Positions 1 through 64,000 of a stretch of DNA of 64,000 nucleotides are shown here, one piece after another. The position numbers were made by a program, and so were the translations under genes. This stretch comes from Mesotoga prima MesG1.Ag.4.2 (lineage in GTDB: Bacteria; Thermotogota; Thermotogae; Petrotogales; Kosmotogaceae): contig NC_017934.1 in the NCBI RefSeq assembly GCF_000147715.2, positions 248,001 through 312,000 of the forward strand, written 5' to 3'. Positions within the stretch are counted from its first letter, which is position 1, and each line of letters begins with the position of its first letter. The notes beneath the pieces were generated by a model. The model was not told where the DNA came from, made no database searches, and was given only the letters and a program-made list of their open reading frames with translations.

Positions 1-2795
1 AGATGTGCTGCCTGGAAGCAAGGACTACTCTATTAGCAAAGACGGATATGAGGATGCAACCGGGACAGTCAAGGTAGATAGCGACGAGAGTGTCGATGTC
101 ACTTTAATTAAGAAGTCTTATACAATAACGGCAAGTGCGGGGACCGGCGGAAGCATCGATCCTTCAGGTGAAGTGATCGTCGAACATGGATCAAGTAAGA
201 CATTCACTATGAGTCCTTCAGAGGGTTACAGTGTGGAGGATGTTCTTGTGGATGGCGAATCCGTCGGGCCAAGAGATACTTACACTTTCAGCAATGTAAC
301 TTCAAACCACACAATATCTGTTAGCTTCACGACATTGCCGCCCGAGACGTACACAGTAACCTTCAATGTCACAGACTCAGAAGGAACTTTGCAGGGGGCA
401 GAGGTATCCTTCAACGGCGAGTCGAAGAACACGGATGTTCAGGGGAAGGCCGTTTTTGTCAATGTCCTTTCAGGCAGCAAAGCATATACTATCAGTAAAG
501 AAGGCTACAACAATGAAACTGGAACAGTCAACGTAGATAGTGACAAAAGTGTTAATGTCACACTTACTAAGAAGACCTATACAATAACGGCCAGCGCAGG
601 GACGGGTGGAAGCATCGATCCTTCCGGTGAAGTCATCGTCGAGCACGGATCGAGCAAGACATTTACTATCAGCCCTTCAGAGGGTTACAGTGTGGAGGAT
701 GTTATTGTGGATGGTGAATCCGTCGGCCCAAGAGATACTTACACTTTCAACAAACATAACTTCAAGTCATACAATTTCTGTTAGTTTCACGACATTGCCA
801 CCCGAGACGTTCACAGTAACATTCAATGTGAGCGATTCATCTGGAACCCTCCAAGGAGCGAACGTCACTTTCAATGGTGATAGTAAGGCCACAGACGCTC
901 AGGGGAAGGCCGTTTTTACCGGTGTACTTGTTGGAAGCAGGGCGTACACCGTCAGCAAAGAAGGATACAACAACTCAACGGGAAATGTGGACGTTGATGG
1001 TGATGAGAGCGTGGACGTAACACTTACCAAAAAAACATACACCCTTGCAGTGAATATTGTAGGCCAGGGAACGGTAACGAAGAATCCCGACAAGGCGGCA
1101 TACACCCACGGAGAAGTCGTGCAGCTCACGGCCAATCCTGCAGATAATTGGAATTTCACGGGTTGGAGTGGAGATCTTGCCGGCTCGACCAATCCGGAGA
1201 GCATCACAATGAATTCTGACAAAACGGTGACTGCGAACTTCTCAATAGTACAGTACACGATTACCGCTTCTGCAGGAGCAGGAGGTACCATAAGCCCTTC
1301 GGGACAAGTGAAGGTCAATCATGGATCGAATCAGAGCTTCAGCATAAGTGCCAATACAGGCTATGATATACAAGACGTAAAAGTCGACGGAGCTACTGAG
1401 GGAGCTATTGGTTCATATACATTTAGCAACGTGACAAGTGATCATACAATTGCTGCAACCTTTAAGATAAAGACCTACACGGTAAGCGTCTCTTCAAACC
1501 CCGTGGAAGGGGGCAGTGTAAATGGAGGCGGAACATATAATCATGGTGCTCAGGTAAGTTGTCAGGCGACCGCAAATGAAGGATACAGATTTGTCAACTG
1601 GACTGAAGGTGGAGTGGTCGTGAGCGATAACTCTACCTACACTTTCAACATCACTGCCAACAGAAATCTGGTTGCCAATTTCGTCAGGGTCTACTCAGTT
1701 ACATTCAGCGTTGTCGACTCTGAGGGAGTTTTGCAAGGGGCAGAGGTATCCTTTAACGGAGAAACTAAGGTTACGGATGTTCAGGGCAAGGCCGTTTTCA
1801 CCGGCGTTGTCACTGGCAGCAAAGCATATACTGTCAGCAAAGAAGGCTATAACAGTGCAACTGGAACAGTCAACATAGATAGTGACAAGGGTGTCGATAT
1901 CACCCTGGTGAAGAAGACTTACACTCTCACAGTGAGTTCGGTTGGCCAGGGAACGGTAACGAAGAATCCCGACAAGGCAACCTACACACATGGTGAAGTT
2001 GTTCAACTTACTGCTAATCCGGACTCTGGTTGGAACTTCGATTCTTGGAGCGGTGACCTTACTGGATCGACTAATCCCGTAAACATAACAATGGATGGGA
2101 ATAAGTCAATAACTGCTAATTTCAGCGAGATAACATATAGTATAACCTTCAGCGTGAGCGATTCGGAAGGACCTGTTCAGGGAGCAAATGTGACTTTTAA
2201 TAGTGAGACAAAGACGACAGATAATCAAGGGGAAGCCCTATTCACGGGTATCACAGTTGGTGAAAAGCAATACACAGTAAGCAAAGATGGCTATGGCGAT
2301 ATCTCGGGGAGTATCGTTGTTGATTCTAGTAGAACTGTAAATGTTGTTCTGGAGAAAAAGCCTATGATTGAAGTGGTAGACAGCGCTTTCTCAGTGAGCG
2401 AGCCTCTTGAAATATTAGTTAGGGCTCAGAATCTTGGAGAAGTTGATTTCATTGAAATAGTGCTTCAGTTTGATACTGAGTACTTTGGAGATTCGTGGGA
2501 TTTTAGAAGAAAGTTACCTATTGATTGGCAGGTTATTCCAAGCGATCCTGGAAACGGAATCATACATCTTGCTCTTGCCATTACTGGCGGTAAAACGCAA
2601 GTTATAGATGATTTAACGAGTATCGTGTCAATAGAATTGACTGCGAAGAAGATAGGAACCAGCCATATTACTTTCACTAGTTATACCTCTGTGGGTAATG
2701 TTCCTTTCGAGACGAATATTATCACCGCTGAAGGGACAAGACTAAGCGGTTCAGATCTGATACTTGATGAAGGTACAATAACCATCACAAACTAA
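1..2795 (+). pseudogene. Frameshifted, 5'-partial surface repeat protein with C-terminal cohesin-like domain
   Basis: The reading frame is open from the left edge, so the start lies outside the window. Two modules alternate. One is a carboxypeptidase-regulatory/PEGA-like module of about 75 residues (ending near 117, then about 352-570, 811-1035, 1696-1914, 2140-2362). The other is an InlB-type bacterial repeat of about 70 residues (118-342, 580-805, 1036-1248, 1255-1470, 1471-1690, 1918-2133). The last ~140 residues (about 2365-2795) have a cohesin-like pattern: VVDSAF, then FIEIVLQFD, then IVSIELTAKK, ending in a GTITI strand. Relative to the first repeat copy there is one extra A in the CAAAC at 751-755. 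The upstream frame therefore stops at 784 and the downstream frame carries on the same module. It could be a true null allele, a phase-variable site or a sequencing error. Close downstream neighbours carry cohesin-like and dockerin-like domains. Confidence 0.8.
118..822 (+). repeat. Long direct repeats inside the surface-protein gene (two copies, period 459 nt)
   Basis: The stretch from about 122 to 360 recurs from about 581 to 820 with scattered, mostly silent differences. The offset is 459 nt (153 codons), so loss or gain of one unit would keep the frame. The second copy holds the one-base insertion at 751-755. A separate exact 35-bp repeat lies further along the same gene at 1062-1096 and 1944-1978. 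Confidence 0.8.
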
Positions 2796-2814
2796 CTTCT
2801 GAGAGGCGATAATT

Positions 2815-3537
2815 GTGAAGCGAGTAATTAAGATCTGCCTGATTTCAGTATTTATCATTTCAATCATCTCGTTGACCGGATGCATAAAACCAACATTCCA
2901 GGTTGTGGTACAGATAACGCCGGCTGGCGGAGGCAACGTAACAGGGGGCGGAAGTTATAAGAAAGGTGAGATGGTTACATTGAACGCGATTAACTCCGAA
3001 GGTTATCGTTTCCTGCATTGGAAAAGCGACGGTGCTTTCCTTACAGACCAGAACCCATACTCTTTTAGAATTGCGGGTAATGTCAGTCTGGAAGCGGTTT
3101 TTGTTGCTGATGCAGGCGAGATATCGATTGCAGACGCCTATTTTGTTGTTGATGAAGAGAGCCACGTAAAAATAAACGGAGTTGGGCTTGGAGCAGTGAA
3201 TCTGATTGAAGTTGTAATTGAGTATGACCCTAATGTCCTCAGCTGGGAAGGTAGTAGTTGCAGAATCGCTGGCTGGATAACAATTGAAAAGAATCCCTCG
3301 CCCGGAATAGCTCACATAGCCATATCAGGTGCGTCAACCGAGATAAACGAAGAGAAAGAGTTAATTCGTGTGTATCTTTTGCCCAAGAAAGCAGGCATAA
3401 GTGATGTCAAGTTCACCACCTACGAGAGTGAGGGTGGCGTGTTTTTTGAGACAAACTATATCACCGCCGGAGGGTTGAAAAAGACTTATCCAGAACTGGG
3501 GCTTAAGAAAGGTGTAATAACAGTAAATGAAAACTGA
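2815..3537 (+). CDS. Lipoprotein with one InlB-type repeat and a cohesin-like domain
   Basis: 240 residues with a GTG start 19 nt after the previous stop. The signal peptide ends in a lipobox (SLTGC, Cys at about residue 23), so the mature protein should be lipid-anchored. Residues about 29-100 form one InlB-type repeat with the GGGSYKKGE and YRFLHWKSDG motifs. Residues about 103-240 resemble the C-terminal domain of the upstream gene, sharing the IEVVIEYDP strand, an IELT-like strand, FETNYITAGG and a closing GVITV strand. This fits the cohesin beta-sandwich plan. It is probably co-transcribed with its neighbours and may present a docking domain to the dockerin-like protein encoded next. The family call is from pattern only. 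Confidence 0.7.
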   Translation: MKRVIKICLISVFIISIISLTGCIKPTFQVVVQITPAGGGNVTGGGSYKKGEMVTLNAINSEGYRFLHWKSDGAFLTDQNPYSFRIAGNVSLEAVFVADAGEISIADAYFVVDEESHVKINGVGLGAVNLIEVVIEYDPNVLSWEGSSCRIAGWITIEKNPSPGIAHIAISGASTEINEEKELIRVYLLPKKAGISDVKFTTYESEGGVFFETNYITAGGLKKTYPELGLKKGVITVNEN

Positions 3538-3570
3538 TTCTGAGGAATTGACTGATGGGGGCGTGTGACC

Positions 3571-4617
3571 ATGAAAATGTTCAGATATTTTGCTTTTGTT
3601 GTTCTCATGGCGATCTTACTTTCTGGCTGTTACATTAAGCCTTATGAAGAGAACGGTGTAGAGACGAAGTTTGCCGACGACGATATAGTTTTCATACTTA
3701 GGTCCAAAGCTGATGCTATTGAATTGTTAATTGACGAGAAAATAGATTTCTCAACAGTAGTTGTACCTGATGGCTATCTAAAGATTGTCAAATATGTCAA
3801 TGAAAAAACTCTAATTGCTCTTGCAAAGGGGTCAGAGATAAATCGCGGTGAAGAAATACTGAGGATTGAAGGATTAGAAGAAGAAAACCTGATTACTTTG
3901 ATTAAGATATGGGATATAGACGACATTTACTATGAATCAAACGGAACTGACCCAAAATTGCTTGGGGATTTCACAGGTGATGGTCAGGTCGAGGGATTCG
4001 ATTTCATACCTTTTGCTCAGAGCTACGGAAATGCGCTCGGCGCTCCAGGGTATGAAGCAATTTACGACATGAGTTCACTCGAGAATCCTGCAAGCAAAGC
4101 ATTTTCAGGAATTTGGGGAAAGATATTTTCTCAGGAAGGAGTGTCTGACGGAAAGATCGACGGGCCAGACTTTATTGTCTTCGCCAACAATTACGGTTAT
4201 GCCAATCCATATCTCGGAACGTGGACGTTCACTGGAACAATTGACTATAATAGCTCTTCCTTTGGCCAGGTGGATGCAACTGGAAACGGTACTGCCACCA
4301 TTGAATCACTGAACTACAACTTTACAGGCAACGTAACGATGTCATTCGAGGCGGATTACGAAGACGAAAGCGGAAATCCACTTCATTCAGAGATGACAAC
4401 AACGATCAACAATGTCAGTTTTGATTTCGATAATCTTGTAATGGCCATTGACGCGACGGTTGATGATTTCACAGGTTCGGGCAATACGTACGACGTGCGG
4501 TTGAGAGGTGCGCTAAAAACTGTTGGGGATGCGGTTTATGCCCAAGTCCCTTCTGGGGATATCTATCTTCTGAATCCCGAAAGAAGAATCGGAACCTGGT
4601 CTGGAAGCAAACAATAA
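3571..4617 (+). CDS. Lipoprotein with dockerin-like calcium-loop pair and C-terminal beta domain
   Basis: The ATG at 3571 is preferred over the in-frame GTG at 3565 because it sits 9 nt after the GGGGG motif. The signal peptide ends in LLSGC. At residues about 130-210 are two loops of dockerin/EF-hand type. The first, DFTGDGQVEGFD, has acidic ligands at loop positions 1, 5 and 12 and is followed by FIPFAQSYG. The second, ending SDGKIDGPD, is followed by FIVFANNYG and lacks good ligands at positions 1 and 3. The repeated FA-x-x-YG helix ends are typical of dockerin-like pairs. The C-terminal ~130 residues form a beta-rich domain closing in RIGTWSG, shared with the next gene. It lies next to two cohesin-like proteins, so it may be their partner. 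No enzymatic domain was recognised. Confidence 0.7.
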   Translation: MKMFRYFAFVVLMAILLSGCYIKPYEENGVETKFADDDIVFILRSKADAIELLIDEKIDFSTVVVPDGYLKIVKYVNEKTLIALAKGSEINRGEEILRIEGLEEENLITLIKIWDIDDIYYESNGTDPKLLGDFTGDGQVEGFDFIPFAQSYGNALGAPGYEAIYDMSSLENPASKAFSGIWGKIFSQEGVSDGKIDGPDFIVFANNYGYANPYLGTWTFTGTIDYNSSSFGQVDATGNGTATIESLNYNFTGNVTMSFEADYEDESGNPLHSEMTTTINNVSFDFDNLVMAIDATVDDFTGSGNTYDVRLRGALKTVGDAVYAQVPSGDIYLLNPERRIGTWSGSKQ

Positions 4618-4641
4618 ACTTCATCAAAGAAGGTGGAGGTT

Positions 4642-5082
4642 TTGAAGCGACTAATTTTCACAATACTAATTATCACTTTAGTTTTGCTATCTGGATGTGT
4701 TTTCAAGTCTAACCCTGCCGGGTTTGTTGAGATTGCAGGTACTTGGGCATTAGCCGGAAGAGTCGTTTACGGTAGCACAGATGTCTCTGGCACTGGAACC
4801 CTTTATATCACCAGGCAGGAGGGAAGCGATTTCAGTGGAACGGGTTGGTACTTTCTTCTGAGCGCTCCTGTGGAGGGAACGGTATCTGAAAGGCCGGAAA
4901 ATTACCTAGTTATGCATGCAACTGTTAACTATGGAGGGAATGAAAGAACTGTCCTTTTCACAGGGCATGTCCTGGAGGCTGACGATGGAGTGTCAGTAGA
5001 AGATGGAGAGATCTTTCTTGATGACCTTACGAAGAAAATAGGTACATGGACTGGCGAGTGGACGCCACCACCCGGCCAATAG
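4642..5082 (+). CDS. Small lipoprotein, paralogous to the C-terminal domain of the preceding gene
   Basis: The TTG at 4642 is preferred over the GTG at 4633, which lies inside the AAGGTGGAGG ribosome binding site. The signal peptide ends in VLLSGC. The mature ~125 residues look all-beta. They open with a GTWALAGRV strand and close with KKIGTWTGEW, matching the GTWTFTG opening and RIGTWSG ending of the upstream protein's C-terminal domain. This suggests one lipocalin-like or related barrel fold duplicated as a stand-alone protein. It is the last gene of the four-gene surface cluster. The function is unknown. Confidence 0.65.
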   Translation: MKRLIFTILIITLVLLSGCVFKSNPAGFVEIAGTWALAGRVVYGSTDVSGTGTLYITRQEGSDFSGTGWYFLLSAPVEGTVSERPENYLVMHATVNYGGNERTVLFTGHVLEADDGVSVEDGEIFLDDLTKKIGTWTGEWTPPPGQ

Positions 5083-5799
5083 TATCTGAGCCTTCAATCC
5101 AGAACATACATAGGATACGGCAATTAAATCTGTAATTTTAATGCTAGGCTTTCCTAACTTCCATTTTTGACAAAGAACGATCAGATTTGATCGCATTATT
5201 GCAAGTATTGGAGATGGCAAAAGGTGTTCAAAGGCTAGCTGTCTATAAAAGCGAAGCAGTCGATGTCTGTTTCGAAAATTCATTCCTCTAATTCCATTCA
5301 TTTTGGGGTGTAAGCAATCAACAGGGAATCAAACTTTCCTGAGTACAAGCGTATCTAGTTATTTCCTTTCAAAGAATTTCGCAGATCCCATGTGTGCATT
5401 CTTGGTGTGAAATCAAAAGAATGCTATATAAAATTGCCTCTACTCCATATAGCAAATTCATCATACTTCCTTGTTTTTGATGACAATCTAGAATTCTCAG
5501 GAGTTAAATAGTGGATATTATAAGTATGTAAACTTAGAGTAAATAATTCTATATTTACTAGATTTGAATCTTCCCAGAAAATCATTCGTACGTTCTTCCA
5601 CGGATTAATGATTCCTATAATCCCCACAATGATGTATGCATTCATGAGAATTGATTGAATAATGTCGAATTTCGTATTCTCAAAAACTAATCATATGATT
5701 ATATCGAAAGAATAGATCAAATTTAGTAATACTCATGAATGAATCGTATATAATATTTCTGTACACCTGGTTTTTCACTAACCGTCCGGAGGAGATCTT
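5083..5799. other. 717-bp AT-rich intergenic region
   Basis: No convincing gene was found. The longest open frame, a 73-codon minus-strand frame at 5424-5645, lacks a ribosome binding site. A TATAAT at 5749-5754 sits about 45 nt before the next gene without a recognisable -35 and may be its -10 element. A clear GGAGGAG ribosome binding site precedes the ATG at 5800. No terminator hairpin was seen after 5082. Confidence 0.5.
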
Positions 5800-8700
5800 A
5801 TGAGGAGATACAGGAATACAATTCTAATAAGCGTTTTACTTTTCATAGCCTTGATCTTCAGCAGTTGCGTTCCCAGAGTGAACCTATTCACTGTGGAGGT
5901 TGTTTCGGAGCCGGATGCAATTTCGGTTGCCCTTCTAAAAGACATCGAACAGGCGAATTATGAAGCTTCAGATGTCCAGAAAACCCCGCTAGTTCTTAAC
6001 CTTAAACCCCAGGAGACTGTAGTCGTCAAAGTTATAGAAGAAGAACCACTTGAAGAAACTGAGGTTATACATGTTTTCGATGGCTGGGCCGACGGATCTA
6101 AGGCGAATCCAAGAGCAATTACGGCCGATTCGAATAAGAAAGTGGAAATCAAGACAGTGAAGAATGTTAGGGTCTCTATATCAACGAGCCCCAGAAATCT
6201 TGTCGAAGTCGTTGGAAGCGGTTTTTATCCAGTTGATACGGAGCTTGACTTGAGCGCACCTGCTGAAGTTGGAGATTATCACTTCGCTTATTGGAATATT
6301 GATGGAAGTAGAGAATACAGTCAGGAGCTCTCTTTGAAACTCGATGGACCAACGAAGATTGAAGCTGTCTATGAGAACAGACCTCTAAGAACTCTCGAGA
6401 TTGATTCACAACCCACCGGACTGAATATGAGTGTGGATGGCCAGGAAATTCTCACCCCCTACTCTATCAAGTCTGAAGAAGGGGAATCACACACAGTTGC
6501 CTTTCTTCCTCAGGAAAGGGATCTTAGTAATCTCGTTAACGGTACAGACACTAGATACTCCTTCAAATCCTGGAGCGATGGTGGTACAAGTAATCCCCGT
6601 ACGGTATTGCTGAATAGCGATCTATCTTTGAATGCAATTACTGGAATTGAATATCTTACTGTGACTTCAACCGTTCCAGAAGGAATAAGTGAGTTTTCTA
6701 GTGCAGCCTGGAAGACGGCTGGTTCTTCAGTCTCTTACGTTGCTCCCGAAGTCCCGGGCTACATCTTTTCACACTGGGAAGTGGATGGCGAAGATGTGCT
6801 GACTAAAGAGCTTTCTTTGATAGTTGATTCACCGAAGAGTATTGTTGCTAACTACAGTCTTGTAGGGCATGTGCTTTCTTTAGATACCGACCCGTCGGGG
6901 CTGGAAATTCTGATAAACGATAAGACTTTTACTGCGCCCGCTTCTCTGTCTGGCAGTTATGGTGACCTTTTTACTGTCGAAATACCCGAACCTCAAACAA
7001 GAGATGAATCGGAGTTCGTTACAGGAATAGACGCGCGCTACACATTTGGCAGATGGAACGATTCAATAGAGACTAACAAGAGAACGATAAAGCTCGACTC
7101 AGACAAGTCATACACGGCGACAATGGAAATCGAATACCTCGTTGAAACGGGTACAATGCCTGAAGGACTTTCAGAAATCCCAGGCGCAGGATGGAAAGCC
7201 AAAGGCTCTTTTATTTCTTACGAGTCAAATGATTTAATCGGATACACTTTTTCGCACTGGGAAGTTAACGGAGAACGTGTAGACGGAGAGATTCTTGATC
7301 TGGTGGTTGAGAGACCAACGAAGATCCTAGCTGTCTACAGAAACAAGGAAGAATCGACTCTTGAGATAACGTCCAATCCCGAAGGTCTCGTGTTTAGCCT
7401 TAACAACGAAGTCTATTCCGCTCCGAAGAGTTTTGTCTTCGAAAGCGGAACCTCCATCGAGGTTTCCTTCCCAGCTTCACAGGAGAAAGACAATAGTGAA
7501 CAGGTATTGGGAAATGATACAAGATTCCTTTTCTCAAAATGGGCAGATGGATTGGCTGAAAATACCAGAACCGTTGAATTAACCGAAGATATCAGACTTG
7601 AAGCAATTGCAAATACAGAGTATCTAGTGGAGGTGTCATCGGAAACCGCTCAAATCGGAGGAACTGGTTGGTATAGGAAGGGCTACTCTCTTAATATAAA
7701 CGCGCCAGAGGTTTCAGGGTACAAATTTGTTTCCTGGAGTGTTGATGGAGCAAAAGCAGTCAGAAATCCCTTATCTGTAACCGTTGATTCTCCGAAGAAG
7801 ATTGTTGCAGTCTACGAAGAAGCAGTTGTCAGCAACAAGACTCTGACTGTTTCAACTACCCCTGAAGGACTGCTTGTCAAGATTGATGGCAACCAAATGG
7901 TTTCCCCATGCCAGATCACTGCTGCAGAAGAATCCTCACACTCGATATCCACGATTACTCCTCAAGAGAAGGACATTTCAACACAGATCGCTGGCAACGA
8001 TGTCAGATATGTATTCTCCGCTTGGAATGACGGAAGTACCCTAAATACAAGAACTATAGAACTGAACTCCAACCTTTCTTTCGTTGCAGCTTTCGGCGAA
8101 GAATTCAAACTCGAGACAGCGACCCAACCCTCCGGTATAGTTCAGATTGGTGGCACAGGATGGTATCACGATGGCGAGAAAGTTGTATTGAATGCTGCAG
8201 CGGTGGAAGGCTACAACTTCCTTCACTGGTCGGTAAACGGAGTGAAGGCAGGAGAGAGCTCAACTCTGGAGTTCATTATTGATGAGCCGACTGCTGCAAA
8301 AGCAGTTTACAATTCACTTCCAACGATTTCCCTTGAAGATCGAGAGGTTTCCGAGGGCGAAGTATTGGAGTTGCTGCTAAGCGAACATTCGGCAGATGTG
8401 GATGGTGATACGCTCTCTTACTCGCTTTTATCTGGTCCTGGAAGTATTTCAGGCGGAATCTATTCAGTTGACACTAGTGAACTGAATGCGGGACTTCACG
8501 AGATCACAATAGAGGTTTACGATGGCAGAGGTGGGTATGCAGCGGATGGATTTACGATAACTGTGACAGAGCAGAACAACCCGCCAGCCGTTCCGGGTTC
8601 ACCATCGCCCGCAAGTGGTTCGGTCGATCAAGAGTTATCCATAGAGCTTTCCTGGACTTGTTCAGATTCAGACGGCGATGCTCTTGTCTTTGACATTTAT

Positions 8701-10128
8701 TTCGGTTCTTCTTCAAGTCCGGAAAAAGTGGCATCAGATATCCTAGCCAATAACTGGCAGTCTACGAACCTCAGTGAAGGGGTCACATACTACTGGAAGA
8801 TCGTTGCAAAGGACAGTAACGGAGCTACTTCCGAAAGCTCTGTATGGAGCTTCTCGACGAAGAATTCCCTTCCGGCTGACGGGGTCGACAAGGTAGGGCC
8901 CGTTTACATGGGCGATTTATTGCTAATAAGTAACGAAAACCCAGATTGCTATTCTTACGAAAATACGGGTTCCCTGTCTGAGGATTTCGTTCAAACAGCT
9001 TCTTTACCGGACGACCTTCCTCTGGAAGCTTATGCTATGAATCCAATCCTTCCGGAGCCAGAGGGTTTGACACTTGATAAGCTTGTAAAACTCGGGGACA
9101 ATTTTGAGGTTGCAGCAGTTGGAAGCACATCGGAATTCTGGGTCTATAACTTCAAGACTAATACCACCGAGAAACTAACTGCAACCCTTCAATATTCAGG
9201 ATCTAAGTCTGAGATTTGGGTTGAGAATACAGAAGAGATAGGTCAGCAACAAGCCCAGCAGCTTGGTAGCGAGTTTGACGATAGTATATATCCACTTATT
9301 GCTAATTACTTCTACACTCCTTCAGATCTTGACGTAAACGGTAAAGTGAAGATCCTTTGCTTCGATATACAAGATAGTTTTGAGACAACTGGCTCGTATT
9401 ATGCCGGTTACTTTAGCTCGGGTGACCTGTTCAATCATTCAACATCTAACATGGGTGAACTTTTCTATATTGATACTTATCCATCAATGCACTATCCTAA
9501 GACAAACCCAATTGATGTTTCCAGGGCTTTCTCCACAATTGCACATGAGTTTCAACACATGGTGAACTACAACAGAAATGTTCTTGTTGAAAAGGGTTCC
9601 ACAATGCCAACATGGCTAAACGAAGGGTTATCTTTGGCTGCTGAACATCTTTACTCTGGTGTTCTTTCCAGAAGGATCTCGTACTTCAATAGTTCTCCTA
9701 GGATCCGAGACGGACACTCAGTTCTGTATTGGGGTGACAATGGAGATACTCTATCCAGCTATGCTTTATCATATATCTTCCTTCAATACATAAGAGCTCA
9801 GGCAGGCAATGATGCAATATTCAGAGATATTCTTCTTAGCAATGACAATTCATCAAATGTCATCGTTTCTGCGTTAACTAAGTATGGTGTTACGAAATCC
9901 TTAGGCGAAATTCTTACTGATTTCAGGATTGCTCTGGTTCTCAAAAACGGCTCAGGACCCTATGGATTCCGAGGCGACGGTGATTTCAACTCAATAGCGG
10001 TTCAGTTCTATTCTGGAGGATCAAAGGAATTACGAGGGGGAAGTGCTGTTTACAAGTCAATCAACCCGAGTTTTACCGATCCGGAGAATTCAGGCGATTC
10101 TATTGCATATGTAGGGATAACGAAATAG
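5800..10128 (+). CDS. Giant repeat lipoprotein with C-terminal M30-like metallopeptidase domain
   Basis: 1442 residues. The signal peptide ends in IFSSC (Cys at about residue 23). About five tandem ~150-residue units follow. Each joins a PEGA-like half (SxPxGLxxxxDG, then an N-x-T/V-R-Y-x-F-x-x-W-x-DG-x-x-x-N-x-R-T motif) to an InlB-like half (G-x-GWYRKG, YxFxHWxVDG, then PxKIxAVY). A cadherin-like domain (about 850-925) and a fibronectin-III-like domain (about 927-1025) come next. The C-terminal ~400 residues contain HEFQH at 1249-1253 and WLNEGLS with Glu1275, the zinc-site pattern of M30 (hyicolysin-like) peptidases. Predicted role: cell-surface zinc protease held away from the membrane by a repeat stalk. 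The motifs are visible; the substrate is unknown. Confidence 0.8.
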   Translation: MRRYRNTILISVLLFIALIFSSCVPRVNLFTVEVVSEPDAISVALLKDIEQANYEASDVQKTPLVLNLKPQETVVVKVIEEEPLEETEVIHVFDGWADGSKANPRAITADSNKKVEIKTVKNVRVSISTSPRNLVEVVGSGFYPVDTELDLSAPAEVGDYHFAYWNIDGSREYSQELSLKLDGPTKIEAVYENRPLRTLEIDSQPTGLNMSVDGQEILTPYSIKSEEGESHTVAFLPQERDLSNLVNGTDTRYSFKSWSDGGTSNPRTVLLNSDLSLNAITGIEYLTVTSTVPEGISEFSSAAWKTAGSSVSYVAPEVPGYIFSHWEVDGEDVLTKELSLIVDSPKSIVANYSLVGHVLSLDTDPSGLEILINDKTFTAPASLSGSYGDLFTVEIPEPQTRDESEFVTGIDARYTFGRWNDSIETNKRTIKLDSDKSYTATMEIEYLVETGTMPEGLSEIPGAGWKAKGSFISYESNDLIGYTFSHWEVNGERVDGEILDLVVERPTKILAVYRNKEESTLEITSNPEGLVFSLNNEVYSAPKSFVFESGTSIEVSFPASQEKDNSEQVLGNDTRFLFSKWADGLAENTRTVELTEDIRLEAIANTEYLVEVSSETAQIGGTGWYRKGYSLNINAPEVSGYKFVSWSVDGAKAVRNPLSVTVDSPKKIVAVYEEAVVSNKTLTVSTTPEGLLVKIDGNQMVSPCQITAAEESSHSISTITPQEKDISTQIAGNDVRYVFSAWNDGSTLNTRTIELNSNLSFVAAFGEEFKLETATQPSGIVQIGGTGWYHDGEKVVLNAAAVEGYNFLHWSVNGVKAGESSTLEFIIDEPTAAKAVYNSLPTISLEDREVSEGEVLELLLSEHSADVDGDTLSYSLLSGPGSISGGIYSVDTSELNAGLHEITIEVYDGRGGYAADGFTITVTEQNNPPAVPGSPSPASGSVDQELSIELSWTCSDSDGDALVFDIYFGSSSSPEKVASDILANNWQSTNLSEGVTYYWKIVAKDSNGATSESSVWSFSTKNSLPADGVDKVGPVYMGDLLLISNENPDCYSYENTGSLSEDFVQTASLPDDLPLEAYAMNPILPEPEGLTLDKLVKLGDNFEVAAVGSTSEFWVYNFKTNTTEKLTATLQYSGSKSEIWVENTEEIGQQQAQQLGSEFDDSIYPLIANYFYTPSDLDVNGKVKILCFDIQDSFETTGSYYAGYFSSGDLFNHSTSNMGELFYIDTYPSMHYPKTNPIDVSRAFSTIAHEFQHMVNYNRNVLVEKGSTMPTWLNEGLSLAAEHLYSGVLSRRISYFNSSPRIRDGHSVLYWGDNGDTLSSYALSYIFLQYIRAQAGNDAIFRDILLSNDNSSNVIVSALTKYGVTKSLGEILTDFRIALVLKNGSGPYGFRGDGDFNSIAVQFYSGGSKELRGGSAVYKSINPSFTDPENSGDSIAYVGITK

Positions 10129-10155
10129 AGTTTAGATTGATTATTATGACTAGCA

Positions 10156-10187
10156 AAAAAAAAGAGGGCTAGTTCTAGCCCTCTTTT
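10156..10187. terminator. Bidirectional intrinsic terminator
   Basis: The hairpin arms AGAGGGCTAG and CTAGCCCTCT are flanked by an A-run and a T-run, so it should work for both convergent genes (ending at 10128 on plus and 10204 on minus). Confidence 0.9.
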
Positions 10188-10203
10188 TGCTTTTGCAGAT
10201 ACC

Positions 10204-13200
10204 CTACGGCAGCCTCAAGAACCCATTATCATGTGTCCCGTCAACATAGTTCTGATTAATTGCGTCAAGAACATCATTCAGTTCTGAGGCGGTAAATGAA
10301 CTTCCCAAACCGGCCAAATACCTGTTAGCCTCGGCAAGGACCTCAGCAACTGTCCAGTCTTTGAATATTCCAGTCACGATAACCAAATCCTTAAGATTAT
10401 AGGAGCTGGTACAGAAATTCGGGTCGTACAAATCAAATCCAACACTGAGAGTCAAAGCAACTGCCTGACCTGCAAGAGTTCCTGCACTAGTTGCTGTTGG
10501 GTCTGTATAATTCTGATCGAGCGACCCTGATGTTCCACCCGCAGGCAAGAAGTTCTCGATTGATGCTGAAGTTGTGAAAATAGCTTTGTAACCAGTTGCA
10601 TCACCAATGACCAATCCACTGGGGAATGTGGAAGCGAAATTCGCATCCCTATAGGTTCCAGGATTATTTCCTGAAGCGGATGAACCCCACCCACCTTGAG
10701 TTTGTGTCCTGAAACCTCCTTCGGTGGGTGTGTAAATTGTCACTGTAGCATCATCGGTTGCGTAATAAGCGTCTCCCGTGTCTTCTTTGTATAGCGTCGC
10801 AATATTGTGAAGAGAATACGGTGAATTTTGGAAGTTTGCTGAGTCATTAGTTATATCGACTGGATAGTGAAAAGCTGCTTCGCCATTACCATCTAAATTG
10901 CTGCTATCGATATGTACTCTCCAGGTAAGAGGCGTGCTCACAACAGTAAACCCGTGCAGCTTGAATTCGTTTAGATTAGTGAACTCATCCACAAGATATG
11001 CACTTTCATTAAGATAATCTGTGGAAGTTGGGCTTTCGGGAATATCAGATGTACTGCTGTCTGTGTCTGAATAATCAGTCACAGCTGTTCCGGTAGCGAT
11101 TACAGTTACTGATACTGGACTGCTCAAAGAGGATCTAACAAAGGTGAATGTCCTATCAACTGATTCGCCCGGGTTTAGACTGACTGAATCTGAGGCTGAA
11201 ATCAATGTCTTTGTTTCCCCGTCAAATTCAACCTCCAGAAGCACTTCAGTAAGAGGCAAATCACCAACATTTGTAGCAGTAGCAATGCCAGTGATACTGT
11301 AAGTGGCGGTTCCTGTTGTTTGACCTTCTATACGGGAAACAATTAACGAATAATCGAAACTGGCAGTTTGGCCATCTGCAAGAGTTGCATGTTCCGGCTC
11401 AACTGATTTTTCCAGATCCCATTCATATGGAATCTCGTTTGTCCAAAGAACTTCATGAGTTACTGATGCGTCTATCGAACCGGTTTCTACACTTGGATCC
11501 GGAACAATTATTACTACAGTTTGTGAGTCGTCTTTTTTCTCCTTTGTGTCTTTCTCAGTGAGTGTAGCATTGTTTGTCAAGAAATAAGTGCCTTGAGCCG
11601 CTTCGATATTTTCTATCCTAATGCTGTAAACGTATTTAGTGTTGGTACTTATATCTGTGGGCCAGGAGGGGTGATTCACAATATCAGTTATGCTAAAACC
11701 GGTTACCAAATTTCCGATTTCATCTTCGATATTGTCCAATAGATCATCTACACTCGCTTCTTCATCGTACTTCTTTGTGATGTTTGGATAATGAGGTCCC
11801 GAATGATTACTTGTGTCCTGCGTGGGCAAAGAACCATCTGCTTTGACATAAGCGGTGACCCTGTAGAACTTGCCTTCTATAGGTGTAAAACCAGGTATTG
11901 AGAAAGGATATGTATGTTCTTCACCACTAGAGAAGGAGTTCTTGGAAGAAGTGTCAACCGAGACTGTAGCTCCTTCTGTACTCCAATCGCTACCATTAAT
12001 ACTTGATTCAAGCTGCACATGGATTTTCAGGTTATCAGCCGTAGTAATTCCCGTGCTGGTAAACAAGACTTCCACCTCTCCGGTTAGGCTATGAACATCA
12101 GAGCCTGAAGCGACGGGAGTCTCAAGCCTTGTTGCAGAAAGTGTATAGACAAATGTCTGAGAAGCTCCTTGAGTAAGCGTCACGCTATCAGGAAGAACAC
12201 GCTTTTCGAGCTCCCAATCATACTCAATTTCCCTGTTCCACACAATTTCGTGCGTTGTGGTGGCTTGAAGGGTTCCTGAATCCTCACTTCCCCCAATCAC
12301 GATAATCTGCACTATGGCGTCGTCGACTCTCTTATCTTTTGTGTCTGACTCGGTAAGAGTTGCCATGTTTGTCAACCAGTATTCTCCTGCCTGAAGCTGC
12401 TCAATGCTTCTAATAGTTACGAAATATGTCTTCGTAGCCAGTGAGGTGTCGGCAATATTCCATGGCCAACCCGCACTAGAATGATTCAAAACTTCAAAAC
12501 CCGTAGGAGGGAACGGTTGATCTTCAACTGTGGCATTAGCATCCAAAGGTTGCATTTCAGCGGGTTTGGGCATCAAGAAAGTCTCATACACAAATGTTGT
12601 AGGGAAATTATCCGAAGTTATCTTCATCGATACCCTAAAATAATCTCCTTCATTACCACTGAATGAAAAAGAAAAGGGAACACTTTTGTATCCAGGATCA
12701 ATGTCCCCGAGGCTTCTCATTTTCGGGCTGCCGATATCCTGCCATGTCGCCCCAACCGACTTCTGTAGCTGCAGTTCCACCTGAACGTTCTTGGCAGTTG
12801 CATCGCCTGAATTAAGAACGCCGGCTGAACCAGAGATTGAAAAAGTTGTGCCTTCCTTGAGAGGCAGCCTCTTTGCCTCAAGAATGTATTCAATCTGCTT
12901 CTCAGTTCCACTGCTCGAGGGGAAATTGGGAACTACTGTTGGACTTGCCGTTTTCGTCAGTATCCAGTCATATTCTCCTGATTTGCTTCCTTTAGCATCT
13001 CCATCGATGAATCCATTCAGCCAGGGATCTTTCTGCCCATTCTCGTTGAAATAGGTAACGTGGAACTTGCATACTCCATGTTCATATTTGAAAAGTTTGG
13101 AACTGAAGACGTTTTCCTCCACTTCCTTTTCCAGAAAAAGATGAACGCCAAAGTAAAAAACCGTTGTATCTTCTTGAATGAAAGACTCTAAACTTTTTCT

Positions 13201-13617
13201 GTAAGTAAAGTTAGCCGACTTGGGATTGACAATTACGTGATCATCAAGATCATCCTTTTCAAGTTCACCATCACCGTTTTTGTCCAGTCCTTGCACGCTC
13301 AGTGAATAACCAAGCCACAGTTCCGTTAACATCCAATCACTCTCGAAAGTGTGATTTACAACTAACTCTTTTGTATCATAGTCAACCCAGTAAGTCATCT
13401 TACCAATGAATTCACCGTCAACTTCTACAAACGAATCTGGAGATCGAATGAAGAAAACATATTCTCCAGAATCTTCCTGAGTCAAGAAAATGATTTCTTG
13501 CGTGTATTCCACAATTCCAAGATCTATAACCTCTACTTTCTTCTGAGGCTGAAAACAACTGCTCAAGAACACCGCCAAAAGTAAAATTGCCGTTGAGAAC
13601 AAAAAAAGCCTTTTCAT
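10204..13617 (-). CDS. Large surface lipoprotein with DUF11-like repeats
   Basis: 1137 residues with an ATG start behind AGGGAGGTG. The signal peptide ends in FLSSC. The body has three related stretches, each opening with an H-E-I/V-x-W-x-x-E-I-x-Y/D-W-x-L-E-K motif followed by a DUF11/Ig-like beta region. They alternate with segments sharing a 'YFLTNNATLTEKDTK' type motif. The last ~170 residues form a distinct module starting TQTQGGWGSSASGNNPG, with the FLPAGGTSGSLDQ and LAGQAVALTLSVGFD motifs seen in diverse bacterial extracellular proteins. No catalytic site was recognised. Likely a structural or adhesive surface protein; its substrate or partner is unknown. It is transcribed alone, convergent with the M30-like gene. 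Confidence 0.7.
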   Translation of the reverse strand: MKRLFLFSTAILLLAVFLSSCFQPQKKVEVIDLGIVEYTQEIIFLTQEDSGEYVFFIRSPDSFVEVDGEFIGKMTYWVDYDTKELVVNHTFESDWMLTELWLGYSLSVQGLDKNGDGELEKDDLDDHVIVNPKSANFTYRKSLESFIQEDTTVFYFGVHLFLEKEVEENVFSSKLFKYEHGVCKFHVTYFNENGQKDPWLNGFIDGDAKGSKSGEYDWILTKTASPTVVPNFPSSSGTEKQIEYILEAKRLPLKEGTTFSISGSAGVLNSGDATAKNVQVELQLQKSVGATWQDIGSPKMRSLGDIDPGYKSVPFSFSFSGNEGDYFRVSMKITSDNFPTTFVYETFLMPKPAEMQPLDANATVEDQPFPPTGFEVLNHSSAGWPWNIADTSLATKTYFVTIRSIEQLQAGEYWLTNMATLTESDTKDKRVDDAIVQIIVIGGSEDSGTLQATTTHEIVWNREIEYDWELEKRVLPDSVTLTQGASQTFVYTLSATRLETPVASGSDVHSLTGEVEVLFTSTGITTADNLKIHVQLESSINGSDWSTEGATVSVDTSSKNSFSSGEEHTYPFSIPGFTPIEGKFYRVTAYVKADGSLPTQDTSNHSGPHYPNITKKYDEEASVDDLLDNIEDEIGNLVTGFSITDIVNHPSWPTDISTNTKYVYSIRIENIEAAQGTYFLTNNATLTEKDTKEKKDDSQTVVIIVPDPSVETGSIDASVTHEVLWTNEIPYEWDLEKSVEPEHATLADGQTASFDYSLIVSRIEGQTTGTATYSITGIATATNVGDLPLTEVLLEVEFDGETKTLISASDSVSLNPGESVDRTFTFVRSSLSSPVSVTVIATGTAVTDYSDTDSSTSDIPESPTSTDYLNESAYLVDEFTNLNEFKLHGFTVVSTPLTWRVHIDSSNLDGNGEAAFHYPVDITNDSANFQNSPYSLHNIATLYKEDTGDAYYATDDATVTIYTPTEGGFRTQTQGGWGSSASGNNPGTYRDANFASTFPSGLVIGDATGYKAIFTTSASIENFLPAGGTSGSLDQNYTDPTATSAGTLAGQAVALTLSVGFDLYDPNFCTSSYNLKDLVIVTGIFKDWTVAEVLAEANRYLAGLGSSFTASELNDVLDAINQNYVDGTHDNGFLRLP

Positions 13618-14205
13618 TACAACACCTCCCTAAGAAACGAAAACCCACCCCAAAAATGACAAGCTAATCGGTCGATCAAAGTTATCTAGTCTCATTCTAT
13701 ATCATTGGGGGAAGAAAATCATACGAACGATACACTTTAATAGGTAATTTTACAGTTACTCAAAGATGAATGGGACATTAAGATCATTTTGATTTGAAAA
13801 ACACGTCCTTTTCTCGGTAAAATGAGGTAATGGTTACTTTTAGCGCCACACAGTGCCATCTATGCAATTTGCGAGTAGTCCTCAATGAGATGATCGGTGA
13901 GAAAAGAATAACGGTTAATCGCACACATCGTCAGCATGTAATAAACAATCGATGGACATAATCTAATACTACAATATGAACATATGACTTTGTGATAGAT
14001 TGCATAAGCTGATTTCAGCAGCTCAGTATAGAAGATTGTTGACTTAATGATGGAGAACATTATAGCGATTTCCCGTTATCGAACTGCAGAATGTTGGTAT
14101 CGTTTTTGTCAGTCTTAGTGTGTTATTTCACGTTATTCAGCGAATGAAAAAGGCAAGTATCTTAGCTAATTCTCAATGAATAATAGTGAGATTCTAGAGA
14201 AGCTT
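13618..14205. other. 588-bp intergenic region
   Basis: It separates two minus-strand genes. The first ~20 bases hold the AGGGAGGTG ribosome binding site of the gene ending at 10204. The rest is AT-rich with stops in all frames. I see no RNA gene, repeat or clear promoter with both elements. Confidence 0.4.
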
Positions 14206-16275
14206 TCATCGAGCGGAATAAATACCGAAAAGGGCAATATCAATCAAACCAGATCCAACTGAATCGTCATTATCGAAGTCGCAAAGAGTTGAAAGCATAT
14301 CCCAGGTTTCGTCACCATATTTTGTGAAGTACTTCTCGAAGAAGATTTGATGATCAGACCCATCGAATAGTCCATCATTGTTGATATCTGCAGGATTGGT
14401 TTTACTGTCGATGAAACTCTCCATAAGACTACCGTCAGAATACTCAACGGTTAGAAACGCGCTCTCAAGAATCGATGCCTTTGAGTTCCCACTAGACAAA
14501 ATGGTAACAACTGCTCCTGGAAAGAATTCATCCGATTTAACAGAAATCAGTGAAAGCTTTATCTGAACGCCGTCGGCAGAGCTAGCTATTTCTCTTCGAG
14601 TTTCATCAAACCTTTCACTGACTATGATTTCATCAATCTGGACACCGTCCAATTCTAATGACAGCAGGACAGAAGCGATTGGTGTTTCAGTTTCGATAAG
14701 CTTGAGAGCCAAAATTCCATTTCCGTTTCCACTAATAACCGTATCGAACAACACGAATTCCGTCTTCCTTGAGCCCAAATCAAAATGGATCTCATTGTCG
14801 CGATGGGAAATCGATAAAAGCTCTAGTCCACTTAGAGATTCATCATACCAGTTTGAGTTAGGGGTTGTTTCTGAGCCGAATGATAAGTTATTTGATGAAC
14901 CAGGATAAGGGTCGCCGTCGTCTCCCCTGTTCTCGCGCGATGAGGGATCCATCAGGTCATCCCTTCCGTCGGCTTGAACCAGATAGACCTGCTTGCGCTC
15001 TCCGCTATTCCCGTAAACGGCATCGTCGATATGATATATGAGGAGACCTTCTCCCGGGAGGGCGTAGTCAAAACCGAATTTCGTTCTATTTTCGATGAGG
15101 AAGTATTCCTCCGGTCTGCCAATATTAGAGAACTTAAGAAGCCTGCCACCGATCTTCACATCTTCGAGAAAGAAATCTCCAGAAAGTCTAGAAATCTCTA
15201 GCGGTTCAAACCAGCCCAGTTTCGCCTTGGACCAAGCCGAGAAGTGGGCGGGCATATCCCCCGGTCTATCAACATAGTTCCAGCAACCGTAAGCCATCAT
15301 TCCCCAGTATCCGATTCCCCACGTTGCCTCGGAATAGTCATAGAGGTCTGGCAGGCCAAAAAGATGACCTGTCTCATGTGCCATTACCCCAATTGTCGCA
15401 ATTCCTTTAACGGGATCTCCCCCATTCTCCCTCGGCCAGTCAACCCTCTCCGGCTGAATTGTGAAGAGATCTGCGGTTACTCCATCATTCGTCTCGTAAT
15501 CGAACAATCTCGACTGAAAAGACCAGATATCTAGCTGATCTACAGAGAGTTCTCTCCCCATTCCCTCGTGAATAACGATTATCATATCGACAACCCCATC
15601 ATCATTATTGTCATAAAGGGAGAAGTCGATATCCTTGTCGGCTTTTGAAATAGCTTCCCTCACGAGTTCGAATTCATTTTGTGAATAATAGGCCTTTGAT
15701 TTATCGGCAGTGTACCAGCCGTATACTTCTCCTGACAGATCAACTGAACCGTTAGACACTTCACTATAATAGTCTCTCATAGAACCAAAAGGAGCGAGCT
15801 CAGGGTATGATGAGAAGATTATCTCTTCAAAGTCTTTTACATGATAAGTATGGGGGTAATCGGGGTAGTCAATCAGTATCACCGGTATTTTGATAGTCCC
15901 TTCTGTAGACACCGCGGCGTCTCGAAATTCAGGACCACTCTGTGTACTAAACTTCAGTGATTCGAGAAGCTGCCGGGGTCCAAACGAGGGAATGCCAATA
16001 GGCTGGTCTATCCCTTTCAGGAGATCTGATCTCTGTATCTCACCACCGACAACGACTCCATAATGCCAGAAACGGCTTTGAGGATCTTGCTTAAGAGGTC
16101 TTCCGTATAGATCCAGGATAAAGTTTCGATACTCATCGCCATACTGTCTGAATTCGATTCGAGTGCCGTCAGGTTGATAAGCTGTAATCACTCCACCGAA
16201 ACTGGGCGCTCCAATGAGAACCGCCGAAAAAAGAACAGTGGCGATCATGCATAGAAGGGTGAATCTGCCGATCAT
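14206..16275 (-). CDS. Secreted M6-family metalloprotease with C-terminal dockerin-like domain
   Basis: 689 residues with an N-terminal signal peptide that has no clear lipobox. The catalytic zinc motif HETGH lies at residues 300-304 and continues LFGLPDLYD, the extended HExxHxxGxxD form of M6 (immune inhibitor A-like) peptidases. The last ~63 residues hold a dockerin-like pair. Loop one is DINNDGLFDGSD, with acidic or Asn ligands at positions 1, 3, 5 and 12. Loop two begins DFDNDDS and carries a small insertion. The start codon overlaps the upstream stop as ATGA, so translation is coupled to the cohesin-like lipoprotein at 16272-16802. This pairing suggests the protease is secreted and then docked on the cell surface by its neighbour. 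The family is clear; the docking is inference. Confidence 0.85.
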   Translation of the reverse strand: MIGRFTLLCMIATVLFSAVLIGAPSFGGVITAYQPDGTRIEFRQYGDEYRNFILDLYGRPLKQDPQSRFWHYGVVVGGEIQRSDLLKGIDQPIGIPSFGPRQLLESLKFSTQSGPEFRDAAVSTEGTIKIPVILIDYPDYPHTYHVKDFEEIIFSSYPELAPFGSMRDYYSEVSNGSVDLSGEVYGWYTADKSKAYYSQNEFELVREAISKADKDIDFSLYDNNDDGVVDMIIVIHEGMGRELSVDQLDIWSFQSRLFDYETNDGVTADLFTIQPERVDWPRENGGDPVKGIATIGVMAHETGHLFGLPDLYDYSEATWGIGYWGMMAYGCWNYVDRPGDMPAHFSAWSKAKLGWFEPLEISRLSGDFFLEDVKIGGRLLKFSNIGRPEEYFLIENRTKFGFDYALPGEGLLIYHIDDAVYGNSGERKQVYLVQADGRDDLMDPSSRENRGDDGDPYPGSSNNLSFGSETTPNSNWYDESLSGLELLSISHRDNEIHFDLGSRKTEFVLFDTVISGNGNGILALKLIETETPIASVLLSLELDGVQIDEIIVSERFDETRREIASSADGVQIKLSLISVKSDEFFPGAVVTILSSGNSKASILESAFLTVEYSDGSLMESFIDSKTNPADINNDGLFDGSDHQIFFEKYFTKYGDETWDMLSTLCDFDNDDSVGSGLIDIALFGIYSAR

Positions 16276-16802
16276 CTGACGGCCACCTCAAGAGTTGGTG
16301 AAAGTGTCTCAATATTCACAGTCGATAGATCATTATCCAGAGCGTAATTCGAAATGATACTCAAACTGCCGTTCTCACTGGCGCTAAATATAATTTCAAT
16401 AAAAAAATCCTTTCTGACTTCTTCTTGCTCATCGTAAGGGAAAGCCCCGTGAATAATTACCATTGACTGGATATGGCTTCCAGCAATCAAGGTCAAGCAA
16501 TCCAGATTTGATTCTACGTCCGTTATCTCGACTCCTCCAGAGGCTTCTAGCACTATTTCGAAAACATAGACCTTTTCAAAATTCTTTGCAATTAGTCTGG
16601 TTGAAGAACTTGAACCTTCTTGGACTGTGATAATCGATCTCTCAAAAGCTAATTCAACTTCTTCCGACGGCTTCTTTACAAACCAGCAGCCGGAGGTCAG
16701 CAGCAAAAGCGCAGTTAAGAGGACGAAAAGGCGAAAAACATTATTGAATTTCTTTAAGTATTTGCTCGCAAATGACTCACTACACATAGGATAATTATAC
16801 AT
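16272..16802 (-). CDS. Small lipoprotein with cohesin-like domain, coupled to the M6 protease
   Basis: Up to 176 residues. The hydrophobic stretch ends in LLTSGC, a lipobox. The ~130-residue mature part runs VELAFERSIITVQEG, then VYVFEIVLEASGG, then FFIEIIFSASENG, and ends with a TLEVAV strand. This is the same order of strands as the cohesin-like domains at 2365-2795 and 2815-3537, though more diverged. The start is uncertain (ATG at 16802 or 16787) because neither has a good ribosome binding site, and a TATAAT on this strand overlaps 16794-16799. The ATGA overlap with the dockerin-bearing protease gene makes it a candidate surface anchor for that enzyme. Confidence 0.65.
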   Translation of the reverse strand: MYNYPMCSESFASKYLKKFNNVFRLFVLLTALLLLTSGCWFVKKPSEEVELAFERSIITVQEGSSSSTRLIAKNFEKVYVFEIVLEASGGVEITDVESNLDCLTLIAGSHIQSMVIIHGAFPYDEQEEVRKDFFIEIIFSASENGSLSIISNYALDNDLSTVNIETLSPTLEVAVR

Positions 16803-17452
16803 TATTAGATGAGGTTATCCCGATCACCGTAAAAGAAAGAGTGTGAATCACGAAGGACTTGGTATGGCAAGTAATTAAGATGCGTATTAAGCTAATCCTG
16901 TCGTGGTTCTAATGTGAATTTTCCTTTAGCGTAGATCCTGAATTCCAAATTGAAGGGACTTCAGTTGAACCCTTTAATAATATTTGTAAGACTTGGTGAA
17001 ACCATAATGAAACGATTCATGAGCCGGCCAGCGCAGAAGATTGCGATTGACGAGTTGAAGACTGTCATTAGTTAAAGGCCAAATCAAGCTCTCCTTGGTG
17101 TATAATAATTCTCATGAAGGTTATTCGAAGCGATGATTTGCTCTTAGAAGAAGTGGTTCACAGTAGATCTCGTAATTCAAATGAGGCTTTGACTCGCTTG
17201 AAGAAGCGGTTTGCTCCTTGAAATAGTTTGACATCTGGTTATTAGAAATGGTACAATATTCTCGATTCATCTTGTTTCTAGCGGTTTGAATGTGGTATAT
17301 AATATTTGAGGTCTTTTGTTTGTTCGCGAAACCCATTGTTACCTGTTCGTCTGTTCGGGATCGTTCAAAGCGTTTTTTAGGTATATATGAGTCTCTATAT
17401 GTTCTTTAGCAAATACTTTTCACAACCAAACGCCTTATAGGGGGTGTGTGCA
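16803..17452. other. 650-bp intergenic region between divergent surface genes
   Basis: It is AT-rich with no supported gene. It contains a good promoter for the plus-strand gene at 17228-17257 (listed separately) and the AGGGGGTG ribosome binding site at 17439-17446. The segment around 17214-17240 (CTCCTTGAAATAGTTTGACAT) closely resembles one at 53801-53820. Confidence 0.5.
17228..17257 (+). promoter_or_regulatory. Sigma-70-type promoter for the 1429-residue Cys-rich lipoprotein
   Basis: A perfect TTGACA -35 (17228-17233) and a TACAAT -10 (17252-17257) are separated by 18 bp. This predicts a 5' leader of roughly 190 nt before the GTG at 17453. Confidence 0.65.
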
Positions 17453-20400
17453 GTGGCAAAGAAACTCTTGAAATTAACCACATTGCTGGCTATTCTTCTC
17501 CTCGTGTTCATGCTGACTGGTTGTCCCAAACCACCAGTGGAATACACGTTGACGATTGAGAAGACTGGCTCTGGCGATGGAACCGTTAATGCCGATCCTG
17601 AACCCAATACAAGCGGCAAGTACACAGCGGGAACAGATGTAACACTGACCGCTGAAGCCGATGCAGGATCGCAATTTGTCAAGTGGATAATCGGTGAAAC
17701 AGAGGAAACAGGAAATCCTTTAGTAGTCAAGATGGACGCCGACAAAACTGTTGAAGCGGTCTTTGAGGAAGTAACTGGCGTGCAATTTACCCTTACGGTT
17801 GCTAAAGCTGGAGATGGCGATGGTACCGTTACTCCGCCAGTGGGACCCCACGAGTATGACGAAGGGAAAGTAGTGACGCTAATTGCTGAAGCCGACGAGA
17901 ACAGCGTCTTTGACAAATGGGTTGTTGATGGTGTCGAGTTTGAAGATGCTACAGTCATCGCAACGATGACAAAAGACATTCTCGCAACCGCTCACTTCGA
18001 TCCCAAACCCGATGTTTTGCCTGAGATCATTCTTGAGTGGACATTGGGAGATCTCATGGTTCTTGGAGCACCTTGTGCTGCACCTGAAGACGGTCTCGGC
18101 TTTCAGTATCTGGTAGGCGACTCAGACAGCTCTTTGACGGAAGCGTCCTGGAGCATAGTAAAAGGTGAGGAAGTCGTTTACGGGCCGATAGCAATTCCTT
18201 CTTCAAGATTCTACAATTCCTGGACTGGCGCTATTACTGCAGCAATGCTTGGTGCGGATCCAGTTGGTGGAATCTATTCGCTGACGATGACTGCAACGAA
18301 GACCGGTGGAATCTCTAAGACTGAGAAAATCGATTTCTATGTCCACACTGATGAAGCGGCAATTGACGGGGTCGATTTCGCCGGTGAGATAGTCTTGTTC
18401 GAAGGAACAGCTATTTTGACTGGTGATGAGGCTACTCTTGAAGCAACAATAACTCTAGACTCTAAGGTAAGAGTTAGAATCTACGCTTATGAAGGCGAAT
18501 GGGATTGTGAATGTGTGGATAACGCACTTCTTTACGATGGATTCTTAACTAGAGAAGCTTCGTCAACTGAGAAAGAGACGTTTGAGCTTGATCTCACTAA
18601 GCTCAAGTCGGGCGTTAATTACGATAAGCTAAGGATTATTGTCTACAACGAAATTTGCGGGACGATGCCATGTAACTACTGTCCAGATGATGAAAAAGAC
18701 ATCGATCTAGTTTTCGACAAAACAGTCACGCTGGACTGTGAACCCTGTACTTGTGCACCTTGTACTCCGTGCTGGAACGGCGAGTTTAACCCCGGTGTGA
18801 GAATAATGAATCTGTTGTTCAAAGACAGCGATTTCTTTGATGTCTCTGCTACAATAAACGGGGAGACTATTCCTGCAACCCTTATTGAAGCTCCGGTTGA
18901 AGACGGAGATGATCTGGTAATAAGAGCAATTATTCGCGAGGAAGACTTCCCAGAGCTTGCTGGTGATGCTCTTCTAATATGGACTGTAACCACGGTAACA
19001 GGTCAAAGTGTTGTAGTAGAGTGTGACGAGGACTTTGACTTCATACCACCTGAAGTTGATATCCTTCTTGAATGTGACTGTGATGCAACTACTACTGTAG
19101 TTCCGATCCTGTTCACGGATGAAGCCGGTCTGAAGGAAGCCAACGTTTGGTTTGGTGAATCGGTTTCTGGATTAATCAAGAAAGTCACGTTTGATGCAAC
19201 ACCGACGGGTGAATCTACGACCACATTCACTTCTGGTTTCACTTCAGGATGGGAGTTTCCCGCGACTGGCATGATATACGATGTTATTGCGACCATTGAA
19301 CTTGATCCTGCCAAGATCGTAAGCCCGACGCTCGGCGGCAGCTACACTGTCTATGCAGATGCAGAAGACACATCATGCAACATAAGCGATGTGGCAATGG
19401 AAACCTGTGCGATAGACTTCGTGGCTCCAACTATAACGTACTTTGGCCTTGATTGCGTTGGAACTGATTGCGATCTGTGTGAAGCAACACAGACAACTCT
19501 TGTTTGGCACATAAGAGATGTCAACTTTGACTATGCAGAGATAAGTGTAAACTACGGAAATCTCTGTTCTGATGGTCAGTGTGGCAACACATTTATAACC
19601 GAATCTAAGGACGGAACGGTACTCTGGGAATTCCCGTTTGCAGATTGCAGAGAGATAACTGCCACAATCAAAGCAGTAGATGACTGTGAGAACGAGAGTT
19701 CTAAGACAATTAAGTTCGACGTTGACAACGTTCCTCCAGAGCTCGATCTCGAATGGTGCGTCGAACCTGAAACGTGTGACGCGACGTTTGCAAGATTTAG
19801 CTGGACGATGGACGATCCTTGCACTCCTACTGTTTATTTCGATACGTGGATTCCGATTGGAGAGCTTGACTATGTGGTCATGGAGAATGGCAAGGAAGTG
19901 TTGTATCCTTATACACCTGATGGAACGACCACAAAGAGTGGAATAATTCAGTGGAGCTGGGAGAACTGTTTCTTTGATTGTACAGAACTTACGATTTTCG
20001 CAGAGGCTGTAGATTTCAGATGTGAGAACTCCACAGAAGCGAGTTTGACAACAGACGTCGCGCTTGATTTCCTTCCTCCAGAGGCTCATCTATTCCTTGG
20101 AGAAAGTCAGGCAAAATACGCATGGGAGGCTTACGAAAACGAAACGAATATTGGTTCTCCGGATTGTGACGCGACTTGCCTCTGGGTGAACTGGATAGTT
20201 TTCGAGGACTGCTTGGAGTCGATAGAGATCTGGTCTAACTACCCGTCCGTATGTGAAACTGGCGGAACTGGAGAATATCTGGAAGACGAGTATTTGCTTT
20301 TTGCGTGGCCTGAGATGAATGCACCAACTGGAAGTGGTTGGAGATGGTATTCTTGTGGTGATGAAAATGAAACAGCAGCTACGATACAAGCTGCTGAAGG

Positions 20401-21742
20401 ACTGGATGGCGATAATGGCTTTGGTTACTATTATCCAGCTAAATACTACTGGGGATCCATAAAAGTCTGCCTTCCGTCCAATCTCGACTGCGAAGACTTC
20501 GTAGCAACTATCACAGCAGTGCAGACATGTAAGCCTGACATCGATGAACCAGAGACCTACACTTCTGTTGATGACGATAATGCTCTTATCGACAGAAAGG
20601 CGCCAGAGATTCTCACGTTCGATTGGTTGACCGTTCCGACTGCTTGCGCTACGGAAGCAACCGTAACAATAGAGGCATACGACGGTTCATTCATTGGCAA
20701 GAGTTCTGTGGATGCTTACATCGAAGGTGAAATGGTATATGAAGACGGAGAGGTGGTCCCATTCGGCGGAGAGACAGTTCTTCTGACAATTGACCCAGTG
20801 ACTGGTATTGCAACAGGTACTTACTGGAACACATATGATCAGATTAACTGCGCAACAATAGTAGCAACGCTAACTGTTGGTGATATTTGCTGCGATGGTG
20901 TAGATCCGAATCTGTCTGTTCAGAGACTTGAGATCGACATCGACAACGTAAAACCCAATGTGAATGATTTCTACTTCGCATCCGAAGCTAACTCTAGTGA
21001 TGAGTTGTCAGATGTTTCCGGTGATGGATGGACAATGGATGTAGATGAGACTACTCATGCTTCGTTGACAGCGTGTGGCACTGACTTCGTTTACCTTTAC
21101 TGGGATGCGGACGACATTACAGGAGACTCTACTGGCTGCTATGCAGGTGTAGAGATCCTCATGGAGCATGGCGATGGAACAGTAGATGTATTTGAGTCCC
21201 CCGCAGCGACTGGAACAGTTAAGTGGGAGTTTGGCGAAGTTGCAGGTGATACATTGCTGGCAACGATTACAGCACAGCAGGAAAACGGGTGCCTGGAAAG
21301 CGATCCTGCGACCGTAAGCGCTTACGTGAGCAATGTTGGACCGCAGTTTGTTGCGCTCCGCTTCCAAGTTCCTTACGATCCGCCACTCGCTCCTCCAGTT
21401 CTTGGTACCATTTGGGTTGACTTCAACGTCCCAATTGACACTTCAGAAGCAACCGCCAACATCTGGAGATGGGACGACCTGAGCGAAACATGGATGCTTG
21501 AGACGTATGTTGATGGAAATCCATGGATATGGGATAAAGGCATCACTGGTGACGATAATGTAGACTTGAAGAGAGCACAGTTAGTAAACGTTGATGGCAC
21601 TATCGGTTATCCCATAGTTCTTGATGGACTTTACAAGCTGGAGCTTTACTCGATTAAGTCTGTAGCTGGGGCTTGTGAGGGAATATACATCGATCCGCTT
21701 GTGCGAACAGGTACTGGACGAATTACAGCTCCTGAGTTTTGA
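17453..21742 (+). CDS. Giant cysteine-rich Ig-like surface lipoprotein
   Basis: About 1429 residues. The GTG at 17453 is chosen because it sits 6 nt after AGGGGGTG; the GTG at 17444 overlaps that site. The lipobox is FMLTGC. Two InlB-type repeats (to about residue 185) are followed by a long run of six or more Ig-like units. Each opens with paired cysteines (for example ECDCDATT, CVGTDCDLCEA, CVEPETCDATF) and holds a W-x-F...DC...TATI-x-A strand pair, closing in FDVDNVPPELD-type linkers. A dense cluster (CEPCTCAPCTPC) lies near residue 430. The many evenly placed cysteines suggest disulfides or metal binding outside the cell. No enzyme domain was seen. It is monocistronic, with its own promoter and terminator. 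It may be a major sheath (toga) or adhesion protein; that role is inference. Confidence 0.75.
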   Translation: MAKKLLKLTTLLAILLLVFMLTGCPKPPVEYTLTIEKTGSGDGTVNADPEPNTSGKYTAGTDVTLTAEADAGSQFVKWIIGETEETGNPLVVKMDADKTVEAVFEEVTGVQFTLTVAKAGDGDGTVTPPVGPHEYDEGKVVTLIAEADENSVFDKWVVDGVEFEDATVIATMTKDILATAHFDPKPDVLPEIILEWTLGDLMVLGAPCAAPEDGLGFQYLVGDSDSSLTEASWSIVKGEEVVYGPIAIPSSRFYNSWTGAITAAMLGADPVGGIYSLTMTATKTGGISKTEKIDFYVHTDEAAIDGVDFAGEIVLFEGTAILTGDEATLEATITLDSKVRVRIYAYEGEWDCECVDNALLYDGFLTREASSTEKETFELDLTKLKSGVNYDKLRIIVYNEICGTMPCNYCPDDEKDIDLVFDKTVTLDCEPCTCAPCTPCWNGEFNPGVRIMNLLFKDSDFFDVSATINGETIPATLIEAPVEDGDDLVIRAIIREEDFPELAGDALLIWTVTTVTGQSVVVECDEDFDFIPPEVDILLECDCDATTTVVPILFTDEAGLKEANVWFGESVSGLIKKVTFDATPTGESTTTFTSGFTSGWEFPATGMIYDVIATIELDPAKIVSPTLGGSYTVYADAEDTSCNISDVAMETCAIDFVAPTITYFGLDCVGTDCDLCEATQTTLVWHIRDVNFDYAEISVNYGNLCSDGQCGNTFITESKDGTVLWEFPFADCREITATIKAVDDCENESSKTIKFDVDNVPPELDLEWCVEPETCDATFARFSWTMDDPCTPTVYFDTWIPIGELDYVVMENGKEVLYPYTPDGTTTKSGIIQWSWENCFFDCTELTIFAEAVDFRCENSTEASLTTDVALDFLPPEAHLFLGESQAKYAWEAYENETNIGSPDCDATCLWVNWIVFEDCLESIEIWSNYPSVCETGGTGEYLEDEYLLFAWPEMNAPTGSGWRWYSCGDENETAATIQAAEGLDGDNGFGYYYPAKYYWGSIKVCLPSNLDCEDFVATITAVQTCKPDIDEPETYTSVDDDNALIDRKAPEILTFDWLTVPTACATEATVTIEAYDGSFIGKSSVDAYIEGEMVYEDGEVVPFGGETVLLTIDPVTGIATGTYWNTYDQINCATIVATLTVGDICCDGVDPNLSVQRLEIDIDNVKPNVNDFYFASEANSSDELSDVSGDGWTMDVDETTHASLTACGTDFVYLYWDADDITGDSTGCYAGVEILMEHGDGTVDVFESPAATGTVKWEFGEVAGDTLLATITAQQENGCLESDPATVSAYVSNVGPQFVALRFQVPYDPPLAPPVLGTIWVDFNVPIDTSEATANIWRWDDLSETWMLETYVDGNPWIWDKGITGDDNVDLKRAQLVNVDGTIGYPIVLDGLYKLELYSIKSVAGACEGIYIDPLVRTGTGRITAPEF

Positions 21743-21764
21743 TTAATAGGATTTTGCTCTAGAC

Positions 21765-21799
21765 AAATGGAGACCCTCTTTAGCGAGGGTCTCCATTTT
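21765..21799 (+). terminator. Strong intrinsic terminator
   Basis: A perfect 14-bp stem, AAATGGAGACCCTC (21765-21778) with GAGGGTCTCCATTT (21785-21798), has a six-base loop and an ATTTTG tail, 23 nt after the stop at 21742. Confidence 0.9.
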
Positions 21800-21989
21800 G
21801 TATGGTATTGGAATGGAGCGGAGCTTTGACAATGTGCCGACTAGGAAGATACGGTATTTCAAAAAAGAAGTTTTTCTAGTTTTCGCTTGAATATAATCAA
21901 GAGTTCGTAGGCGACAAGAGAGCCTACCTGTATTCAGAAGTATTGTATAATTGATTGTCTCTAATCCTTAAGATAGGGGGATTCCGGAC

Positions 21990-24839
21990 TTGAATTCAAA
22001 ATCATTTTGTCTAATGGTATTGTGTGTTGTTTCAGTAGTGTTGTCAGGATGCTTTGGGGGTTTTTTGGCACCGCTGAATCTCGAGATTCCTGATCAAAGG
22101 ATACTTGCAGGGGAAGCTTTGCACTTGAACCTCAAGCAGTTTGTCGATTGCAAAGAGAGCGACGATCTTGTTTTCCGAATTGTCTCTGGAGTCGGCATTA
22201 TCTGCGAAGATGTTTACAGTTATCTCCCCGCTTTGGATGAGAGCGGGCTGTACGAGGTTCAGATATCCGTGAATGACAGCAAAGATAGAGAATCGAGTTG
22301 CGTTTTCGAGATCATGGTTGACCCCATTTATTGCGATATCACTTTGAACGCTTCACCCCTTGAAGGCGGAGTTATATCTGGAGGAGGGATCTTTCAATAC
22401 GGAGACATGGATACGGTTCAAGCAACTCCAAGTCAAGGATATAGTTTCACGGGATGGTATGAGGGAAACGACTGTTTGGCTTCGACGACTACGTTCACCT
22501 TCTTTGTAGAAAGAGACGCGACATTAGTGGCTTGCTTCTTTGAGGAGAAATATCACGTCATTAGAGAAGTAAATGGAAATGGGAGCATTGAAATATCTCC
22601 CGATAAAGAGACATACTCTTTTGGAGAGAAGATTGTATTGACAGCCCATCCCTCTTATGGCTGGAAGTTTTCGGAATGGGTGGTTGATGGTAATCGCTTT
22701 ACCGATGAATCGATCGTAGTAGTAGTGGACGGTGACAAATCAGTATGTGCATCATTTGAACGAGAAGAGTTTGCTCTAAACATCTCGATAAGTGGAAATG
22801 GTAGCGTCTCCTGTTCACCTGCCTCTTCCGGTTGTGTATATGAGTATGAGACGCTTGTAGAGATTATGTCTATACCATCCGCAGGATGGGAATTTGAGAT
22901 GTGGCAAGGAGATCTAGACGGATTAGATAATCCGGGAAAAATTATCATGGACTCGGAGAAACACGTGACAGCTGTTTTCGTCAAAAGGGAGTATCTGGTC
23001 GAGGTTACTGCGGACCCACCTGCCGGGGGAGTAGTCGAAGGTGGTGGTTGTTATTTTAGTGGAAGCGAAGTTGAGATTGTGGCGGTTCCAAATTCCGGAT
23101 ATCGGTTCAAGGAGTGGAGCGAAAATGGTGCAACGTTCTCTAGAGAAAACAAGATAAATATAATAGTATTGCGCAATTTCGAGCTTACTGCGCATTTTGA
23201 GGTGGATAATGCCGTTCCTGTCGTCGAAAAGCTCAATGGTCCCGAAGGAAAGGTTGAGAAAAGCAAGGTAGGGTTTGTGTGGAATGGAACTGACCCCGAT
23301 GGGTTTATTGAAAGATATGAGTACAGAGAAGATGGAGGAGACTGGATAGACATTGGCACCAAGACTTATTTCAACTGGAGCGGGTACTCGGAGGGGCCGC
23401 ACACCTTTGAAGTAAGAGCCCGGGACAATCAAGGCGCTTATTCCGAGACGGTAGGCTGGAGTTTCGTTTACGTTCCTGCTTATACTGAACAAGGGGCATT
23501 CAAAGTAGCAAACTCATGGGGAACTGGCGGGTGGGAAAGCATTCCTGATGGGTTCATATTCATTACGTATGAAGCTATGAAGCAGAATGAAGTTCTTTGT
23601 TTTGTTTTGGATCCCAGAGACAACTATGAGCCCAGGGCGATTGCTGTCTTCGAAATCTCTCATCCACTGAGAGAAGAATGCAAGATCTGGGTAGGGGTAG
23701 GTGATCCAGCTAATCCGTTAAAACTCAAGAGCTTCGATGATTTCTATTATCGTGGTGGTGGTTGGCCGTATCCAGCCAACAAGATGGTCCTTGATATCAC
23801 CGAGTTGTTGCCATTCGATGAGAACATAGTTTTTCTCAAAGTCTTTGATGGAGGTTCAATGTCTACCGGAGTTATAGGTCATTTCTCCGTCGAGGTATAT
23901 GACAACTATCCTTCTGGATCTCCTGTTCAGGTATTCTCTGCTGTCGAGACTCCAAAGGATACTATGAACGGTTCGTATGTTAGCGTAAGCATAAACGATG
24001 TCTCGGTCTCATCTACGAGTATTGGCTGTTCCTTTGCATCTCCAGGACTCCCGACTTCTCTTCTTTTGAAAATGAAGGAGACGCTTGGGACCTATGAAGA
24101 AGGTGTCGACTACAACGAGATAATCGAAGGACATGGAACAGGTTTGAGGCCTCCATCGGAAGAAGAATGGCGAGCGATCGAGAGTTCTTGGCATGAAATT
24201 GAGGGCTTTTCACCTCAAGACGGACTGCCTTATTTAGTTGACCATTCAAGCTCGGTGTACTTTCCACCTATAGGAAATCAAGGAAGCGAAGGTTCTTGTG
24301 TCGCCTTCTCTCTGGGTTACTATACATCGACATTCTATGAGGCCCGTGACAGAAACTGGAATCTCTCTGGGGCTGCCTGGGAGGGGGGCTTCTATGGGGC
24401 TCCTTCAGACTCATATCAAGACAGAATATTCAGCCCTGATTTTGTCTATCACCAGATAAATGGAGGTAGAGACACGGGCTGTTCATATGTTGATGCGATA
24501 AATCTCATCGCTAGACTTGGAATATGTAGCTGGAGAAGGATGCCATACAGTGTAAGCGATCACACCTCATGGCCATTAGAGAATGCTTGGAGGGAGGCAC
24601 CAAGGTATAGAAGCCGCAATGAGACTGTGGGAGTGGTTTCTGTCGAGGATGATGAGGATATCAATGCCCTCAAGTTATACATTAGCTCGGGCTATTTGAT
24701 CTCGATTTCAATAGATGCCAGCAAGTATGCTTATCTGACGGCAAACGATGTGTGGAACACGAAAAACTATACGAACCCAAACACAAATCACGCAAATACT
24801 ATCGTGGGATATGACGACACTTTTGACGGCACCGAGTAG
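21990..24839 (+). CDS. Surface lipoprotein with InlB repeats and a circularly permuted papain-like (C1) peptidase domain
   Basis: 949 residues with a TTG start 9 nt after AGATAGGGGG. The lipobox is VLSGC. It contains a cadherin-like domain (about 30-110), four InlB-type repeats (about 112-405) and a fibronectin-like domain (about 408-490). The rest resembles a C1 cysteine peptidase in rearranged order. The NSWG motif with Asn508 comes first (in GAFKVANSWG). The Gln764/Cys770 motif (PPIGNQGSEGSCVAFS) and His934 (NHANTIVGYDD) follow, 15 residues before the stop. Gln and Cys are six residues apart, as in papain (Gln19/Cys25). All catalytic-type residues are present, so activity is plausible after permutation. 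The sequence after the stop does not continue the domain. Predicted role: surface thiol protease or a peptidase-fold binding protein. Confidence 0.75.
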   Translation: MNSKSFCLMVLCVVSVVLSGCFGGFLAPLNLEIPDQRILAGEALHLNLKQFVDCKESDDLVFRIVSGVGIICEDVYSYLPALDESGLYEVQISVNDSKDRESSCVFEIMVDPIYCDITLNASPLEGGVISGGGIFQYGDMDTVQATPSQGYSFTGWYEGNDCLASTTTFTFFVERDATLVACFFEEKYHVIREVNGNGSIEISPDKETYSFGEKIVLTAHPSYGWKFSEWVVDGNRFTDESIVVVVDGDKSVCASFEREEFALNISISGNGSVSCSPASSGCVYEYETLVEIMSIPSAGWEFEMWQGDLDGLDNPGKIIMDSEKHVTAVFVKREYLVEVTADPPAGGVVEGGGCYFSGSEVEIVAVPNSGYRFKEWSENGATFSRENKINIIVLRNFELTAHFEVDNAVPVVEKLNGPEGKVEKSKVGFVWNGTDPDGFIERYEYREDGGDWIDIGTKTYFNWSGYSEGPHTFEVRARDNQGAYSETVGWSFVYVPAYTEQGAFKVANSWGTGGWESIPDGFIFITYEAMKQNEVLCFVLDPRDNYEPRAIAVFEISHPLREECKIWVGVGDPANPLKLKSFDDFYYRGGGWPYPANKMVLDITELLPFDENIVFLKVFDGGSMSTGVIGHFSVEVYDNYPSGSPVQVFSAVETPKDTMNGSYVSVSINDVSVSSTSIGCSFASPGLPTSLLLKMKETLGTYEEGVDYNEIIEGHGTGLRPPSEEEWRAIESSWHEIEGFSPQDGLPYLVDHSSSVYFPPIGNQGSEGSCVAFSLGYYTSTFYEARDRNWNLSGAAWEGGFYGAPSDSYQDRIFSPDFVYHQINGGRDTGCSYVDAINLIARLGICSWRRMPYSVSDHTSWPLENAWREAPRYRSRNETVGVVSVEDDEDINALKLYISSGYLISISIDASKYAYLTANDVWNTKNYTNPNTNHANTIVGYDDTFDGTE

Positions 24840-25204
24840 AAATTCGAAAAGTTTCTCTTTGAAGATTTCTGAGTGTCTTGGCTCATTCCTGAATACTTTA
24901 GGAACTAGCGATGCCTCTCGCTGAGATTATTTGGAACCTGAGAAAAAATAAGTTTTCCAGGTAATAGTCTGGTTGTATCAGTCTAGATCACAGGGCTTTG
25001 TTCCGGGTTTTAAGATTGCTGGTTTTTTGGGCGATTACTTGAGCGTGATTCTACACAGAACCTGACAGCTTAGAAGAATGATTCAGTACATTTAGCAGAC
25101 AGATACAATCTTCGCAAATCCTATTCCGTACAAATCCGAAGGTCATTGTGAGTATAATCACAAACATGATATAATCTTTTAAAGTCCCTCAAGGAGTGAT
25201 GCTC
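24840..25204. other. 365-bp intergenic region
   Basis: No gene was seen. It ends with the promoter at 25146-25175 and the AAGGAG ribosome binding site at 25191-25196. Translating past the stop at 24839 gives no missing peptidase sequence. Confidence 0.5.
25146..25175 (+). promoter_or_regulatory. Promoter for the beta-helix lipoprotein gene
   Basis: TTGTGA (25146-25151), an 18-bp spacer, then a perfect TATAAT (25170-25175). The likely start codon is 30 nt further on, behind AAGGAG. Confidence 0.55.
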
Positions 25205-27010
25205 ATGCTTGACCGCAAGTCCCTTAAAAGTGTTTGCCTAGTCTTCTTTGTCCTGATTTTGATAGCGTTTTCTTCGTGCAGCGGCTCGAAACCGCCTGAG
25301 ATTGTCATTCCTGATCAGAGCGTGAGACAGTATCAATTGCTTCAAGTTGATCTTTCAAGCTTTGTTTCAGACAGCGAGAGCGACCTCCTATTTTCTCTGC
25401 AGGAAGGTCCGGGAAGAATTGTGGGATCAGTCTATGAGCTTGTGCCCGAATCAGATCTGTCTGGTCGTGCTCGGGTTTCACTTCTGATAAGAGACAATAA
25501 AGGTAATGACTTCAGCTCGGCTTTCTTCGTGAACATTTTTGAAGGGCAGCTTCCTGACAATTCAAAAGCAAGACTGGATTTCGTTGTTCCTCAACAGTAT
25601 GCTGAAGTGGGGGATGTTATTAGATTGGGCCTCCCTGGATTTAGATTGGCGTCTGATGATCTGGAGTTTGAGATTATTGAAGCTAATGCTTCTCTGAATG
25701 CGTTTGTAGAGGACGGAGTACTTACTCTTAAGCCGTCAGACGACGCTGTCGGTGAGGATGCTTTGCTAATAAGGGCATCTGATGGTGAGGATTCAGTCGA
25801 ATTCAAAGTACCCTATTTTGTTAGAAGAAGAAATCTTTCCCCAACTCTCAGTATAGGTGATCAGTCTGTTGTCGAGGGGGACTCTGTGAGGGTTGATCTT
25901 TCCCAGTTTGCAAGGGATCCCGATGGTGAGATCGTGAAATATGAGGTCCTCGGCGGGCCGGGAACGGTTAGCGACGAAGGTATATACATACTGACCGCCC
26001 CTTACGGATCGAGCGGAACGCATACAGTAACAGTAGAGGTAGAGGATGACAGGGGAGGTCTTGGTCGCGGATCATTCAGAGTGCATGTAATGCCTGCAGA
26101 CTCATCTGAGAGGAGGACGCTCATCGTTGGGGGCGAGGAAGCCCTGTACACTTCGATTCAGGCTGCGATTGATCAGTCAAGGGACGGCGATGTCGTGCTT
26201 GTAATGCCCGGTGAATACTGTGAAAACCTGATCCTTGACAAGGCAATAGAGCTTAGAGGATCATCCCGAGACAGTGTCTTACTGAGAGGTCAAAATCAGA
26301 ATGCTCCTGTAATAATGGTCAGGACGGGGAATGGGTTCATGATTTCTGGAATGACTGTTGAAAGCAACTTAACAACGATTCAGGTTTCAAGAATCACCGG
26401 GACAATAGTTGACTGTCATGTTGTGGGCGGTCGCTTTGCTGTTTCATATAGCAGTATTGACAGTTCTACTCTAATAGTAAAGAATTGCTCATTCTCCTCT
26501 CTGCCTGATGCTGAAGGGGAAATAAACTCTCGATTGACTGGTCTTTATGCATACGGCAGCGGGAGCGTAAGAATTGAAGGGTGTGATTTTATCAGATCGG
26601 GTACGGGTATATATATTACAAATGACGTCAAATACGAGATTGTCGAAAGTGTCTTCAGGGAGAACAGAATAGCTGTTTCTGTTGCTGGCAATACTAACGG
26701 GCATATTTCCAATAATAAGTTCACAGGGAATGTTGAAAATGGTCTGCTTATTAGTTCAGTTGGAGTCACTGAAGTGAGTAACAATATGTTCTATAAAAAT
26801 GTTATTCACGGACTCGACCTATATTTGAGTATGTGCACGGACTGTGGTTGTGGTGGGAAGGTTTTCAAGGGCACTGTAACTGGTGGGGGAAATATTTTTG
26901 ATAGCACGGAAGGAATCTGCCCGCAGAGCCATACGTGGCCTGAGAATTTCTACGTGGTTGATGAGCTTCTAGGAAGGTCTGCAACAGAGATGAATCAGGG
27001 GTCGGATTGA
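25205..27010 (+). CDS. Lipoprotein with cadherin-like domains and a right-handed beta-helix
   Basis: About 601 residues. The ATG at 25205 lies 8 nt after AAGGAG; the GTG at 25196 and ATG at 25199 are too close to that site. The lipobox is AFSSC. Three cadherin/Ig-like segments follow (PEIVIPDQSVRQYQLLQVDLSSF near the start; SIGDQSVVEGDSVRVDLSQF near residue 215). From about residue 305 (YTSIQAAIDQSRDGDVVLVMPGEY) to about 560 is a pectate-lyase/NosD-type beta-helix with repeated N-x-F and G-I-x-I turns. No catalytic set is evident, so a polysaccharide-binding or lyase role is open. A CTDCGCGG cluster occurs near residue 545. It is followed after one base by the thioredoxin/CcdA gene, probably as an operon. 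Confidence 0.75.
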   Translation: MLDRKSLKSVCLVFFVLILIAFSSCSGSKPPEIVIPDQSVRQYQLLQVDLSSFVSDSESDLLFSLQEGPGRIVGSVYELVPESDLSGRARVSLLIRDNKGNDFSSAFFVNIFEGQLPDNSKARLDFVVPQQYAEVGDVIRLGLPGFRLASDDLEFEIIEANASLNAFVEDGVLTLKPSDDAVGEDALLIRASDGEDSVEFKVPYFVRRRNLSPTLSIGDQSVVEGDSVRVDLSQFARDPDGEIVKYEVLGGPGTVSDEGIYILTAPYGSSGTHTVTVEVEDDRGGLGRGSFRVHVMPADSSERRTLIVGGEEALYTSIQAAIDQSRDGDVVLVMPGEYCENLILDKAIELRGSSRDSVLLRGQNQNAPVIMVRTGNGFMISGMTVESNLTTIQVSRITGTIVDCHVVGGRFAVSYSSIDSSTLIVKNCSFSSLPDAEGEINSRLTGLYAYGSGSVRIEGCDFIRSGTGIYITNDVKYEIVESVFRENRIAVSVAGNTNGHISNNKFTGNVENGLLISSVGVTEVSNNMFYKNVIHGLDLYLSMCTDCGCGGKVFKGTVTGGGNIFDSTEGICPQSHTWPENFYVVDELLGRSATEMNQGSD

Positions 27011-27011
27011 A

Positions 27012-28187
27012 TTGTCTAAGATCGCGTTTGGCAGATGGCTAGCAATCCTTGCAGTCTTGACGTTTCTCTCAGCCAACTGTGTGGGAGCGATCGAGATAGA
27101 CTTTTTCGGGGTTGCGACATGTCAGGAATGTTTTGAAGCCGAGATGATGATCGAGAGCCTTAAGTATGAAGTAGAGGATGAGGTTGTTCTCAACAAGTTC
27201 ATGCTTAGCGAGGCAGAGAATCAGGAGCTCAAGCTGAAGTACGCGAAGGTGTACGGGGTATCTGAAAGTGAACTCGATCTTTACCCAATGATATTCATTG
27301 GAAAAGATGCCTTTACCCCGTTAAATACCACTCCTGACAGTGTGCTGGAAAGTATGATCAACTACTCTCAGGAAGAGCGAGAAACAAAACTTCGGGAGAT
27401 AGAGGCCCTAGGTGATGATGTCACCCACAGGCTGAACGATAGATACGAGCAGTTCAGCCTCTTCGTCGTTCTCGGGGCCGGTCTGATTGACGGAATAAAT
27501 CCGTGTGCGTTTGTTGTTCTCATTTTCCTTGTCTCGTATCTTTATTACGTTGGAAGAGGGAGAAACGAGATTCTAATTGCGGGAATATTCTTTGCCGTGG
27601 GGATCTTTGCGGCCTATCTCGCCATGGGAACCGGTCTTCTGGGAGCTGTGGGATACGTCGAGAGCATTTCCAAGGTGTTCCAGCTAATCTTCTATCCCGC
27701 TATGGCTATCTTCACAGGGCTACTCGCCGTACTTTCGGTCGTTGATTTCTACAGGATGAGATACAGGAACAAGAAGGCGATCCTTGAGCTTACTCCTGGT
27801 TTGAAAAAGAAGACACACGAGATTATTAGAAAGAACGCGAGGGCGAAGACCATATGGATCGCATCGCTCGTAACTGGAATTCTCGTTTCTTTTGTAGAGT
27901 TCATGTGCACCGGTCAGGTTTACCTTCCCACGATCGTCTATATCATAAACAGCTCCGGCGTAACTGGAAGGGCGCTGGGATTCCTTGTTGCTTACAATCT
28001 AGGCTTCACAGTTCCGATAATTGCAATCACGCTGATAGCTTACTTCAGCTCGTCGACGAAGAGGATTCAGGAGTTCATGACGTCCACGCAGGCCGCAGCG
28101 AAGATAAAACTGCTAATGGGAGCTCTGTTCACAGTTTTCTTCGTAATAATGCTAAATATCACCCTGAAGACGTTTAGTCTGATATGA
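27012..28187 (+). CDS. Thioredoxin-like domain fused to a CcdA/DsbD-type membrane electron carrier
   Basis: 391 residues with a TTG start one base after the preceding stop. A signal/TM segment is followed by a thioredoxin/glutaredoxin-like domain with the CxxC pair C37-C40 (VATCQEC). Around six TM helices follow from residue ~150, with the conserved cysteines C165 (DGINPCAF) and C299 (FMCTGQVYLPT) that relay electrons in CcdA/DsbD proteins. The family moves reducing equivalents from cytoplasmic thioredoxin across the membrane to exported partners. Here the N-terminal CxxC domain would be the outward acceptor. The neighbourhood of cysteine-rich surface proteins suggests disulfide reduction or isomerisation there, which is inference. 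No cytochrome c genes are in the window. Confidence 0.8.
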   Translation: MSKIAFGRWLAILAVLTFLSANCVGAIEIDFFGVATCQECFEAEMMIESLKYEVEDEVVLNKFMLSEAENQELKLKYAKVYGVSESELDLYPMIFIGKDAFTPLNTTPDSVLESMINYSQEERETKLREIEALGDDVTHRLNDRYEQFSLFVVLGAGLIDGINPCAFVVLIFLVSYLYYVGRGRNEILIAGIFFAVGIFAAYLAMGTGLLGAVGYVESISKVFQLIFYPAMAIFTGLLAVLSVVDFYRMRYRNKKAILELTPGLKKKTHEIIRKNARAKTIWIASLVTGILVSFVEFMCTGQVYLPTIVYIINSSGVTGRALGFLVAYNLGFTVPIIAITLIAYFSSSTKRIQEFMTSTQAAAKIKLLMGALFTVFFVIMLNITLKTFSLI

Positions 28188-28305
28188 TCTAGATAACCAT
28201 ACGGATCCCGTATAGATTGAAGAGATTCTGATCTCAAACGTTGGTGAGCATTAGATCTTTTTCTAAGCAGAACAGATTGTCTACACTTCTTGCGAAGATT
28301 CAACT

Positions 28306-28337
28306 ATGAAAAAACAAGGGGCATTTTGCCCCTTGTT
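28306..28337 (-). terminator. Intrinsic terminator of rpsB
   Basis: An 11-bp perfect stem (AACAAGGGGCA at 28313-28323, TGCCCCTTGTT at 28327-28337) with a three-base loop. On the minus strand it is followed by a run of T, as expected for rpsB transcription. It may also stop plus-strand readthrough from 28187. Confidence 0.85.
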
Positions 28338-28382
28338 CAAAATGATCATGATCGATTTCTCAGCAGAAACCTACCGACTGTA

Positions 28383-29195
28383 TTATTCGTCGTCCTCTTC
28401 GTCGTCAGAGACATCTTCAAGGTCCTCTAAAGAAGTATCGTCTTCCTCGCTGGAAACTTTAACGGCTTCTTCTTCGGTAGTCACTTTCTTCGATTCGATT
28501 GCAGCCGCTTCGAGGCCCTCGCGACCCTCGAGGATTGCGTCTGCCATCGTATGTACTATTAGCTGGATCGCTCTTATGGCATCGTCGTTTCCCGGGATGA
28601 TGAAGTCGATTACGTCAGGGTCGCAATTAGTATCAGCGATTCCGATTACTTTTATTCCCAGTTTGTTTGCTTCGGCGACGGCAATCTCTTCCTGTTTCGG
28701 ATCAACGATGAAGATAACGTCGGGAAGCTTCTGCATTTCCTTGACACCGCTGAGGTTTTTTCTCAGTTTGTCGAGTCTCTTGTTTATCATGCTCTGCTCT
28801 TTCTTAGGCAGGGCAGAAAGCTTTCCAGACTCTTCCATTTCTTCGAAGTTCTTCAGAGCTTCGATTCTTTTCTTTATCGTGGTGAAGTTCGTTAAAAGAC
28901 CACCGAGCCAGCGGTTGTTTACGTAGAAAGAGTCGCATCTCTTGGCTTCTTCCTCGACGATCTGCTGAGCCTGTCTTTTCGTACCTACGAACAAGAAGGT
29001 AGCCCCTTCCTGAGCGGAGTTTCTGACGAAGTCGTAGGCCTCTTCGATGAGCTTCAAGGTCTTCTGTAAGTCTACGATGTAGATACCCTTTCTTTCACCG
29101 TAAATGTAGGGTTTCATCTTGGGGTTCCATCTTCTCGTCCTATGTCCGAAGTGAACTCCGGCCTCGAGAAGCTGCTTCATTGATACTACCGACAC
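28383..29195 (-). CDS. rpsB: 30S ribosomal protein S2
   Basis: The N-terminal [26 protein letters not shown], the FVGTKRQAQ motif and the [19 protein letters not shown] segment identify S2. The GTG at 29195 is chosen over the longer ATG at 29234: GGAGGTG lies 5 nt before it, and S2 proteins normally begin just before this [11 protein letters not shown] motif. The product is about 270 residues with a strongly acidic C-terminal tail (poly D/E after residue ~240). It binds the 16S rRNA head/body junction and recruits S1-type function in the small subunit. rpsB is usually followed by tsf, but here a terminator comes directly after it. The minus-strand gene before it is rsfS. Confidence 0.95.
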
Positions 29196-29274
29196 AAATA
29201 CACCTCCGTTTTGGTTTTCCTCCGGCTTCGCCATCGATCGACCCCCGCAATGAGGGCACCGGGACCGAATGCGA

Positions 29275-29658
29275 TTATTGCCGTGTGTTATCCTCGTCTT
29301 TGACGAGATCTCTGTATGTGTACCTTGTTGCGTTCAACCATAGGTCCTCGAGAGAATAGAACTCTCTTCCCTTCTTACTGAAAATGTGGACGATGAAATA
29401 ACCACCGTCAATCACCATCCAGTTGTAACCCTTGCCTTTATCGTAGTAGATAATCTCTACGGCTTCCCTTTCAATGTATTGCAGTATCGCCTCCCGGAGC
29501 GAGTCCATATGAGGGTCGGAATTTGCCGTAGTCACCACGAAATAATCTGCAAGGTTTGACACCTTCGAGACATCAAGTATTACTATGTCTTCTCCAAGTT
29601 TTTCGTCAATTATCTCAGCAATTTCCTTAACTACTTTATCCAAGATTGATTCCCCCAT
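29275..29658 (-). CDS. rsfS: Ribosomal silencing factor RsfS
   Basis: About 127 residues matching the RsfS/Iojap family: [25 protein letters not shown], then [31 protein letters not shown]. RsfS binds L14 (uL14) and blocks 30S-50S joining under nutrient limitation. The start is uncertain: ATG at 29658, GTG at 29667 or a downstream TTG, none with an ideal ribosome binding site. It sits 79 nt upstream of rpsB, so the two may be co-transcribed. Confidence 0.9.
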
Positions 29659-29962
29659 TATAGACACGTTCTCAGTTCTCCGTCGACCGTCCGCCTAATT
29701 CACAAAATTCTCAAGCCCATTTCACTGATCATGAATAGACACTTGCCCACGAACGAATAGCCGAACTTTCTTACTACTCCTGAAGGTCCCTTTGATGGAC
29801 ACAGGACTCATCGAGGAGGTACTCTCTGAAGATCACACTCCCCGGTTCAAGCAGGACTCAGTAGATTTCTTTCGCTTTCATTCCAGAGTAGTAGCTTCAA
29901 CTCATATGTTTCATACAATCCCTGTTTCATCTATCATGTTACACTAATCGTCAGATTTAACT

Positions 29963-31789
29963 CTATTCAACTGTGACGCTCTTTGCTAGATTTCTAGGTT
30001 TGTCGGGATCAAGTCCCTTCTTGACGGCGATATAGTATGCAAAGAGCTGTAGATAGGGTGACATAACGAGCGGATAAATTGGATCCAGAACTCGCGGTAC
30101 CTCTATTCGGCTGTTTACCGACTTTGCTACTTCCTTGTCATTCTCGGAGCACAGAGCCAGTACCTTGGCGTCTCTGGCCCGTGTCTCCATGATATTTGAA
30201 ATCATCTTCGATTTCAGTTCGTCTTCGGGGACAATTGCAAAGACCGGGAAGTCTTTGTCAAGCAACGCAATCGGCCCATGTTTCAGTTCTCCGGCCTGAT
30301 AACCGCTGGCGTGAATATAGCTTATCTCTTTGAGCTTCAAAGCTCCTTCAAGAGCGGATGCGTAGCTATATCCTCTACCTATGTACATGAAATGCTTATA
30401 ATCCGAGTGTTCGGCCGCCAATCTCTTACACTGCTCGTCTGCTGTTGGGAGAGTATTTTCGAATACGGTGGGCATTCCTTCCAGCTCGTTTACGATCTTC
30501 GGGATGTCGAACCCGCTTCTACCGGCAATGTCGGCAATGGCCGCTCCCAGGAGAAGCAAGACCGCCAGCTGGGCAACATAAGTCTTGGTCGCAGCAACAC
30601 CTATCTCGGGACCGGCATTTATGTAGATTACCGCATCGCTTTCTCTTGAGATAGTTGACCCAACGACATTTGTAAGGGAAATGATCTTTGTTCCAAGCTT
30701 CTTTGCTTTCCTAATGCCCTCAAGAGTGTCTGCCGTCTCTCCGGATTGTGAAATCGCGACCACGAGATCGCTAAACCCTTCCTGCAATCTTCTGTATCGA
30801 AATTCTGAAGCGACTTCAACCTCTGCTCTTATTTCTGTATAGTCCTGGAGGAATCTTTGAAAGACCAACCCGGCGTGAAAACTCGTACCACATGCAAGAA
30901 TAGTGAGCGATCTGGCCTTCTCTATTTCCTCTCTTAGATGCTCGATCTCATTGAAGTTCGGCACGCCACCCCGTATCCTGCCCATCAGGGCATTCCTCAA
31001 AGTCTGGGGCTCTTCGAATATCTCCTTGAGCATGAAGTGCTCGTAACCGCTCTTTTCCGCAGAGTCTTCACTCCAGGTTATCTTGGTGGAGGGTTTTCTG
31101 ACGCTCGTTCCGTCCATTCTGGATATGCTTATGCCTTCCGGGCGAATAACCACGAACTCTCCATCATCGACGAAGTATACGTCTCTTATATACTTCAATA
31201 AAGGTGTGACATCTGAGGCGAGAAACCCGCTCTCCCCGGTAGATCCTACAACGAGAGGACTGCCTTTTCTTGCTGCGACAATTACGTCGGGATGATCCTG
31301 ATGAACTACGCCGATAGCGTAGGCGCCTTCAAGATCCAGCAGAGCATGTCTGACTGCGGAAATTATATCTCCCGAATAGTGTTCTTCGATGAGATGGGCG
31401 ATAGTCTCTGTATCAGTAACAGATTTAAAAATATGCCCCTTTTTCTCGAGATCGAGACGAAGAACATCGTAGTTCTCAATAATCCCGTTGTGCACAACTG
31501 CAATCTTTCCGGTGCAATCCGTATGAGGGTGCGCATTGAAATCGGAGGGGCCTCCGTGAGTAGCCCATCTGGTATGGGCAATACCCTGAATTACATTCGA
31601 GTCAAGATCGTCCCCAAGAAGCTTCTCGAGGGATGAAATCATCCCAACGGCCTTCATTACCCTGAGACCGTCACGACTGTTAACTGCGACGCCGGCAGAA
31701 TCATAACCCCTGTATTCGAGCTTTTTCAAAGCATCGACAAGCTTCCTTATAGTAAGGTCTTTCCCTACCATCCCGACTATTCCGCACAA
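29963..31789 (-). CDS. glmS: Glutamine-fructose-6-phosphate aminotransferase (isomerizing)
   Basis: 608 residues. The N-terminal MCGIVGMVG gives the catalytic Cys next to the start. Glutaminase motifs (HTRWATHGGPSDFNAHPHTD, VHNGIIENY) are followed by two SIS domains (LACGTSFHAGLVFQ, ISQSGETADTL) and the C-terminal LAKSVTVE tail that closes the active site. It makes glucosamine-6-phosphate for peptidoglycan and amino sugars. Translation starts at TTG, one base after the plsX stop; the last plsX codons supply a GGGGGA ribosome binding site, so the genes are coupled. About 295 nt without a gene follow before rsfS. Confidence 0.97.
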   Translation of the reverse strand: MCGIVGMVGKDLTIRKLVDALKKLEYRGYDSAGVAVNSRDGLRVMKAVGMISSLEKLLGDDLDSNVIQGIAHTRWATHGGPSDFNAHPHTDCTGKIAVVHNGIIENYDVLRLDLEKKGHIFKSVTDTETIAHLIEEHYSGDIISAVRHALLDLEGAYAIGVVHQDHPDVIVAARKGSPLVVGSTGESGFLASDVTPLLKYIRDVYFVDDGEFVVIRPEGISISRMDGTSVRKPSTKITWSEDSAEKSGYEHFMLKEIFEEPQTLRNALMGRIRGGVPNFNEIEHLREEIEKARSLTILACGTSFHAGLVFQRFLQDYTEIRAEVEVASEFRYRRLQEGFSDLVVAISQSGETADTLEGIRKAKKLGTKIISLTNVVGSTISRESDAVIYINAGPEIGVAATKTYVAQLAVLLLLGAAIADIAGRSGFDIPKIVNELEGMPTVFENTLPTADEQCKRLAAEHSDYKHFMYIGRGYSYASALEGALKLKEISYIHASGYQAGELKHGPIALLDKDFPVFAIVPEDELKSKMISNIMETRARDAKVLALCSENDKEVAKSVNSRIEVPRVLDPIYPLVMSPYLQLFAYYIAVKKGLDPDKPRNLAKSVTVE

Positions 31790-31790
31790 A

Positions 31791-32789
31791 TCACTTTCCC
31801 CCGAGTTTCTCTTCTAGCTTTTTTATCAAGTCGCCTTTCACTCCCTGGTAAGCGACTCTGATTGCATTCTTTATTGCAAGGGCGTTTGAATTTCCATGAG
31901 CCTTGACAACCGCTCCCTTGACTCCGAGAATGAATGCCCCGCCGTATTCGCTGGGATCCATCGTTTTTTTCAGTCTTCCGAGCGCACGTTTGAGAAAGAG
32001 AGCACCTATAATTCCAAAAAGACCACTTTTCTTGATCTCTTTCTTAAGCGTGGCGGAAATCAACTTGCCCGTTCCTTCCATAGTCTTCATCGCGATATTG
32101 CCGTCAAACCCGCTGCAAACTACGACATCAACGTCTCCATAATTTATGTCGCGGCCTTCGACGTTTCCCGCAAAGGAGTCGCCCAGATCATTCTTGAGAT
32201 AATCAAAGGCAAGTTTCGTGAGTTCCGTTCCCTTCTCCTGCTCTTCTCCGACATTGAGCAGCCCTACCTTCGGTTTTTCTCTCCCTAGGAGTTTCGCGTA
32301 CTCATAACCCATAGTGCCGAAATCCCTCAAGTGTTCTGCCCTCGCCTCGGCATTTGCTCCCGCATCGATCAGTATGGTGAAGCCATTCTTGGAAGGAACA
32401 AGAACCGCAATTGCTCCACGATCGACGCCCTTGATCCTGCCCACGACAAAGAGCGCCGCCGCAAGCACTCCACCGGTGTTACCTGCAGATACCAGAGCAT
32501 CGGCATTCGCATCTTTTACTTGAATAGCTGCCTTGTATAGAGAAGTCTCTTTTTTTCTGAGCAAAAGAGAAGGTTTCTCCGACATTGGAAAAACCTCTCT
32601 GGCATCTACTATTGAAATTCTTGAGGTCTCAGGAGATTCTTTTATCAGAGGTTTGAGATCCTCTTCTCTGCCTACCAGTAATATTTCGAGATCCTGAAAC
32701 TCCTTCAAAGCAAGAAAGGCACCGTCTACGTTGACCTGAGGAGCATTATCTCCACCAAAGGCATCGAGGGCAATTCTTATGCTTTGCAT
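31791..32789 (-). CDS. plsX: Phosphate acyltransferase PlsX
   Basis: 332 residues, the usual PlsX length. It opens IRIALDAFGGDNAPQ and holds VSAGNTGG, LIDAGANAEAR and SGFDGNIAMKTMEGTGK. PlsX converts acyl-ACP to acyl-phosphate, the first step of phospholipid synthesis by the PlsX/PlsY route. The order yceD-rpmF-plsX is a standard bacterial operon. Here plsX begins 3 nt after the rpmF stop and runs into glmS, linking lipid and cell-wall precursor supply. The plsC gene for the next acylation is at 61398-62150. Confidence 0.97.
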   Translation of the reverse strand: MQSIRIALDAFGGDNAPQVNVDGAFLALKEFQDLEILLVGREEDLKPLIKESPETSRISIVDAREVFPMSEKPSLLLRKKETSLYKAAIQVKDANADALVSAGNTGGVLAAALFVVGRIKGVDRGAIAVLVPSKNGFTILIDAGANAEARAEHLRDFGTMGYEYAKLLGREKPKVGLLNVGEEQEKGTELTKLAFDYLKNDLGDSFAGNVEGRDINYGDVDVVVCSGFDGNIAMKTMEGTGKLISATLKKEIKKSGLFGIIGALFLKRALGRLKKTMDPSEYGGAFILGVKGAVVKAHGNSNALAIKNAIRVAYQGVKGDLIKKLEEKLGGK

Positions 32790-32792
32790 TTA

Positions 32793-32975
32793 TTACTCAC
32801 CGATCTCAAGAATCTGTCTTCCTCCATAGTAGCCACAATGTAGACAAACCCTGTGTGGCTGTTTTGGTTCACCGCAGTTTGGGCACGTAGAAACAGCGAC
32901 CTTTATTGAGCTATACATTTTTGCTCGCTTCAAGTGAGTCCTGCTTCTGCTTCTTTTTTGCTTTGGAACGGCCAC
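32793..32975 (-). CDS. rpmF: 50S ribosomal protein L32
   Basis: 60 residues starting MAVPKQKRSRSRTHLKRA, with a GTG start behind GGAGG. Two CxxC pairs (CPNCGEPK and CLHCGYYGG) form the zinc-ribbon version of L32. It lies between yceD and plsX as in many bacteria. Confidence 0.97.
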   Translation of the reverse strand: MAVPKQKRSRSRTHLKRAKMYSSIKVAVSTCPNCGEPKQPHRVCLHCGYYGGRQILEIGE

Positions 32976-32992
32976 GCTAATCCCTCCAATAT

Positions 32993-33529
32993 CTAACTCT
33001 TCAATTTTCCCTTAAGCTCAGCTATCGCTTTGTGCCAGCCATCAGGCATTTCTTCCTTCTTCTGGCAAGAATGATTTGGCTCCTCGTTAAGATCCGCTCC
33101 GCAAAACGGACAAAGACCTGCACAATCCTTTTTACAGAGAACCTTCTGAGGAACCTCAACAATTATAGCCTCAATTACTCGATCTGACAAGTCCAGGAGA
33201 TCGCCTTCAAGTGGCAAGAGATTCTCCAAATCATCGCCTGCGCCTTCTCTTACTAGTGGAAGAGAATCCCTTTGCACATATGTTGCCTCAACTGTTCCTT
33301 CAACTGGAATGGATACTACTTTCAGACAGCGGGCGCATCTGTCTTCTACGACGGTTTTTACGGAACCGGTAACGATAATCGAATCTTTATCTTTGTAAAG
33401 CTCGATGTGCACATCTACGTTGCTCAAGAGCTTGATCTCATCAGTGAAACCCGGATCCAGAACTAAATCTATAGTCTTCTTGAATTCGAAACTGTTGAGA
33501 TCAACAATCAACTCATGAATCTTAGCCAT
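32993..33529 (-). CDS. yceD: DUF177 (YceD-like) protein
   Basis: About 178 residues. The ATG at 33529 is chosen because AGAGGTGATT lies just upstream; the longer frame to 33580 adds an unsupported 17-residue leader. DUF177 features are a CARCLKVV-type Cys pair in the middle and a C-terminal CKKDCAGLCPFCGADLNEE cluster, likely zinc-binding. YceD-family proteins are linked to 23S rRNA accumulation and always sit beside rpmF. It leads the rpmF-plsX-glmS operon. Confidence 0.9.
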   Translation of the reverse strand: MAKIHELIVDLNSFEFKKTIDLVLDPGFTDEIKLLSNVDVHIELYKDKDSIIVTGSVKTVVEDRCARCLKVVSIPVEGTVEATYVQRDSLPLVREGAGDDLENLLPLEGDLLDLSDRVIEAIIVEVPQKVLCKKDCAGLCPFCGADLNEEPNHSCQKKEEMPDGWHKAIAELKGKLKS

Positions 33530-33587
33530 ACAAATCACCTCTGTGCCAGCAAATACTACAGCAAGGGTATTGCAAAACACTCTCGTT

Positions 33588-34277
33588 TCAATGAAGATAA
33601 GAAGAAAATTTCTTCATTCTGGATAGCAGATCTCTAGAGATCAAGTCGATATCGTCGGGACTCCTTTCCAGGGGATCTCCCAGTTTGATTTCGTCCACCT
33701 TAGAGAACCTATCTTGTACAAGTATTATATCCGTTGAAAGCCTGGCTGCCTCTGAAGGATCGTGAGTAACCATGATGATGCTGATTTTCCTGCCAGTCCA
33801 TAATTTCTGAATATCTTCGATGAGCCGATCCTTTATCACGACATCAAGAGAGTTGAAAGGCTCGTCCATGAGAATCAGATCGGGGTTGAATGCGAGTGCT
33901 CTTGCGATATTCAGTCTCCTCCTCATTCCACCGCTCAGTTGTGAAGGAAACTTATTCTCATGACCTTTTAGGCCCACAAACGAGAGGTACTCCACAGGAC
34001 TGGATTTTGGAGACACTATCGAGATGTTCTGGAAGGCGTTCAGCCATGGAATCAATCTGTCGTCCTGGAAAACAAATCCCAGCCTCTCGCTTTGGAGCTC
34101 GACCCTACCTGCATCCGGTTTCAGTATACCGCTTATCATTCTCAAAAGAGTCGTTTTTCCGCACCCCGAGCTTCCAAGAATTGTGAGAAAGAAATCGCCT
34201 TCAACAGAATAGGAGAATTTGTCTACTATTGTTTCTCCGTCGAAAGCCTTGCTGAGACTGCTAATTCTTAAGTGCAT
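33588..34277 (-). CDS. ABC transporter ATP-binding protein (SsuB/TauB type)
   Basis: 229 residues. Walker A GSSGCGKT at 35-42, signature [15 protein letters not shown], Walker [13 protein letters not shown], and H-loop [11 protein letters not shown]. The compact form and [20 protein letters not shown] match the nitrate/sulfonate/taurine importer branch. It overlaps the permease gene by 17 bp, so the two are translationally coupled. It energises import of an unidentified small substrate through the permease at 34261-35022. Confidence 0.9.
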
Positions 34278-35022
34278 ACCGACTACCCCTTTTGATGATC
34301 ATATCGAGAAGCCTTTCCGTTAAAATACCCAGAACAACAAGAACAAGTGTATACGCGAAGACCCTTTCTATGTTTATGGAGTATTTTGCGTCTGACATTG
34401 CTCTTCCTATCCCTGATGCTCCCACCATAAACTCGGCTACCGCAACTGATTTCCACATTATTCCTATTCCCGCTCTCATGGAAGATACGATAAAAGGAAA
34501 TGCAGAAGCGAGATAGATCTTTCCGAAGACTGTATTCCTGGGAATCTTGTAAATCTTGGCCATTTCGACAAGCTTCTTATCCACGTTTCTTACGCCCTCT
34601 GCTATGTTTATTGTGAAGATCGGAAACAAGGTAAGGAATACTATATATACAGGGGAGGAGAAGCCAACTCCCCACCAGAATATTGCCAGGGCCAGCCACG
34701 ACACTATTGGTATAGATTGCAGGATAACTACTATCGGCTTAATCAGCTCATATAATACATCGATTAGTCCCATAACGAAACCAACAGCAAGGCCAAGACC
34801 CAGCGCAATGAACAATCCGAGGAATGCCTTTGCGCAAGTTTCCGCGATGTCCGACCAACCCTTCCTGCTCGAGATGATTCTTAGAAATTCTTCCATTGTC
34901 TCTAACGGGCCGGGCAACAACAGGTCGCTCGAGACTATTGCAGATGCGATGAACCACCCCAGCAGCAGAAAGCCTACCGAGACGATTGGGGCCAACGTCC
35001 TCTTTCTAGAAGAAGAGAGCAT
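34261..35022 (-). CDS. ABC transporter permease (SsuC/TauC type)
   Basis: About 253 residues with around six TM helices and the EAA-type loop ending [25 protein letters not shown], typical of binding-protein-dependent permeases for sulfonate, nitrate or thiamine-precursor substrates. The ATG at 35022 follows GGTGAT; an in-frame GTG at 35037 is the alternative. Either start overlaps the end of the binding-protein gene. It is the middle gene of a three-gene importer operon. Confidence 0.88.
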
Positions 35023-35926
35023 CGATATCGAAATCACCCGTTAGCTCTGGATCAAGTTCCTTGAGTCTATTAAGGTAGATCGCAATGTCCTCTCTCGCAT
35101 CTTCGGCCGTCAAAAAGAGGAAACCTGCCGTATCCATTGCCTTTTGCAGTACCGGTGCAGGGAATCCGCCCATCTTTTCCGATACGGTTGCAGCGGTTTT
35201 TTCCCTGTTTGTAAGAGAGAGATTCATAGACTGCTGATACAGAAGCAGGAACGACTCCGCAACGCCTCTGTCGAGAGTGCCGCTGACGAATATTCCCGAT
35301 GTAGGGATGTTAATCCTCTGTTCGTTGAAACTCTCCCAAAGATCTTCTATTGGCATCGATCTTATCGAACCTTGCACACGTGTTTCGGCAAGCGATGCGA
35401 AGGGCTCGGGCACGAGAATTACCTTAGCCTTGCCCCCGGCGAGCAACTGAACTGCCTCTGCCCCACCGACATAGACAATATCCAGGTCTCTTCCGACTTC
35501 GTATCCCTTCGACTCGAGAGCACCGCGAAGGATAGTATCTGCAGTCTGCCCCGGTGCCTGAAGAGTATATACTTCTGTATCGACCAGGTCCTCAATGTCT
35601 TCTATCGTCTTTTCTGTAGATATGAAATAGAAACCGTTCCACATGCTGACGGCTGCTAGCTTTATGTCTACACCGGACGATGCGAGTTTAACCCCTACAG
35701 TGACGGGAAGAAGGGCAATTTGTGCCTTTTCGGTAACCATCATCGAAATAGCCTCATCTACGCTTCTCCAGAGATTGATCTCGAGACCGGGAATCTCTTC
35801 TGATAAATTAGAGGAGAGCAGCTCGGCTATCGGAATCAACGTTGGGCCCACTGGATTGATGTAATTCACCCCAAAAGAAAAGAGAGTGATGAAAAGCAGA
35901 GCTGACACTGCAACGAATTTCCTCAT
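35006..35926 (-). CDS. ABC transporter substrate-binding protein (NMT1/SsuA-like)
   Basis: About 306 residues. The ATG at 35926 is chosen because GGAGGTGG precedes it; the longer frame to 35956 adds residues outside that site. A signal peptide is followed by a two-lobe binding fold: NPVGPTLIPIAELL, MMVTEKAQIALLPVTVG, VYTLQAPGQTADTILRGAL and VILVPEPFASLAE. These are typical of NMT1/SsuA/TauA-like proteins. There is no lipobox. The ligand cannot be read from sequence. A TATAAT on this strand (35948-35953) is a possible -10 without a good -35. Confidence 0.85.
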   Translation of the reverse strand: MRKFVAVSALLFITLFSFGVNYINPVGPTLIPIAELLSSNLSEEIPGLEINLWRSVDEAISMMVTEKAQIALLPVTVGVKLASSGVDIKLAAVSMWNGFYFISTEKTIEDIEDLVDTEVYTLQAPGQTADTILRGALESKGYEVGRDLDIVYVGGAEAVQLLAGGKAKVILVPEPFASLAETRVQGSIRSMPIEDLWESFNEQRINIPTSGIFVSGTLDRGVAESFLLLYQQSMNLSLTNREKTAATVSEKMGGFPAPVLQKAMDTAGFLFLTAEDAREDIAIYLNRLKELDPELTGDFDIDALFF

Positions 35927-36080
35927 TAAGAACCACCTCCATACCCAATTATACACTGAATTAGCGTCTCCGACGACGGCTTATCAGCTATGAAGGCCAA
36001 ATTGAGAGCCCGGAGCCGAATTTGCGATCTCAGCGTGCTTTTTTCTCCCGCAAAGGCCAAGATCGCCCTCTATGAGGAGT

Positions 36081-36109
36081 TTGGTAATTTGAGCTCTGAG
36101 TGGTAGAAT
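36081..36109 (+). promoter_or_regulatory. hup promoter
   Basis: TTGGTA (36081-36086), a 17-bp spacer and TAGAAT (36104-36109), about 25 nt before the GGGGGGAA ribosome binding site of hup. Confidence 0.55.
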
Positions 36110-36142
36110 AATAGCGACATCTCATGCGAAGGGGGGAACAGA

Positions 36143-36415
36143 ATGAACAAAAAAGAACTCATCGCTGAAATCGCTGAGAAAACAGGTGTTACTAAGAAGG
36201 ATGCTGGAAAGACCCTTGACACGGTGATCGACATCATCGAGAAGACTCTTTCAAAGGGTGATGTCGTAAGACTTGTTGGCTTTGGCACATTTATGGTGGC
36301 GTCAAGGAAGGCCAGAAAGGGTGTCAATCCGAGAACCAAGAAGCCCATCACTATACCGGGCGGAAAAGTTCCGAAATTTGTACCTGGAAAGGAACTGAAG
36401 GAAAAGGTAAAATAG
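36143..36415 (+). CDS. hup: DNA-binding protein HU
   Basis: 90 residues, full HU length. It starts MNKKELIAEIAEKTGVTKKDA and contains VVRLVGFGTFMVASRKARKG, then NPRTKKPITIPGGKVPKFVPGKEL, the DNA-gripping beta-arm with its conserved Pro. It bends and compacts DNA as a dimer. It has its own promoter and a strong terminator, so it is monocistronic. Confidence 0.97.
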   Translation: MNKKELIAEIAEKTGVTKKDAGKTLDTVIDIIEKTLSKGDVVRLVGFGTFMVASRKARKGVNPRTKKPITIPGGKVPKFVPGKELKEKVK

Positions 36416-36428
36416 TGTCGTGGACTCT

Positions 36429-36460
36429 GCGGCGGCCGGAGTTGCCGCCGCTTTTGTTTT
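36429..36460 (+). terminator. Intrinsic terminator of hup
   Basis: Stem GCGGCGGC (36429-36436) and GCCGCCGC (36444-36451), loop CGGAGTT, followed by CTTTTGTTTT. Confidence 0.92.
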
Positions 36461-36472
36461 GGAGTGAAGGAT

Positions 36473-37360
36473 TTGAAAGGATTATGGTTTTTTCTTATTG
36501 TCTTGATCATTGTTGTGGCCTTGGGTTCTTTCTTTAATATCTATTTTCTGAAGCAGTTCGGCGATGAAATGATTTCTAGCCTAAGCACGAGAGAGATCGA
36601 GAGCAAACTTCAGCTGATGTCTGAAAGAGTCTCCCTCCTTAACACGAATTTAGATTCTCTTTCCTCTGTTGAAGTGAGGGAGGATCTTTCGAGAATCATT
36701 ACGGACTTCGAAAGAATAATCGCAGATATTAACTATGTCTCGAACTCCTTGAGCAGTAATCCCGTGCTTGATTCCATCGCACAGCTTTCTTCAGATTTGA
36801 AGCTGATAAAGAGATCCATCGACTCACTGGACAGTGGAGAAAGCGTAGACTATTCGACTCAAATTGAAGGGGTACGGGGAAAGATCGTATCTCTCGAGTG
36901 GCAGGTTGAAGAGCTGAAGAAGCTGCTCGAATCTAGCACAGCTGATCTGAAGAAATCGGTCATGAATGTTAACGCGTTTTCAAGTCAGGCTGATCAGTCT
37001 TATAAAGAGGAAGTCGGAAAAGGCGTTCGCATAAGAATAGAATCGGGCTTCAAGGGGAGCAGCATTCTTCATGACAGCGATATCCTGATGATCTTGAACG
37101 AGTTATATGCTCTGAGGGCCACGGAGATCTCGCTCAACGGTAAGAGGATAATGCCATACACATATGTACGCTGTGTAGGTGCAACTGTTATAATTAATGA
37201 TGAACCGACTCAAATTTCGCCCATTGTGATAGAGGTTTTGGGCGAGTATGATTATCTTGTTTCCGGTCTGGGTCTCATGAAGGAGTTTTTTGCAGGCAGG
37301 GAGATTGACATGACTTTTCTGCCTCTTGAATTTATCACTATTCCCGCGGGAGGGGGTTGA
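36473..37360 (+). CDS. DUF881-family membrane protein with coiled coil
   Basis: The TTG at 36473 is preferred because GGAG (36461-36464) would overlap the GTG at 36464. An N-terminal TM helix is followed by an alpha-helical, probably coiled-coil stretch (about 30-165). The C-terminal part is DUF881-like: GKGVRIRIESGF, HDSDILMILNELYALRATEISLNGKRI and RCVGATVIINDEP. DUF881 proteins (YlxW/YlxX) are often coded near cell-division or envelope genes; their activity is unknown. It overlaps the next gene's frame, whose likely start at 37366 is 5 nt after this stop. Together with the two following genes it forms a coupled envelope operon. Confidence 0.8.
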   Translation: MKGLWFFLIVLIIVVALGSFFNIYFLKQFGDEMISSLSTREIESKLQLMSERVSLLNTNLDSLSSVEVREDLSRIITDFERIIADINYVSNSLSSNPVLDSIAQLSSDLKLIKRSIDSLDSGESVDYSTQIEGVRGKIVSLEWQVEELKKLLESSTADLKKSVMNVNAFSSQADQSYKEEVGKGVRIRIESGFKGSSILHDSDILMILNELYALRATEISLNGKRIMPYTYVRCVGATVIINDEPTQISPIVIEVLGEYDYLVSGLGLMKEFFAGREIDMTFLPLEFITIPAGGG

Positions 37361-37365
37361 TTCAG

Positions 37366-39183
37366 TTGAGAAAAAGTGCCCTTCTATTTCTTCTGGTACT
37401 TATCATGGTTTTCTTCACGGGGTGTGACTTCCCGTTTATTACGAGGGATGATTTTACCCAAAGAATGGATGCGCTCGAACAAAAAATCGATTCTCTGGCA
37501 GCTGGCCAGAAGAAGCTTGCCCAGCTAGAGGATGCCGTCGAGGAGCTTGCTTTCAGGATAAATTTCGTTCAGGCAATTGAACCTACATATGCCGGTTATG
37601 AAGAACTTGAGGCTGTTAGGGCGGAGCTTCAGATAATCAAGAACATGCTTGCCGAGTCGGTTATAGATTCCGCATCTTCCGCAGCGATCGTTAAGACACT
37701 CTACGACAAGATCGACGGAGTTCTAACCAGTACTGTGGAAAACAACATAATTACTCGGGAAATCGATGACCTGAACAGAAAGGTACAGGCGCTTGAATCA
37801 CTAAACTCTTCGAGGTACTCGGAGTTGGTTCAGAGAATCTCCGAGATTGGCACTTACGATAGTTCCATTGACGAGGCGAAGTATGAAGAGCTGCTCCAGA
37901 GGATCGAGGAGATAAAGAGCGCAGAAGTTGTCGTTGTACAGCAGGAATCCGATGAAGATGATCGCAGGTACGAAGAACTCGTTAACAAGGTTGAGGAGCT
38001 CGCCGCCAGAACCGATATCTCCGTTCTTGACAGCGCTAAGTATGATTCCTTGGCAAAAAGACTTGCCGAGCTGGAGCAGACCGTAGGTTCATCTGTGATA
38101 GATTCTGAGGTCTTCAACGAACTCGTTTCTAGAATTGACGAAATGGATTCCAGAACGCGCGAACTCGCCGATAATCTCCAGAGCATTGAGCGGCAGGAGG
38201 AGCCTGAAGAGAAGAACTTTGTGACGATGGCCACTTTCCTGGGAGAGATTTCCGATATAAGAAGCAGGCTCGGTGCAGCCGCATACGAGACAATTGAACC
38301 GACTTCCCATGTATCTTACATTGTTAAATCGGGCGATAACCTGTGGAGCATTGCTCAAGCGTATGGGGTAACGGTGGAACAGCTTAAGGCGATGAATCCT
38401 GAAATCAAGAACTGGGATCTGATCTATCGTGGCGATGAGATAAAGATCCCGCTTTCTCTGGACAATCTCATGGCCAAGGCTTCCATTGCCACTCATTTTG
38501 GACTGAATCTTGGCGTGGATTTTCTTGTGGATTCGATAGAATCTAATTTCGGAAGCTATGACTATGGTTATGCAAATCCCGGTATGGACCTTACCGTGCC
38601 TCCAGGCTCAAGAATCACGGCTTTTCTTCCGGGAAAGGTCATACTTTCGGAAAGAGTAAATGATTTGTATGGCGAGATGGTTGTGGTGGACCACGGAAAC
38701 AACATGAAGACCGTATACGCGCGTCTGGGCAGCCGCATGGTTATGAAGGGTGATTTTGTCAGGGTTGGGGATACTATCGGATCGGCCTCGGACGCCAAAG
38801 GAAATCTTCATTTCGAGTTCTGGAAAGCCGATGTGCCTGTCAATCCAGCCGATATAATATTCGAGAATGTCGGGACTTTCGAAGTGACTATGTACACCGA
38901 ATGGGATGATGCAAAGAATCCTACGTCGCCATCATTCAAGATGACTGCGAGCGGCGATTTCGTTAAGGGATATAGAACGGTAGCAGCAGATCCAGTTGTA
39001 ATTCCTCTTGGTTCAATTGTCTATATTCCGTTCTTCTCATCTTCTCCAAACAAGGGTTTCTTTGTTGTGGAGGATACCGGGAGCTCGATCAAAGGAAATA
39101 AGATCGATGTATATACCCATGACTTCGATACGGCATCGAATTTCAAAGAGGATCTTCTTGTGTACGTGGTGAAGAAGCCTTGA
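37366..39183 (+). CDS. Lipoprotein with coiled coil, LysM, degenerate M23 and 3D domains
   Basis: About 605 residues. The TTG at 37366 is 9 nt after GGGGG; the TTG at 37357 touches that motif. The lipobox is FFTGC. Residues about 25-300 are coiled coil with repeated YxELxxRIxEI heptads. A LysM domain (about 318-363, YIVKSGDNLWSIAQAYGV) binds glycan. An M23-like domain follows, but its first zinc His is Asn404 (NPGMD instead of HxGxD; Asp408 kept) and the HxH pair reads N480-L-H482, so it should not bind zinc normally. The last ~100 residues are a 3D domain (EDTGSSIKGNKIDVY), the barrel of MltA/RpfB-type proteins. Likely a peptidoglycan-binding scaffold or activator, perhaps with lytic activity only in the 3D domain. 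Confidence 0.82.
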   Translation: MRKSALLFLLVLIMVFFTGCDFPFITRDDFTQRMDALEQKIDSLAAGQKKLAQLEDAVEELAFRINFVQAIEPTYAGYEELEAVRAELQIIKNMLAESVIDSASSAAIVKTLYDKIDGVLTSTVENNIITREIDDLNRKVQALESLNSSRYSELVQRISEIGTYDSSIDEAKYEELLQRIEEIKSAEVVVVQQESDEDDRRYEELVNKVEELAARTDISVLDSAKYDSLAKRLAELEQTVGSSVIDSEVFNELVSRIDEMDSRTRELADNLQSIERQEEPEEKNFVTMATFLGEISDIRSRLGAAAYETIEPTSHVSYIVKSGDNLWSIAQAYGVTVEQLKAMNPEIKNWDLIYRGDEIKIPLSLDNLMAKASIATHFGLNLGVDFLVDSIESNFGSYDYGYANPGMDLTVPPGSRITAFLPGKVILSERVNDLYGEMVVVDHGNNMKTVYARLGSRMVMKGDFVRVGDTIGSASDAKGNLHFEFWKADVPVNPADIIFENVGTFEVTMYTEWDDAKNPTSPSFKMTASGDFVKGYRTVAADPVVIPLGSIVYIPFFSSSPNKGFFVVEDTGSSIKGNKIDVYTHDFDTASNFKEDLLVYVVKKP

Positions 39184-40277
39184 GTAGAATAGTAACTGTT
39201 ATTCTCTTATTTGCCTGTATTATAGCTGTTTCGGGAATGGGAGCGATTACGCTCGGCCAGAGGTATCCCTTGGGCATAATGCCATCCGGACTGCTGAAAA
39301 TTAAGAACAGCAGTGGTACTTATTACATAACTCTCGTTAAGGGTGACTCCGAGTTAATAGTCTTCGATGCAAATTTCAGACCTGTGACGATCTTCGACTC
39401 GATGCGCAATGATGGAATCAACGATATCATCTACAGGGACGGGAAACTCTACTGCTTCGGATTCTACAGTGGCAGGTTGATTGTTGTGGACGCTTCCGTT
39501 CATCCCAGTAAATGGAAAAAAATCGACGAGATTCCAACATCCAGCAGGCTAATCACCGGGTCGTTCATAGATGGAAAGGTTGGAATATTGACTAATGAGT
39601 TCGAGTTCCTGCTGCTGGACATATCCAAGAGGGAGATAATAAAGAGGCAGAAGCTCCCGGTCATAGCTCTATCTATAGCGGAAGATTCTAATTTCTTTTT
39701 CGTATCGCTTTTCCATAACTATAATCTTCTTACACATTCCCACGAGACCGAAAAAGGGCTTCTCGTATTTGATGAATGGGGTAATCTGGTAAACGAAGCA
39801 AATGTCGGTAAACGGCCATCTTATATTCTTTTAGAGGGAGAAAGAATCTTCCTGGTTTCATATGTGGATGAGAATCTCAAGGTTCTTTCTAAGAGAGATC
39901 TAGCAGAGATCACCACGGTTCAGCTGGGTAGATATCCAAATTTTCCTGTGATTCACGACGGGAAGATCTGGATCGCATTGACCGGCGAAGACCAGATAAT
40001 GACGGTAGACCTGTCCACCTACAGTACCAAGAAATATGATTTAATGGGTCGCGGTCCGATAAAAGTCGTTCACAGTGAAGATAAAATTTACGTTCTGGAG
40101 ACCGTTACTGGAACACTCGAGGTTCTTGATAGTCGAGGGAATACGATAGAATACGTAGAGTTAGATGGCTATCCGGTCGATCTCGTTTTCAACGGTACAG
40201 AAATTGCTGTGCTGCTTCAAGAAGACTGGCAAACCGGAAAGAACACGGGAGCATTGCTGTTACTTAAATCTAGTTGA
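39180..40277 (+). CDS. Exported beta-propeller-like protein
   Basis: 365 residues. The TTG start overlaps the previous stop (TTGA), so translation is coupled. A signal peptide (VILLFACIIAVSGMGA) has no lipobox. The rest is a series of about seven blades with patterns such as ELIVFDANFRPVTIFDS, RLIVVDASVHP and IKVVHSEDKIYVLETVTGTLEVLDSRG, typical of YncE/NHL-like propellers. No active site was seen. Being coupled to a LysM/3D protein, it may act with it at the cell wall or in the sheath. The 3' end overlaps that of cysK by 8 bp (convergent). Confidence 0.7.
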   Translation: MSRIVTVILLFACIIAVSGMGAITLGQRYPLGIMPSGLLKIKNSSGTYYITLVKGDSELIVFDANFRPVTIFDSMRNDGINDIIYRDGKLYCFGFYSGRLIVVDASVHPSKWKKIDEIPTSSRLITGSFIDGKVGILTNEFEFLLLDISKREIIKRQKLPVIALSIAEDSNFFFVSLFHNYNLLTHSHETEKGLLVFDEWGNLVNEANVGKRPSYILLEGERIFLVSYVDENLKVLSKRDLAEITTVQLGRYPNFPVIHDGKIWIALTGEDQIMTVDLSTYSTKKYDLMGRGPIKVVHSEDKIYVLETVTGTLEVLDSRGNTIEYVELDGYPVDLVFNGTEIAVLLQEDWQTGKNTGALLLLKSS

Positions 40278-41160
40278 GATCTACGCTTAAATATCTTTCG
40301 TAGGTGTCCGGGGCGATTGTTGCAATTCGCTTGAATCCTTTTTTTGATAGCTGTAAAGCTCCGGCGACGTTGGCTCCGGACGAAATCCCTACGAGCAGTC
40401 CTTCTTTTTTGTGCAGCCATTTCATAACTGAAAGCGCCTCTTCGTCTTCAATCGTCATCACTTCGTCCAGCAATGAAAGATCAAGCGTTTGCGGTTTGAA
40501 ACCGGGACCGATTCCCTGTATCTTATGACTTCCGCTTCTTCCCTTTGAAATGAAGGGAGATCCTTCGGGTTCTATTCCCGCGATGTACACGTCCGGCTTC
40601 TTCTCTTTGAGGAACCTTCCGACACCGGAAACGGTTCCCCCGGTACCCATTCCACATATGAAAGCGTCGGTATCTTCCCCAACTTGAGAGTATATCTCAG
40701 GACCTGTCGAAGCGTAATGGTATCCTGGATTCGACTGGTTGTTGAACTGATCGAGCATGAAGGAGTCCGTGTTGTTTTTCAGATAGGTCTTTGCCCCGTC
40801 ATAGGAACCCGATATCCCCTTTTCGGAGGGAGTTTTCACTACTTCAGCACCAAGCGCTTCCATTATCTTTACACGTTCGATACTTGCAGATTCCGGCATG
40901 AAGAGGACCGCTCCGTAGCCTCTTGGGGCCGCAAGCATTGCAATTGCGATGCCGGTATTTCCACTTGTCGGCTCCACAATGGTCATTCCCTTTTTCAGGA
41001 TTCCTTTTCTTTCAGCATCAAGAATCATTCCAAGAACGGTCCTGTCCTTGATGCTGCCGCCGGGGTTATTCTTTTCAATCTTCAGGAAGATCTTTGCAGA
41101 ATGGCCAAAAGAACTTAGTTCCAGAAGCGGTGTATTGCCTATCGCATCAAACAGGTTCAT
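40270..41160 (-). CDS. cysK: Cysteine synthase (O-acetylserine sulfhydrylase)
   Basis: 296 residues, class II PLP enzyme. PLP-lysine K38 lies in NNPGGSIKDR, the TSGNTG substrate loop follows, and GTGGTVSGVGRFLKEKKP binds the phosphate. It makes cysteine from O-acetylserine and sulfide. It overlaps cysE by 14 bp. It lacks the C-terminal extension of some CysM or CBS-fusion forms. Confidence 0.95.
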   Translation of the reverse strand: MNLFDAIGNTPLLELSSFGHSAKIFLKIEKNNPGGSIKDRTVLGMILDAERKGILKKGMTIVEPTSGNTGIAIAMLAAPRGYGAVLFMPESASIERVKIMEALGAEVVKTPSEKGISGSYDGAKTYLKNNTDSFMLDQFNNQSNPGYHYASTGPEIYSQVGEDTDAFICGMGTGGTVSGVGRFLKEKKPDVYIAGIEPEGSPFISKGRSGSHKIQGIGPGFKPQTLDLSLLDEVMTIEDEEALSVMKWLHKKEGLLVGISSGANVAGALQLSKKGFKRIATIAPDTYERYLSVDLN

Positions 41161-41722
41161 CCTGATTTCTCCTCCTTTCTACGGTTGGTACATGAATTCT
41201 TGCGGGGATACCCGCTGCAAGAGAGCCGTGAGGCACGTGTTCGAGCACGACGCTATTTGCCCCCACTCTTGCATTATCGCATACATATATAGGACCAAGA
41301 ATCTTGGCTCCCGCACCTAGCACTACGTTTCGTCCAACGTCCGGATGACGCTTTCCCGTCATGACGTTTTTTGAACCAAGGGTTACGCCGTGATAAATCA
41401 GTGTTCCTTTGCCTACCGATGCTGTGGAACCAATTACTACTCCTGAGCCGTGGTCAATGACGACTCCTCCTTCAATTCTTGCGGCGGGGTGAATGTCCAT
41501 AGAATAAGCAACTCTTGAGAAATAATGTAGAATTCTCGCGAAAAGACCGAGGCCTCCATTCCATAGAAGGTTGGAGATCCTGTACAGCAGTAAACCATGG
41601 AACCCGGCAGAAAAGAGAAAGACATGCCACTTTCTGGAAACTGTCGGATCTTTTTCTAGATAAGCCTTTAGATCATCTGAAATGTCGATTCCAGTCTGTC
41701 TTATATTTTCGAATGCCTTCAT
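41147..41722 (-). CDS. cysE: Serine O-acetyltransferase
   Basis: 191 residues, the short bacterial form. An N-terminal helical part is followed by hexapeptide repeats (GGVVIDHGSGVVIGSTASVGKGTLIYHGVTLG, then KRHPDVGRNVVLGAGAKILGPI) with the conserved catalytic His/Asp region. It supplies O-acetylserine to CysK, encoded next with overlap. The MFS gene upstream on the same strand ends 61 nt before it. Confidence 0.95.
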   Translation of the reverse strand: MKAFENIRQTGIDISDDLKAYLEKDPTVSRKWHVFLFSAGFHGLLLYRISNLLWNGGLGLFARILHYFSRVAYSMDIHPAARIEGGVVIDHGSGVVIGSTASVGKGTLIYHGVTLGSKNVMTGKRHPDVGRNVVLGAGAKILGPIYVCDNARVGANSVVLEHVPHGSLAAGIPARIHVPTVERRRNQDEPV

Positions 41723-41783
41723 CTAACCACCCTCTCTTTTTTTGCCTCATAGAGAAAGTATACTAAATGAATCGGGATTAGAG

Positions 41784-42950
41784 TTACCGGTTGGTAAATC
41801 TCCCTCTCTTACGAAGGGCCGCAAAGAGCAATGAAGAAAAGGCGGCCATTACCATTCCCGAAATCCCGACAATGGTGTACATTCTCCTAATACCGAATGC
41901 ACGTATCAAAACGCCTCCCAAGACTGAACCCAGGAGATAACTCAGTCCCATAGTTGACATCCAGTAGATTGTGAGCGCCCTCATTGCTTTGTTTTCTTCG
42001 AAATTTTTGTGGATGAAGTTTGTAACGGAATAATAGACCACAATGTAGTTGATTCCGTGCAAAGCTTGAAATAGTAGAAAGACTGGAAAAGATGGAGCAA
42101 TTGAAGTCAGGAACCATCTTAGCCCCGTAGCAAAGATTCCCACAAGAAGCAGTCTGGTATTGCCTATTCTATCTATGATCTTTTCGGCGAAAAGAAGAAA
42201 AGGCACCTCTGAGAGTGCCATCAACGAAAAGGAGAAACCTACCGATGAAAGGTCGTACCCCATATCACTGGTCAAAAGAGGGAGAAAGGTTGATCCAAAC
42301 GCACCGACTGTTATCGATGCAACTCCTGCCAGTACAAGCAAGTAGAATTCGACTGGCAATGGCGTTGAATTCCTTTCGCTTTCACTCCTTCCAAGCATCC
42401 GCTTTGACGGATAAGCTCTGCTCACTGCGGCAGCTGTCAGCAGCGATACGCTGGCAATTATGAAGATCATTACGAAGCCTGCCCTCAATGCGATTCCAGA
42501 GATTAGGGCAGTTGCCGAATAACCTACAGTACCGAATGCCCTTGCCATGTTGAAGCGCTTTCCCTTGCTCCTCAAAGACGGTACTACTACGGATTCTGAG
42601 ATTGGGACGATGCTGACCGCAAAGAATGCAAAAAGGGACATCGCAATCAATGAGGTTTCAAAGGTTGGAGTCAGAAAGATACCCCATACCGTGATCGCGG
42701 AGACGATCGAAAGCGTCCCCATTACCAAAGCGCCGCCTCTTCTTCTTGACCTCTTGAACCAGAAGGGATTGGCAATTACTGAAAGTATAGGAGTAACCGC
42801 CATTAGAATTCCGATTTCGACTGAAGAGAAGCCTTTGCTCTGGAAAAACTGACTGAAAAGAGCCATAACGCCTAGATTTGAGTAGATAAAGATTTCTGTA
42901 GCTGTCTCACGAGCGCTGGAAGAGGCTCCAGAAAGAAAAAGCGGCACCAA
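41784..42950 (-). CDS. MFS transporter
   Basis: 388 residues with about 12 predicted TM helices. It resembles the LacY/NupG-like MFS_1 branch: SSARETATEIFIYSNLGVMALFSQFFQSKGFS near the start, and YVVYYSVTNFIHKNFEENKAM in the second half. The TTG start is 8 nt after GGAGG. Its substrate is unknown. Being upstream of cysE-cysK on the same strand it may be co-transcribed, but no functional link is evident. It is divergent from the Wzi-like gene, only ~40 nt away. Confidence 0.85.
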   Translation of the reverse strand: MVPLFLSGASSSARETATEIFIYSNLGVMALFSQFFQSKGFSSVEIGILMAVTPILSVIANPFWFKRSRRRGGALVMGTLSIVSAITVWGIFLTPTFETSLIAMSLFAFFAVSIVPISESVVVPSLRSKGKRFNMARAFGTVGYSATALISGIALRAGFVMIFIIASVSLLTAAAVSRAYPSKRMLGRSESERNSTPLPVEFYLLVLAGVASITVGAFGSTFLPLLTSDMGYDLSSVGFSFSLMALSEVPFLLFAEKIIDRIGNTRLLLVGIFATGLRWFLTSIAPSFPVFLLFQALHGINYIVVYYSVTNFIHKNFEENKAMRALTIYWMSTMGLSYLLGSVLGGVLIRAFGIRRMYTIVGISGMVMAAFSSLLFAALRKRGRFTNR

Positions 42951-42993
42951 TTATCACTCCTCCTGGTGTAAAATTCTTATGGGGGTGAATCCA

Positions 42994-44373
42994 TTGTCGA
43001 AATGTTGTTTATCTCTATTGATGCTTATCATACCACTAATGATTCTGGGAAGCACCGGTCTGCACGTGACTCTTTCACCTTCATTATCTCTCGATAATAT
43101 CCCCTCTGTCGCGAGCAACTACGTTCCCGATTTAGAAGATTTAGACAGGTATATGCGGATTCCGGCGATCTTTTCGGGGGGTATGGAGATAGCGATCGGT
43201 AATTCGAAGTTGTACGTGAATATGGACTTGAGACAGGAGTTTTCGGATTACCTGATGGGAGACTGGTTAAGCAATCTGCCGCTTTCCACGACTTCCTTTC
43301 TTCCTGCCATTGACGTGAACTTTCCCAGACTGGGTTACTTCGAACGGAGAGATTCAAATTCATTCATATCGTTGGGAAGAAGGAAGCTCGGTCTCGGAGT
43401 TTCAACTTACAGCTTTGTTATCTCAAATTTTCTTCCGTATTTCGACCACCTGTGGATAGAGTTGAACGGGCAGGCAAAATCTGGTGAGTATCTTTATGAT
43501 TTCTTCGCAGTATCTGCCGACAGAACGATAAGCGGCGGGCCAAAGACGCTTTTGGGTCATCGCTTTGGTTACATGAACGAAAACTTGAAAGTTACGTTTG
43601 GTGAGGAGAATCTTGTTTATGGTGTCTATCCCGATCTGCAGGACCTCGGACCGTTCTTGATTTACCACCATACCTATCAAAGCAACTCAAATGTCACTGC
43701 CACACTTGCAGCAGAGGTTAAACTAAGCGATGCAATGGCTTACGGAGAGTTCACACTTGATGACTTCAGACTTACATCAGAAAGCTCGAATTCCAATCCA
43801 ACGGCATTTGGCTGGGTTGCAGGTTTTCTCTGGAGAATTTCCGATGGCAGGCCATATACTGGGCCTAAACTAGATGAATCGGAGCATGAAATTAGAGATA
43901 AGACTCTTCTGCAAGACGGTGGCCTCAGAGTCAGGATGGAGCACTACCATTCCACCACGTATCTCTACAACAGGGGAACAAATATAGGAAAGTTCACTTA
44001 TCCATATAGATTCAATGTATTACATCTAGACTCTTGGCCCGTCATCACGGGATTCTACGGATTCCCTTATGGCCCGGATTCGACACTAACGCTGATAGGC
44101 ATAGAATACGAGAGCCAGAACGTTTCGTTGAAAATCGCTGCAGAACTATTGCGAGCCGGTTCAGTCACCATAGATTCTCCGTATTCTCCACCCTTCGATC
44201 CTGAGTGGTATGGACCGAAGAAGCCGATAACCACTTCTTTCATTCTGACTGGAGAAGGTTTTTATGCAGCAAATCAAAATACAACTCTCTTCGTTGCCGG
44301 TAAGCTGACCTTTTCCAGAAAGGTTGATTTCGGGATAAATGTCGGTTTTATTAGAATGTTTTCACTACTATAG
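42994..44373 (+). CDS. Wzi-like outer-membrane beta-barrel protein, copy 1
   Basis: About 459 residues. The TTG at 42994 follows GGGGGTGA by 5 nt; the ATG at 42979 lies before that site. A signal peptide precedes a long all-beta protein with the Wzi/capsule-assembly pattern: SLGRRKLGLG, HLWIELNGQA, LLGHRFGYMNENLKVTFGEENLVYG, PDLQDLGPFLIYHH, then an EFTLDDF strand. It resembles the next gene along its length. Wzi proteins are outer-membrane barrels that bind surface polysaccharide. Here it could sit in the toga outer membrane. The polysaccharide role is inference; no capsule genes are nearby. Confidence 0.75.
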   Translation: MSKCCLSLLMLIIPLMILGSTGLHVTLSPSLSLDNIPSVASNYVPDLEDLDRYMRIPAIFSGGMEIAIGNSKLYVNMDLRQEFSDYLMGDWLSNLPLSTTSFLPAIDVNFPRLGYFERRDSNSFISLGRRKLGLGVSTYSFVISNFLPYFDHLWIELNGQAKSGEYLYDFFAVSADRTISGGPKTLLGHRFGYMNENLKVTFGEENLVYGVYPDLQDLGPFLIYHHTYQSNSNVTATLAAEVKLSDAMAYGEFTLDDFRLTSESSNSNPTAFGWVAGFLWRISDGRPYTGPKLDESEHEIRDKTLLQDGGLRVRMEHYHSTTYLYNRGTNIGKFTYPYRFNVLHLDSWPVITGFYGFPYGPDSTLTLIGIEYESQNVSLKIAAELLRAGSVTIDSPYSPPFDPEWYGPKKPITTSFILTGEGFYAANQNTTLFVAGKLTFSRKVDFGINVGFIRMFSLL

Positions 44374-44386
44374 GGAGGTATCGCAG

Positions 44387-46018
44387 ATGAAGAAGTTTAC
44401 CTTGCTTCTGTTCTTTACACTGTTAGCGACAGTGTTTGGTAGTCAGGGAACCCTGATGTTCAAGGGCACAGATCAATACAACTTGTTTTTGGGCAGAAAC
44501 CTGGTTGATGGGAGAACTCTCTTTACTGCAAATACTGCAATTCCAGAGGGATTTGCTTCAGTCCAGTCTGAGCAGCCTACGGTAAAGACCGCGGCTGGAA
44601 CCGACGTTTTTCTCCGAGTTACTCCGCAGTTCATGATACATAACTTCGAACCCTTCAAACAAAAGGGGTGGTTGCAGTCTGTTGTTCCTCTTTATTTGAG
44701 GTATCGGTATGATACTTTGAAGCCCTGGCTTGTGCTGGGTTTTGAGAGCGAAGTGTCAGACAATATAACGGGCTTCATAAATCTTGACATTCCGAAAGAC
44801 TACAGGAGCTACATCAGTCACGGCGATAACTTTGATTCGAAGCCGTATATGAACTTTCCAGTGGAGCTCTTTGAAGGGAAACTGGAGGCGCTTGACATGA
44901 GCTGGCCAACACTCGGTTACGTGTCCTACTCTAGTGATAACTTCTATGCTTCGCTGGGTAGATACAAGGTGGCCTGGGGACCTATGAGAAATGGATTGAC
45001 TATAAGTGATGCATCGTCTTATTACGACAATGTCTCTTCTTCATATACTACGCCTCTCTGGAAGAGCGGCCACTTTACCTATTCTTTTCTGGTTATAACC
45101 CCGACTTCACTCCTGAACGATGAAGAGTGGGTAAAACAGGGGAAAGTGTGGGATCTGAACCAAAGAAGGCCTTACACCGAAGGAGCGAAGACGATCATTG
45201 GGCACCGCTTCGATGTTCAGTTTTCTACATGGGGGAGGTTCGGTGTAGGAGAGCTTAACGTCGTTGGAGGGAAACACCCCGATCTGAACGATGCCAATCC
45301 ATTCATAATCTTCCACAATACCTACGGGGAAGATTTCTCCAACGTGATGGCCTCGCTTGACCTTTCTCTGGTTCCTTTCAAGGGTATTGAGCTGTACGGA
45401 GAAATCGCCATAGATGACGTCTCTTTCGGTTCTACTGAGGCCGGGGCGCGGGGCAAACCAACTGCCCTGGCTTATGGTGGTGGTTTTAGATACGCGGTGG
45501 ATATTAAGGGAACGTTGCTTCTTGCCTCTGTAGAGTTCTATCACACTGACACGTGGATGTACAATCGCTGGCAGCCGTTTCTCACATTCACAAACAGAAT
45601 CTACACTAAGTCCGAGCTTCCAGGAAGCAGGGATTTCACAGATTATCCTCTGGGATTTAAGTACGGACCTGATCTCAATGGGTTCTCGATTATGGCTAAT
45701 GCAATAATGACCAATGGGCTTTCAATCTCCTTTGTATATGAATACTTCAAACAGGGAGAAGTTACTCTGAAAACCCCTTACTTGAACATGGAAGAGCCGG
45801 AAGACGACCCCGGTGAGTTTACGGCTCCTGAAGATTGGGGTGGGCCAGTTGGTGAAACTGTTAATGCGAACATCTTGAAGCTCAATGCAATGATCCCTTA
45901 CAGGGACTTTACGTTCGGAAGCGACTTCTCTCTATACTTTGGAGATTATTTCAAGAAGAACGGAGGGTATGAAAGACCGATTTTCGAGATCAGGCCTTAT
46001 ATGTCCTACGTCTTCTAG
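44387..46018 (+). CDS. Wzi-like outer-membrane beta-barrel protein, copy 2
   Basis: About 543 residues. The ATG at 44387 is chosen because GGGAGG lies 8 nt before it; the longer frame runs into the preceding gene. A clear signal peptide is followed by the same barrel plan as copy 1: ASLGRYKVAWGPMRNGLTISD, TIIGHRFDVQFSTWGRFGVGELNVVGG, HPDLNDANPFIIFHNTYGE, GEIAIDDVSFG. It ends in an aromatic beta strand (EIRPYMSYVF), as outer-membrane barrels usually do. The tandem arrangement indicates duplication. A strong terminator follows. Confidence 0.77.
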   Translation: MKKFTLLLFFTLLATVFGSQGTLMFKGTDQYNLFLGRNLVDGRTLFTANTAIPEGFASVQSEQPTVKTAAGTDVFLRVTPQFMIHNFEPFKQKGWLQSVVPLYLRYRYDTLKPWLVLGFESEVSDNITGFINLDIPKDYRSYISHGDNFDSKPYMNFPVELFEGKLEALDMSWPTLGYVSYSSDNFYASLGRYKVAWGPMRNGLTISDASSYYDNVSSSYTTPLWKSGHFTYSFLVITPTSLLNDEEWVKQGKVWDLNQRRPYTEGAKTIIGHRFDVQFSTWGRFGVGELNVVGGKHPDLNDANPFIIFHNTYGEDFSNVMASLDLSLVPFKGIELYGEIAIDDVSFGSTEAGARGKPTALAYGGGFRYAVDIKGTLLLASVEFYHTDTWMYNRWQPFLTFTNRIYTKSELPGSRDFTDYPLGFKYGPDLNGFSIMANAIMTNGLSISFVYEYFKQGEVTLKTPYLNMEEPEDDPGEFTAPEDWGGPVGETVNANILKLNAMIPYRDFTFGSDFSLYFGDYFKKNGGYERPIFEIRPYMSYVF

Positions 46019-46048
46019 AAAGTGCTTTACTCCTGTAAATGTCTTCAT

Positions 46049-46082
46049 AAAAAGGGACGGGAAATGACCCGTCCCTTTTTTC
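46049..46082 (+). terminator. Intrinsic terminator after the Wzi-like pair
   Basis: Stem AAAAAGGGACGGG (46049-46061) with CCCGTCCCTTTTT (46068-46080), six-base loop, T-run. Usable on both strands. Confidence 0.9.
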
Positions 46083-46090
46083 TAACAGGA

Positions 46091-46237
46091 CTATATGAAG
46101 CCAAATACAAGGAATCCTATTAGGAATCCGATTATCAGTCCTACAATCAATCCTCTTGAGAACCTGTCGGTTCCTCGGGGTGGTGTTCTTTCCTGATTTT
46201 GGCTTTCTTTATACCAGTCTCTATCGTAGATTCCCAA
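46091..46237 (-). CDS. Possible 48-residue small membrane protein overlapping the permease gene
   Basis: A TTG at 46237 lies about 10 nt after GAAAGGAG, directly after an in-frame stop. It encodes a charged N-terminal half (MGIYDRDWYKE, then RTPPRGTDRF) followed by one very regular glycine-spaced TM helix, GLIVGLIIGFLIGFLVFGFI, ending at a TAG at 46091. The first ~90 nt overlap the 3' end of the AI-2E-family gene in another frame; the TM part lies in the free space before the terminator. The helix pattern and binding site favour a real gene, translationally coupled to the permease. The function is unknown. Confidence 0.5.
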   Translation of the reverse strand: MGIYDRDWYKESQNQERTPPRGTDRFSRGLIVGLIIGFLIGFLVFGFI

Positions 46238-47238
46238 TTACTACCACTCCTTTCACTGAGAATGAAATCCATCCAGTACCTCTTTATGAATATCAGGATT
46301 GGAACTGCAAAAACAACGCCAAAGACGCCCAGCAGTTCGCCAAACCCTATTATCGATACCAGCACGATGAACCAGTTAATCTTAACTCTGTTCGAGAGAA
46401 TTTTTGGCGACAGGAACCAGATCTCCATCTGGTTGGCGATGACCAGCAAGACGATGGCTCCAACAACCCCCCAAAGCCCTTTGCTTACGAAAGAAAGCAC
46501 GATCATCGGAATCGATGTAACAACCACGCCAAGATACGGGACAAAATTAGTGATTCCCGCCAGCAAACCGAGGAATATCGCATTCGGGATACCGAGAATG
46601 GCCGATCCGATAGCGATTATTGTTCCAACAACAAGAGCAATTATCAGCTGGCCGCCAATGTAGGTCTGAAAATCCTTGTACAATGAATGAAAAAAGCTGC
46701 TCACCTTGTCCTGATCACAACCGGGAAAGAGCACGGGCACGCTTTTCTGGATCATATTGGTCTTTCTTGCGACCACAAAACCCGCAATAATCAGCAAGAC
46801 AACACCTGTAATCCATGAAGTGATGTTTGAGGCAACGTATTGCCCAATCATGATTGCTGCATCACTCAACCACTGGGATGCGCTCTCGACTATGTCGACT
46901 ATCGCTTCAGAAATGAATGGGGGAAGCTTCTCCAGCCACTTGTCGAATGTACCGCCATTGAAAAGAGAATCCAGCTCCAACGAAAGGCCTTTCACACCAC
47001 TGATGGTTATTGGGACTACTCTGTAGATAAGGAAGAACATAAACGATAGAAGAGCTATGCCGGTTACTATGCTTAGGGCTCCCCTAGGGATCTTTCTACT
47101 GACAAATTGAGCCGGTGTGTTGATAATTAGCGAAAATATAAAGGCCAGTCCGAGAACCCTTGAGGTCGTAGGAAAGAGAAAGAGTGTCATGAACACTGCT
47201 ATGAAATATCCAAGAACCCAGAACTTTGTTTTCTTCAT
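46147..47238 (-). CDS. AI-2E family (PerM/YdbI-like) transporter
   Basis: 363 residues with about eight TM helices and the family segments FVPYLGVVVTSIPMIVLSFVSKGLWG and PKILSNRVKINWFIVLVSIIGFGELLGVFGVVFAVPILIFIKRYW. Members export autoinducer-2 in E. coli (TqsA) or act as ion antiporters elsewhere, so the substrate is uncertain. The ATG start follows GGTGGAGGG. The end overlaps a possible small membrane protein gene. Confidence 0.88.
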   Translation of the reverse strand: MKKTKFWVLGYFIAVFMTLFLFPTTSRVLGLAFIFSLIINTPAQFVSRKIPRGALSIVTGIALLSFMFFLIYRVVPITISGVKGLSLELDSLFNGGTFDKWLEKLPPFISEAIVDIVESASQWLSDAAIMIGQYVASNITSWITGVVLLIIAGFVVARKTNMIQKSVPVLFPGCDQDKVSSFFHSLYKDFQTYIGGQLIIALVVGTIIAIGSAILGIPNAIFLGLLAGITNFVPYLGVVVTSIPMIVLSFVSKGLWGVVGAIVLLVIANQMEIWFLSPKILSNRVKINWFIVLVSIIGFGELLGVFGVVFAVPILIFIKRYWMDFILSERSGSNWESTIETGIKKAKIRKEHHPEEPTGSQED

Positions 47239-47312
47239 AATAGCCCTCCACCGGAGAATAGTGACAAATCTGTTGTATACTCAATATGTATAATATCTTT
47301 TGAGGTGCCTTT

Positions 47313-47960
47313 ATGAAAAGAGTATATATTATCCTGACAGTCTTTTTTCTTATTGCATTTGTTTCATTTGGCTCGATGCATTCATCAAGGATGATGGCTC
47401 CTGGATCTGTCAGAGCAATGGCTGGTTTCAAAGACGTTGGACTGAGAATTGGAATTCTTTCCTTTCTTGAAGCCGGTTGGTTCACTGATGAAGGTCCTTA
47501 CTTCACCGTGGGCTACGATGAAAACTTTCATTTTGCTTCCCGCGTTTCCTTCTCTTCACTTCAAGAAGCGAGAGTAATCGCGGAGTTAGGATATGATTTC
47601 AACGTTGTTTATCTAGAGGTAGGAGGGCTTTATGAATACGCCGCTCCCGATGCCTCGTTTCTTGGCGGACAACTGAAGGCGGAAGTGTTTTTCGATAATG
47701 ATTTGAGCATTGTCAACGCTACCCTTGGCAGATTTCAGAAGGTTGCTGGCGAGACGCAGAAGCAAAGTTATACCTCTGTTGGTTTCTCCGCCAGGCGAAG
47801 GCTGGAAATTGGAAAGCAATTTTACTTTATCAACCTCGAAAGTGTCGAGCTTGTTGGTACATTAAAATGGGAGATAGAAGATGACCTCTCTTCCTTCAGC
47901 CCCTTTCCTGCGTACAGTTTTGTAGGAATCCAGTTTAATCTGGGATTTATAAACCAATAG
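47313..47960 (+). CDS. Small exported beta-barrel-like protein
   Basis: 215 residues. The ATG follows GAGGTG by 5 nt. A signal peptide (MKRVYIILTVFFLIAFVSFG) precedes an all-beta sequence with alternating aromatic strands (FTVGYDENFHFASRVSF, VYLEVGGLYEYA) and a final aromatic strand (YSFVGIQFNLGFINQ). This is the look of a small outer-membrane barrel. No family was recognised. A TATAAT at 47289-47294 may be its -10, without a clear -35. A bidirectional terminator follows. Confidence 0.65.
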   Translation: MKRVYIILTVFFLIAFVSFGSMHSSRMMAPGSVRAMAGFKDVGLRIGILSFLEAGWFTDEGPYFTVGYDENFHFASRVSFSSLQEARVIAELGYDFNVVYLEVGGLYEYAAPDASFLGGQLKAEVFFDNDLSIVNATLGRFQKVAGETQKQSYTSVGFSARRRLEIGKQFYFINLESVELVGTLKWEIEDDLSSFSPFPAYSFVGIQFNLGFINQ

Positions 47961-47963
47961 AAA

Positions 47964-47994
47964 CCCTTCCGATAATCATCGGAAGGGATTTTAC
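47964..47994. terminator. Bidirectional intrinsic terminator
   Basis: Stem CCCTTCCGAT (47964-47973) and ATCGGAAGGG (47978-47987), AATC loop, T-rich tail on plus and A-rich flank for the minus-strand TetR gene. Confidence 0.82.
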
Positions 47995-48030
47995 GTTGCC
48001 TTTCCTGATAGGTTTTCCGCAGAAATCAAA

Positions 48031-48582
48031 CTATGAAAGAAGTTTGGCTATTTCGTCTACTTCCTTTTCGTCAGGCATCTCACCATCAACTGCCATTTCC
48101 ATGATTTTGCCTGCTATGTAAGATAGAAGACGATGAGACACTTTGGAAGCACGTCTCATTGACATTGAAGATCCTAGCGCTCTCTCTAATCTATCGTAGA
48201 AGTCGGCCCTCGCATTGATAAGGATCTCCCTCACTCTTTTGTTCTTCATTCCGTGAAGCCAGAGATATACAAGAGAAACCATTATATCTGGCCTTTCAGA
48301 ATAGAGCTTCAACAGTTCTGCGTAAAGATCTCTTGTAATCTCTACAGGCTGTTTGCCTTGGTCGATGAGTGGTTCGATTCTCGGCAGGACGTAGTTGTTG
48401 AGAATATGCCTTGATAGATCGATTAGCATTCCCTCTTTCGAACGGTGGTGATAGTGAATAGCCGCAAGGTTCACTTCTGCTATCCCTGAAACCTTACGTG
48501 TGCTCAGGCCTTCGATCGTTTCTTCAGCGATGACCTGTATAGCAGCCTCCATTATTCTCTCTCTTGTTTCTTGACCGCGCAC
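48031..48582 (-). CDS. TetR-family transcriptional regulator
   Basis: About 183 residues. The GTG at 48582 is chosen because AAAGGAGTG lies just upstream; the longer TTG start at 48600 precedes that site. The N-terminal helix-turn-helix reads TRERIMEAAIQVIAEETIEGLSTRKVSGIAEVNLAAIHYHHRSKEGML, the TetR plan. The ligand domain (residues ~70-183) is not recognised. It has its own promoter. The targets are unknown; the divergent or adjacent transport genes are possible. Confidence 0.9.
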   Translation of the reverse strand: MRGQETRERIMEAAIQVIAEETIEGLSTRKVSGIAEVNLAAIHYHHRSKEGMLIDLSRHILNNYVLPRIEPLIDQGKQPVEITRDLYAELLKLYSERPDIMVSLVYLWLHGMKNKRVREILINARADFYDRLERALGSSMSMRRASKVSHRLLSYIAGKIMEMAVDGEMPDEKEVDEIAKLLS

Positions 48583-48617
48583 TGTCGTCACTCCTTTCAA
48601 TCATTCGTATAACACAG

Positions 48618-48646
48618 ATTATATCACATCGTTACAGGAAAAACAA
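48618..48646 (-). promoter_or_regulatory. Promoter of the TetR-family gene
   Basis: On the minus strand: TTGTTT (48646-48641), a 17-bp spacer and TATAAT (48623-48618), about 20 nt before AAAGGAG. The -35 lies inside the T-run of the arcC terminator. Confidence 0.55.
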
Positions 48647-48670
48647 AAAAAGCCGGAGAATCTCTCCGAC
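48642..48670 (-). terminator. Intrinsic terminator of arcC
   Basis: On the minus strand an eight-pair stem (with one G-U pair) around a three-base loop is followed by TTTTTTTGTTTTT, seven bases after the arcC stop. Confidence 0.8.
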
Positions 48671-48676
48671 TTCTGT

Positions 48677-49615
48677 CTATGCAACGATTCTTGTACCCGA
48701 CTCTCCTTTGAGCGCGAGATCTACATTTTCCAGAGAAGTAATGATCGCTTCCTTTCCGGTTAGAGAGACAAATTCGATTGCGGATTCTATCTTTGGCAAC
48801 ATGCTTCCCTTAGCAAAGTGACCGGCTTCCATCAACTCTCTTCCTTCTTTTACAGTCAATTCCTTCAGTTCCCTCTGGTTGTCTTTTCCAAAGTTTATGT
48901 ACGCGTAGTCTACTCCTGTAAGGATAACAAGTGCGTCCGCTTCAATTAACTTCGCCAGCAGGGCAGAAGCTCTGTCTTTGTCAATGACGGCTTCGACGCC
49001 TTTAATTTGTCCCGATTCGTCTCTGACCACCGGTATTCCACCGCCGCCAGCCGCCACGACGATGGTGCCGTCCTTTATCATCTCCCTAATAGGTTCGATT
49101 TCAAGAACGTCAAGGGGCATAGGTGAAGGCACTACACGTCGATAACCTCTTCCGGCATCTTCTTTGACGGTCCAGCCTTTGGTTCTCTCGAGTTCTTTGG
49201 CCGTCTCACTATCATAAAACGGTCCGACGGGTTTGGAAGGATTCTCGAAACCCTTGTCGTTCTTGTCCACAACTATCTGAGTCAGAACGCACGCGATATT
49301 CTTTCTTGTGTTTCTCTTGACAAGTTCATTGTTCAAAGTCTGGGTTATCAAGTAACCAATTGAACCCTGTGTCATTGCATCGTTTACGTCGATCGGAAAG
49401 GGAGGGAAAACGTCCTTCGCTATATCCTGCTGAACAAGGAGATTTCCAACCTGCGGTCCATTGCCATGAGTAATTACAAGCTCGTAACCTTCCTCTACCA
49501 GATCTGCAAGATAGGCAGTCGTCGAGAGCAGGTTCTTCTCCATAACTTCTGCTGTGGGTTTTTCGTTTGGTTTGTTGAGCGCGTTGCCGCCTATTGCAAC
49601 TACGATTCTCTTCAT
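48677..49615 (-). CDS. arcC: Carbamate kinase
   Basis: 312 residues, amino-acid-kinase fold. It opens RIVVAIGGNALNKP and contains ITHGNGPQVGNL, VVAAGGGGIPVV, VIDKDRASALLAKLI and LVILTGVDYAYINFGK. It converts carbamoyl phosphate and ADP to ATP, ammonia and CO2. It starts 8 nt after the ornithine carbamoyltransferase stop. The pair can ferment citrulline to ornithine with ATP gain. No arginine deiminase gene is in the window. Confidence 0.95.
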   Translation of the reverse strand: MKRIVVAIGGNALNKPNEKPTAEVMEKNLLSTTAYLADLVEEGYELVITHGNGPQVGNLLVQQDIAKDVFPPFPIDVNDAMTQGSIGYLITQTLNNELVKRNTRKNIACVLTQIVVDKNDKGFENPSKPVGPFYDSETAKELERTKGWTVKEDAGRGYRRVVPSPMPLDVLEIEPIREMIKDGTIVVAAGGGGIPVVRDESGQIKGVEAVIDKDRASALLAKLIEADALVILTGVDYAYINFGKDNQRELKELTVKEGRELMEAGHFAKGSMLPKIESAIEFVSLTGKEAIITSLENVDLALKGESGTRIVA

Positions 49616-49623
49616 ACTTCCCC

Positions 49624-50565
49624 CTATAGCAGTGTGGCTATCATTACTGCTTTTATTGTATGTTTTCTGTTCTCGGCTTCCTCGAAGACTCTAGAGGCAG
49701 GACTTTCGAAGACATCTTCGGTTACTTCATTTCCCTTCACGGCAGGCAGACAGTGAAGGAAGATAGTCTCTGCCTTTCCGGTCTTTTTCATCATCTCAGC
49801 GTTAACCTGATAAGGTTTAAGCAGAGCAATCCTTTCTTGAAGCTTGTCCTCTTCACCCATCGATGCCCAGACGTCTGTATAGACTGCATCGGCGTCCTTT
49901 AGTGCAGAGTCGACATCTTCAGTGACCTCGACCGTAGCTCCGGATTGTTTTGCGATCTCTTTGCACTTGCTGACAATAGCCGGATCGGTGTGAAGTCTCT
50001 CCGGACCGCACGCTACGAAATGCAACCCCATCTTCGCGGACCCTATCATGAGGGAGTTGGCCATGTTGTTTCTGGAATCCCCCACAAAGACCAGCTTTCG
50101 TCCTTTCAGGCTGCCGAGGCTTTCTTCGATAGTCATGAAATCCGCAAGAATTTGGGTTGGATGGTATAGGTCGGTAAGCCCGTTATAGACAGGAACGCCA
50201 GACCACTGCGCCAGAACTTCAACAGTCTCTTGCTTGAAGCCCCTGAACGCTATCGCATCGAACATTCTTCCTAGTACTCTTGCCGTGTCTTTCAAATCCT
50301 CTTTCACTCCAAGATGAATATCGTCCTTTGAGAGAAAGACCGCATGGCCGCCCTCTTCACCGAAGGAAGTTTCGAAAGCAGTTCTTGTCCTTGTTGAGCG
50401 CTTCTCAAATACAATGGCAAGCGTTCTCCCTGCAAATCTACTCGTCGGTGTACCGGCCCTCTTTTCGACCTTCACCTGTCTTGCAATATCCAGTAGATAG
50501 CGAATCTCGTCTGTCGTGAAATCAAGCAGTGTCAAAAAGCTCTTTCCTTTAAGGTTTACGCCCAT
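49624..50565 (-). CDS. argF: Ornithine carbamoyltransferase
   Basis: 313 residues. The carbamoyl-phosphate loop FEKRSTRTRTAFE, the HPTQILADFMTI segment and HCLPAVKGNEV with the active-site Cys are all present, as is the ornithine-binding WASMGEE. It acts either way between ornithine plus carbamoyl phosphate and citrulline. Coupling to carbamate kinase suggests the catabolic direction (arcB-like), which sequence alone does not settle. The ATG follows AAGGAGGG. Its promoter and a palindrome lie upstream. Confidence 0.95.
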   Translation of the reverse strand: MGVNLKGKSFLTLLDFTTDEIRYLLDIARQVKVEKRAGTPTSRFAGRTLAIVFEKRSTRTRTAFETSFGEEGGHAVFLSKDDIHLGVKEDLKDTARVLGRMFDAIAFRGFKQETVEVLAQWSGVPVYNGLTDLYHPTQILADFMTIEESLGSLKGRKLVFVGDSRNNMANSLMIGSAKMGLHFVACGPERLHTDPAIVSKCKEIAKQSGATVEVTEDVDSALKDADAVYTDVWASMGEEDKLQERIALLKPYQVNAEMMKKTGKAETIFLHCLPAVKGNEVTEDVFESPASRVFEEAENRKHTIKAVMIATLL

Positions 50566-50596
50566 CTTAACCCTCCTTGTTTTAGTTATCTCTAAT

Positions 50597-50625
50597 ATAA
50601 TACATATATAAGACTATGCTTTCAA
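50597..50625 (-). promoter_or_regulatory. Promoter of the argF-arcC operon
   Basis: On the minus strand: TTGAAA (50625-50620), a 17-bp spacer, TATTAT (50602-50597). Confidence 0.6.
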
Positions 50626-50626
50626 T

Positions 50627-50652
50627 TGCGTTTATTCGTACGAGGAAACGCA
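50627..50652. promoter_or_regulatory. 26-bp near-perfect palindrome, candidate operator between argF-arcC and argS
   Basis: The outer arms TGCGTTT and AAACGCA surround a central TTCGTACGA-type palindrome. Eleven of 13 symmetric pairs match, and one of the two exceptions is T-G. It ends one base upstream of the argF -35. That position suits an activator of argF or a shared regulator of both divergent units. Confidence 0.55.
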
Positions 50653-50728
50653 GATTAAACCATATCACAACAATGCGGTGTTATGCTTTTGTATGCTAAG
50701 GTATATTGGCCAGATTAGGAGGTGGATT

Positions 50729-52360
50729 GTGTTTAAGGAGAAGCTGGAGAACTCAATAAAGAAAGTGCTGGAGGAATTTGACATTTATGATGACAAAATC
50801 GATTTTAAGGTTGAGATACCTCCTGAGGGGTTTGGTGATCTTTCTACAAATGCCGCGTTTATTCTTTCGAGGATCCTGAAGAAGAGCCCGAGAGAAATCG
50901 CTAATATAATCTGCGACAGACTCGGCAACGAAGCCGACTATAGCAGAGTGGAGGTTGCCGGACCAGGATTCATAAACGTTGATTTCTCCATTACATATCT
51001 ATCCTCTGTACTGGCGGAGTTGATCGATGCGCCGGATTTCTGGAAGAGAAAGGGCGATACGAGAATTCAGTTTGAATTTGCAAGCGCCAACCCAACGGGT
51101 CCCTTTACAGTCGGTCATGGGCGCCAGGCAGTATTTGGAGATGTTCTGTGTCGAGTCTTTTCATGTAGAGGGTACGGCGTTCACAGAGAGATGTACATAA
51201 ATGACGCGGGAAGGCAGATTGGACTCCTGGGCCGCTCTTTGTGGGTTAGATACAATCAATACCTCGGTGTAGAAGAGGAGCTACCTGAGGATGGCTATCA
51301 GGGTGAGTATTTGATCGATATTGCCAGGGGACTTGCCGGTGAGATCGGAGAGCGTTTCAAGGCGGTTTGGAACTCAGAGGCCGAAGCTTTTTTCAAGAAA
51401 TATGCTCTCGACAAGATGCTGGAAGATATTATGGGAACACTCAAGAGGCTGAGAGTGGAGTTTGATAACGTCTTCTTTGAGAGCTCTCTGATAGACGATG
51501 GAACTGTTGACTCCGTAATTGGCATGCTTGAAAGAAAAGAGTTGATATATGAATCGGAAGGGGCGAGGTGGCTTAAAGTCTCAAACTTTGTGGAGGATGA
51601 TGATAAGGTCCTCGTGAGATCGAACGGAAGCTATACTTACTTCATGACCGACATTGCTTATCATTACAATAAGCACGATAGGGGTTTCAAAAAGGTATTT
51701 GATATCTGGGGTGCGGATCACATGGGCCACATTCCTAGGATGAATGCTGCTATGAAGGCCCTGGGAATAGAAGATGGATTTCTGAATGTGATTGTCCATC
51801 AGTACGTAAATCTCAAAAGAGAGGGTGAAGTGGTAAAGATGTCGACCAGAAGAGGGGAATTCACAACCTTGGATGAGCTAGTTGAAGCTGTTGGAGTGGA
51901 TTCGACGAGATACTTCTTCGCGATGTTCGATCCTGACACTCACATGCTTTTTGACATAGATCTGGCAAGGCAGAGATCGAATGACAATCCTGTCTTTTAC
52001 GTCCAGTATGCCAACGCAAGAATAAGCAATGTATTCAGAACTGCTAAGGAGAAGAACGTGAAAAGATCGAGAGATTCGCTTGAGCTTCTCGATTCTCAGG
52101 AAGACAGGAGGATCATCAAGCTGCTGACGATTTTCCCTGAGATTTTGGATTCGGTAGTCGCAGATTACAGAACAAACCGTCTAACGTCTTATCTGGAGGA
52201 TCTGTCCAGGGCATTTCACGGTTACTACAACAAGAATATCATTGTAGACCCGGAGAACCCGGCACTTTCAGGTGCAAGGTTAGCTTTGTGCGAAGCGATT
52301 CAGAACATTTTAAGGAGCGGATTAGAGCTTCTTGGCGTTGAGGCTCCCGATAGTATGTAA
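50729..52360 (+). CDS. argS: Arginyl-tRNA synthetase
   Basis: 543 residues. The GTG at 50729 follows AGGAGGTGG; the longer frame to 50678 begins before that site. It has an N-terminal ADD1-like domain, then NPTGPFTVGHGRQAVFGD, where the class I HxGH motif reads T127-V-G-H130. The KMSKS loop is K370-MSTRR, as in many ArgRS. The C-terminal anticodon-binding DALR domain includes ADYRTNRLTSYLEDLSRAFHGYYNK. It charges tRNA-Arg. The stop overlaps the rlmD start by one base (TAATG). Confidence 0.96.
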   Translation: MFKEKLENSIKKVLEEFDIYDDKIDFKVEIPPEGFGDLSTNAAFILSRILKKSPREIANIICDRLGNEADYSRVEVAGPGFINVDFSITYLSSVLAELIDAPDFWKRKGDTRIQFEFASANPTGPFTVGHGRQAVFGDVLCRVFSCRGYGVHREMYINDAGRQIGLLGRSLWVRYNQYLGVEEELPEDGYQGEYLIDIARGLAGEIGERFKAVWNSEAEAFFKKYALDKMLEDIMGTLKRLRVEFDNVFFESSLIDDGTVDSVIGMLERKELIYESEGARWLKVSNFVEDDDKVLVRSNGSYTYFMTDIAYHYNKHDRGFKKVFDIWGADHMGHIPRMNAAMKALGIEDGFLNVIVHQYVNLKREGEVVKMSTRRGEFTTLDELVEAVGVDSTRYFFAMFDPDTHMLFDIDLARQRSNDNPVFYVQYANARISNVFRTAKEKNVKRSRDSLELLDSQEDRRIIKLLTIFPEILDSVVADYRTNRLTSYLEDLSRAFHGYYNKNIIVDPENPALSGARLALCEAIQNILRSGLELLGVEAPDSM

Positions 52361-53679
52361 TGGAAGAACTTCGTATTGAGAAGCTAATCGCAGGAGGTTT
52401 CTCTCTCGCCAGAACAGCTGACGGGAAAGTAGCTTTGCTCGATGCGGGTTATCCAGGCGAAGTTGTTGAAGCTAGCAAGAAAAAGGGAAGAAGCGACTTC
52501 CATACGATGAAGGTTGAGAGAGTGCTTGTCCCTTCAAATAGCCGGAGAGAAAGGCTTTGCAGGAACTTTCCGGTATGCGGCGGATGCGACTGGCAGACAC
52601 TTGACTATTCAGAACAGCTTTTCTGGAAGAGAGAGGTAATTAGTGAGCAGTTCAAAAGAGTAGGAAAGATTGAACTGGAGGACTTTGAGATTGTTCCTTC
52701 ACCAAGAGAGACGAATTACAGACTTAAGATGGAGTATGTGTGTCACGGGGGGAAAGATGGGCTTTCTCTCGGTCTTTATAGGAGGAATAGCAACTCTCCC
52801 GTTAGTTGCCAGGGTTGTGTGTTGGGCCTGAAAGACTTCGAAAAGGCCAGATCGGGTTTCGAGGAGATACTGAGGAAAACGGCAATCGTTCCATATAACA
52901 GGGTTACTGGAAGAGGCGAACTCAAGCATGTAATTCTAAGAGGCAACGGAAGAGAAATCATGGCAATACTTGTTACAAAAGGAGAATGTCTTCCCGATGA
53001 AAACCGTATTGTCTTGGAGGTTAGGAAGAAGCTTCCCTATGTCTCGACGCTCGTTCATCTTATGAATGCGAACGACAGGGTAGTTATGAGAGGCGTTTCG
53101 AGAACGCTTTTCGGGGAAGGGGTAATCGACCAGGAGCTTTCCGGAAGAAAGTTTGAGATTCCGCCCGTAGCCTTCTTTCAAAACAATCTCGAAGTTACGG
53201 AGTCGATTGTCAGTCATATATTTAATGAGATGAAGGATACGGCTGGCGACTCTCTTCTTGATCTTTACAGTGGCATAGGAACATTCTCTATCACCGTTGG
53301 GAAGAAGATGGGCCGTGTCACCGCGGTAGAATCGAATCCCGTATCTGTTAAGGCTCTCAAGGCAAATTCGAATCTTAACGGAATGTTTGGGATCGAAATC
53401 GTGTCGAGCGATGTTATTGAATTTCTCAAGTCTGATCAGCGTCACTACTCTACGATAATTCTCGATCCGCCCAGATCCGGAGTCGGTTCGGAGATTGGGC
53501 TTCTCGATAAGTTTGGCGCTTCCATGGTGTTTTATGTGTCCTGTGACCCTACTACCCTGGCGAGAGATACCGCAAAGCTCAGAGAGTCAGGCTACAAAAT
53601 CTCTTCGGTAAAGGCTTTCGATATGTTTCCCCAGACATGGCACGTGGAAACAGTTGTGTGTCTTGTCAAAAAGCGATAA
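52360..53679 (+). CDS. rlmD: 23S rRNA (uracil-5)-methyltransferase, TrmA/RlmD family
   Basis: 439 residues. A TRAM-like N-terminus is followed by iron-sulfur cysteines (CRNFPVCGGCDWQ and a later Cys in SCQGCV). The SAM motif LDLYSGIGTFSI, DPPRSGVG, and FYVSCDPTTLARD with the nucleophilic Cys complete the methyltransferase. The family methylates U1939 or U747 of 23S rRNA, or U54 of tRNA; the exact target is not certain from sequence. The start codon overlaps the argS stop, so the two are coupled. Confidence 0.88.
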   Translation: MEELRIEKLIAGGFSLARTADGKVALLDAGYPGEVVEASKKKGRSDFHTMKVERVLVPSNSRRERLCRNFPVCGGCDWQTLDYSEQLFWKREVISEQFKRVGKIELEDFEIVPSPRETNYRLKMEYVCHGGKDGLSLGLYRRNSNSPVSCQGCVLGLKDFEKARSGFEEILRKTAIVPYNRVTGRGELKHVILRGNGREIMAILVTKGECLPDENRIVLEVRKKLPYVSTLVHLMNANDRVVMRGVSRTLFGEGVIDQELSGRKFEIPPVAFFQNNLEVTESIVSHIFNEMKDTAGDSLLDLYSGIGTFSITVGKKMGRVTAVESNPVSVKALKANSNLNGMFGIEIVSSDVIEFLKSDQRHYSTIILDPPRSGVGSEIGLLDKFGASMVFYVSCDPTTLARDTAKLRESGYKISSVKAFDMFPQTWHVETVVCLVKKR

Positions 53680-54146
53680 AGTCGACCGAGTGGAGTTTGC
53701 TTCACATAGCTTGGAAATCTGCATCTCCGAAAGCAAGGAACTGAGAGTCAAGAAATGAAGCGGCAGGTAACCTGTCAGGAATTTGCGGAGGACTGAAAGC
53801 CTCCTGGAATAGTTTGACATTCTCCGCCGAGAAGACCGGTTCTTCGTTGTTCGTTCTTGGAACCAGATCCCGGATCCCAAGATGACATCGAATGGTTACT
53901 CCGAAAAAACGCTACATCTCGTTATCTGAACTTATTTCATCATCGCGATCCCATGAATCGCTGTACGCTAAAAAACAAGAACTCGCTGGCCACGAATGAA
54001 AACTGCGTTGTGCGGCAACGAGCCATTAGTAAAGATAAGCATGGGTGGCTTCAACTACTTTTAACACTCATTAATTCTTATGCAATTCCAGATTGTATGG
54101 CCTATAATTAGCTGAAAAGGGTTGCTTGCCTGAAAGGAGATAAGCA
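53680..54146. other. 467-bp intergenic region
   Basis: No supported gene; an 84-codon plus-strand frame (53857-54111) matches nothing I recognise and has no good ribosome binding site. TTGACA at 53814-53819 lies in a stretch that nearly repeats the one at 17214-17240, but no -10 follows here. TATAAT at 54103-54108 may serve the next gene, which has GAAAGGAG before its TTG. Confidence 0.45.
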
Positions 54147-55223
54147 TTGGCTAGAAGGAGTAGCGGCGGGTCGTCATCCAGCAACAGAAGCAGTGGCGGA
54201 AGAAGCGGAGGATCGTTCAGCAGCAGTCGAAGCAGCCGATCCTCAAGCAGCAGCTCAAGCAGCTCCAGGGGAAGCACTTCTAGGCCTGGAAGCTCATTTC
54301 CTTCGGGTATATTTGGTAGTTCTTCCCGCAAAAAGGTTGGCACGTCAACCTTCAGAATTCCTGTCGGAGGTTCCAGGAGACCAACTGCGGGGGGATCAGG
54401 AGTGAACACTGCCGGGTGTGCAGGATGCGGCGGCTGCAGTCTCTTTGTATTTGGTGTAATCGTCATCGCTATATTACTGATTGTGCTAGTAGCCTCGGGT
54501 ACTTTCTCCTCTTGTGGGAGTAATCCTGGAAATGTCGAGATCACGAAATCGACGATCGCGAGAGAACCGCTGCCAAAAGGATCGGTCAACGAAACCGGGT
54601 ATTATATGGATGAGCTCGGGTGGATCAACAAAGATTCCGTTCTTATCAACGGCTTGAAACACTTCTATCAGGAGACGGGCGTTCAACCTTATCTATATAT
54701 AACAGATACGGTAAACGGTTCTCACTCACCCACTGCCGATGACCTTGCAGATTTTGCTAGTGGACTTTACGACAAACTTTTCACAGACGAAGCCCATTGC
54801 CTCATAGTCTTTTTCGAATACGGCGACGGTTATATGGATAGATATGTGTGCGGTAATCAGGCGAAGACAGTTATCGACGACGAGGCTGCCGATATCCTTC
54901 TCGATTATATAGACAAGTATTATTATTACGATAACTTTGCCGATGAAGAGTTCTTCGCCAAGGCATTCAGCGACGCGGCAGACAGGATCATGGCTGTAAC
55001 CAGATCTCCCTGGATTCCGGTATTCATTGTAATAGGAATCATAGCAGTGATTGTGCTCTTGCTTTTCTGGTGGAGCAATGTGAAGAGACAGGAGAATATC
55101 GAGGCGAAGCAGACGCAAGAGATCTTGAACACCCCTCTTGAAAAGTTCGGAGATCAGGAAGTTGAGGAATTAACCAAAAAATATGAGAAGAAAGATGAAG
55201 GAAATGAGTCAAAAGAAAGTTGA
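54147..55223 (+). CDS. TPM-domain membrane protein with Ser/Gly/Arg-rich N-terminus
   Basis: 358 residues, TTG start 7 nt after GAAAGGAG. Residues 1-90 are low complexity, almost only Ser, Gly and Arg, ending in CAGCGGC. A TM helix follows (about 96-117). A TPM domain (about 128-275) contains NETGYYMDELGWI, ETGVQPYLYITD and DEAHCLIVFFEYGDGYMDRYVCG. A second TM helix (about 288-308) and a charged tail close the protein. TPM proteins are membrane-anchored, and similar ones sit beside pspA in other bacteria. It lies 43 nt before pspA, so a shared envelope-stress role is likely. Confidence 0.78.
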   Translation: MARRSSGGSSSSNRSSGGRSGGSFSSSRSSRSSSSSSSSSRGSTSRPGSSFPSGIFGSSSRKKVGTSTFRIPVGGSRRPTAGGSGVNTAGCAGCGGCSLFVFGVIVIAILLIVLVASGTFSSCGSNPGNVEITKSTIAREPLPKGSVNETGYYMDELGWINKDSVLINGLKHFYQETGVQPYLYITDTVNGSHSPTADDLADFASGLYDKLFTDEAHCLIVFFEYGDGYMDRYVCGNQAKTVIDDEAADILLDYIDKYYYYDNFADEEFFAKAFSDAADRIMAVTRSPWIPVFIVIGIIAVIVLLLFWWSNVKRQENIEAKQTQEILNTPLEKFGDQEVEELTKKYEKKDEGNESKES

Positions 55224-55266
55224 AGCTATCACACGAGCCTTAGAGGCTTGATTCTGGGAGGAAAAG

Positions 55267-55944
55267 ATGGGTATTCTTGACAGGTTCAATGACATTATCA
55301 AGTCAAATGTAAATTCTTTGCTCGACAAGATGGAAGATCCTTCGAAGATGATCGACCAGCACCTTCGTGAACTTAGCGAGGATCTTGCCGAAGTGAAGCG
55401 AGGAACTGCAGGTGTAATTGCAGAGGAGACGAGAACTAAGAGACTGGTCGATGAAAACGCGGCAGAGGTGGCAAAGTACGCTGACTTCGCAAAGCGGGCA
55501 TTGCTTGCAAAAAACGACGGAGACGCAAAAGTCTTTATCGCAAAGAAGCAGGAGCTCGAAAACGTGGGCGCAGGGCTAATGACGGCTTACGCGGCAGCCC
55601 ACGAAAACGCTGTTAAAATGCGCCAGATGCACGACAAGCTAGTTTCGGATATTGAATCTCTCAAAAACAGACGCGCAATGATCAAAGCTAAGGTGGCCGT
55701 CGCAAAAACGCAGAAGAAGATTAATGAAGTCAGTTCTTCGGCAGGTAAGACGCAGGGAGCAATAGATGCGGTTGGGAGACTGGAAGAAAAGGCACAGAAG
55801 ATGCTTGATGAAGCAAATGCCATGGCCGAACTCAATACTGAGCCGATTGACAAAGCAAAGGCTCTCGAAGAGAAGTATGCGGCGAAGAGCTCCTTTGCAG
55901 TCGATGAGGAGCTTGAACAGATGAAGAAGGAGCTGGGGATCTAG
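55267..55944 (+). CDS. pspA: PspA/IM30 family protein
   Basis: 225 residues, nearly all helical. It starts MGILDRFNDIIKSNVNSLLDKMEDPSKMIDQHLRELSEDL, the PspA/Vipp1 signature, followed by long coiled-coil helices (to about 190). These proteins form ESCRT-III-like assemblies that protect membranes under stress. The ATG follows GGGAGG. It is probably co-transcribed with the TPM gene before it. Confidence 0.92.
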   Translation: MGILDRFNDIIKSNVNSLLDKMEDPSKMIDQHLRELSEDLAEVKRGTAGVIAEETRTKRLVDENAAEVAKYADFAKRALLAKNDGDAKVFIAKKQELENVGAGLMTAYAAAHENAVKMRQMHDKLVSDIESLKNRRAMIKAKVAVAKTQKKINEVSSSAGKTQGAIDAVGRLEEKAQKMLDEANAMAELNTEPIDKAKALEEKYAAKSSFAVDEELEQMKKELGI

Positions 55945-56241
55945 AAACTCTTTAGACAGTTTTGTCTCTGCTTTCTTGAGAGGAACAGTATCTCAAGAAG
56001 ATTCTATTCGAAGACGGTTCATGTACGTCATTATACTGAAATTGGCGGATAACTTGTAAGTGGGGTCGAAGATTGATGCAGCACATTCCTGCTGTACCAT
56101 AGTGATTCTCTTCGGCCTTTCTCTTTTTGTGACAGTTCGAGTCTTCGGAAGAAGCAAGTGAACGACAGGAAGAATTTGGTACTTCTCGATTTGGAAGGAC
56201 CCTCTGCGACACTTGACAGTAGTTATTAGTGGGGGCTAAGA
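55945..56241. other. 297-bp region after pspA with two small hairpins
   Basis: Two inverted repeats follow the pspA stop: AGACA/TGTCT (55954-55967) and TTCTTGAGA/TCTCAAGAA (55973-55999). Neither has a T-run, so they are weak terminator candidates. No gene was seen. GTGGGGGC about 10 nt before 56242 looks like the old ribosome binding site of the pseudogene. Confidence 0.45.
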
Positions 56242-57098
56242 ATGATCGAGATACCGGGGGCATTGGTTCTTGCAAATCAGATCGACGAAACTCTTTCGGA
56301 CAAAAAGGCAAAGACGGTTGAAGTACCGATAAAGTCTAGAAAATACTCCTTCCATTTCGCGATCTTTGCAATACGGGAATCCGGTGAATTGTGTGGTTAC
56401 TTTTTACTTCTTCACGAGAACTGGGTGGAATCGTAGAGATATGCTTTGAAAGCAGAGGATCACTCTTGTCTGATGGAGCGGCAAATGCCTTTCACGATAA
56501 AGTCGAAACGCCGGAACCCAATCGCAGCTGAGAATAATATTCAGTGACGGAACATTTTTTGTTGAGAAAATCCAGCTTTACGGTGGCATTTGGCGCTTCA
56601 GTGAAGGAGAATTCAACAACAAGTACTATCTTGCGGCTCAGGGAAAGCCTTCACCGCTTGGCGATCAGTTCAACGAGGCTTACTTTTTTCTTGATATGCT
56701 CGGCTGTTAAGGAGCCGGCAAACACAGCTTGAAGTCTTCTCTTGCAAAAGAGCAGCGAATCACCGGTTTGGGAAATGAAACGCTTCAGTATATCGTCGAC
56801 GTCAGTTCTTCACCCGAGAATCAAGATGGAGAGTCTTTGCGATGAGGAGAAAGGCACAATGTTTTCTTCAATAAGGAGCATTCTAAAGGAGATGGCTCCG
56901 CATGGAGGCAGGGATTCCGAAAGGGACTTCTTTGGTAATCCCAAAGGGCATAGAACGTCGATGGAAAAAGTGACCTGCTGGAACCCTTGCCCAAGATGCG
57001 GCAAACTGATTCAAAGGCAAGGCTATCTCGGAGGAAAGATCTATTTTTTTAAGGTTGCCAGAAGATGCGCCGGCCTCTGTACTAAGGAGATGGTTTAA
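56242..57098 (+). pseudogene. Fpg/Nei-family DNA glycosylase pseudogene with several frameshifts
   Basis: Pieces of one protein appear in order but in different frames. 56242-56436 gives MIEIPGALVLANQIDETLS and stops. About 56460-56535 gives SDGAANAFHDKVETPEPN and a stop. About 56526-56709 gives QLRIIFSDGTFFVEKIQLYGG, then KPSPLGDQFNEAYF, and stops. About 56730-56840 gives AKEQRITGLGNETLQYI. The frame open at 56742-57098 gives IKMESLCDEEKGTMFSSI, GGRDSERDFFGNPKG and the zinc-finger half CPRCGKLIQRQGYLGGKIYF, whose second Cys pair is disrupted. Total span matches an intact ~270-residue glycosylase. At least three frame changes make it a dead gene. Intact relatives remove oxidised bases. Confidence 0.85.
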
Positions 57099-57228
57099 TT
57101 GCCTACAAATTTTGCCGTAATGCATCATAATTAAATCTACTCAAGAGAGATAGCTTCCTCCTTGACTTCCGTATGGGTTATACTTTTCTTTGGGAAGAAG
57201 TGCAAATCGGTGTCAAGGAGGGTTTTTG

Positions 57229-58125
57229 TTGAAAGACTTTTCTGAACTTGTTTCGCTTGCCAAGGCAGGCGGTACTCGAAGAGTTGTTCTTATAGGATCA
57301 GAAGATAGAGAGGGGATAAGGGCTCTCAAACACGCATTTGACGAAGGGATCGCGACGCCGGTTTTTGTTGGCAGAGAAGTAGAGACTCTCGAAATCTTGA
57401 AAGAAGAAGGACTTGAGGGAGAGTTGATACCCGCCTCCTCCCCCGAAGAAGCTTGCGAGAAGGGGATAAAGTTAGTTAGTTCCGGCAAAGCCGATGTTGT
57501 GATGAAGGGACTGTTGAAGACATCGATTCTCCTGAAAGCGGTTCTGAACAAAGAATGGGGCTTAAGATCGGGAAGGGTTTTGAGCCACATAGCGGCTATG
57601 GATGTTCCGGTAGTCGACAGGGTTGTTTTCGTAACCGACGGAGGAATGATAATCCGCCCGGATCTACAGACAAAAGTGTCGATAATCGAGAACGCCGTTG
57701 CCTTTCTGAAGTCAATAGGCTATGAAAAACCAAAAGTCGCGCTTATTGCTGCTGTTGAGGTTGTGAACGAAGATATGCAAGAGACTATCGATGCGGCCGT
57801 TATTTCCAAGATGAGCCAAAGAGGGCAGATCAGCGATTGTGTAATCGATGGGCCTCTAGGTATGGACAATGCGCTTTCGCTTGCAGCGGCACAAATCAAG
57901 AAGATTTCCGGGCCGGTAGCAGGGCAGGCCGATCTCCTAGTCGTACCGGATATTGCAAGTGGTAATTTTGTGGGCAAGTCGGCCGTCTATCTTGCCGGTG
58001 GAACGATCGCCGGTCTTATTTTGGGTGCAACTGCCCCAATCGTTATTGTATCCAGAGCCGATTCGGCTGCTTCTAAACTGGCATCTATCGCCCTGGCCAG
58101 TTATTCGATCGGCAAGAGCTCATGA
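57229..58125 (+). CDS. ptb: Phosphate butyryltransferase/acetyltransferase-family enzyme
   Basis: 298 residues. The TTG at 57229 follows AAGGAGGG; the longer frame to 57190 adds an unsupported leader. Ptb/Pta-type motifs: DVVMKGLLKTSILLKAVLNKE, then LSHIAAMDVP, FVTDGGMIIRPDLQTKVSIIENAV, and DIASGNFVGKSAVYLAGGTIAG. Members convert acyl-CoA to acyl-phosphate for ATP formation by a kinase. No butyrate kinase gene is next to it. Acyl specificity is not certain. It stands alone between the pseudogene and a convergent PHP gene. Confidence 0.87.
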   Translation: MKDFSELVSLAKAGGTRRVVLIGSEDREGIRALKHAFDEGIATPVFVGREVETLEILKEEGLEGELIPASSPEEACEKGIKLVSSGKADVVMKGLLKTSILLKAVLNKEWGLRSGRVLSHIAAMDVPVVDRVVFVTDGGMIIRPDLQTKVSIIENAVAFLKSIGYEKPKVALIAAVEVVNEDMQETIDAAVISKMSQRGQISDCVIDGPLGMDNALSLAAAQIKKISGPVAGQADLLVVPDIASGNFVGKSAVYLAGGTIAGLILGATAPIVIVSRADSAASKLASIALASYSIGKSS

Positions 58126-58170
58126 AGGGCAATTTTAGAGATGAGACTATAAATACCGAAGGAAACATGA

Positions 58171-58281
58171 TTTAGCGAGCTTCTCAGTCCTCTCTCGCTC
58201 GATTATGATCAGTATATTGTGACTGAGAACGGTAAGATCGCAAATCTTAATACGTTTCTGGAGACAACTCGGAAGCCCTAA
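58171..58281 (+). other. Possible coding remnant between ptb and the PHP gene
   Basis: A 36-codon open frame with protein-like composition (SPLSLDYDQYIVTENGKIAN, then LNTFLETTRKP) has no start or ribosome binding site and ends at the PHP gene's stop. It may be the relic of a lost gene. No family was recognised. Confidence 0.25.
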
Positions 58282-59120
58282 TAGTTAAGGCCGTTGTCGG
58301 CGGGTAAGGATTCAAGAAATCTGGAAACTGCAGAGTCTGGAATATCAATCCCCAGCTCGAGATGTTTCTTGTGCTTCCCGTGATAATCACTGCCGCCCGT
58401 GGCTATCAATCCGAGGTTTCCTGAGATTTCGAAAAGCTCTTCTCGAGTTGTTTCTTCATAGGTCTTGTAAAACACTTCCATGCCTTTTAATCCGTAACGT
58501 ATCATTGCCCTAATAATCTCTATCGTTTCTTTTCGATCTAGCATCATCGAAAGAGGATGGGCTAGGACGGGAACACCCCCAGCGGAGAGAATGAGTTCAA
58601 TTGCACTCTTTATGGATAGCTTCTCTTTCTCAACGTACGCTTTTCCATCTTTTCCTAGAAACTCTTTGAAGGCATTTTCTGTTGAGTCAGAATAACCCTT
58701 TCTCACAATTAGATTGGCTATGTGTGGTCTTCCCAGGCTTTCACCGGGAAATGAACTTTCCAGCTCTTCATCGGTAATCTGAACACCGAGAGATCGCAGC
58801 CTTGAGAGAATCCTTGTGTTCCTAAGATCTCTCTTAAGCCTCAACTGTCTAAGCTCTTCTTCCATAGACGAAGCTTCGAAAACCATACCGTAACCAAGAA
58901 CATCGAGGGTCTCATGAAAGTCACAGCTTATCTCTACTCCCCTTATGTACTTTATTCCAGCTCTCAAGCACAGTTCCCTGGCTTCATTCTGGCCAGCCAG
59001 TGTATCGTGGTCGGTAACAGAGAGAATGGAGATTCCTTTGTTCGCAGCCTTTTGCACTATTGCCGCAACCGAGTCCGTGCCGTCGGAATGATCAGAATGA
59101 CAGTGAAAGTCTACAAACAT
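58278..59120 (-). CDS. PHP-domain phosphoesterase (TrpH/RNase AM-like)
   Basis: 280 residues. It opens MFVDFHCHSDHSDGTDS, then SVTDHDTLAG and GVEISCDF, and ends with a TGGSDYHGKHK motif: the metal-binding His/Asp set of the polymerase-and-histidinol-phosphatase family. Stand-alone members with this layout (TrpH/YciV) act as 3',5'-nucleoside bisphosphate phosphatases or 5'-exonucleases. The ATG follows AAGGTGG. It is divergent from the kinase gene. Confidence 0.88.
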   Translation of the reverse strand: MFVDFHCHSDHSDGTDSVAAIVQKAANKGISILSVTDHDTLAGQNEARELCLRAGIKYIRGVEISCDFHETLDVLGYGMVFEASSMEEELRQLRLKRDLRNTRILSRLRSLGVQITDEELESSFPGESLGRPHIANLIVRKGYSDSTENAFKEFLGKDGKAYVEKEKLSIKSAIELILSAGGVPVLAHPLSMMLDRKETIEIIRAMIRYGLKGMEVFYKTYEETTREELFEISGNLGLIATGGSDYHGKHKKHLELGIDIPDSAVSRFLESLPADNGLNY

Positions 59121-59165
59121 TCAGCTACCACCTTTTACATCAATGATGATATTATTCTACTAGAG

Positions 59166-60026
59166 GTGATCACAATACAATACTACCTCAACGAAGGAAC
59201 AATCTTGAAGAAACGTTACAGAATTATCGAGCCCCTTGGAAGGGGCGGTTTTGGCATGACCTATTTATGCTCAGACTTCCATACCGGAAATAGCGTGGCT
59301 GTTAAGGAGTTCTTTCCAAGAGGTGCAGAAAGGGAAGGTAATTTCGTTAAACCCATAAGCAGCGATCTGAAGGAAGCCTATTTCGAAAGGCTTTCTTCTT
59401 TTTCAGAAGAATTCACAATCATGTCTAAAATCGACGATGATAGGGTCGTGAAGGTACTTGATCTTTTTACGGAGAACAACACAGCTTACTATGTTATGGA
59501 ATTTATAAGCGGAAGAACATTAAGAGACTCGGTGAAGTCCGATGGAGTTGTTGATGAGTCTAAAGCTCTAGAAATCATCGATGAAATCCTTAAGGGTGTG
59601 TCCTCGATCCATGAAAGAGGTTATATTCATGGTGACTTAAAGCCGACCAACGTCATGCTTACAGATGAAGGAAAAATAAAGGTCATGGATTTCGGCGCAG
59701 CCTGTTTGAAAGATGTTTACTTGATGAATTCACTTTCTAAGGTTGTTTCTTTGAGTTACACCTGTCCCGAGAAATTCTTATCTTCTTCAACTCCAAGCTA
59801 TTCATGGGACGTCTATTCCGTAGGAGGTATCCTTTTCTTTCTCCTGAGTGGAGAGGATCCTATTCCTTCGACAGAGAGGATCAAGGGAATTCCACTTGTC
59901 TTAGATCTATTCCCCAGGAAGGCACGAAGAATTCTGGAAAAGTCAATGTCTCTAGTTGCAGACAAGAGGTACACAGACGCCGATCACTTCAGAAAAGCGT
60001 TGAGGCCGAGGCTATTTGGATTTTGA
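59166..60026 (+). CDS. Serine/threonine protein kinase (Hanks type, soluble)
   Basis: About 286 residues, kinase domain only. Glycine loop LGRGGFGMTY, VAVKEFFPRG with the ATP lysine, catalytic HGDLKPTNVML and MDFGAA are present. The loop has HGD in place of HRD, so it is a non-RD kinase. No TM helix or PASTA/FHA domain is attached. The start is uncertain: GTG at 59166 lies inside an AGAGGTG motif that would better fit an ATA at 59175, and TTG at 59205 has AAGGA before it but would cut off the YLNEGTI lead-in common in this subfamily. It is convergent with the polyprenyl synthetase gene, two bases apart. Confidence 0.83.
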   Translation: MITIQYYLNEGTILKKRYRIIEPLGRGGFGMTYLCSDFHTGNSVAVKEFFPRGAEREGNFVKPISSDLKEAYFERLSSFSEEFTIMSKIDDDRVVKVLDLFTENNTAYYVMEFISGRTLRDSVKSDGVVDESKALEIIDEILKGVSSIHERGYIHGDLKPTNVMLTDEGKIKVMDFGAACLKDVYLMNSLSKVVSLSYTCPEKFLSSSTPSYSWDVYSVGGILFFLLSGEDPIPSTERIKGIPLVLDLFPRKARRILEKSMSLVADKRYTDADHFRKALRPRLFGF

Positions 60027-60027
60027 T

Positions 60028-60867
60028 TTATCTTCTGGCAATCAGATAGTATATATCTCTCATCTCTTTCTTGAGGTCGGTAAAAGAGTCTATTTCTCCG
60101 AGAATTGAATGAAACGACTCCTTGACCTCTATCTGGGCCTCTTCAAGAGACTCGAAGGATAGAATAGTCAGTTTATTCTGTTTCCCATCTTTCCCGGGTG
60201 TCTTTCCAAGTTCACTTTCGGTAGAAATGACGTCCTTTATGTCGTCCATCATTTGGTAGAGTTTTCCGAATCTCACACCGAGTTTGTACATCTCGTCTAT
60301 CTTTTCTCTTTTCTCTCTTATGAAGGGGGCAGCGAAGCAGAAGCCAAAAAGAGCTCCTGTCTTTGCAGCGTGGATCCTTTCCATCTGTTCTCTGGATTCG
60401 TCTTCTGGAAAGACGTCATCGAATTCACCCTCCACAACTTTAAGTGATGTCTCTTGCCACAGCTCTAGAATGGGATGAATGTATCTGGTTTCAAGATCAA
60501 GGGAGGAAAAGACCCTGCCTGGAAAAAGCATAAGAAAATCTCCCGCAAGTATTGCCTTGGATTCACCGAATTTGATATGACTTGATGGCAGGCCTCGCCG
60601 AATAGTGTCGTTATCTATAGCAGGTAGATCATCGTGAATCAGGCTCCCGCTGTGAAACAGCTCAACGGCAATTCCAGCCTTCAAAGCGTTTTCCTCTCCA
60701 AACCCCGTGTACCTGGAAAGTTCCCAGATTAGATATGCCCTGAGCCTCTTGCCTCCAGCCAGCGGAGTATAGCTGACGACATCTTTGAAAGGCTTGGATA
60801 TGTGGAGTTCGTCCAGAAAGTTCTTGAGTTTGCAATTGAAAAAGGGAGAGAATTCAGCTAGTTTCAC
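60028..60867 (-). CDS. ispA: Polyprenyl (farnesyl/geranylgeranyl) diphosphate synthase
   Basis: 279 residues. GGKRLRAYL binds the isopentenyl diphosphate. The first aspartate motif DDLPAIDND (79-87) and the second DDIKD are intact. The length and the residues before the first motif fit a short-chain synthase (C15-C20), but chain length is not certain. It supplies isoprenoid precursors for quinones, undecaprenyl carriers or membrane lipids. The GTG start overlaps the bifunctional nuclease gene by 14 bp, so it is the last gene of a thiI-plsC-bfn-ispA run. Confidence 0.88.
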   Translation of the reverse strand: MKLAEFSPFFNCKLKNFLDELHISKPFKDVVSYTPLAGGKRLRAYLIWELSRYTGFGEENALKAGIAVELFHSGSLIHDDLPAIDNDTIRRGLPSSHIKFGESKAILAGDFLMLFPGRVFSSLDLETRYIHPILELWQETSLKVVEGEFDDVFPEDESREQMERIHAAKTGALFGFCFAAPFIREKREKIDEMYKLGVRFGKLYQMMDDIKDVISTESELGKTPGKDGKQNKLTILSFESLEEAQIEVKESFHSILGEIDSFTDLKKEMRDIYYLIARR

Positions 60868-61387
60868 TATCGTCTTCCTTGCTCCTAAAATGTTTTTTCA
60901 GCTCTTCGATATCGAGATTCTCGACAAACTTCTTGAAACCCTCGGTATCTTCTTCCTGGCCGTGCTGAAGAGCGTCGGTCTGTAGATTGCTTAGGTCGAT
61001 CGAACTCTCTTTAAACACCGAATCTTCTACAAAAATTGGGAAGCCCTTTTTGACGGCAAGCACAAGACAATCGGAAGGACGTGCATCGACAACGTAAAGC
61101 TGTCCGGTTCTATCCTGCAAATGCAGAGAAGCGTAATAAACATTGTCTTTAACCTGTCCGATCACCGCCTTTTCAAATACCCCGCCAAGTTGAGTAACCG
61201 TATTTACAAATAGGTCATATGTTAAGGGCCTTGGGAAGTCCTTTCCGCTAATCGCGAGGGCAAGAGCTTCGGCCTCGAACGGTCCGATCCATATTCCGAA
61301 ACCTTTGTTAGTCTTTTCAACTTCAAGTATTACCACCGGGGAATTACTCTGGTCAAGAGCAAGGCCCCTCAGTCTTACCTGTAACAT
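60854..61387 (-). CDS. Bifunctional nuclease family protein (DUF151)
   Basis: About 177 residues. The ATG at 61387 follows GAGGTG by 6 nt; the frame extended to 61396 starts inside that site. Family motifs: GIWIGPFEAEALALAISG, RPLTYDLFVNTV, and VVDARPSDCLVLAVKKGFPIFV. DUF151 proteins have a reported nuclease activity in T. maritima and plants; the cellular role is unclear. The C-terminal acidic tail is variable in the family. It is coupled to ispA by overlap. Confidence 0.88.
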   Translation of the reverse strand: MLQVRLRGLALDQSNSPVVILEVEKTNKGFGIWIGPFEAEALALAISGKDFPRPLTYDLFVNTVTQLGGVFEKAVIGQVKDNVYYASLHLQDRTGQLYVVDARPSDCLVLAVKKGFPIFVEDSVFKESSIDLSNLQTDALQHGQEEDTEGFKKFVENLDIEELKKHFRSKEDDSETS

Positions 61388-61397
61388 AGAACCCACC

Positions 61398-62150
61398 TCA
61401 ATTTCTCATTGATTCCAGAGCTGCCTTAATTATATTATAGACTTCTCCGCTGAAGTCTTCCTCGGAACTGAAATCTTGGGGAAGGATAGGTTTGCAAATA
61501 GAAAGAGAGATTCTCGAAGGTGTGATCAGAAAGCTGTTCTTCCTGAGAAGATTGCGTGTTCCGTCAAGTGCCACGGGGAGGACCTTCACACCAAGTTTAT
61601 AGGGAATTGATAGACTCCCTTCTTTGAATTTCCCAATTTCACCGGCCTCGCTTCGTGTCCCTTCTGGAAAAAGAAGAATCGTTCCGTCCTCTTTCAGAAT
61701 TCTGAATATTTTTCTCATTGCGCCGGCCGTTTGTAATCTGTTTCCTCTTTCAATGTATACTCCGTCCAGCGCGCTTATGAACCAGCTTATGCCAGGAATC
61801 TTTGAGAGCTCTTTTTTTGCAATGAAAGCTATCTCTGGGTAGACGTAGCCGGGTATAAGAGGTATATCGAATGCGCTTTGATGATTTGCGACGATAACCA
61901 TGGGGCCAGTCTCTGGAACGTTTTCCTTACCAGACAACCTTACTCTTGACCCCGAAAGCACGAAAGCTGCCCTGCCGAATCTAGAGACCTCTCTTGAAAT
62001 GAAGGTCTTTCTCTCTTTCTTCCCTTTGAATTTCCCGATCACATTTCCAATTAGAATGACTATACCGCCATAAACACAGATGTAGAGAACTCCGAGCACG
62101 GCAATCCAGACAGTTACGAGTAAGCTAAGAAGCTTCTTCAGGAATCTCAA
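61398..62150 (-). CDS. plsC: 1-acyl-sn-glycerol-3-phosphate acyltransferase
   Basis: 250 residues. An N-terminal TM stretch is followed by the NHQSAFD acyltransferase motif (H90-x4-D95) and FPEGTRSEAG. It adds the second acyl chain to lysophosphatidic acid, the step after PlsX/PlsY. The TTG start, 8 nt after GGAGGT, lies within thiI, so the genes overlap by 26 bp. It also lies 11 bp before the bifunctional nuclease start. Confidence 0.92.
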   Translation of the reverse strand: MRFLKKLLSLLVTVWIAVLGVLYICVYGGIVILIGNVIGKFKGKKERKTFISREVSRFGRAAFVLSGSRVRLSGKENVPETGPMVIVANHQSAFDIPLIPGYVYPEIAFIAKKELSKIPGISWFISALDGVYIERGNRLQTAGAMRKIFRILKEDGTILLFPEGTRSEAGEIGKFKEGSLSIPYKLGVKVLPVALDGTRNLLRKNSFLITPSRISLSICKPILPQDFSSEEDFSGEVYNIIKAALESMRN

Positions 62151-63339
62151 TGCTCTTTACCTCCAGTATATCGCCATTCTTTATCCGGTACATCTTGGAC
62201 TTTTCAATTATATCTTTTGCGAGACATTCCAGGTCTAGTCCCGCTTCGACCCGATTTATGTCGAAAAGCCTCGCCTTTGTTACTGGATTCGACGGAACAA
62301 AAACAGTACAACAATCTTCGTATGGCAAAATCGACGTTTCAAACGTGCCTATTTGTTTCGCGAGCTCTATTGTCTCGATTTTATCGTAAGATAGTAGCGG
62401 CCTGAGCACTATTAGCTCAGTCTGTTCTTCGATAACTCTCAAGTTTTCAAGGGTCTGACTTGCAACCTGGCCCAGGTTCTCTCCCGTAACGATTGCGATT
62501 ATTCTTTGAGCTTCTGCTATCTTACTTGCGATTTTCATCATCAGTCTTCTCTGGCAGACCAGGCTATATCTTTCTTCAACGTGTTTATGGACTGCAATCT
62601 GAGCGTCGGTAAAATGCATGGAATATAGCCTGAACTCTCTTCCACCGTTATAGATTGAGAGAGTTTTCGCTAGTGACAGAACTTTGTCAAATGATCTTTC
62701 TCCGGTGTAAGGAGGACTGGAGAAGTGTATTGCATCGAGATCCAACCCCCTCTTTTGAGCCAGCCACCCTGCTACAGGGCTATCTATTCCGCCCGAAAGC
62801 AGCAACAAAGCCCTACCGCTAACTCCAACGGGAAGACCTCCGCTTGCTGTTGTCTTCCCACTCGAGATCAGCACTCCTTCATCCCTTATCTCAATCTCTA
62901 TCTTGAATTCAGGATTGTGAATATCTACACTCGTTTCAGGGAGTTCTTCGAGAATTCTCTCCCCAACGAGGGGATTCAGCTCAACGCTTTTTAGAGGAAA
63001 TCTCTTGTCCAGTCTCCGGGTTTCAACCTTGAAAGTCTTTCTTCCTCTCTTCATTTCATCCTTTGCAAGATCGACCGAGGTCAGGTAAATATCTTCCAGA
63101 TCATAGGAAGTCCATGTTCCGACACTGAAGTTCTGTATGCCAAACGTTCTGGACATTATTTCTATCGACGATCTTAGTCTCTCTGAGGGAACAGAGACGA
63201 TTATCCGTCCTCTGATTCTTTCGACTGTCGATCTTCCCAGTTGCCTCTTTATGTTGTTTACGAGGACTTTCTCGAAAAGCTTTCTGTTCCCTTTCTTCAG
63301 AGCGATTTCTCCATACCTGACCACAACAAATCTATTCAT
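62125..63339 (-). CDS. thiI: tRNA 4-thiouridine synthetase ThiI
   Basis: 404 residues. An N-terminal ferredoxin-like/THUMP part is followed by a PP-loop SGGIDSP at 182-188 and an adenylation domain. No rhodanese domain is present, as in the short ThiI of many bacteria and archaea, so the sulfur relay must use another persulfide. It makes s4U at tRNA position 8. The ATG follows GGAGGT. It heads the run with plsC, the DUF151 gene and ispA. Confidence 0.93.
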   Translation of the reverse strand: MNRFVVVRYGEIALKKGNRKLFEKVLVNNIKRQLGRSTVERIRGRIIVSVPSERLRSSIEIMSRTFGIQNFSVGTWTSYDLEDIYLTSVDLAKDEMKRGRKTFKVETRRLDKRFPLKSVELNPLVGERILEELPETSVDIHNPEFKIEIEIRDEGVLISSGKTTASGGLPVGVSGRALLLLSGGIDSPVAGWLAQKRGLDLDAIHFSSPPYTGERSFDKVLSLAKTLSIYNGGREFRLYSMHFTDAQIAVHKHVEERYSLVCQRRLMMKIASKIAEAQRIIAIVTGENLGQVASQTLENLRVIEEQTELIVLRPLLSYDKIETIELAKQIGTFETSILPYEDCCTVFVPSNPVTKARLFDINRVEAGLDLECLAKDIIEKSKMYRIKNGDILEVKSIEIPEEAS

Positions 63340-63421
63340 TAACCTACCTCCGTCAATCTTTCCCTCATGTAGTTATATAATATTCCTATCATACAATCTT
63401 CGTTTGGAGGTGTGCTGTTTT

Positions 63422-64000
63422 ATGAAGAAAATGCTTGTGATCATTTTTTTGATTGTCTTTTCATCGGTTTTCTTTGCTTCTGAATACGAAGCGTTGCTTT
63501 CCGAGTTTGTTCAAATAAGGGCCATGGAAGACACCGAAATGATGGCCGAGTTCATTGAAAAACTTGAGTCTGAGGACCTGGAAGATATAGAAATCCTCAC
63601 TCTTCTCGCGGATTGTCACCGGGAATACGCGAACTGGATAGAGGATAAGAAGACAAGAGAGACTCATTATAACAAGGCAAGAGAGCTTGCAGAACAGGCA
63701 ATAAAAATGGATGACTCATATGGAATGGCCTACTATGTTAAGGGAGCGGCAATAGGACAACTCGCTCAGATGGCAGGAATAATTCAGTCCATGTTTCTCA
63801 TATCGGATTTCGACAAGAGTATTGACAAAGCAATGGAACTGATGCCTGATAGCCCATTCCCATTCATTGCTAAGGGCATGAGGGATCGTGATACACCCTG
63901 GCCGTACAGAAATTACGGGAAGTCGGAAGAGCGGTTCATGAAGGCTATCGAAAACGATCCGGGATATCTCAACAGCTATTATGAGTTGGCGGTGCTTTAT
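63422..64000 (+). CDS. Exported TPR-like protein, 3'-truncated by the window edge
   Basis: The frame is open from the ATG at 63422 to the edge. GGAGGTG lies 9 nt before the start and a TATAAT at 63376-63381 may be the -10. A signal peptide (MLVIIFLIVFSSVFFAS) precedes helical repeats of TPR look: ARELAEQAIKMDDSYGMAYYVKG, FDKSIDKAMELMPDSPFPFIAKG and SEERFMKAIENDPGYLNSYYELA. It is likely a periplasmic or surface repeat protein. The remainder lies outside the window. Confidence 0.7.
   Translation, partial: MKKMLVIIFLIVFSSVFFASEYEALLSEFVQIRAMEDTEMMAEFIEKLESEDLEDIEILTLLADCHREYANWIEDKKTRETHYNKARELAEQAIKMDDSYGMAYYVKGAAIGQLAQMAGIIQSMFLISDFDKSIDKAMELMPDSPFPFIAKGMRDRDTPWPYRNYGKSEERFMKAIENDPGYLNSYYELAVLY

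Follow-up and report, generated by a model that had tools for sequence, protein, structure and literature searches.

Two sets of non-cellulosomal cohesin-dockerin partners are probably encoded in a 64,000-nucleotide stretch of the Mesotoga prima MesG1.Ag.4.2 genome (here called the window), an interpretation drawn from sequence to which we assign a probability of a little over 0.6. We propose that three lipoproteins, encoded by genes A, B, and C, would supply the cohesins, that the products of the neighboring genes D and E would supply the dockerins, and that the E protein, a protease, would be tethered to the cell as a result. Mesotoga belongs to the family Kosmotogaceae of the phylum Thermotogota. 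Few natural protein pairs bind as strongly as cohesin and dockerin, and most of what is known of them comes from cellulosomes; examples outside cellulosomes have a long record in the literature, but with no clear job attached. The window corresponds to G000:C1:248001-312000 of a genome available as 2 contigs, the chromosome of which measures 2,974,229 bp (PMC4603820).

The first two cohesins reside in adjacent genes on the forward strand. Gene A (positions 1 to 2795 of the window, + strand) encodes a large lipoprotein with InlB-type and carboxypeptidase-regulatory repeats and a C-terminal cohesin (2358 to 2792, +), which was located with a local cohesin hidden Markov model (HMM) and a family profile. 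The 5' end of this gene lies outside the window, at about -445, and the reading frame is shifted near positions 745 to 784 in this assembly, for which sequencing error, decay, and phase variation are all conceivable explanations. Orthologs of gene A are open, with lengths of 1086 aa in genome G003 and 1078 aa in genome G009. Gene B (2815 to 3537, +) encodes a lipoprotein, as judged by its lipobox, with one InlB-type repeat and a C-terminal cohesin (3112 to 3531, +) identified through the local cohesin HMM and through PDB and Pfam profile searches. Its Pfam matches are PF18998 (E = 1.1e-14) and PF00963 (E = 0.035, a weak match that falls below the Pfam cut-off; E = 0.013 for the isolated domain). 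The A and B cohesins share 34% identity, and the A domain matches the local HMM with an E value of 7e-33, as a member of that model by construction.

Single-sequence PDB searches with the gene B domain and the gene E tail returned nothing significant, and a search of the whole M. prima genome with PF00963 yielded no match at an E value of 0.001, so family-specific profiles were needed. Iterated profiles assembled a local A/B-type family of 31 domains from neighbors in Mesotoga and other Thermotogota. When a 13-sequence profile of A/B-type homologues was used, the top matches were solved cohesins from the PDB (best E = 2.3e-9), and 10 of the 13 homologues match PF00963 (best E = 4.7e-8). On profile similarity to known cohesins, the A/B family is thus a predicted cohesin family. 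This agrees with the original prediction that A and B carry cohesins, and the coordinates and gene calls of that prediction were also correct on rechecking.

Directly after these genes, gene D (3571 to 4617, +) encodes a further lipoprotein, again with a lipobox, that consists of an N-terminal "half" module, a dockerin (3940 to 4209, +), and a C-terminal domain of unknown function. The half module was considered as a cohesin, which a profile comparison did not support (probability of 0.9%). Loop 1 of the dockerin, at about 3967 to 4002, reads D135-x-T-x-D-G-x-V-x-x-x-D146, while loop 2, which reads D168...D195-G-x-I-x-x-x-D202, is interrupted by an insertion of ~23 residues that separates its positions 1 and 5. 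All 12 D homologues have Asp at positions 1 and 12 of loop 1 and at positions 1, 5, and 12 of loop 2, and the calcium-binding positions are thus conserved around this long insert. Individually, the D and E dockerins score below the Pfam cut-off. Nevertheless, 8 of the 12 D-family members match PF00404, and profiles of the D-type and E-type dockerins reach solved dockerins with E values of 2.9e-6 and 6.6e-7, respectively. The dockerin-like loop pairs first noticed in D and E are thus, by their two calcium loops and their profile similarity, predicted type I dockerins.

Several other genes for lipoproteins or secreted proteins occur in this part of the window. A small lipoprotein is encoded 3' of D at 4633 to 5082, with synteny kept; its relative in genome G009 has weak similarity to D (24%, E = 9e-5), which suggests that the small lipoprotein could share a relationship with a portion of D. 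The gene at 5800 to 10128 encodes an InlB-type repeat lipoprotein with a C-terminal Peptidase_MA-like domain and an HEFQH motif, and it is a further candidate surface protease, with neither a cohesin nor a dockerin. At 10204 to 13617 lies the gene for a secreted repeated-domain protein, which has lengths of 1103, 1137, 1700, and 2376 aa among relatives.

The A-B-D gene order is kept in genomes G002, G003, G007, and G009, even as D falls to about 34% identity. More broadly, genome-wide profile searches of 101 relatives recovered 53 A2-type cohesins and 67 A3-type dockerins, and M. prima has exactly two of the former and one of the latter (D-type), encoded by three consecutive genes. The two modules co-occur in genomes (P = 7e-8 across the 101 genomes), and 51 of the 53 cohesins lie no more than 6 kb from a matching dockerin, with the remaining two at contig ends. 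Where the cohesin is in a gene or module separate from the dockerin, it is on the strand of the dockerin in 37 of 38 cases. In other genomes, cohesin-ending and dockerin-bearing lipoproteins alternate. As a separate observation, three consecutive genes in genome G030 (L056:3019-12322) encode, in order, a protein with a C-terminal cohesin, one that has a dockerin at its N terminus and a cohesin at its C terminus, and one with an N-terminal dockerin, which is a possible daisy chain. Also, locus L115 (G053:C64) encodes several large proteins in a row, each with a pair of dockerin-like loops at the C terminus or close to it; these differ from the other members of the family and may have come from another source.

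The second set of partners is on the reverse strand. Gene E (14206 to 16275, - strand) encodes a secreted protein that is, based on its catalytic domain (PF05547, E = 1.1e-23; TIGR03296, E = 3.3e-58) and HExxH zinc motif (HETGH at residues 300 to 304), a predicted M6 metalloprotease. It ends in a cohesin-like module followed by a dockerin (14209 to 14403, -; residues 625 to 689), of which loop 1 is canonical and loop 2 is ~2 residues longer. Full-length matches to this dockerin tail were found in genomes G003 and G010 only, and a contig scan with the tail found one true relative, the UBA9910 Kosmotogaceae genome, of which a 6114-bp contig matches G010. Gene C (16272 to 16802, -) encodes a small cohesin-like lipoprotein. 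It overlaps gene E by 4 bases: the ATGA reported initially (16272 to 16275) is confirmed, and a 4-base overlap also occurs in G003 and G010, which makes three genomes in all with the C-E pair. Identity of C to its orthologs is 55% in G003 and about 21% in G010.

Whether the C domain (16275 to 16670, -) is cohesin-like, as was originally claimed, is answered differently by different methods. It has no Pfam match, and its AlphaFold2 model, built from a two-sequence alignment, is of low confidence and without a fold match. However, the local cohesin profile detects it in an HMM search (E = 0.03 with Z = 1000; 0.007 for an ortholog) and aligns with it in hhalign (P = 1.7e-5 over 107 colinear columns), in a test where five beta-sandwich control families reached a probability of at most 0.8%. 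As a single sequence, C also outscores all 918 of 918 control windows. We treat C as a candidate cohesin. The missing matches for C, together with the lack of a sequence match for the cohesin-like module of E, are what would be expected if the domains of C and of the lipoprotein linked to a second protease (see below) were generic beta-sandwiches and the loops unrelated calcium-binding motifs. We consider this very unlikely, given that A, B, D, and the E dockerin have significant profile matches, that C scores above every control window, and that four members of that second lipoprotein family match PF00963.

The cohesin-like module of E itself (14416 to 14775, -; residues 501 to 620), which the original prediction overlooked, was recognized with AlphaFold2 and Foldseek. 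The model, built from a two-row alignment, is of moderate confidence (pLDDT of 57 to 84 over most of the module), and its top Foldseek matches are cohesins (E = 3e-4, TM of about 0.5), including the Archaeoglobus fulgidus structure 2xdh. At the sequence level, neither hhalign nor control-window scoring detected a match between this module and the local cohesin profile. The presence of a cohesin-like module within the protease raises self-docking as an alternative: the E dockerin might fold onto the module of its own chain and form a closed C-terminal cap, which would leave C as a chaperone, an inhibitor, or a protein with some other role. The module stands directly before the dockerin in E and its orthologs, and 13 of the 53 A2-type cohesins elsewhere form a same-chain tandem, no more than 60 bp upstream of a dockerin in the same gene. 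We nonetheless judge docking in cis to be unlikely. Many dockerins, including that of D and those of papain-type proteases in which the catalytic domain runs straight into the dockerin, have no cohesin in cis and still have a cohesin lipoprotein as a neighbor, and proteins that do have a cis cohesin usually adjoin a separate cohesin gene too.

Those papain-type (C1A) proteases provide a parallel to the C-E pair. A search with PF00404 revealed a further M. prima dockerin at the C terminus of a C1A protease, the gene for which overlaps an upstream gene for a lipoprotein with a cohesin-like C terminus (G000:C1, about 2119.6 to 2122.5 kb, - strand; L066:3662-6482). Such a lipoprotein gene is directly upstream of the C1A-dockerin gene at 24 of 24 testable loci, which come from several families of the class and show the unit to be conserved across Thermotogota. 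The C-terminal domain of these lipoproteins is, by profile comparison, distantly cohesin-like: 4 of 14 match PF00963 (best E = 7.4e-5), hhalign against the cohesin profile gives P = 4.5e-4, and PDB cohesins are reached at only 0.05 to 0.2. Together with the A2-type counts, these loci lend good support to the original idea that dockerin genes adjoin cohesin lipoprotein genes. In genome G043, the order is reversed, with an M6-dockerin gene followed by an overlapping lipoprotein gene, and hhalign gave no support for that lipoprotein as a cohesin. In other families, small lipoproteins are encoded adjacent to dockerin proteins of ~900 aa; they were likewise considered as cohesins, and hhalign gave no support for them either.

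Adjacency of this kind might instead reflect shared regulation and ancestry of surface genes, if these modules were all-purpose parts for surface adhesion that do not pair specifically with the product of the adjoining gene. A, B, and D are indeed found among repeat-rich surface proteins, and a mirror-tree test of co-evolution in 19 C1A pairs was negative, in that, once the protease domain is accounted for, cohesin and dockerin distances do not covary (partial Mantel r = 0.045, P = 0.37). On the other hand, cohesin genes are almost always beside a dockerin, with the other genes of the locus not being cohesins, and protease families that are unrelated to one another share the two-gene arrangement. 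We therefore regard the adhesion explanation as distinctly improbable.

Anchoring signals differ between the two sides of the protease pairs. A PS51257-type lipobox is present in A, B, C, D, and the C1A-linked lipoprotein, and by this signature A, B, C, and D are predicted bacterial lipoproteins. The lipobox is absent from both proteases, E and C1A, which have signal peptides of the non-lipoprotein type. The idea of a lipid-anchored receptor that holds a secreted protease, as first put forward, accordingly suits two pairs, C-E and the unlinked C1A pair: in each, the protease signal peptide is non-lipoprotein and the partner has a lipobox. It does not fit A/B-D, where both sides are lipoproteins; because D is a lipoprotein itself, anchoring is not what D needs, and the receptor picture is limited to the protease pairs, for which tethering by a lipoprotein is the best-supported interpretation of the sequence data.

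In the mechanism that we propose, C and E would be made in step from their translationally coupled gene pair, and the E dockerin would dock into the C cohesin in a one-to-one, calcium-dependent manner, so that the protease would stay on the cell envelope. B, and A too where it is intact, would dock D and thereby join repeat-rich surface lipoproteins to one another. The C1A pair would repeat the protease arrangement elsewhere in the M. prima genome. The likely benefit would be that the products of protein breakdown are kept close to peptide uptake.

The cargo of dockerin proteins in relatives is suggestive of a role in using proteins and peptides, not cellulose. For instance, a dockerin protein in genome G039 carries a caspase-like peptidase domain, and two dockerin proteins in genome G011 have SBP_bac_5 oligopeptide-binding domains and are encoded just upstream of an OppB-type permease gene. 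Further dockerin proteins in relatives carry propellers and beta-helices, so the cargo is mixed. The G011 genes form an operon-like run (L057:2785-17747) of a cohesin lipoprotein, two SBP_bac_5 lipoproteins, and opp-type permease and ATPase genes; each of the two SBP_bac_5 lipoproteins contains a half-module, a cohesin, a dockerin, and SBP_bac_5, and one is 2913 aa long with leucine-rich repeats. In M. prima, by contrast, the opp operon (L117, L003) is located about 8 kb ahead of gene A and includes a binding protein of the ordinary kind. Tentatively, and at somewhat below even odds, we suggest an ancestral system across Thermotogota in which dedicated lipoproteins would each use a cohesin-dockerin bond to recruit one secreted M6 or papain-type protease and, in some lineages, oligopeptide-binding proteins as well, for cell-bound peptide harvesting.

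These loci share their two interaction modules with cellulosomes, although the enzyme cargo identified here is proteases. A cellulosome was considered and rejected, as we found no multi-cohesin scaffoldin (the two A2-type cohesins occur one per protein) and no glycoside hydrolase cargo. In keeping with the non-cellulosomal assignment made at the outset, the dockerin proteins found in the M. prima genome are D, the M6 protease, and the C1A protease. Cohesins and dockerins outside cellulosomes occur in archaea and bacteria, such as A. fulgidus, in hosts that are not thought to be cellulose degraders (Peer et al. 2009, as cited in PMC9012536). The M. prima modules resemble those systems as they are summarized there, and differ from them in comprising lipoprotein and protease pairs, with genes that often overlap and that are conserved across a bacterial phylum. 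In ANME archaea, dockerins are found on oligopeptide-type substrate-binding proteins, which resemble the G011 SBP_bac_5 dockerin proteins, but ANME proteins have up to five cohesins, as opposed to the one per lipid-anchored protein here (PMC9012536). In Clostridium thermocellum, an S8 protease bears a double dockerin, dDoc_0689, that prefers the cell-bound scaffoldin ScaD, and a dockerin-cohesin bond is presumed to keep this enzyme on the cell surface (Chen et al. 2024, reviewed in PMC12484212). That enzyme differs from the present ones in its protease family (S8, as opposed to M6 and C1A), in having a double dockerin where these have a single one, and in its host, which makes cellulosomes; the partner of the present proteases is a lipoprotein that the adjacent gene encodes.

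A literature search that covered sources other than the Peer et al. 2009 survey found no description of the conserved two-gene format or of dockerins in Mesotoga. The M. prima pairs are a variant of a known non-cellulosomal theme, with a conserved two-gene format. Since the partner can be read from the adjoining gene, the cargo is recognizable, and the arrangement recurs across a phylum, function is directly testable here, with small, isolated pairs from a cultured mesophile as the material. The pairs would also add candidate parts for protein engineering. That relatives across the phylum have kept this pairing suggests a way, apart from cellulose, to hold secreted enzymes on the cell.

Follow-up and report, generated by a model that had tools for sequence, protein, structure and literature searches.

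Circularly permuted papain-like folds are known in NlpC/P60 enzymes (LRAT, YaeF/YiiX and BcPPNE), in PPPDE and in LupA (PMC3142127, PMC10318531), and some of the permuted NlpC/P60 enzymes bear lipoprotein signal peptides (PMC3142127). LupA/LotA and the OTU-type deubiquitinases share with the protein described here permuted strands, including beta-3, and membership of the papain-like superfamily, but they belong to other clusters of it (PMC10318531). Cluster I, that of papain and the cathepsins, is stated to retain canonical structures (PMC10318531), and the word permutation is absent from an analysis of how the papain family originated (PMC10380794). We could find no permuted C1/cathepsin-type peptidase in open-access papers beyond the superfamily reviews; natural circular permutation is apparently undescribed for the papain family in this literature.

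Cwp84 of Clostridioides difficile (cited in PMC10380794) is a multidomain C1A enzyme of the cell surface in which a lectin-like domain is joined to the catalytic one, and in this it resembles the protein described here, whose surface location is predicted. Its order is canonical. The nearest solved structure, its N-terminal region included, is that of xylellain (PDB 3OIS), a short bacterial C1A peptidase; unlike our protein it has canonical order, a single domain and neither beta-sandwich nor stalk.

The window, a stretch of 64,000 nucleotides from Mesotoga prima MesG1.Ag.4.2, contains on the forward strand an ORF (21990-24839) for a protein of 949 residues. This protein is very probably a natural circular permutant of a C1 (papain) cysteine peptidase, in which two segments of one molecule, a and b, would form an ordinary papain active site.

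Order of the catalytic motifs in the window protein

Translation places Asn508 in GAFKVANSWG, Gln764 and Cys770 in GNQGSEGSC, and His934 in NHANTIVGYDD. The linear order is Asn508-Gln764-Cys770-His934, with Cys770 ahead of His934 by 164 residues and the last residue, 949, lying 15 past His934. Segment a (GAFKVANSWG and a beta-sandwich) comes first and segment b (the pro-like part, Gln, Cys and His) second (Table 1). The initial annotation had read the order of the motifs, the early end of the protein and the papain-like Gln-Cys spacing of six (Gln19/Cys25 in papain) correctly. Its 'some 260 residues' for the displacement of NSWG corresponds to the distance from NSWG to Cys (262 residues); to His the distance is 426 residues. 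It was also right that the DNA past the stop does not supply the missing part: there is no NSWG-like continuation past the stop of the gene in any frame. Restoration of the missing part downstream by frameshift or read-through was considered for this gene, with relatives looked at too, and is ruled out, as no frame past the stop has it.

Table 1. Parts of the gene for the permuted peptidase, in window positions
Feature	Position	Strand	Basis
TTG start and lipoprotein signal peptide MNSKSFCLMVLCVVSVVLSGC	21990..22052	+	Lipobox LSGC; predicted lipidated Cys is residue 21
Stalk: a single IPDQ/cadherin-like domain (by eye) followed by four divergent InlB B-repeats	22077..23207	+	Pfam Flg_new_2, E=1.3e-45, 4 stretches
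Fn3/Y_Y_Y-like domain adjoining the catalytic unit	23211..23486	+	Weak Pfam Y_Y_Y match, residues 442-483
Segment a, catalytic part, residues 502-541: GAFKVAN(508)SWG, Asn strand and last papain strands	23493..23612	+	Asn invariant in 19 permuted rows; model strands 14-18, 33-37, 47-51
Segment a, C-terminal beta-sandwich, residues 544-679	23619..24026	+	DSSP strands 61-182 of the model; found behind b in 58 canonical loci
Pro-region-like segment with GHGTGLRPPSEEEW, residues 689-744	24054..24221	+	Equals canonical N-terminus minus signal peptide, internal here; from model residue 216 aligns with xylellain N-terminal region
Segment b, catalytic part, residues 745-949: Gln764, Cys770, His934	24222..24836	+	Residues invariant; aligns with mature papain/cathepsin to about residue 170, Z about 13
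Stop codon, at the place of the His-Asn hairpin loop in canonical relatives	24837..24839	+	Comparison with canonical loci

The Pfam match to Peptidase_C1 (PF00112; 22.7 bits vs a gathering cut-off of 20.7) covers profile positions 71-177 of 220 only and ends at the His strand; thus the profile's C-terminal stretch has no counterpart past His. Among permuted members, 8/19 are matched by PF00112 at E<=0.01, and homology to the C1/papain family was tested further by profile matching, where cathepsin K chains were hit with an E-value of 2.3e-7. NCBIfam has no catalytic-domain model that matches the permuted or canonical proteins tried, and the beta-sandwich has no Pfam match; by Foldseek, part of the model resembles chains with PLAT/C2-type domains (lipoxygenase, lipase and PI3K).

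With MEROPS C1A/PF00112 the window protein shares Gln, Cys, His and Asn, the spacing of 6, the NSWG motif and the predicted fold, but not the order, which is Asn-Gln-Cys-His instead of Gln-Cys-His-Asn. Since neither the window protein nor any permuted relative has the C1A linear order, we class them as a permuted variant descended from the family rather than as ordinary members. The N-terminal pro-region of C1A is not found at its usual place either: the homologous segment is internal (residues about 689-744). The permuted NlpC/P60 enzymes (LRAT, YaeF/YiiX, BcPPNE) and PPPDE likewise combine a papain-like fold with circularly permuted catalytic residues, but they are a different family, in which the Cys helix has moved to the C-terminus and His precedes Cys. 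In the window protein Cys stays before His and it is the Asn strand that has moved to the front; there is no His before Cys and no Cys helix near the C-terminus.

Relatives with permuted and canonical order

A family search with the 460-residue piece from 490 to 949 of the window protein gave one uninterrupted end-to-end match in nine other genomes of the family, with identities of 49-65% (60-65% within the genus, 49-52% in two other genera) and E-values down to 5e-206. A paralogue on the same chromosome, 2.28 Mb off (G000:C1:2547610-2548986), has the a-b order over its full length at 61% identity. The relatives of the same order for which the initial annotation had proposed a search thus exist, in this paralogue, in the nine family genomes and also in Spirochaetota and Riflebacteria. 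The permuted homologues of the family end about 9-15 residues after His. Asn, Gln, Cys and His are invariant in 11/11 family sequences (alignment A1) and in 19/19 permuted rows of a wider alignment (A2), whose identity to the window protein is 34-64%. Among the Mesotoga homologues, dN/dS over the a-b region is 0.06-0.17.

A scan of 84,980 species genomes yielded 320 relatives, the best 80 of which were kept and sorted by separate profiles of segments a and b. These best 80 of 320 fall into two clean classes, a-b or b-a, with zero mixtures: 58 loci have both segments in the order b-a, and 17 loci (18 genes) have a-b, more of which were found later. The b-a form occurs in Bathyarchaeota, Thermoplasmatota, Bacteroidota, Neomarinimicrobiota, Calditrichota, Cloacimonadota, Planctomycetota and others; hosts of a-b in the scan were Thermotogota, Spirochaetota, Riflebacteria and one Cloacimonadota MAG. 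The canonical relatives (e.g. L022, L025, L031 and L047) are 36-53% identical per segment and share with the permuted proteins both segments and the pro-like motif GHGTGLxPPTEEEW; they differ in the b-a order, the ordinary signal peptide and the extra modules or sorting domain at the C-terminus.

It is these canonical relatives that supply the other half of the argument for the circular permutation proposed by the initial annotation, a reading that our comparison supports. Their His-to-Asn spacing has a median of about 28 residues (range 16-30, 56 loci), as in NHANTIVGYDDNYGPYTENGQQRYGAFKVVNSWG of L031. In the permuted proteins the chain ends soon after GYDD or what corresponds to it, and GAFKVANSWG comes first; therefore the cut, between GYDD and GAFK, falls in the hairpin loop that joins the His strand to the Asn strand in canonical relatives. 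Homologues with the other segment order, and termini that match a loop, are thus both at hand (one tree includes 58 canonical and 23 permuted rows). The a-to-b linker of the permuted proteins, ...YNEIIEGHGTGLRPPSEEEW..., equals the canonical N-terminal region directly after the signal peptide, which fits a fusion of two copies and a subsequent loss of the outer parts. One locus (L039) has two permuted genes in tandem, so duplication does occur in this protease family. No tandem intermediate, b-a-b or b-a-b-a, was seen among all loci fetched.

The ancestral gene would have had the order signal peptide, pro-region, b (Gln-Cys-His), a (Asn part and beta-sandwich) and C-terminal modules, and would have been permuted at the hairpin loop between the His and Asn strands. 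The simplest route would be tandem duplication with fusion (b-a-b-a), after which the first b and the last a were lost. The presumed product is a lipoprotein with the order lipid anchor, stalk, a, pro-region, b.

Judged by sequence, the permuted form is kept in at least three bacterial phyla with all four predicted catalytic residues intact. The family model gave full-length matches in 12/103 genomes of Thermotogota (whole-genome search) and full-length permuted matches in 4/392 of Spirochaetota (phylum sample), where the other matches, as far as their loci were read, are shorter canonical C1 genes with Asn soon after His. Riflebacteria have permuted genes in 4/39 genomes, one of them with four copies. 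One Spirochaetota permuted lipoprotein (L120, 1180-2916) has only 579 residues and a divergent segment a, and may help to date the permutation. In the Cloacimonadota MAG AUK116 (L016, 3276-4631) a permuted gene clusters with a Kosmotogales sequence (100/100). This gene may reflect transfer or a binning error, and Cloacimonadota were for that reason left out of the count of phyla; apart from it, the whole-genome search found the canonical form in that phylum.

For a tree of 81 rows (58 canonical, 23 permuted), every row was given one and the same order of b and a. Mapping of the permuted and canonical labels takes 2 changes on it, vs 20.2 when labels are shuffled. The permuted rows form two blocks in the best tree: 12 from Spirochaetota/Riflebacteria and 11 of Thermotogota, the Cloacimonadota MAG included. 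Two origins, one for each block, or a single origin later reversed in a large canonical clade, would account for these blocks, for the 34 canonical rows beside one of them and for the recovery of a single origin in 5% of bootstrap trees. The separating branch is weak (91/88), however, and a tree with a single permuted clade has a log-likelihood lower by 3.98 and is not rejected (p-AU 0.172). We regard two origins or a reversal as a serious possibility, if somewhat short of an even chance.

Predicted fold and competing readings

The window piece 490-949 was modelled with AlphaFold2 from an alignment (A3) of permuted rows and separate a and b pieces of canonical relatives; as a canonical control, L025 was taken as the first row of alignment A4. 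The structure prediction that the initial annotation had suggested for this region returned one compact, confident unit (mean pLDDT 94.0, pTM 0.93), and the control was similar (pLDDT 92.4, pTM 0.93). Such a pTM is unexpected for a 460-residue chain with uncertainly placed halves, and implies that the a and b parts are placed confidently relative to each other in the model, i.e. are predicted as one body.

After a circular shift the secondary-structure elements of the two models correspond closely. The permuted model has in its first part the Asn strand E14-18, E33-37, H38-43, E47-51, the beta-sandwich, H200-210 and H235-244, and in its second part the Cys helix H281-299, H327-334, H344-353, H375-384, E391-395, H399-410, E415-419, H421-426 and the His strand E445-453. 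The canonical model begins with H2-7, H32-41, the Cys helix H80-98, H117-122, H126-133, H143-152, H174-183 and E191-194, and continues with H198-209, E214-218, H220-225, the His strand E244-259, the Asn strand E262-271, E286-290, H291-298, E300-303 and the beta-sandwich.

In sequential structure alignment, residues 257-456 of the permuted model align with papain residues 1-170 only (1ppn, 167 residues, 2.4 A, Z 13.3), with residues 13-52 of the piece supplying the remaining papain strands. The canonical control, by contrast, spans full mature enzymes of the papain type (e.g. caricain 1-216, 208 residues, Z 21.2); this is the difference that a permutation predicts. Xylellain (3OIS) is matched with Z 16.8 over 203 residues by the permuted model and with Z 24.8 over 242 by the canonical one. 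The window protein is accordingly predicted to have the papain fold. In this fold the chain would enter the R-domain barrel at the Asn strand, run through the beta-sandwich, the pro-region and the Cys helix and end with the His strand; the barrel would be built from both ends of the chain, with a and b packing into an ordinary papain active site, and catalysis would proceed as in an ordinary thiol peptidase.

The same parts could in principle assemble between molecules, segment a of one protein filling the b barrel of a neighbour in a strand-swapped dimer or a surface chain. Since the R-domain barrel is open at the edge where the cut lies, swapping is sterically easy; the permuted proteins are predicted surface lipoproteins with stalks, and such completion is compatible with a monomer model. 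However, the monomer model has high confidence across the two parts as a whole, and what connects a to b is a structured beta-sandwich plus the pro-region, with no rigid spacer to keep them apart; we consider intermolecular completion improbable. Still harder to credit is a broken or chimeric remnant, that is, a decayed tandem pair of C1 genes with an incomplete active site, kept only as an adhesin. Decay of a tandem pair would yield the same order once, and the stalk alone could be adhesive, but at least three phyla retain the order and all four catalytic residues, dN/dS over the region is 0.06-0.17 and the AlphaFold2 model is confident.

A local misassembly, named by the initial annotation as a way in which its reading could fail, or a mis-annotation, either of which would have swapped two pieces of an ordinary C1 gene, would agree with the coincidence of the swap point with homologous segments of canonical genes. 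It is refuted, and we give it practically no credence, because the second locus and independent genomes of several phyla show the a-b order with always the same boundary. A circular permutant whose a and b parts complete one active site within the molecule thus stays our preferred reading.

Lipoprotein signal, stalk and tethering

In the window gene a GGGGG run ends 9 nt upstream of the TTG start, and the lipobox LSGC occupies residues 18-21, with lipidation predicted. A simple pattern rule, not a trained predictor, called a lipoprotein signal in all permuted proteins with a readable N-terminus (18/18 in a first set and 11/11 in a second, with some genes in both) and gave counts of ordinary signal-peptide type vs apparent lipobox of 57 vs 4, then 32 vs 3, in canonical relatives. 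Ordinary signal peptides prevail in canonical relatives within Spirochaetota too. The extra modules of the canonical proteins examined (CARDB, cohesin, Por secretion tail) come after the catalytic part; those of the permuted proteins (InlB repeats, Fn3, PKD, CHB_HEX_C) come before it, and in one gene of L039 the spacer from the lipobox Cys to segment a is <20 residues. As lipobox and module placement differ by class, the permutation goes with a change of the anchored end: it accompanies a shift of the tether from the C-terminal side to the N-terminal one, whether as cause or as by-product being a matter of interpretation.

The surroundings of the gene are rich in surface and secreted proteins (5800-21742). 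One of these is a 1442-residue protein that has InlB repeats and gives a weak peptidase MA-like match; another, of 1137 residues, matches nothing in Pfam. There are also an M6 (immune inhibitor A type) peptidase (14206-16275) and a Cys-rich lipoprotein of 1432 residues with InlB repeats (17444-21742). Downstream (25196-28187), a lipoprotein that combines IPDQ/Big_9 domains with a right-handed beta-helix is found together with a SfLAP-like membrane protein. In L014, homologues of the two (34% and 82% identity) adjoin the permuted protease on the opposite strand, and in Mesotoga sp. WOFB36 (L015) the permuted gene has a beta-helix protein after it. Beyond its lipobox, the protease starts with a domain (22077-22328, IPDQRILAGEALHLNLKQF...) similar to the one that comes first in the beta-helix lipoprotein (about 25280-25540, IPDQSVRQYQLLQVDLSSF...); modules thus appear to be shared between neighbouring surface proteins.

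The window protein is most likely a membrane-tethered extracytoplasmic thiol endopeptidase, attached through its N-terminus to the tip of an adhesin-like stalk, its activity, location and substrate being predictions. It would be exported by Sec and lipidated at Cys21, and the stalk would hold it at the cell envelope. Because the pro-region is internal, its removal on activation would yield a two-chain enzyme. We tentatively suggest, as a possibility rather than a likelihood, that the permutation is a tethering adaptation: entry of the chain at the His-Asn hairpin would let an otherwise C-terminally joined enzyme hang from a lipid anchor and stalk at its N-terminal end, while the pro-region became enclosed within the chain, so that activation would require a cut in the internal linker and give two chains; the same loop may have been permuted twice.

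Other papain-like families are known to include permutants, but the C1/cathepsin cluster has been described as canonical (PMC10318531). The present proteins carry a warning that motif and domain searches which depend on order will label such enzymes truncated. Through the tight link with the lipoprotein signal, these proteins give a permutation a concrete reason that can be tested, something seldom available. Together, the permutant and its close unpermuted relatives make a matched pair for the study of fold tolerance, of gene origin and of activation with a pro-region inside the chain.

Follow-up and report, generated by a model that had tools for sequence, protein, structure and literature searches.

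Introduction

Several described regulatory systems share part of their design with the locus analysed here, in which a tandem array of GCATA units lies upstream of the argF gene of Mesotoga prima. ArgR/AhrC, which is present in T. maritima, regulates arginine genes, as is proposed below for the array, but ARG boxes are palindromes of about 18 bp, whereas the array is built of direct-repeat units. Activators of the CRP type (class I and class II) act at a fixed promoter phase from more than one standard distance, and the array likewise keeps a fixed helical phase at more than one standard distance; CRP sites, however, are palindromes, whereas the array consists of direct repeats in two orientations and in two distance ranges. 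TetR-type proteins also bind palindromes. Direct repeats are bound by members of the OmpR/PhoB family, among them PhoP and the ArcA and CpxR proteins of E. coli, and no member of this family is known to read GCATAC with N4.

In PMC4832192, 7-bp repeats with a 4-bp spacer, placed at roughly one helical turn, are described as binding sites, and direct-repeat binding appears also in PMC5859096, according to which BldC occupies a variable number of direct repeats as a cooperative multimer, on 9-bp units of the form AATTXXXX(C). With the OmpR/PhoB type the array shares direct repeats one helical turn apart, its tandem repeats having a period of 10 bp. With BldC it shares the variable number of direct repeats, but its 10-bp GCATA units differ from the 9-bp units of BldC.

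Gene order and promoters of the argF locus

The window, i.e. the whole stretch of 64,000 nt (64 kb) that was analysed, belongs to a genome of 2.98 Mb (label G000). In it, argF, arcC and a TetR-family gene follow one another on the minus strand, and argS lies divergently on the plus strand, separated from argF by a gap of 163 nt. The argS start codon, GTG, was assigned on the basis of its ribosome-binding site. No match to known RNAs was obtained in the 64-kb window at the gathering scores of Rfam. The features of the locus are as follows.

48031–48600, minus strand: TetR-family regulator gene, downstream of arcC (PF00440, 26.5 bits, cut-off 24)
48677–49615, minus strand: arcC, carbamate kinase (TIGR00746, 421 bits, cut-off 358)
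49624–50565, minus strand: argF/arcB, ornithine carbamoyltransferase (TIGR00658, 430 bits, cut-off 281)
50597–50602, minus strand: predicted −10 of the argF promoter, TATTAT, spacer of 17
50620–50625, minus strand: predicted −35 of the argF promoter, TTGAAA
50627–50652, no strand: imperfect 26-bp palindrome, 11 of 13 pairs, the site of the original prediction, not conserved within the genus
50672–50676, minus strand: unit 3 of the array, degenerate (GCATT)
50682–50686, minus strand: GCATA unit 2, the proximal exact unit, its 5′ end 84 nt from the 5′ end of the argF −10
50692–50696, minus strand: GCATA unit 1 of the 10-bp array
50702–50706, minus strand: weak upstream unit, ATATA, in the same 10-bp register
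50729–52360, plus strand: argS, arginine–tRNA ligase (TIGR00456, 421 bits, cut-off 262)

Erosion of the palindrome within the genus

The original prediction had concerned the palindrome (TGCGTTTATTCGTACGAGGAAACGCA), taken to be the site of a regulator other than ArgR. As a description it was accurate: the element is 26 bp long with 11 of 13 symmetric pairs matching, the outer seven perfectly, and a single base (50626) separates it from the −35 of argF. It is also unlike an ARG box, as had been stated, when compared with the ARG-box consensus. The proposed genome search, in which arms and centre were held constant and at most three mismatches tolerated, returned one occurrence in the own genome, and the same pattern was present in two of the 38 genomes of the order, the own genome and G014. 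Palindromes of 26 bp with at least 11 of 13 matching pairs occur at five places in the window, the four further ones at 10161, 21769, 46052 and 47963, and zero to two times in each of ten first-order Markov shuffles (mean 0.8). About one such palindrome is expected per 64-kb window by chance, and only 0.002 in one gap of 163 nt.

Conservation was assessed in seven of the ten same-genus genomes, all with the same argF/argS order; G007 and G013 were left out since they gave no argF match at the limit used, and G008 since its contig begins 33 nt upstream of argF. In the seven aligned gaps the palindrome retains 11, 11, 7, 7, 7, 3 and 2 of its 13 pairs, and 10 of its 26 columns are invariant (mean identity 0.66), including GTTTC inside the left arm (argF strand), which is invariant in all seven genomes. 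Absence of the site from close relatives with the same gene order, named beforehand as evidence against the prediction, is thus what the same-genus alignment gave, and with 7, 7, 7, 3 and 2 pairs left in five genomes the proposal that the palindrome is the regulator's site was not supported. The palindrome was rejected as a conserved operator on this alignment. It is probably not the regulatory element of the gap; its variation looks like ordinary drift, and most likely it arose by chance in this lineage, within a spacer that is poorly conserved.

A conserved array of GCATA units in the gap

The conserved and probably functional element of the gap, a well-supported candidate operator, is the GCATA array, which lies about 20 bases from the palindrome. 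On the argF strand its units follow one another head to tail with a 10-bp spacing. Across the seven aligned same-genus gaps, 34 of the 38 columns of the array block are invariant, with a mean identity of 0.96. The weak upstream unit at 50702–50706 reads ACATA instead of ATATA in G014, G006 and G009. When the full window was scanned, arrays were found in the argF/argS gap only, and 20 shuffled windows gave one match in total. Tandem units of this kind are common to the sequences upstream of argF in genera g3, g5 and g9, which otherwise differ.

The array overlaps the predicted argS promoter, the hexamers of which are weak, and argS may be affected by it. That one regulator controls argF-arcC and argS jointly is no more than possible: the array keeps its phase with the promoter of argF, and in g9 the gene divergent from argF beside the array is not argS but a different one, of unassigned family.

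Distribution of the array in Thermotogota

Genomes were searched with the three-unit pattern GCATA-N5-GCATA-N5-GCATA, allowing at most one mismatch and using the reversed pattern as control. Within the order, 21 of 38 genomes had three-unit arrays, and the reversed control matched nowhere. In the phylum they were found in 53 of 103 Thermotogota genomes and 17 of 38 genera, leaving 50 genomes without one, and the 142 matches, in which each overlapping register is counted separately and a longer array than three units thus contributes several times, compare with eight for the reversed pattern. A stricter two-unit pattern with C as the sixth base was present in 49 of the 103 genomes and absent from G000, the own second unit of which continues with A. 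When two mismatches were allowed, all ten same-genus genomes matched, but nine of them also gave some control matches. The 77 distinct arrays comprise two to five units with a 10-bp period, and the base after GCATA, which was not fixed in the search, is C in 0.77 of 214 units.

Matches inside or at the end of genes (G016 C12, G025 1796815, G049, G078 C6 and G088) are probably due to chance. The loci read amount to 30 loci and sets of 17, 31, 20 and 11 stretches; array places outside them include G016 C135, G023 C11, G075 C54, G077, G079 C3, and G083 C14 and C39. Among titles and opening parts of abstracts covered by a literature search, no earlier description of the GCATA motif was found.

No array was present in the argF upstream region of G003, G004 and G005. 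G004 keeps the argF-arcC-tetR order and the divergent argS despite its array-free argF. These argF genes and the 50 genomes without a three-unit array weigh against the operator reading given below. Genus g4 has an argF without array, yet G004 and G005 carry an array at a cDPGS-like gene, which we read as one target having been lost or rewired in this genus.

Genes behind the arrays

Selected target genes were named by Pfam and NCBIfam models, and the remainder by resemblance to those. The array precedes argF, alone or together with arcC, and in genus g9 arcA with a basic amino acid antiporter, which scored above the cut-off for the basic amino acid subfamily and below that for the arginine-ornithine antiporter. 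Arrays also lie at the divergent arcA/argF pair of G078 and G079. In G016, G027, G067, G081, G083 and G084 the array precedes the gene for 2,4-diaminopentanoate dehydrogenase with ortA, ortB or oraE genes, and an ord operon with an array is found in the window's own genome as well (C1:1315650). In G068 (L135), a gene for an IS110-type transposase lies between the array and ord, and probably cuts the ord operon off from it.

Further targets are ornithine aminotransferase (rocD) in family f8, and in the same family glutamate dehydrogenase, with an upstream array of two units only. In family f9, an array occupies the intergenic region that separates dnaA from a divergent unit of M55 peptidase, phosphate butyryltransferase-like and carbamate-kinase-like genes (L129, L132, L136 and L150; in L136 dnaA is outside the stretch read), and an array also precedes a PEPCK-like gene. 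A dipeptidase gene with a YfcC-like antiporter (G025) and a 2Fe-2S and FAD dehydrogenase pair (G006 and G009) are preceded by arrays too. The commonest target is the cDPGS-like gene, with 63 of 135 array-gene pairs, repeats included; the label was given for partial similarity to a single solved structure (9sxb, E-value 4.7e-9, residues 215–330). This gene (L098:6772–8124 and homologues) adjoins argF in L140, L141, L142 and L197, and its product may belong to arginine catabolism. The common theme of the targets is the route from arginine over citrulline to ornithine together with ornithine fermentation, a theme which the PEPCK-like, dipeptidase and dehydrogenase genes fit less directly.

Helical phase between arrays and predicted promoters

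For each array-gene pair, the best sigma-70-like promoter between the array and the start codon was predicted. The 125 pairs were reduced to 54 non-redundant ones by similarity, with 10 argS pairs left out; the ord loci of the 11 stretches read separately stand outside the 54. Locus L194, which has two opposed arrays, and L140 were entered in both orientations, L194 for both of its genes. A promoter above threshold was predicted for 49 of the 54 pairs, the five below threshold being three opposite-strand pairs of family f7 (none, +33 and +33), a pair with glutamate dehydrogenase (+114) and a pair with rocD (+68).

For arrays on the same strand as the gene, the distance from where the proximal unit starts to the −10 is mostly 74, 84, 94 or 104 nt; for argF in the window, it is 84 nt. 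Proximal units start 74–116 nt upstream of the −10 in 34 of 36 cases. The distance modulo 10 is 4 (25 pairs), 5 (6), 6 (4) or 2 (1), that is 4–6 in 35 of 36, with a vector length R of 0.89 which was reached by none of 500 spacer shuffles. Opposite-strand arrays are mostly at +33 or +43 from the −10, with distances modulo 10 of 3 (8 pairs), 2 (3), 4 (1) and 7 (1), i.e. 2–4 in 12 of 13, and a vector length R of 0.80 reached by six of 314 usable shuffles. The opposite-strand entries of L194 (+122 and +132) represent a gene paired with its neighbour's array, its own same-strand array being at +94 or +104. Related sequences are not independent in these statistics. The same phase, however, is kept across different genes and bacterial families, which are unlikely to share a promoter by descent.

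Against a fixed phase stand five ord promoters of the window's genus, the best-scoring −10 of which falls at residues 7, 7, 7, 4 and 1; a weaker TA[GC][TG]AT, noted only afterwards, is at +94 in all five. For two ord arrays of family f9 the best promoters, at +36 and +42, also depart from the range seen at most arrays. On the whole, the fixed helical phase to the predicted −10 suggests an activator.

Candidate regulators

The ArgR DNA-binding family (PF01316) was detected in none of the 38 genomes of the order, while nine of 14 controls matched, eight of them over the cut-off and T. maritima included. In the phylum, ArgR was above the cut-off in eight of 103 Thermotogota genomes (genera g34 and g35), none of which has a three-unit array, and sub-threshold PF01316 matches were obtained in five more genomes, of which four carry arrays or array-like pairs, so that ArgR in a strongly diverged form may still occur there. 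ArgR acting at an ARG box was rejected, as PF01316 was not found in the 38 genomes and the conserved element consists of direct repeats. A regulator other than ArgR at this locus, as put forward in the original prediction, is therefore probable, although the palindrome is not supported as its site. In genus g9, without detected ArgR, TGAA-N6-TTCA palindromes that are ARG-box-like by eye lie beside the arrays (L102, L104, L088 and L107).

The OmpR-type DNA-binding domain (PF00486) is present in 102 of the 103 genomes. One OmpR-type regulator, at least 67% identical among nine sampled genomes, is encoded two genes away from the array of rocD in G057 (L126), and occurs also in G071 and G090, both without a three-unit array. 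Among the regulators of 20 stretches and one more from L101, which are only part of those in the 103 genomes, no array-specific OmpR-type regulator was singled out. An array regulator of the OmpR type is possible. HTH_17 (PF12728), which we take as a proxy for BldC (MerR-like) and excisionases, was not found at an E-value of 0.001 in the array carriers G000, G004, G005, G007, G009, G013, G014, G021 and G024; a BldC-like binder was rejected since no such protein was found in the window's genome.

Other candidates observed near arrays are a Crp/FNR gene close to arcA in G078 and G079 (L194 and L195), and, in genus g30, a KaiC-type ATPase with a small HTH protein (TIGR03879 in L140), which immediately precede the array that serves the cDPGS-like gene (L140, L141 and L197). 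A response regulator gene is located about 2.6 kb from arcC in G002 (L101).

Discussion

The array, its conservation, its recurrence, its phase to promoters and the lack of detectable ArgR in the order were all computed from genome sequences. Taken together, the conserved block, the recurrence before catabolic genes, the promoter phase and the order without detectable ArgR point to the array as the operator of a regulator of arginine and ornithine breakdown. We infer that several subunits would probably bind side by side and head to tail on one face of the helix, and that the bound protein would probably activate the argF-arcC promoter, since at argF, as at the majority of the other targets, the units lie upstream of the predicted −10 and keep a constant helical phase to it. 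The signal would be arginine or ornithine. That the array is the operator of an activator of arginine/ornithine catabolism, bound head to tail, is in our judgement likely. With clearly less confidence, and about evenly poised if slightly on the doubtful side, we suggest that amino-acid fermentation throughout the phylum Thermotogota could be under an activator which would polymerise on GCATAC repeats in head-to-tail fashion. It would switch on the genes of arginine deiminase and ornithine degradation, and others linked to them, in either of two mirror-image arrangements (on the same strand mostly 74–104 nt and on the opposite strand mostly 33–43 nt upstream of the −10), replacing ArgR where it is absent.

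The palindrome invites two further explanations. It could be the operator of the TetR protein encoded after arcC, which would then autoregulate an argF-arcC-tetR unit; the position of tetR downstream of arcC in the same direction, the binding of palindromes by TetR-type proteins and the intact palindrome of the own genome and G014 are all consistent with this. In the DNA-binding domain of the protein, however, 24 of 26 residues (31–56) are invariant across the genus, in which it was found in nine of ten genomes, while five of the seven aligned genomes have only 7, 7, 7, 3 and 2 pairs of the palindrome left, and as the site decays so fast beside a nearly invariant domain, the TetR protein is unlikely to read it. 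In addition, tetR is unlinked from argF in G002, about 99 kb away beside a gene for an AI-2E transporter. Such a gene follows tetR in the window too, and in G004, where ParA-like genes intervene, so that the TetR–AI-2E transporter linkage is seen in three genera (window 48031–48600 and 46147–47238; L114 and L100); with the BetI and RefZ models, the TetR protein scores far under the respective cut-offs. The TetR protein is on these grounds disfavoured as the partner of the palindrome, and we consider this explanation very improbable. No more credible is a composite site in which the palindrome serves together with the array in this lineage only: both lie in the same 163-nt gap and GTTTC of the left arm is invariant, but pairing is reduced in five of the seven aligned genomes, and with no second copy of the palindrome in the genome the other array loci do without it.

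Concerning the array itself, a protein bound to it might repress, the catabolic genes being released with arginine or ornithine. Two observations suit repression, namely the overlap with the weak predicted argS promoter and the opposite-strand arrays, which end only 33–43 nt from the −10, near the −35, a position from which a bound protein might obstruct polymerase. The same-strand arrays, at 74–116 nt upstream of the −10 in 34 of 36 cases, would not block RNA polymerase directly, and tight helical phase at such a distance upstream is typical of activators; repression is thus unlikely, though worth considering. An intrinsic DNA bend or spacing element without a specific regulator would agree with the strict 10-bp periodicity in phase with the promoter, but the prevalence of C at the unfixed base after GCATA and the restriction of arrays to one metabolic theme fit recognition by a protein better, which makes this reading highly improbable.

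If the array is indeed the operator of an activator of arginine and ornithine catabolism, it would supply a ready-made regulon (arginine deiminase, ornithine fermentation, and the nodes of glutamate and PEP) in a phylum on whose amino-acid regulation the literature searched offered little, and would suggest how members without detectable ArgR control arginine breakdown. The array would also be a defined bait with which to fish out the regulator, and it would point to a pathway role for the uncharacterised cDPGS-like gene, its commonest carrier.
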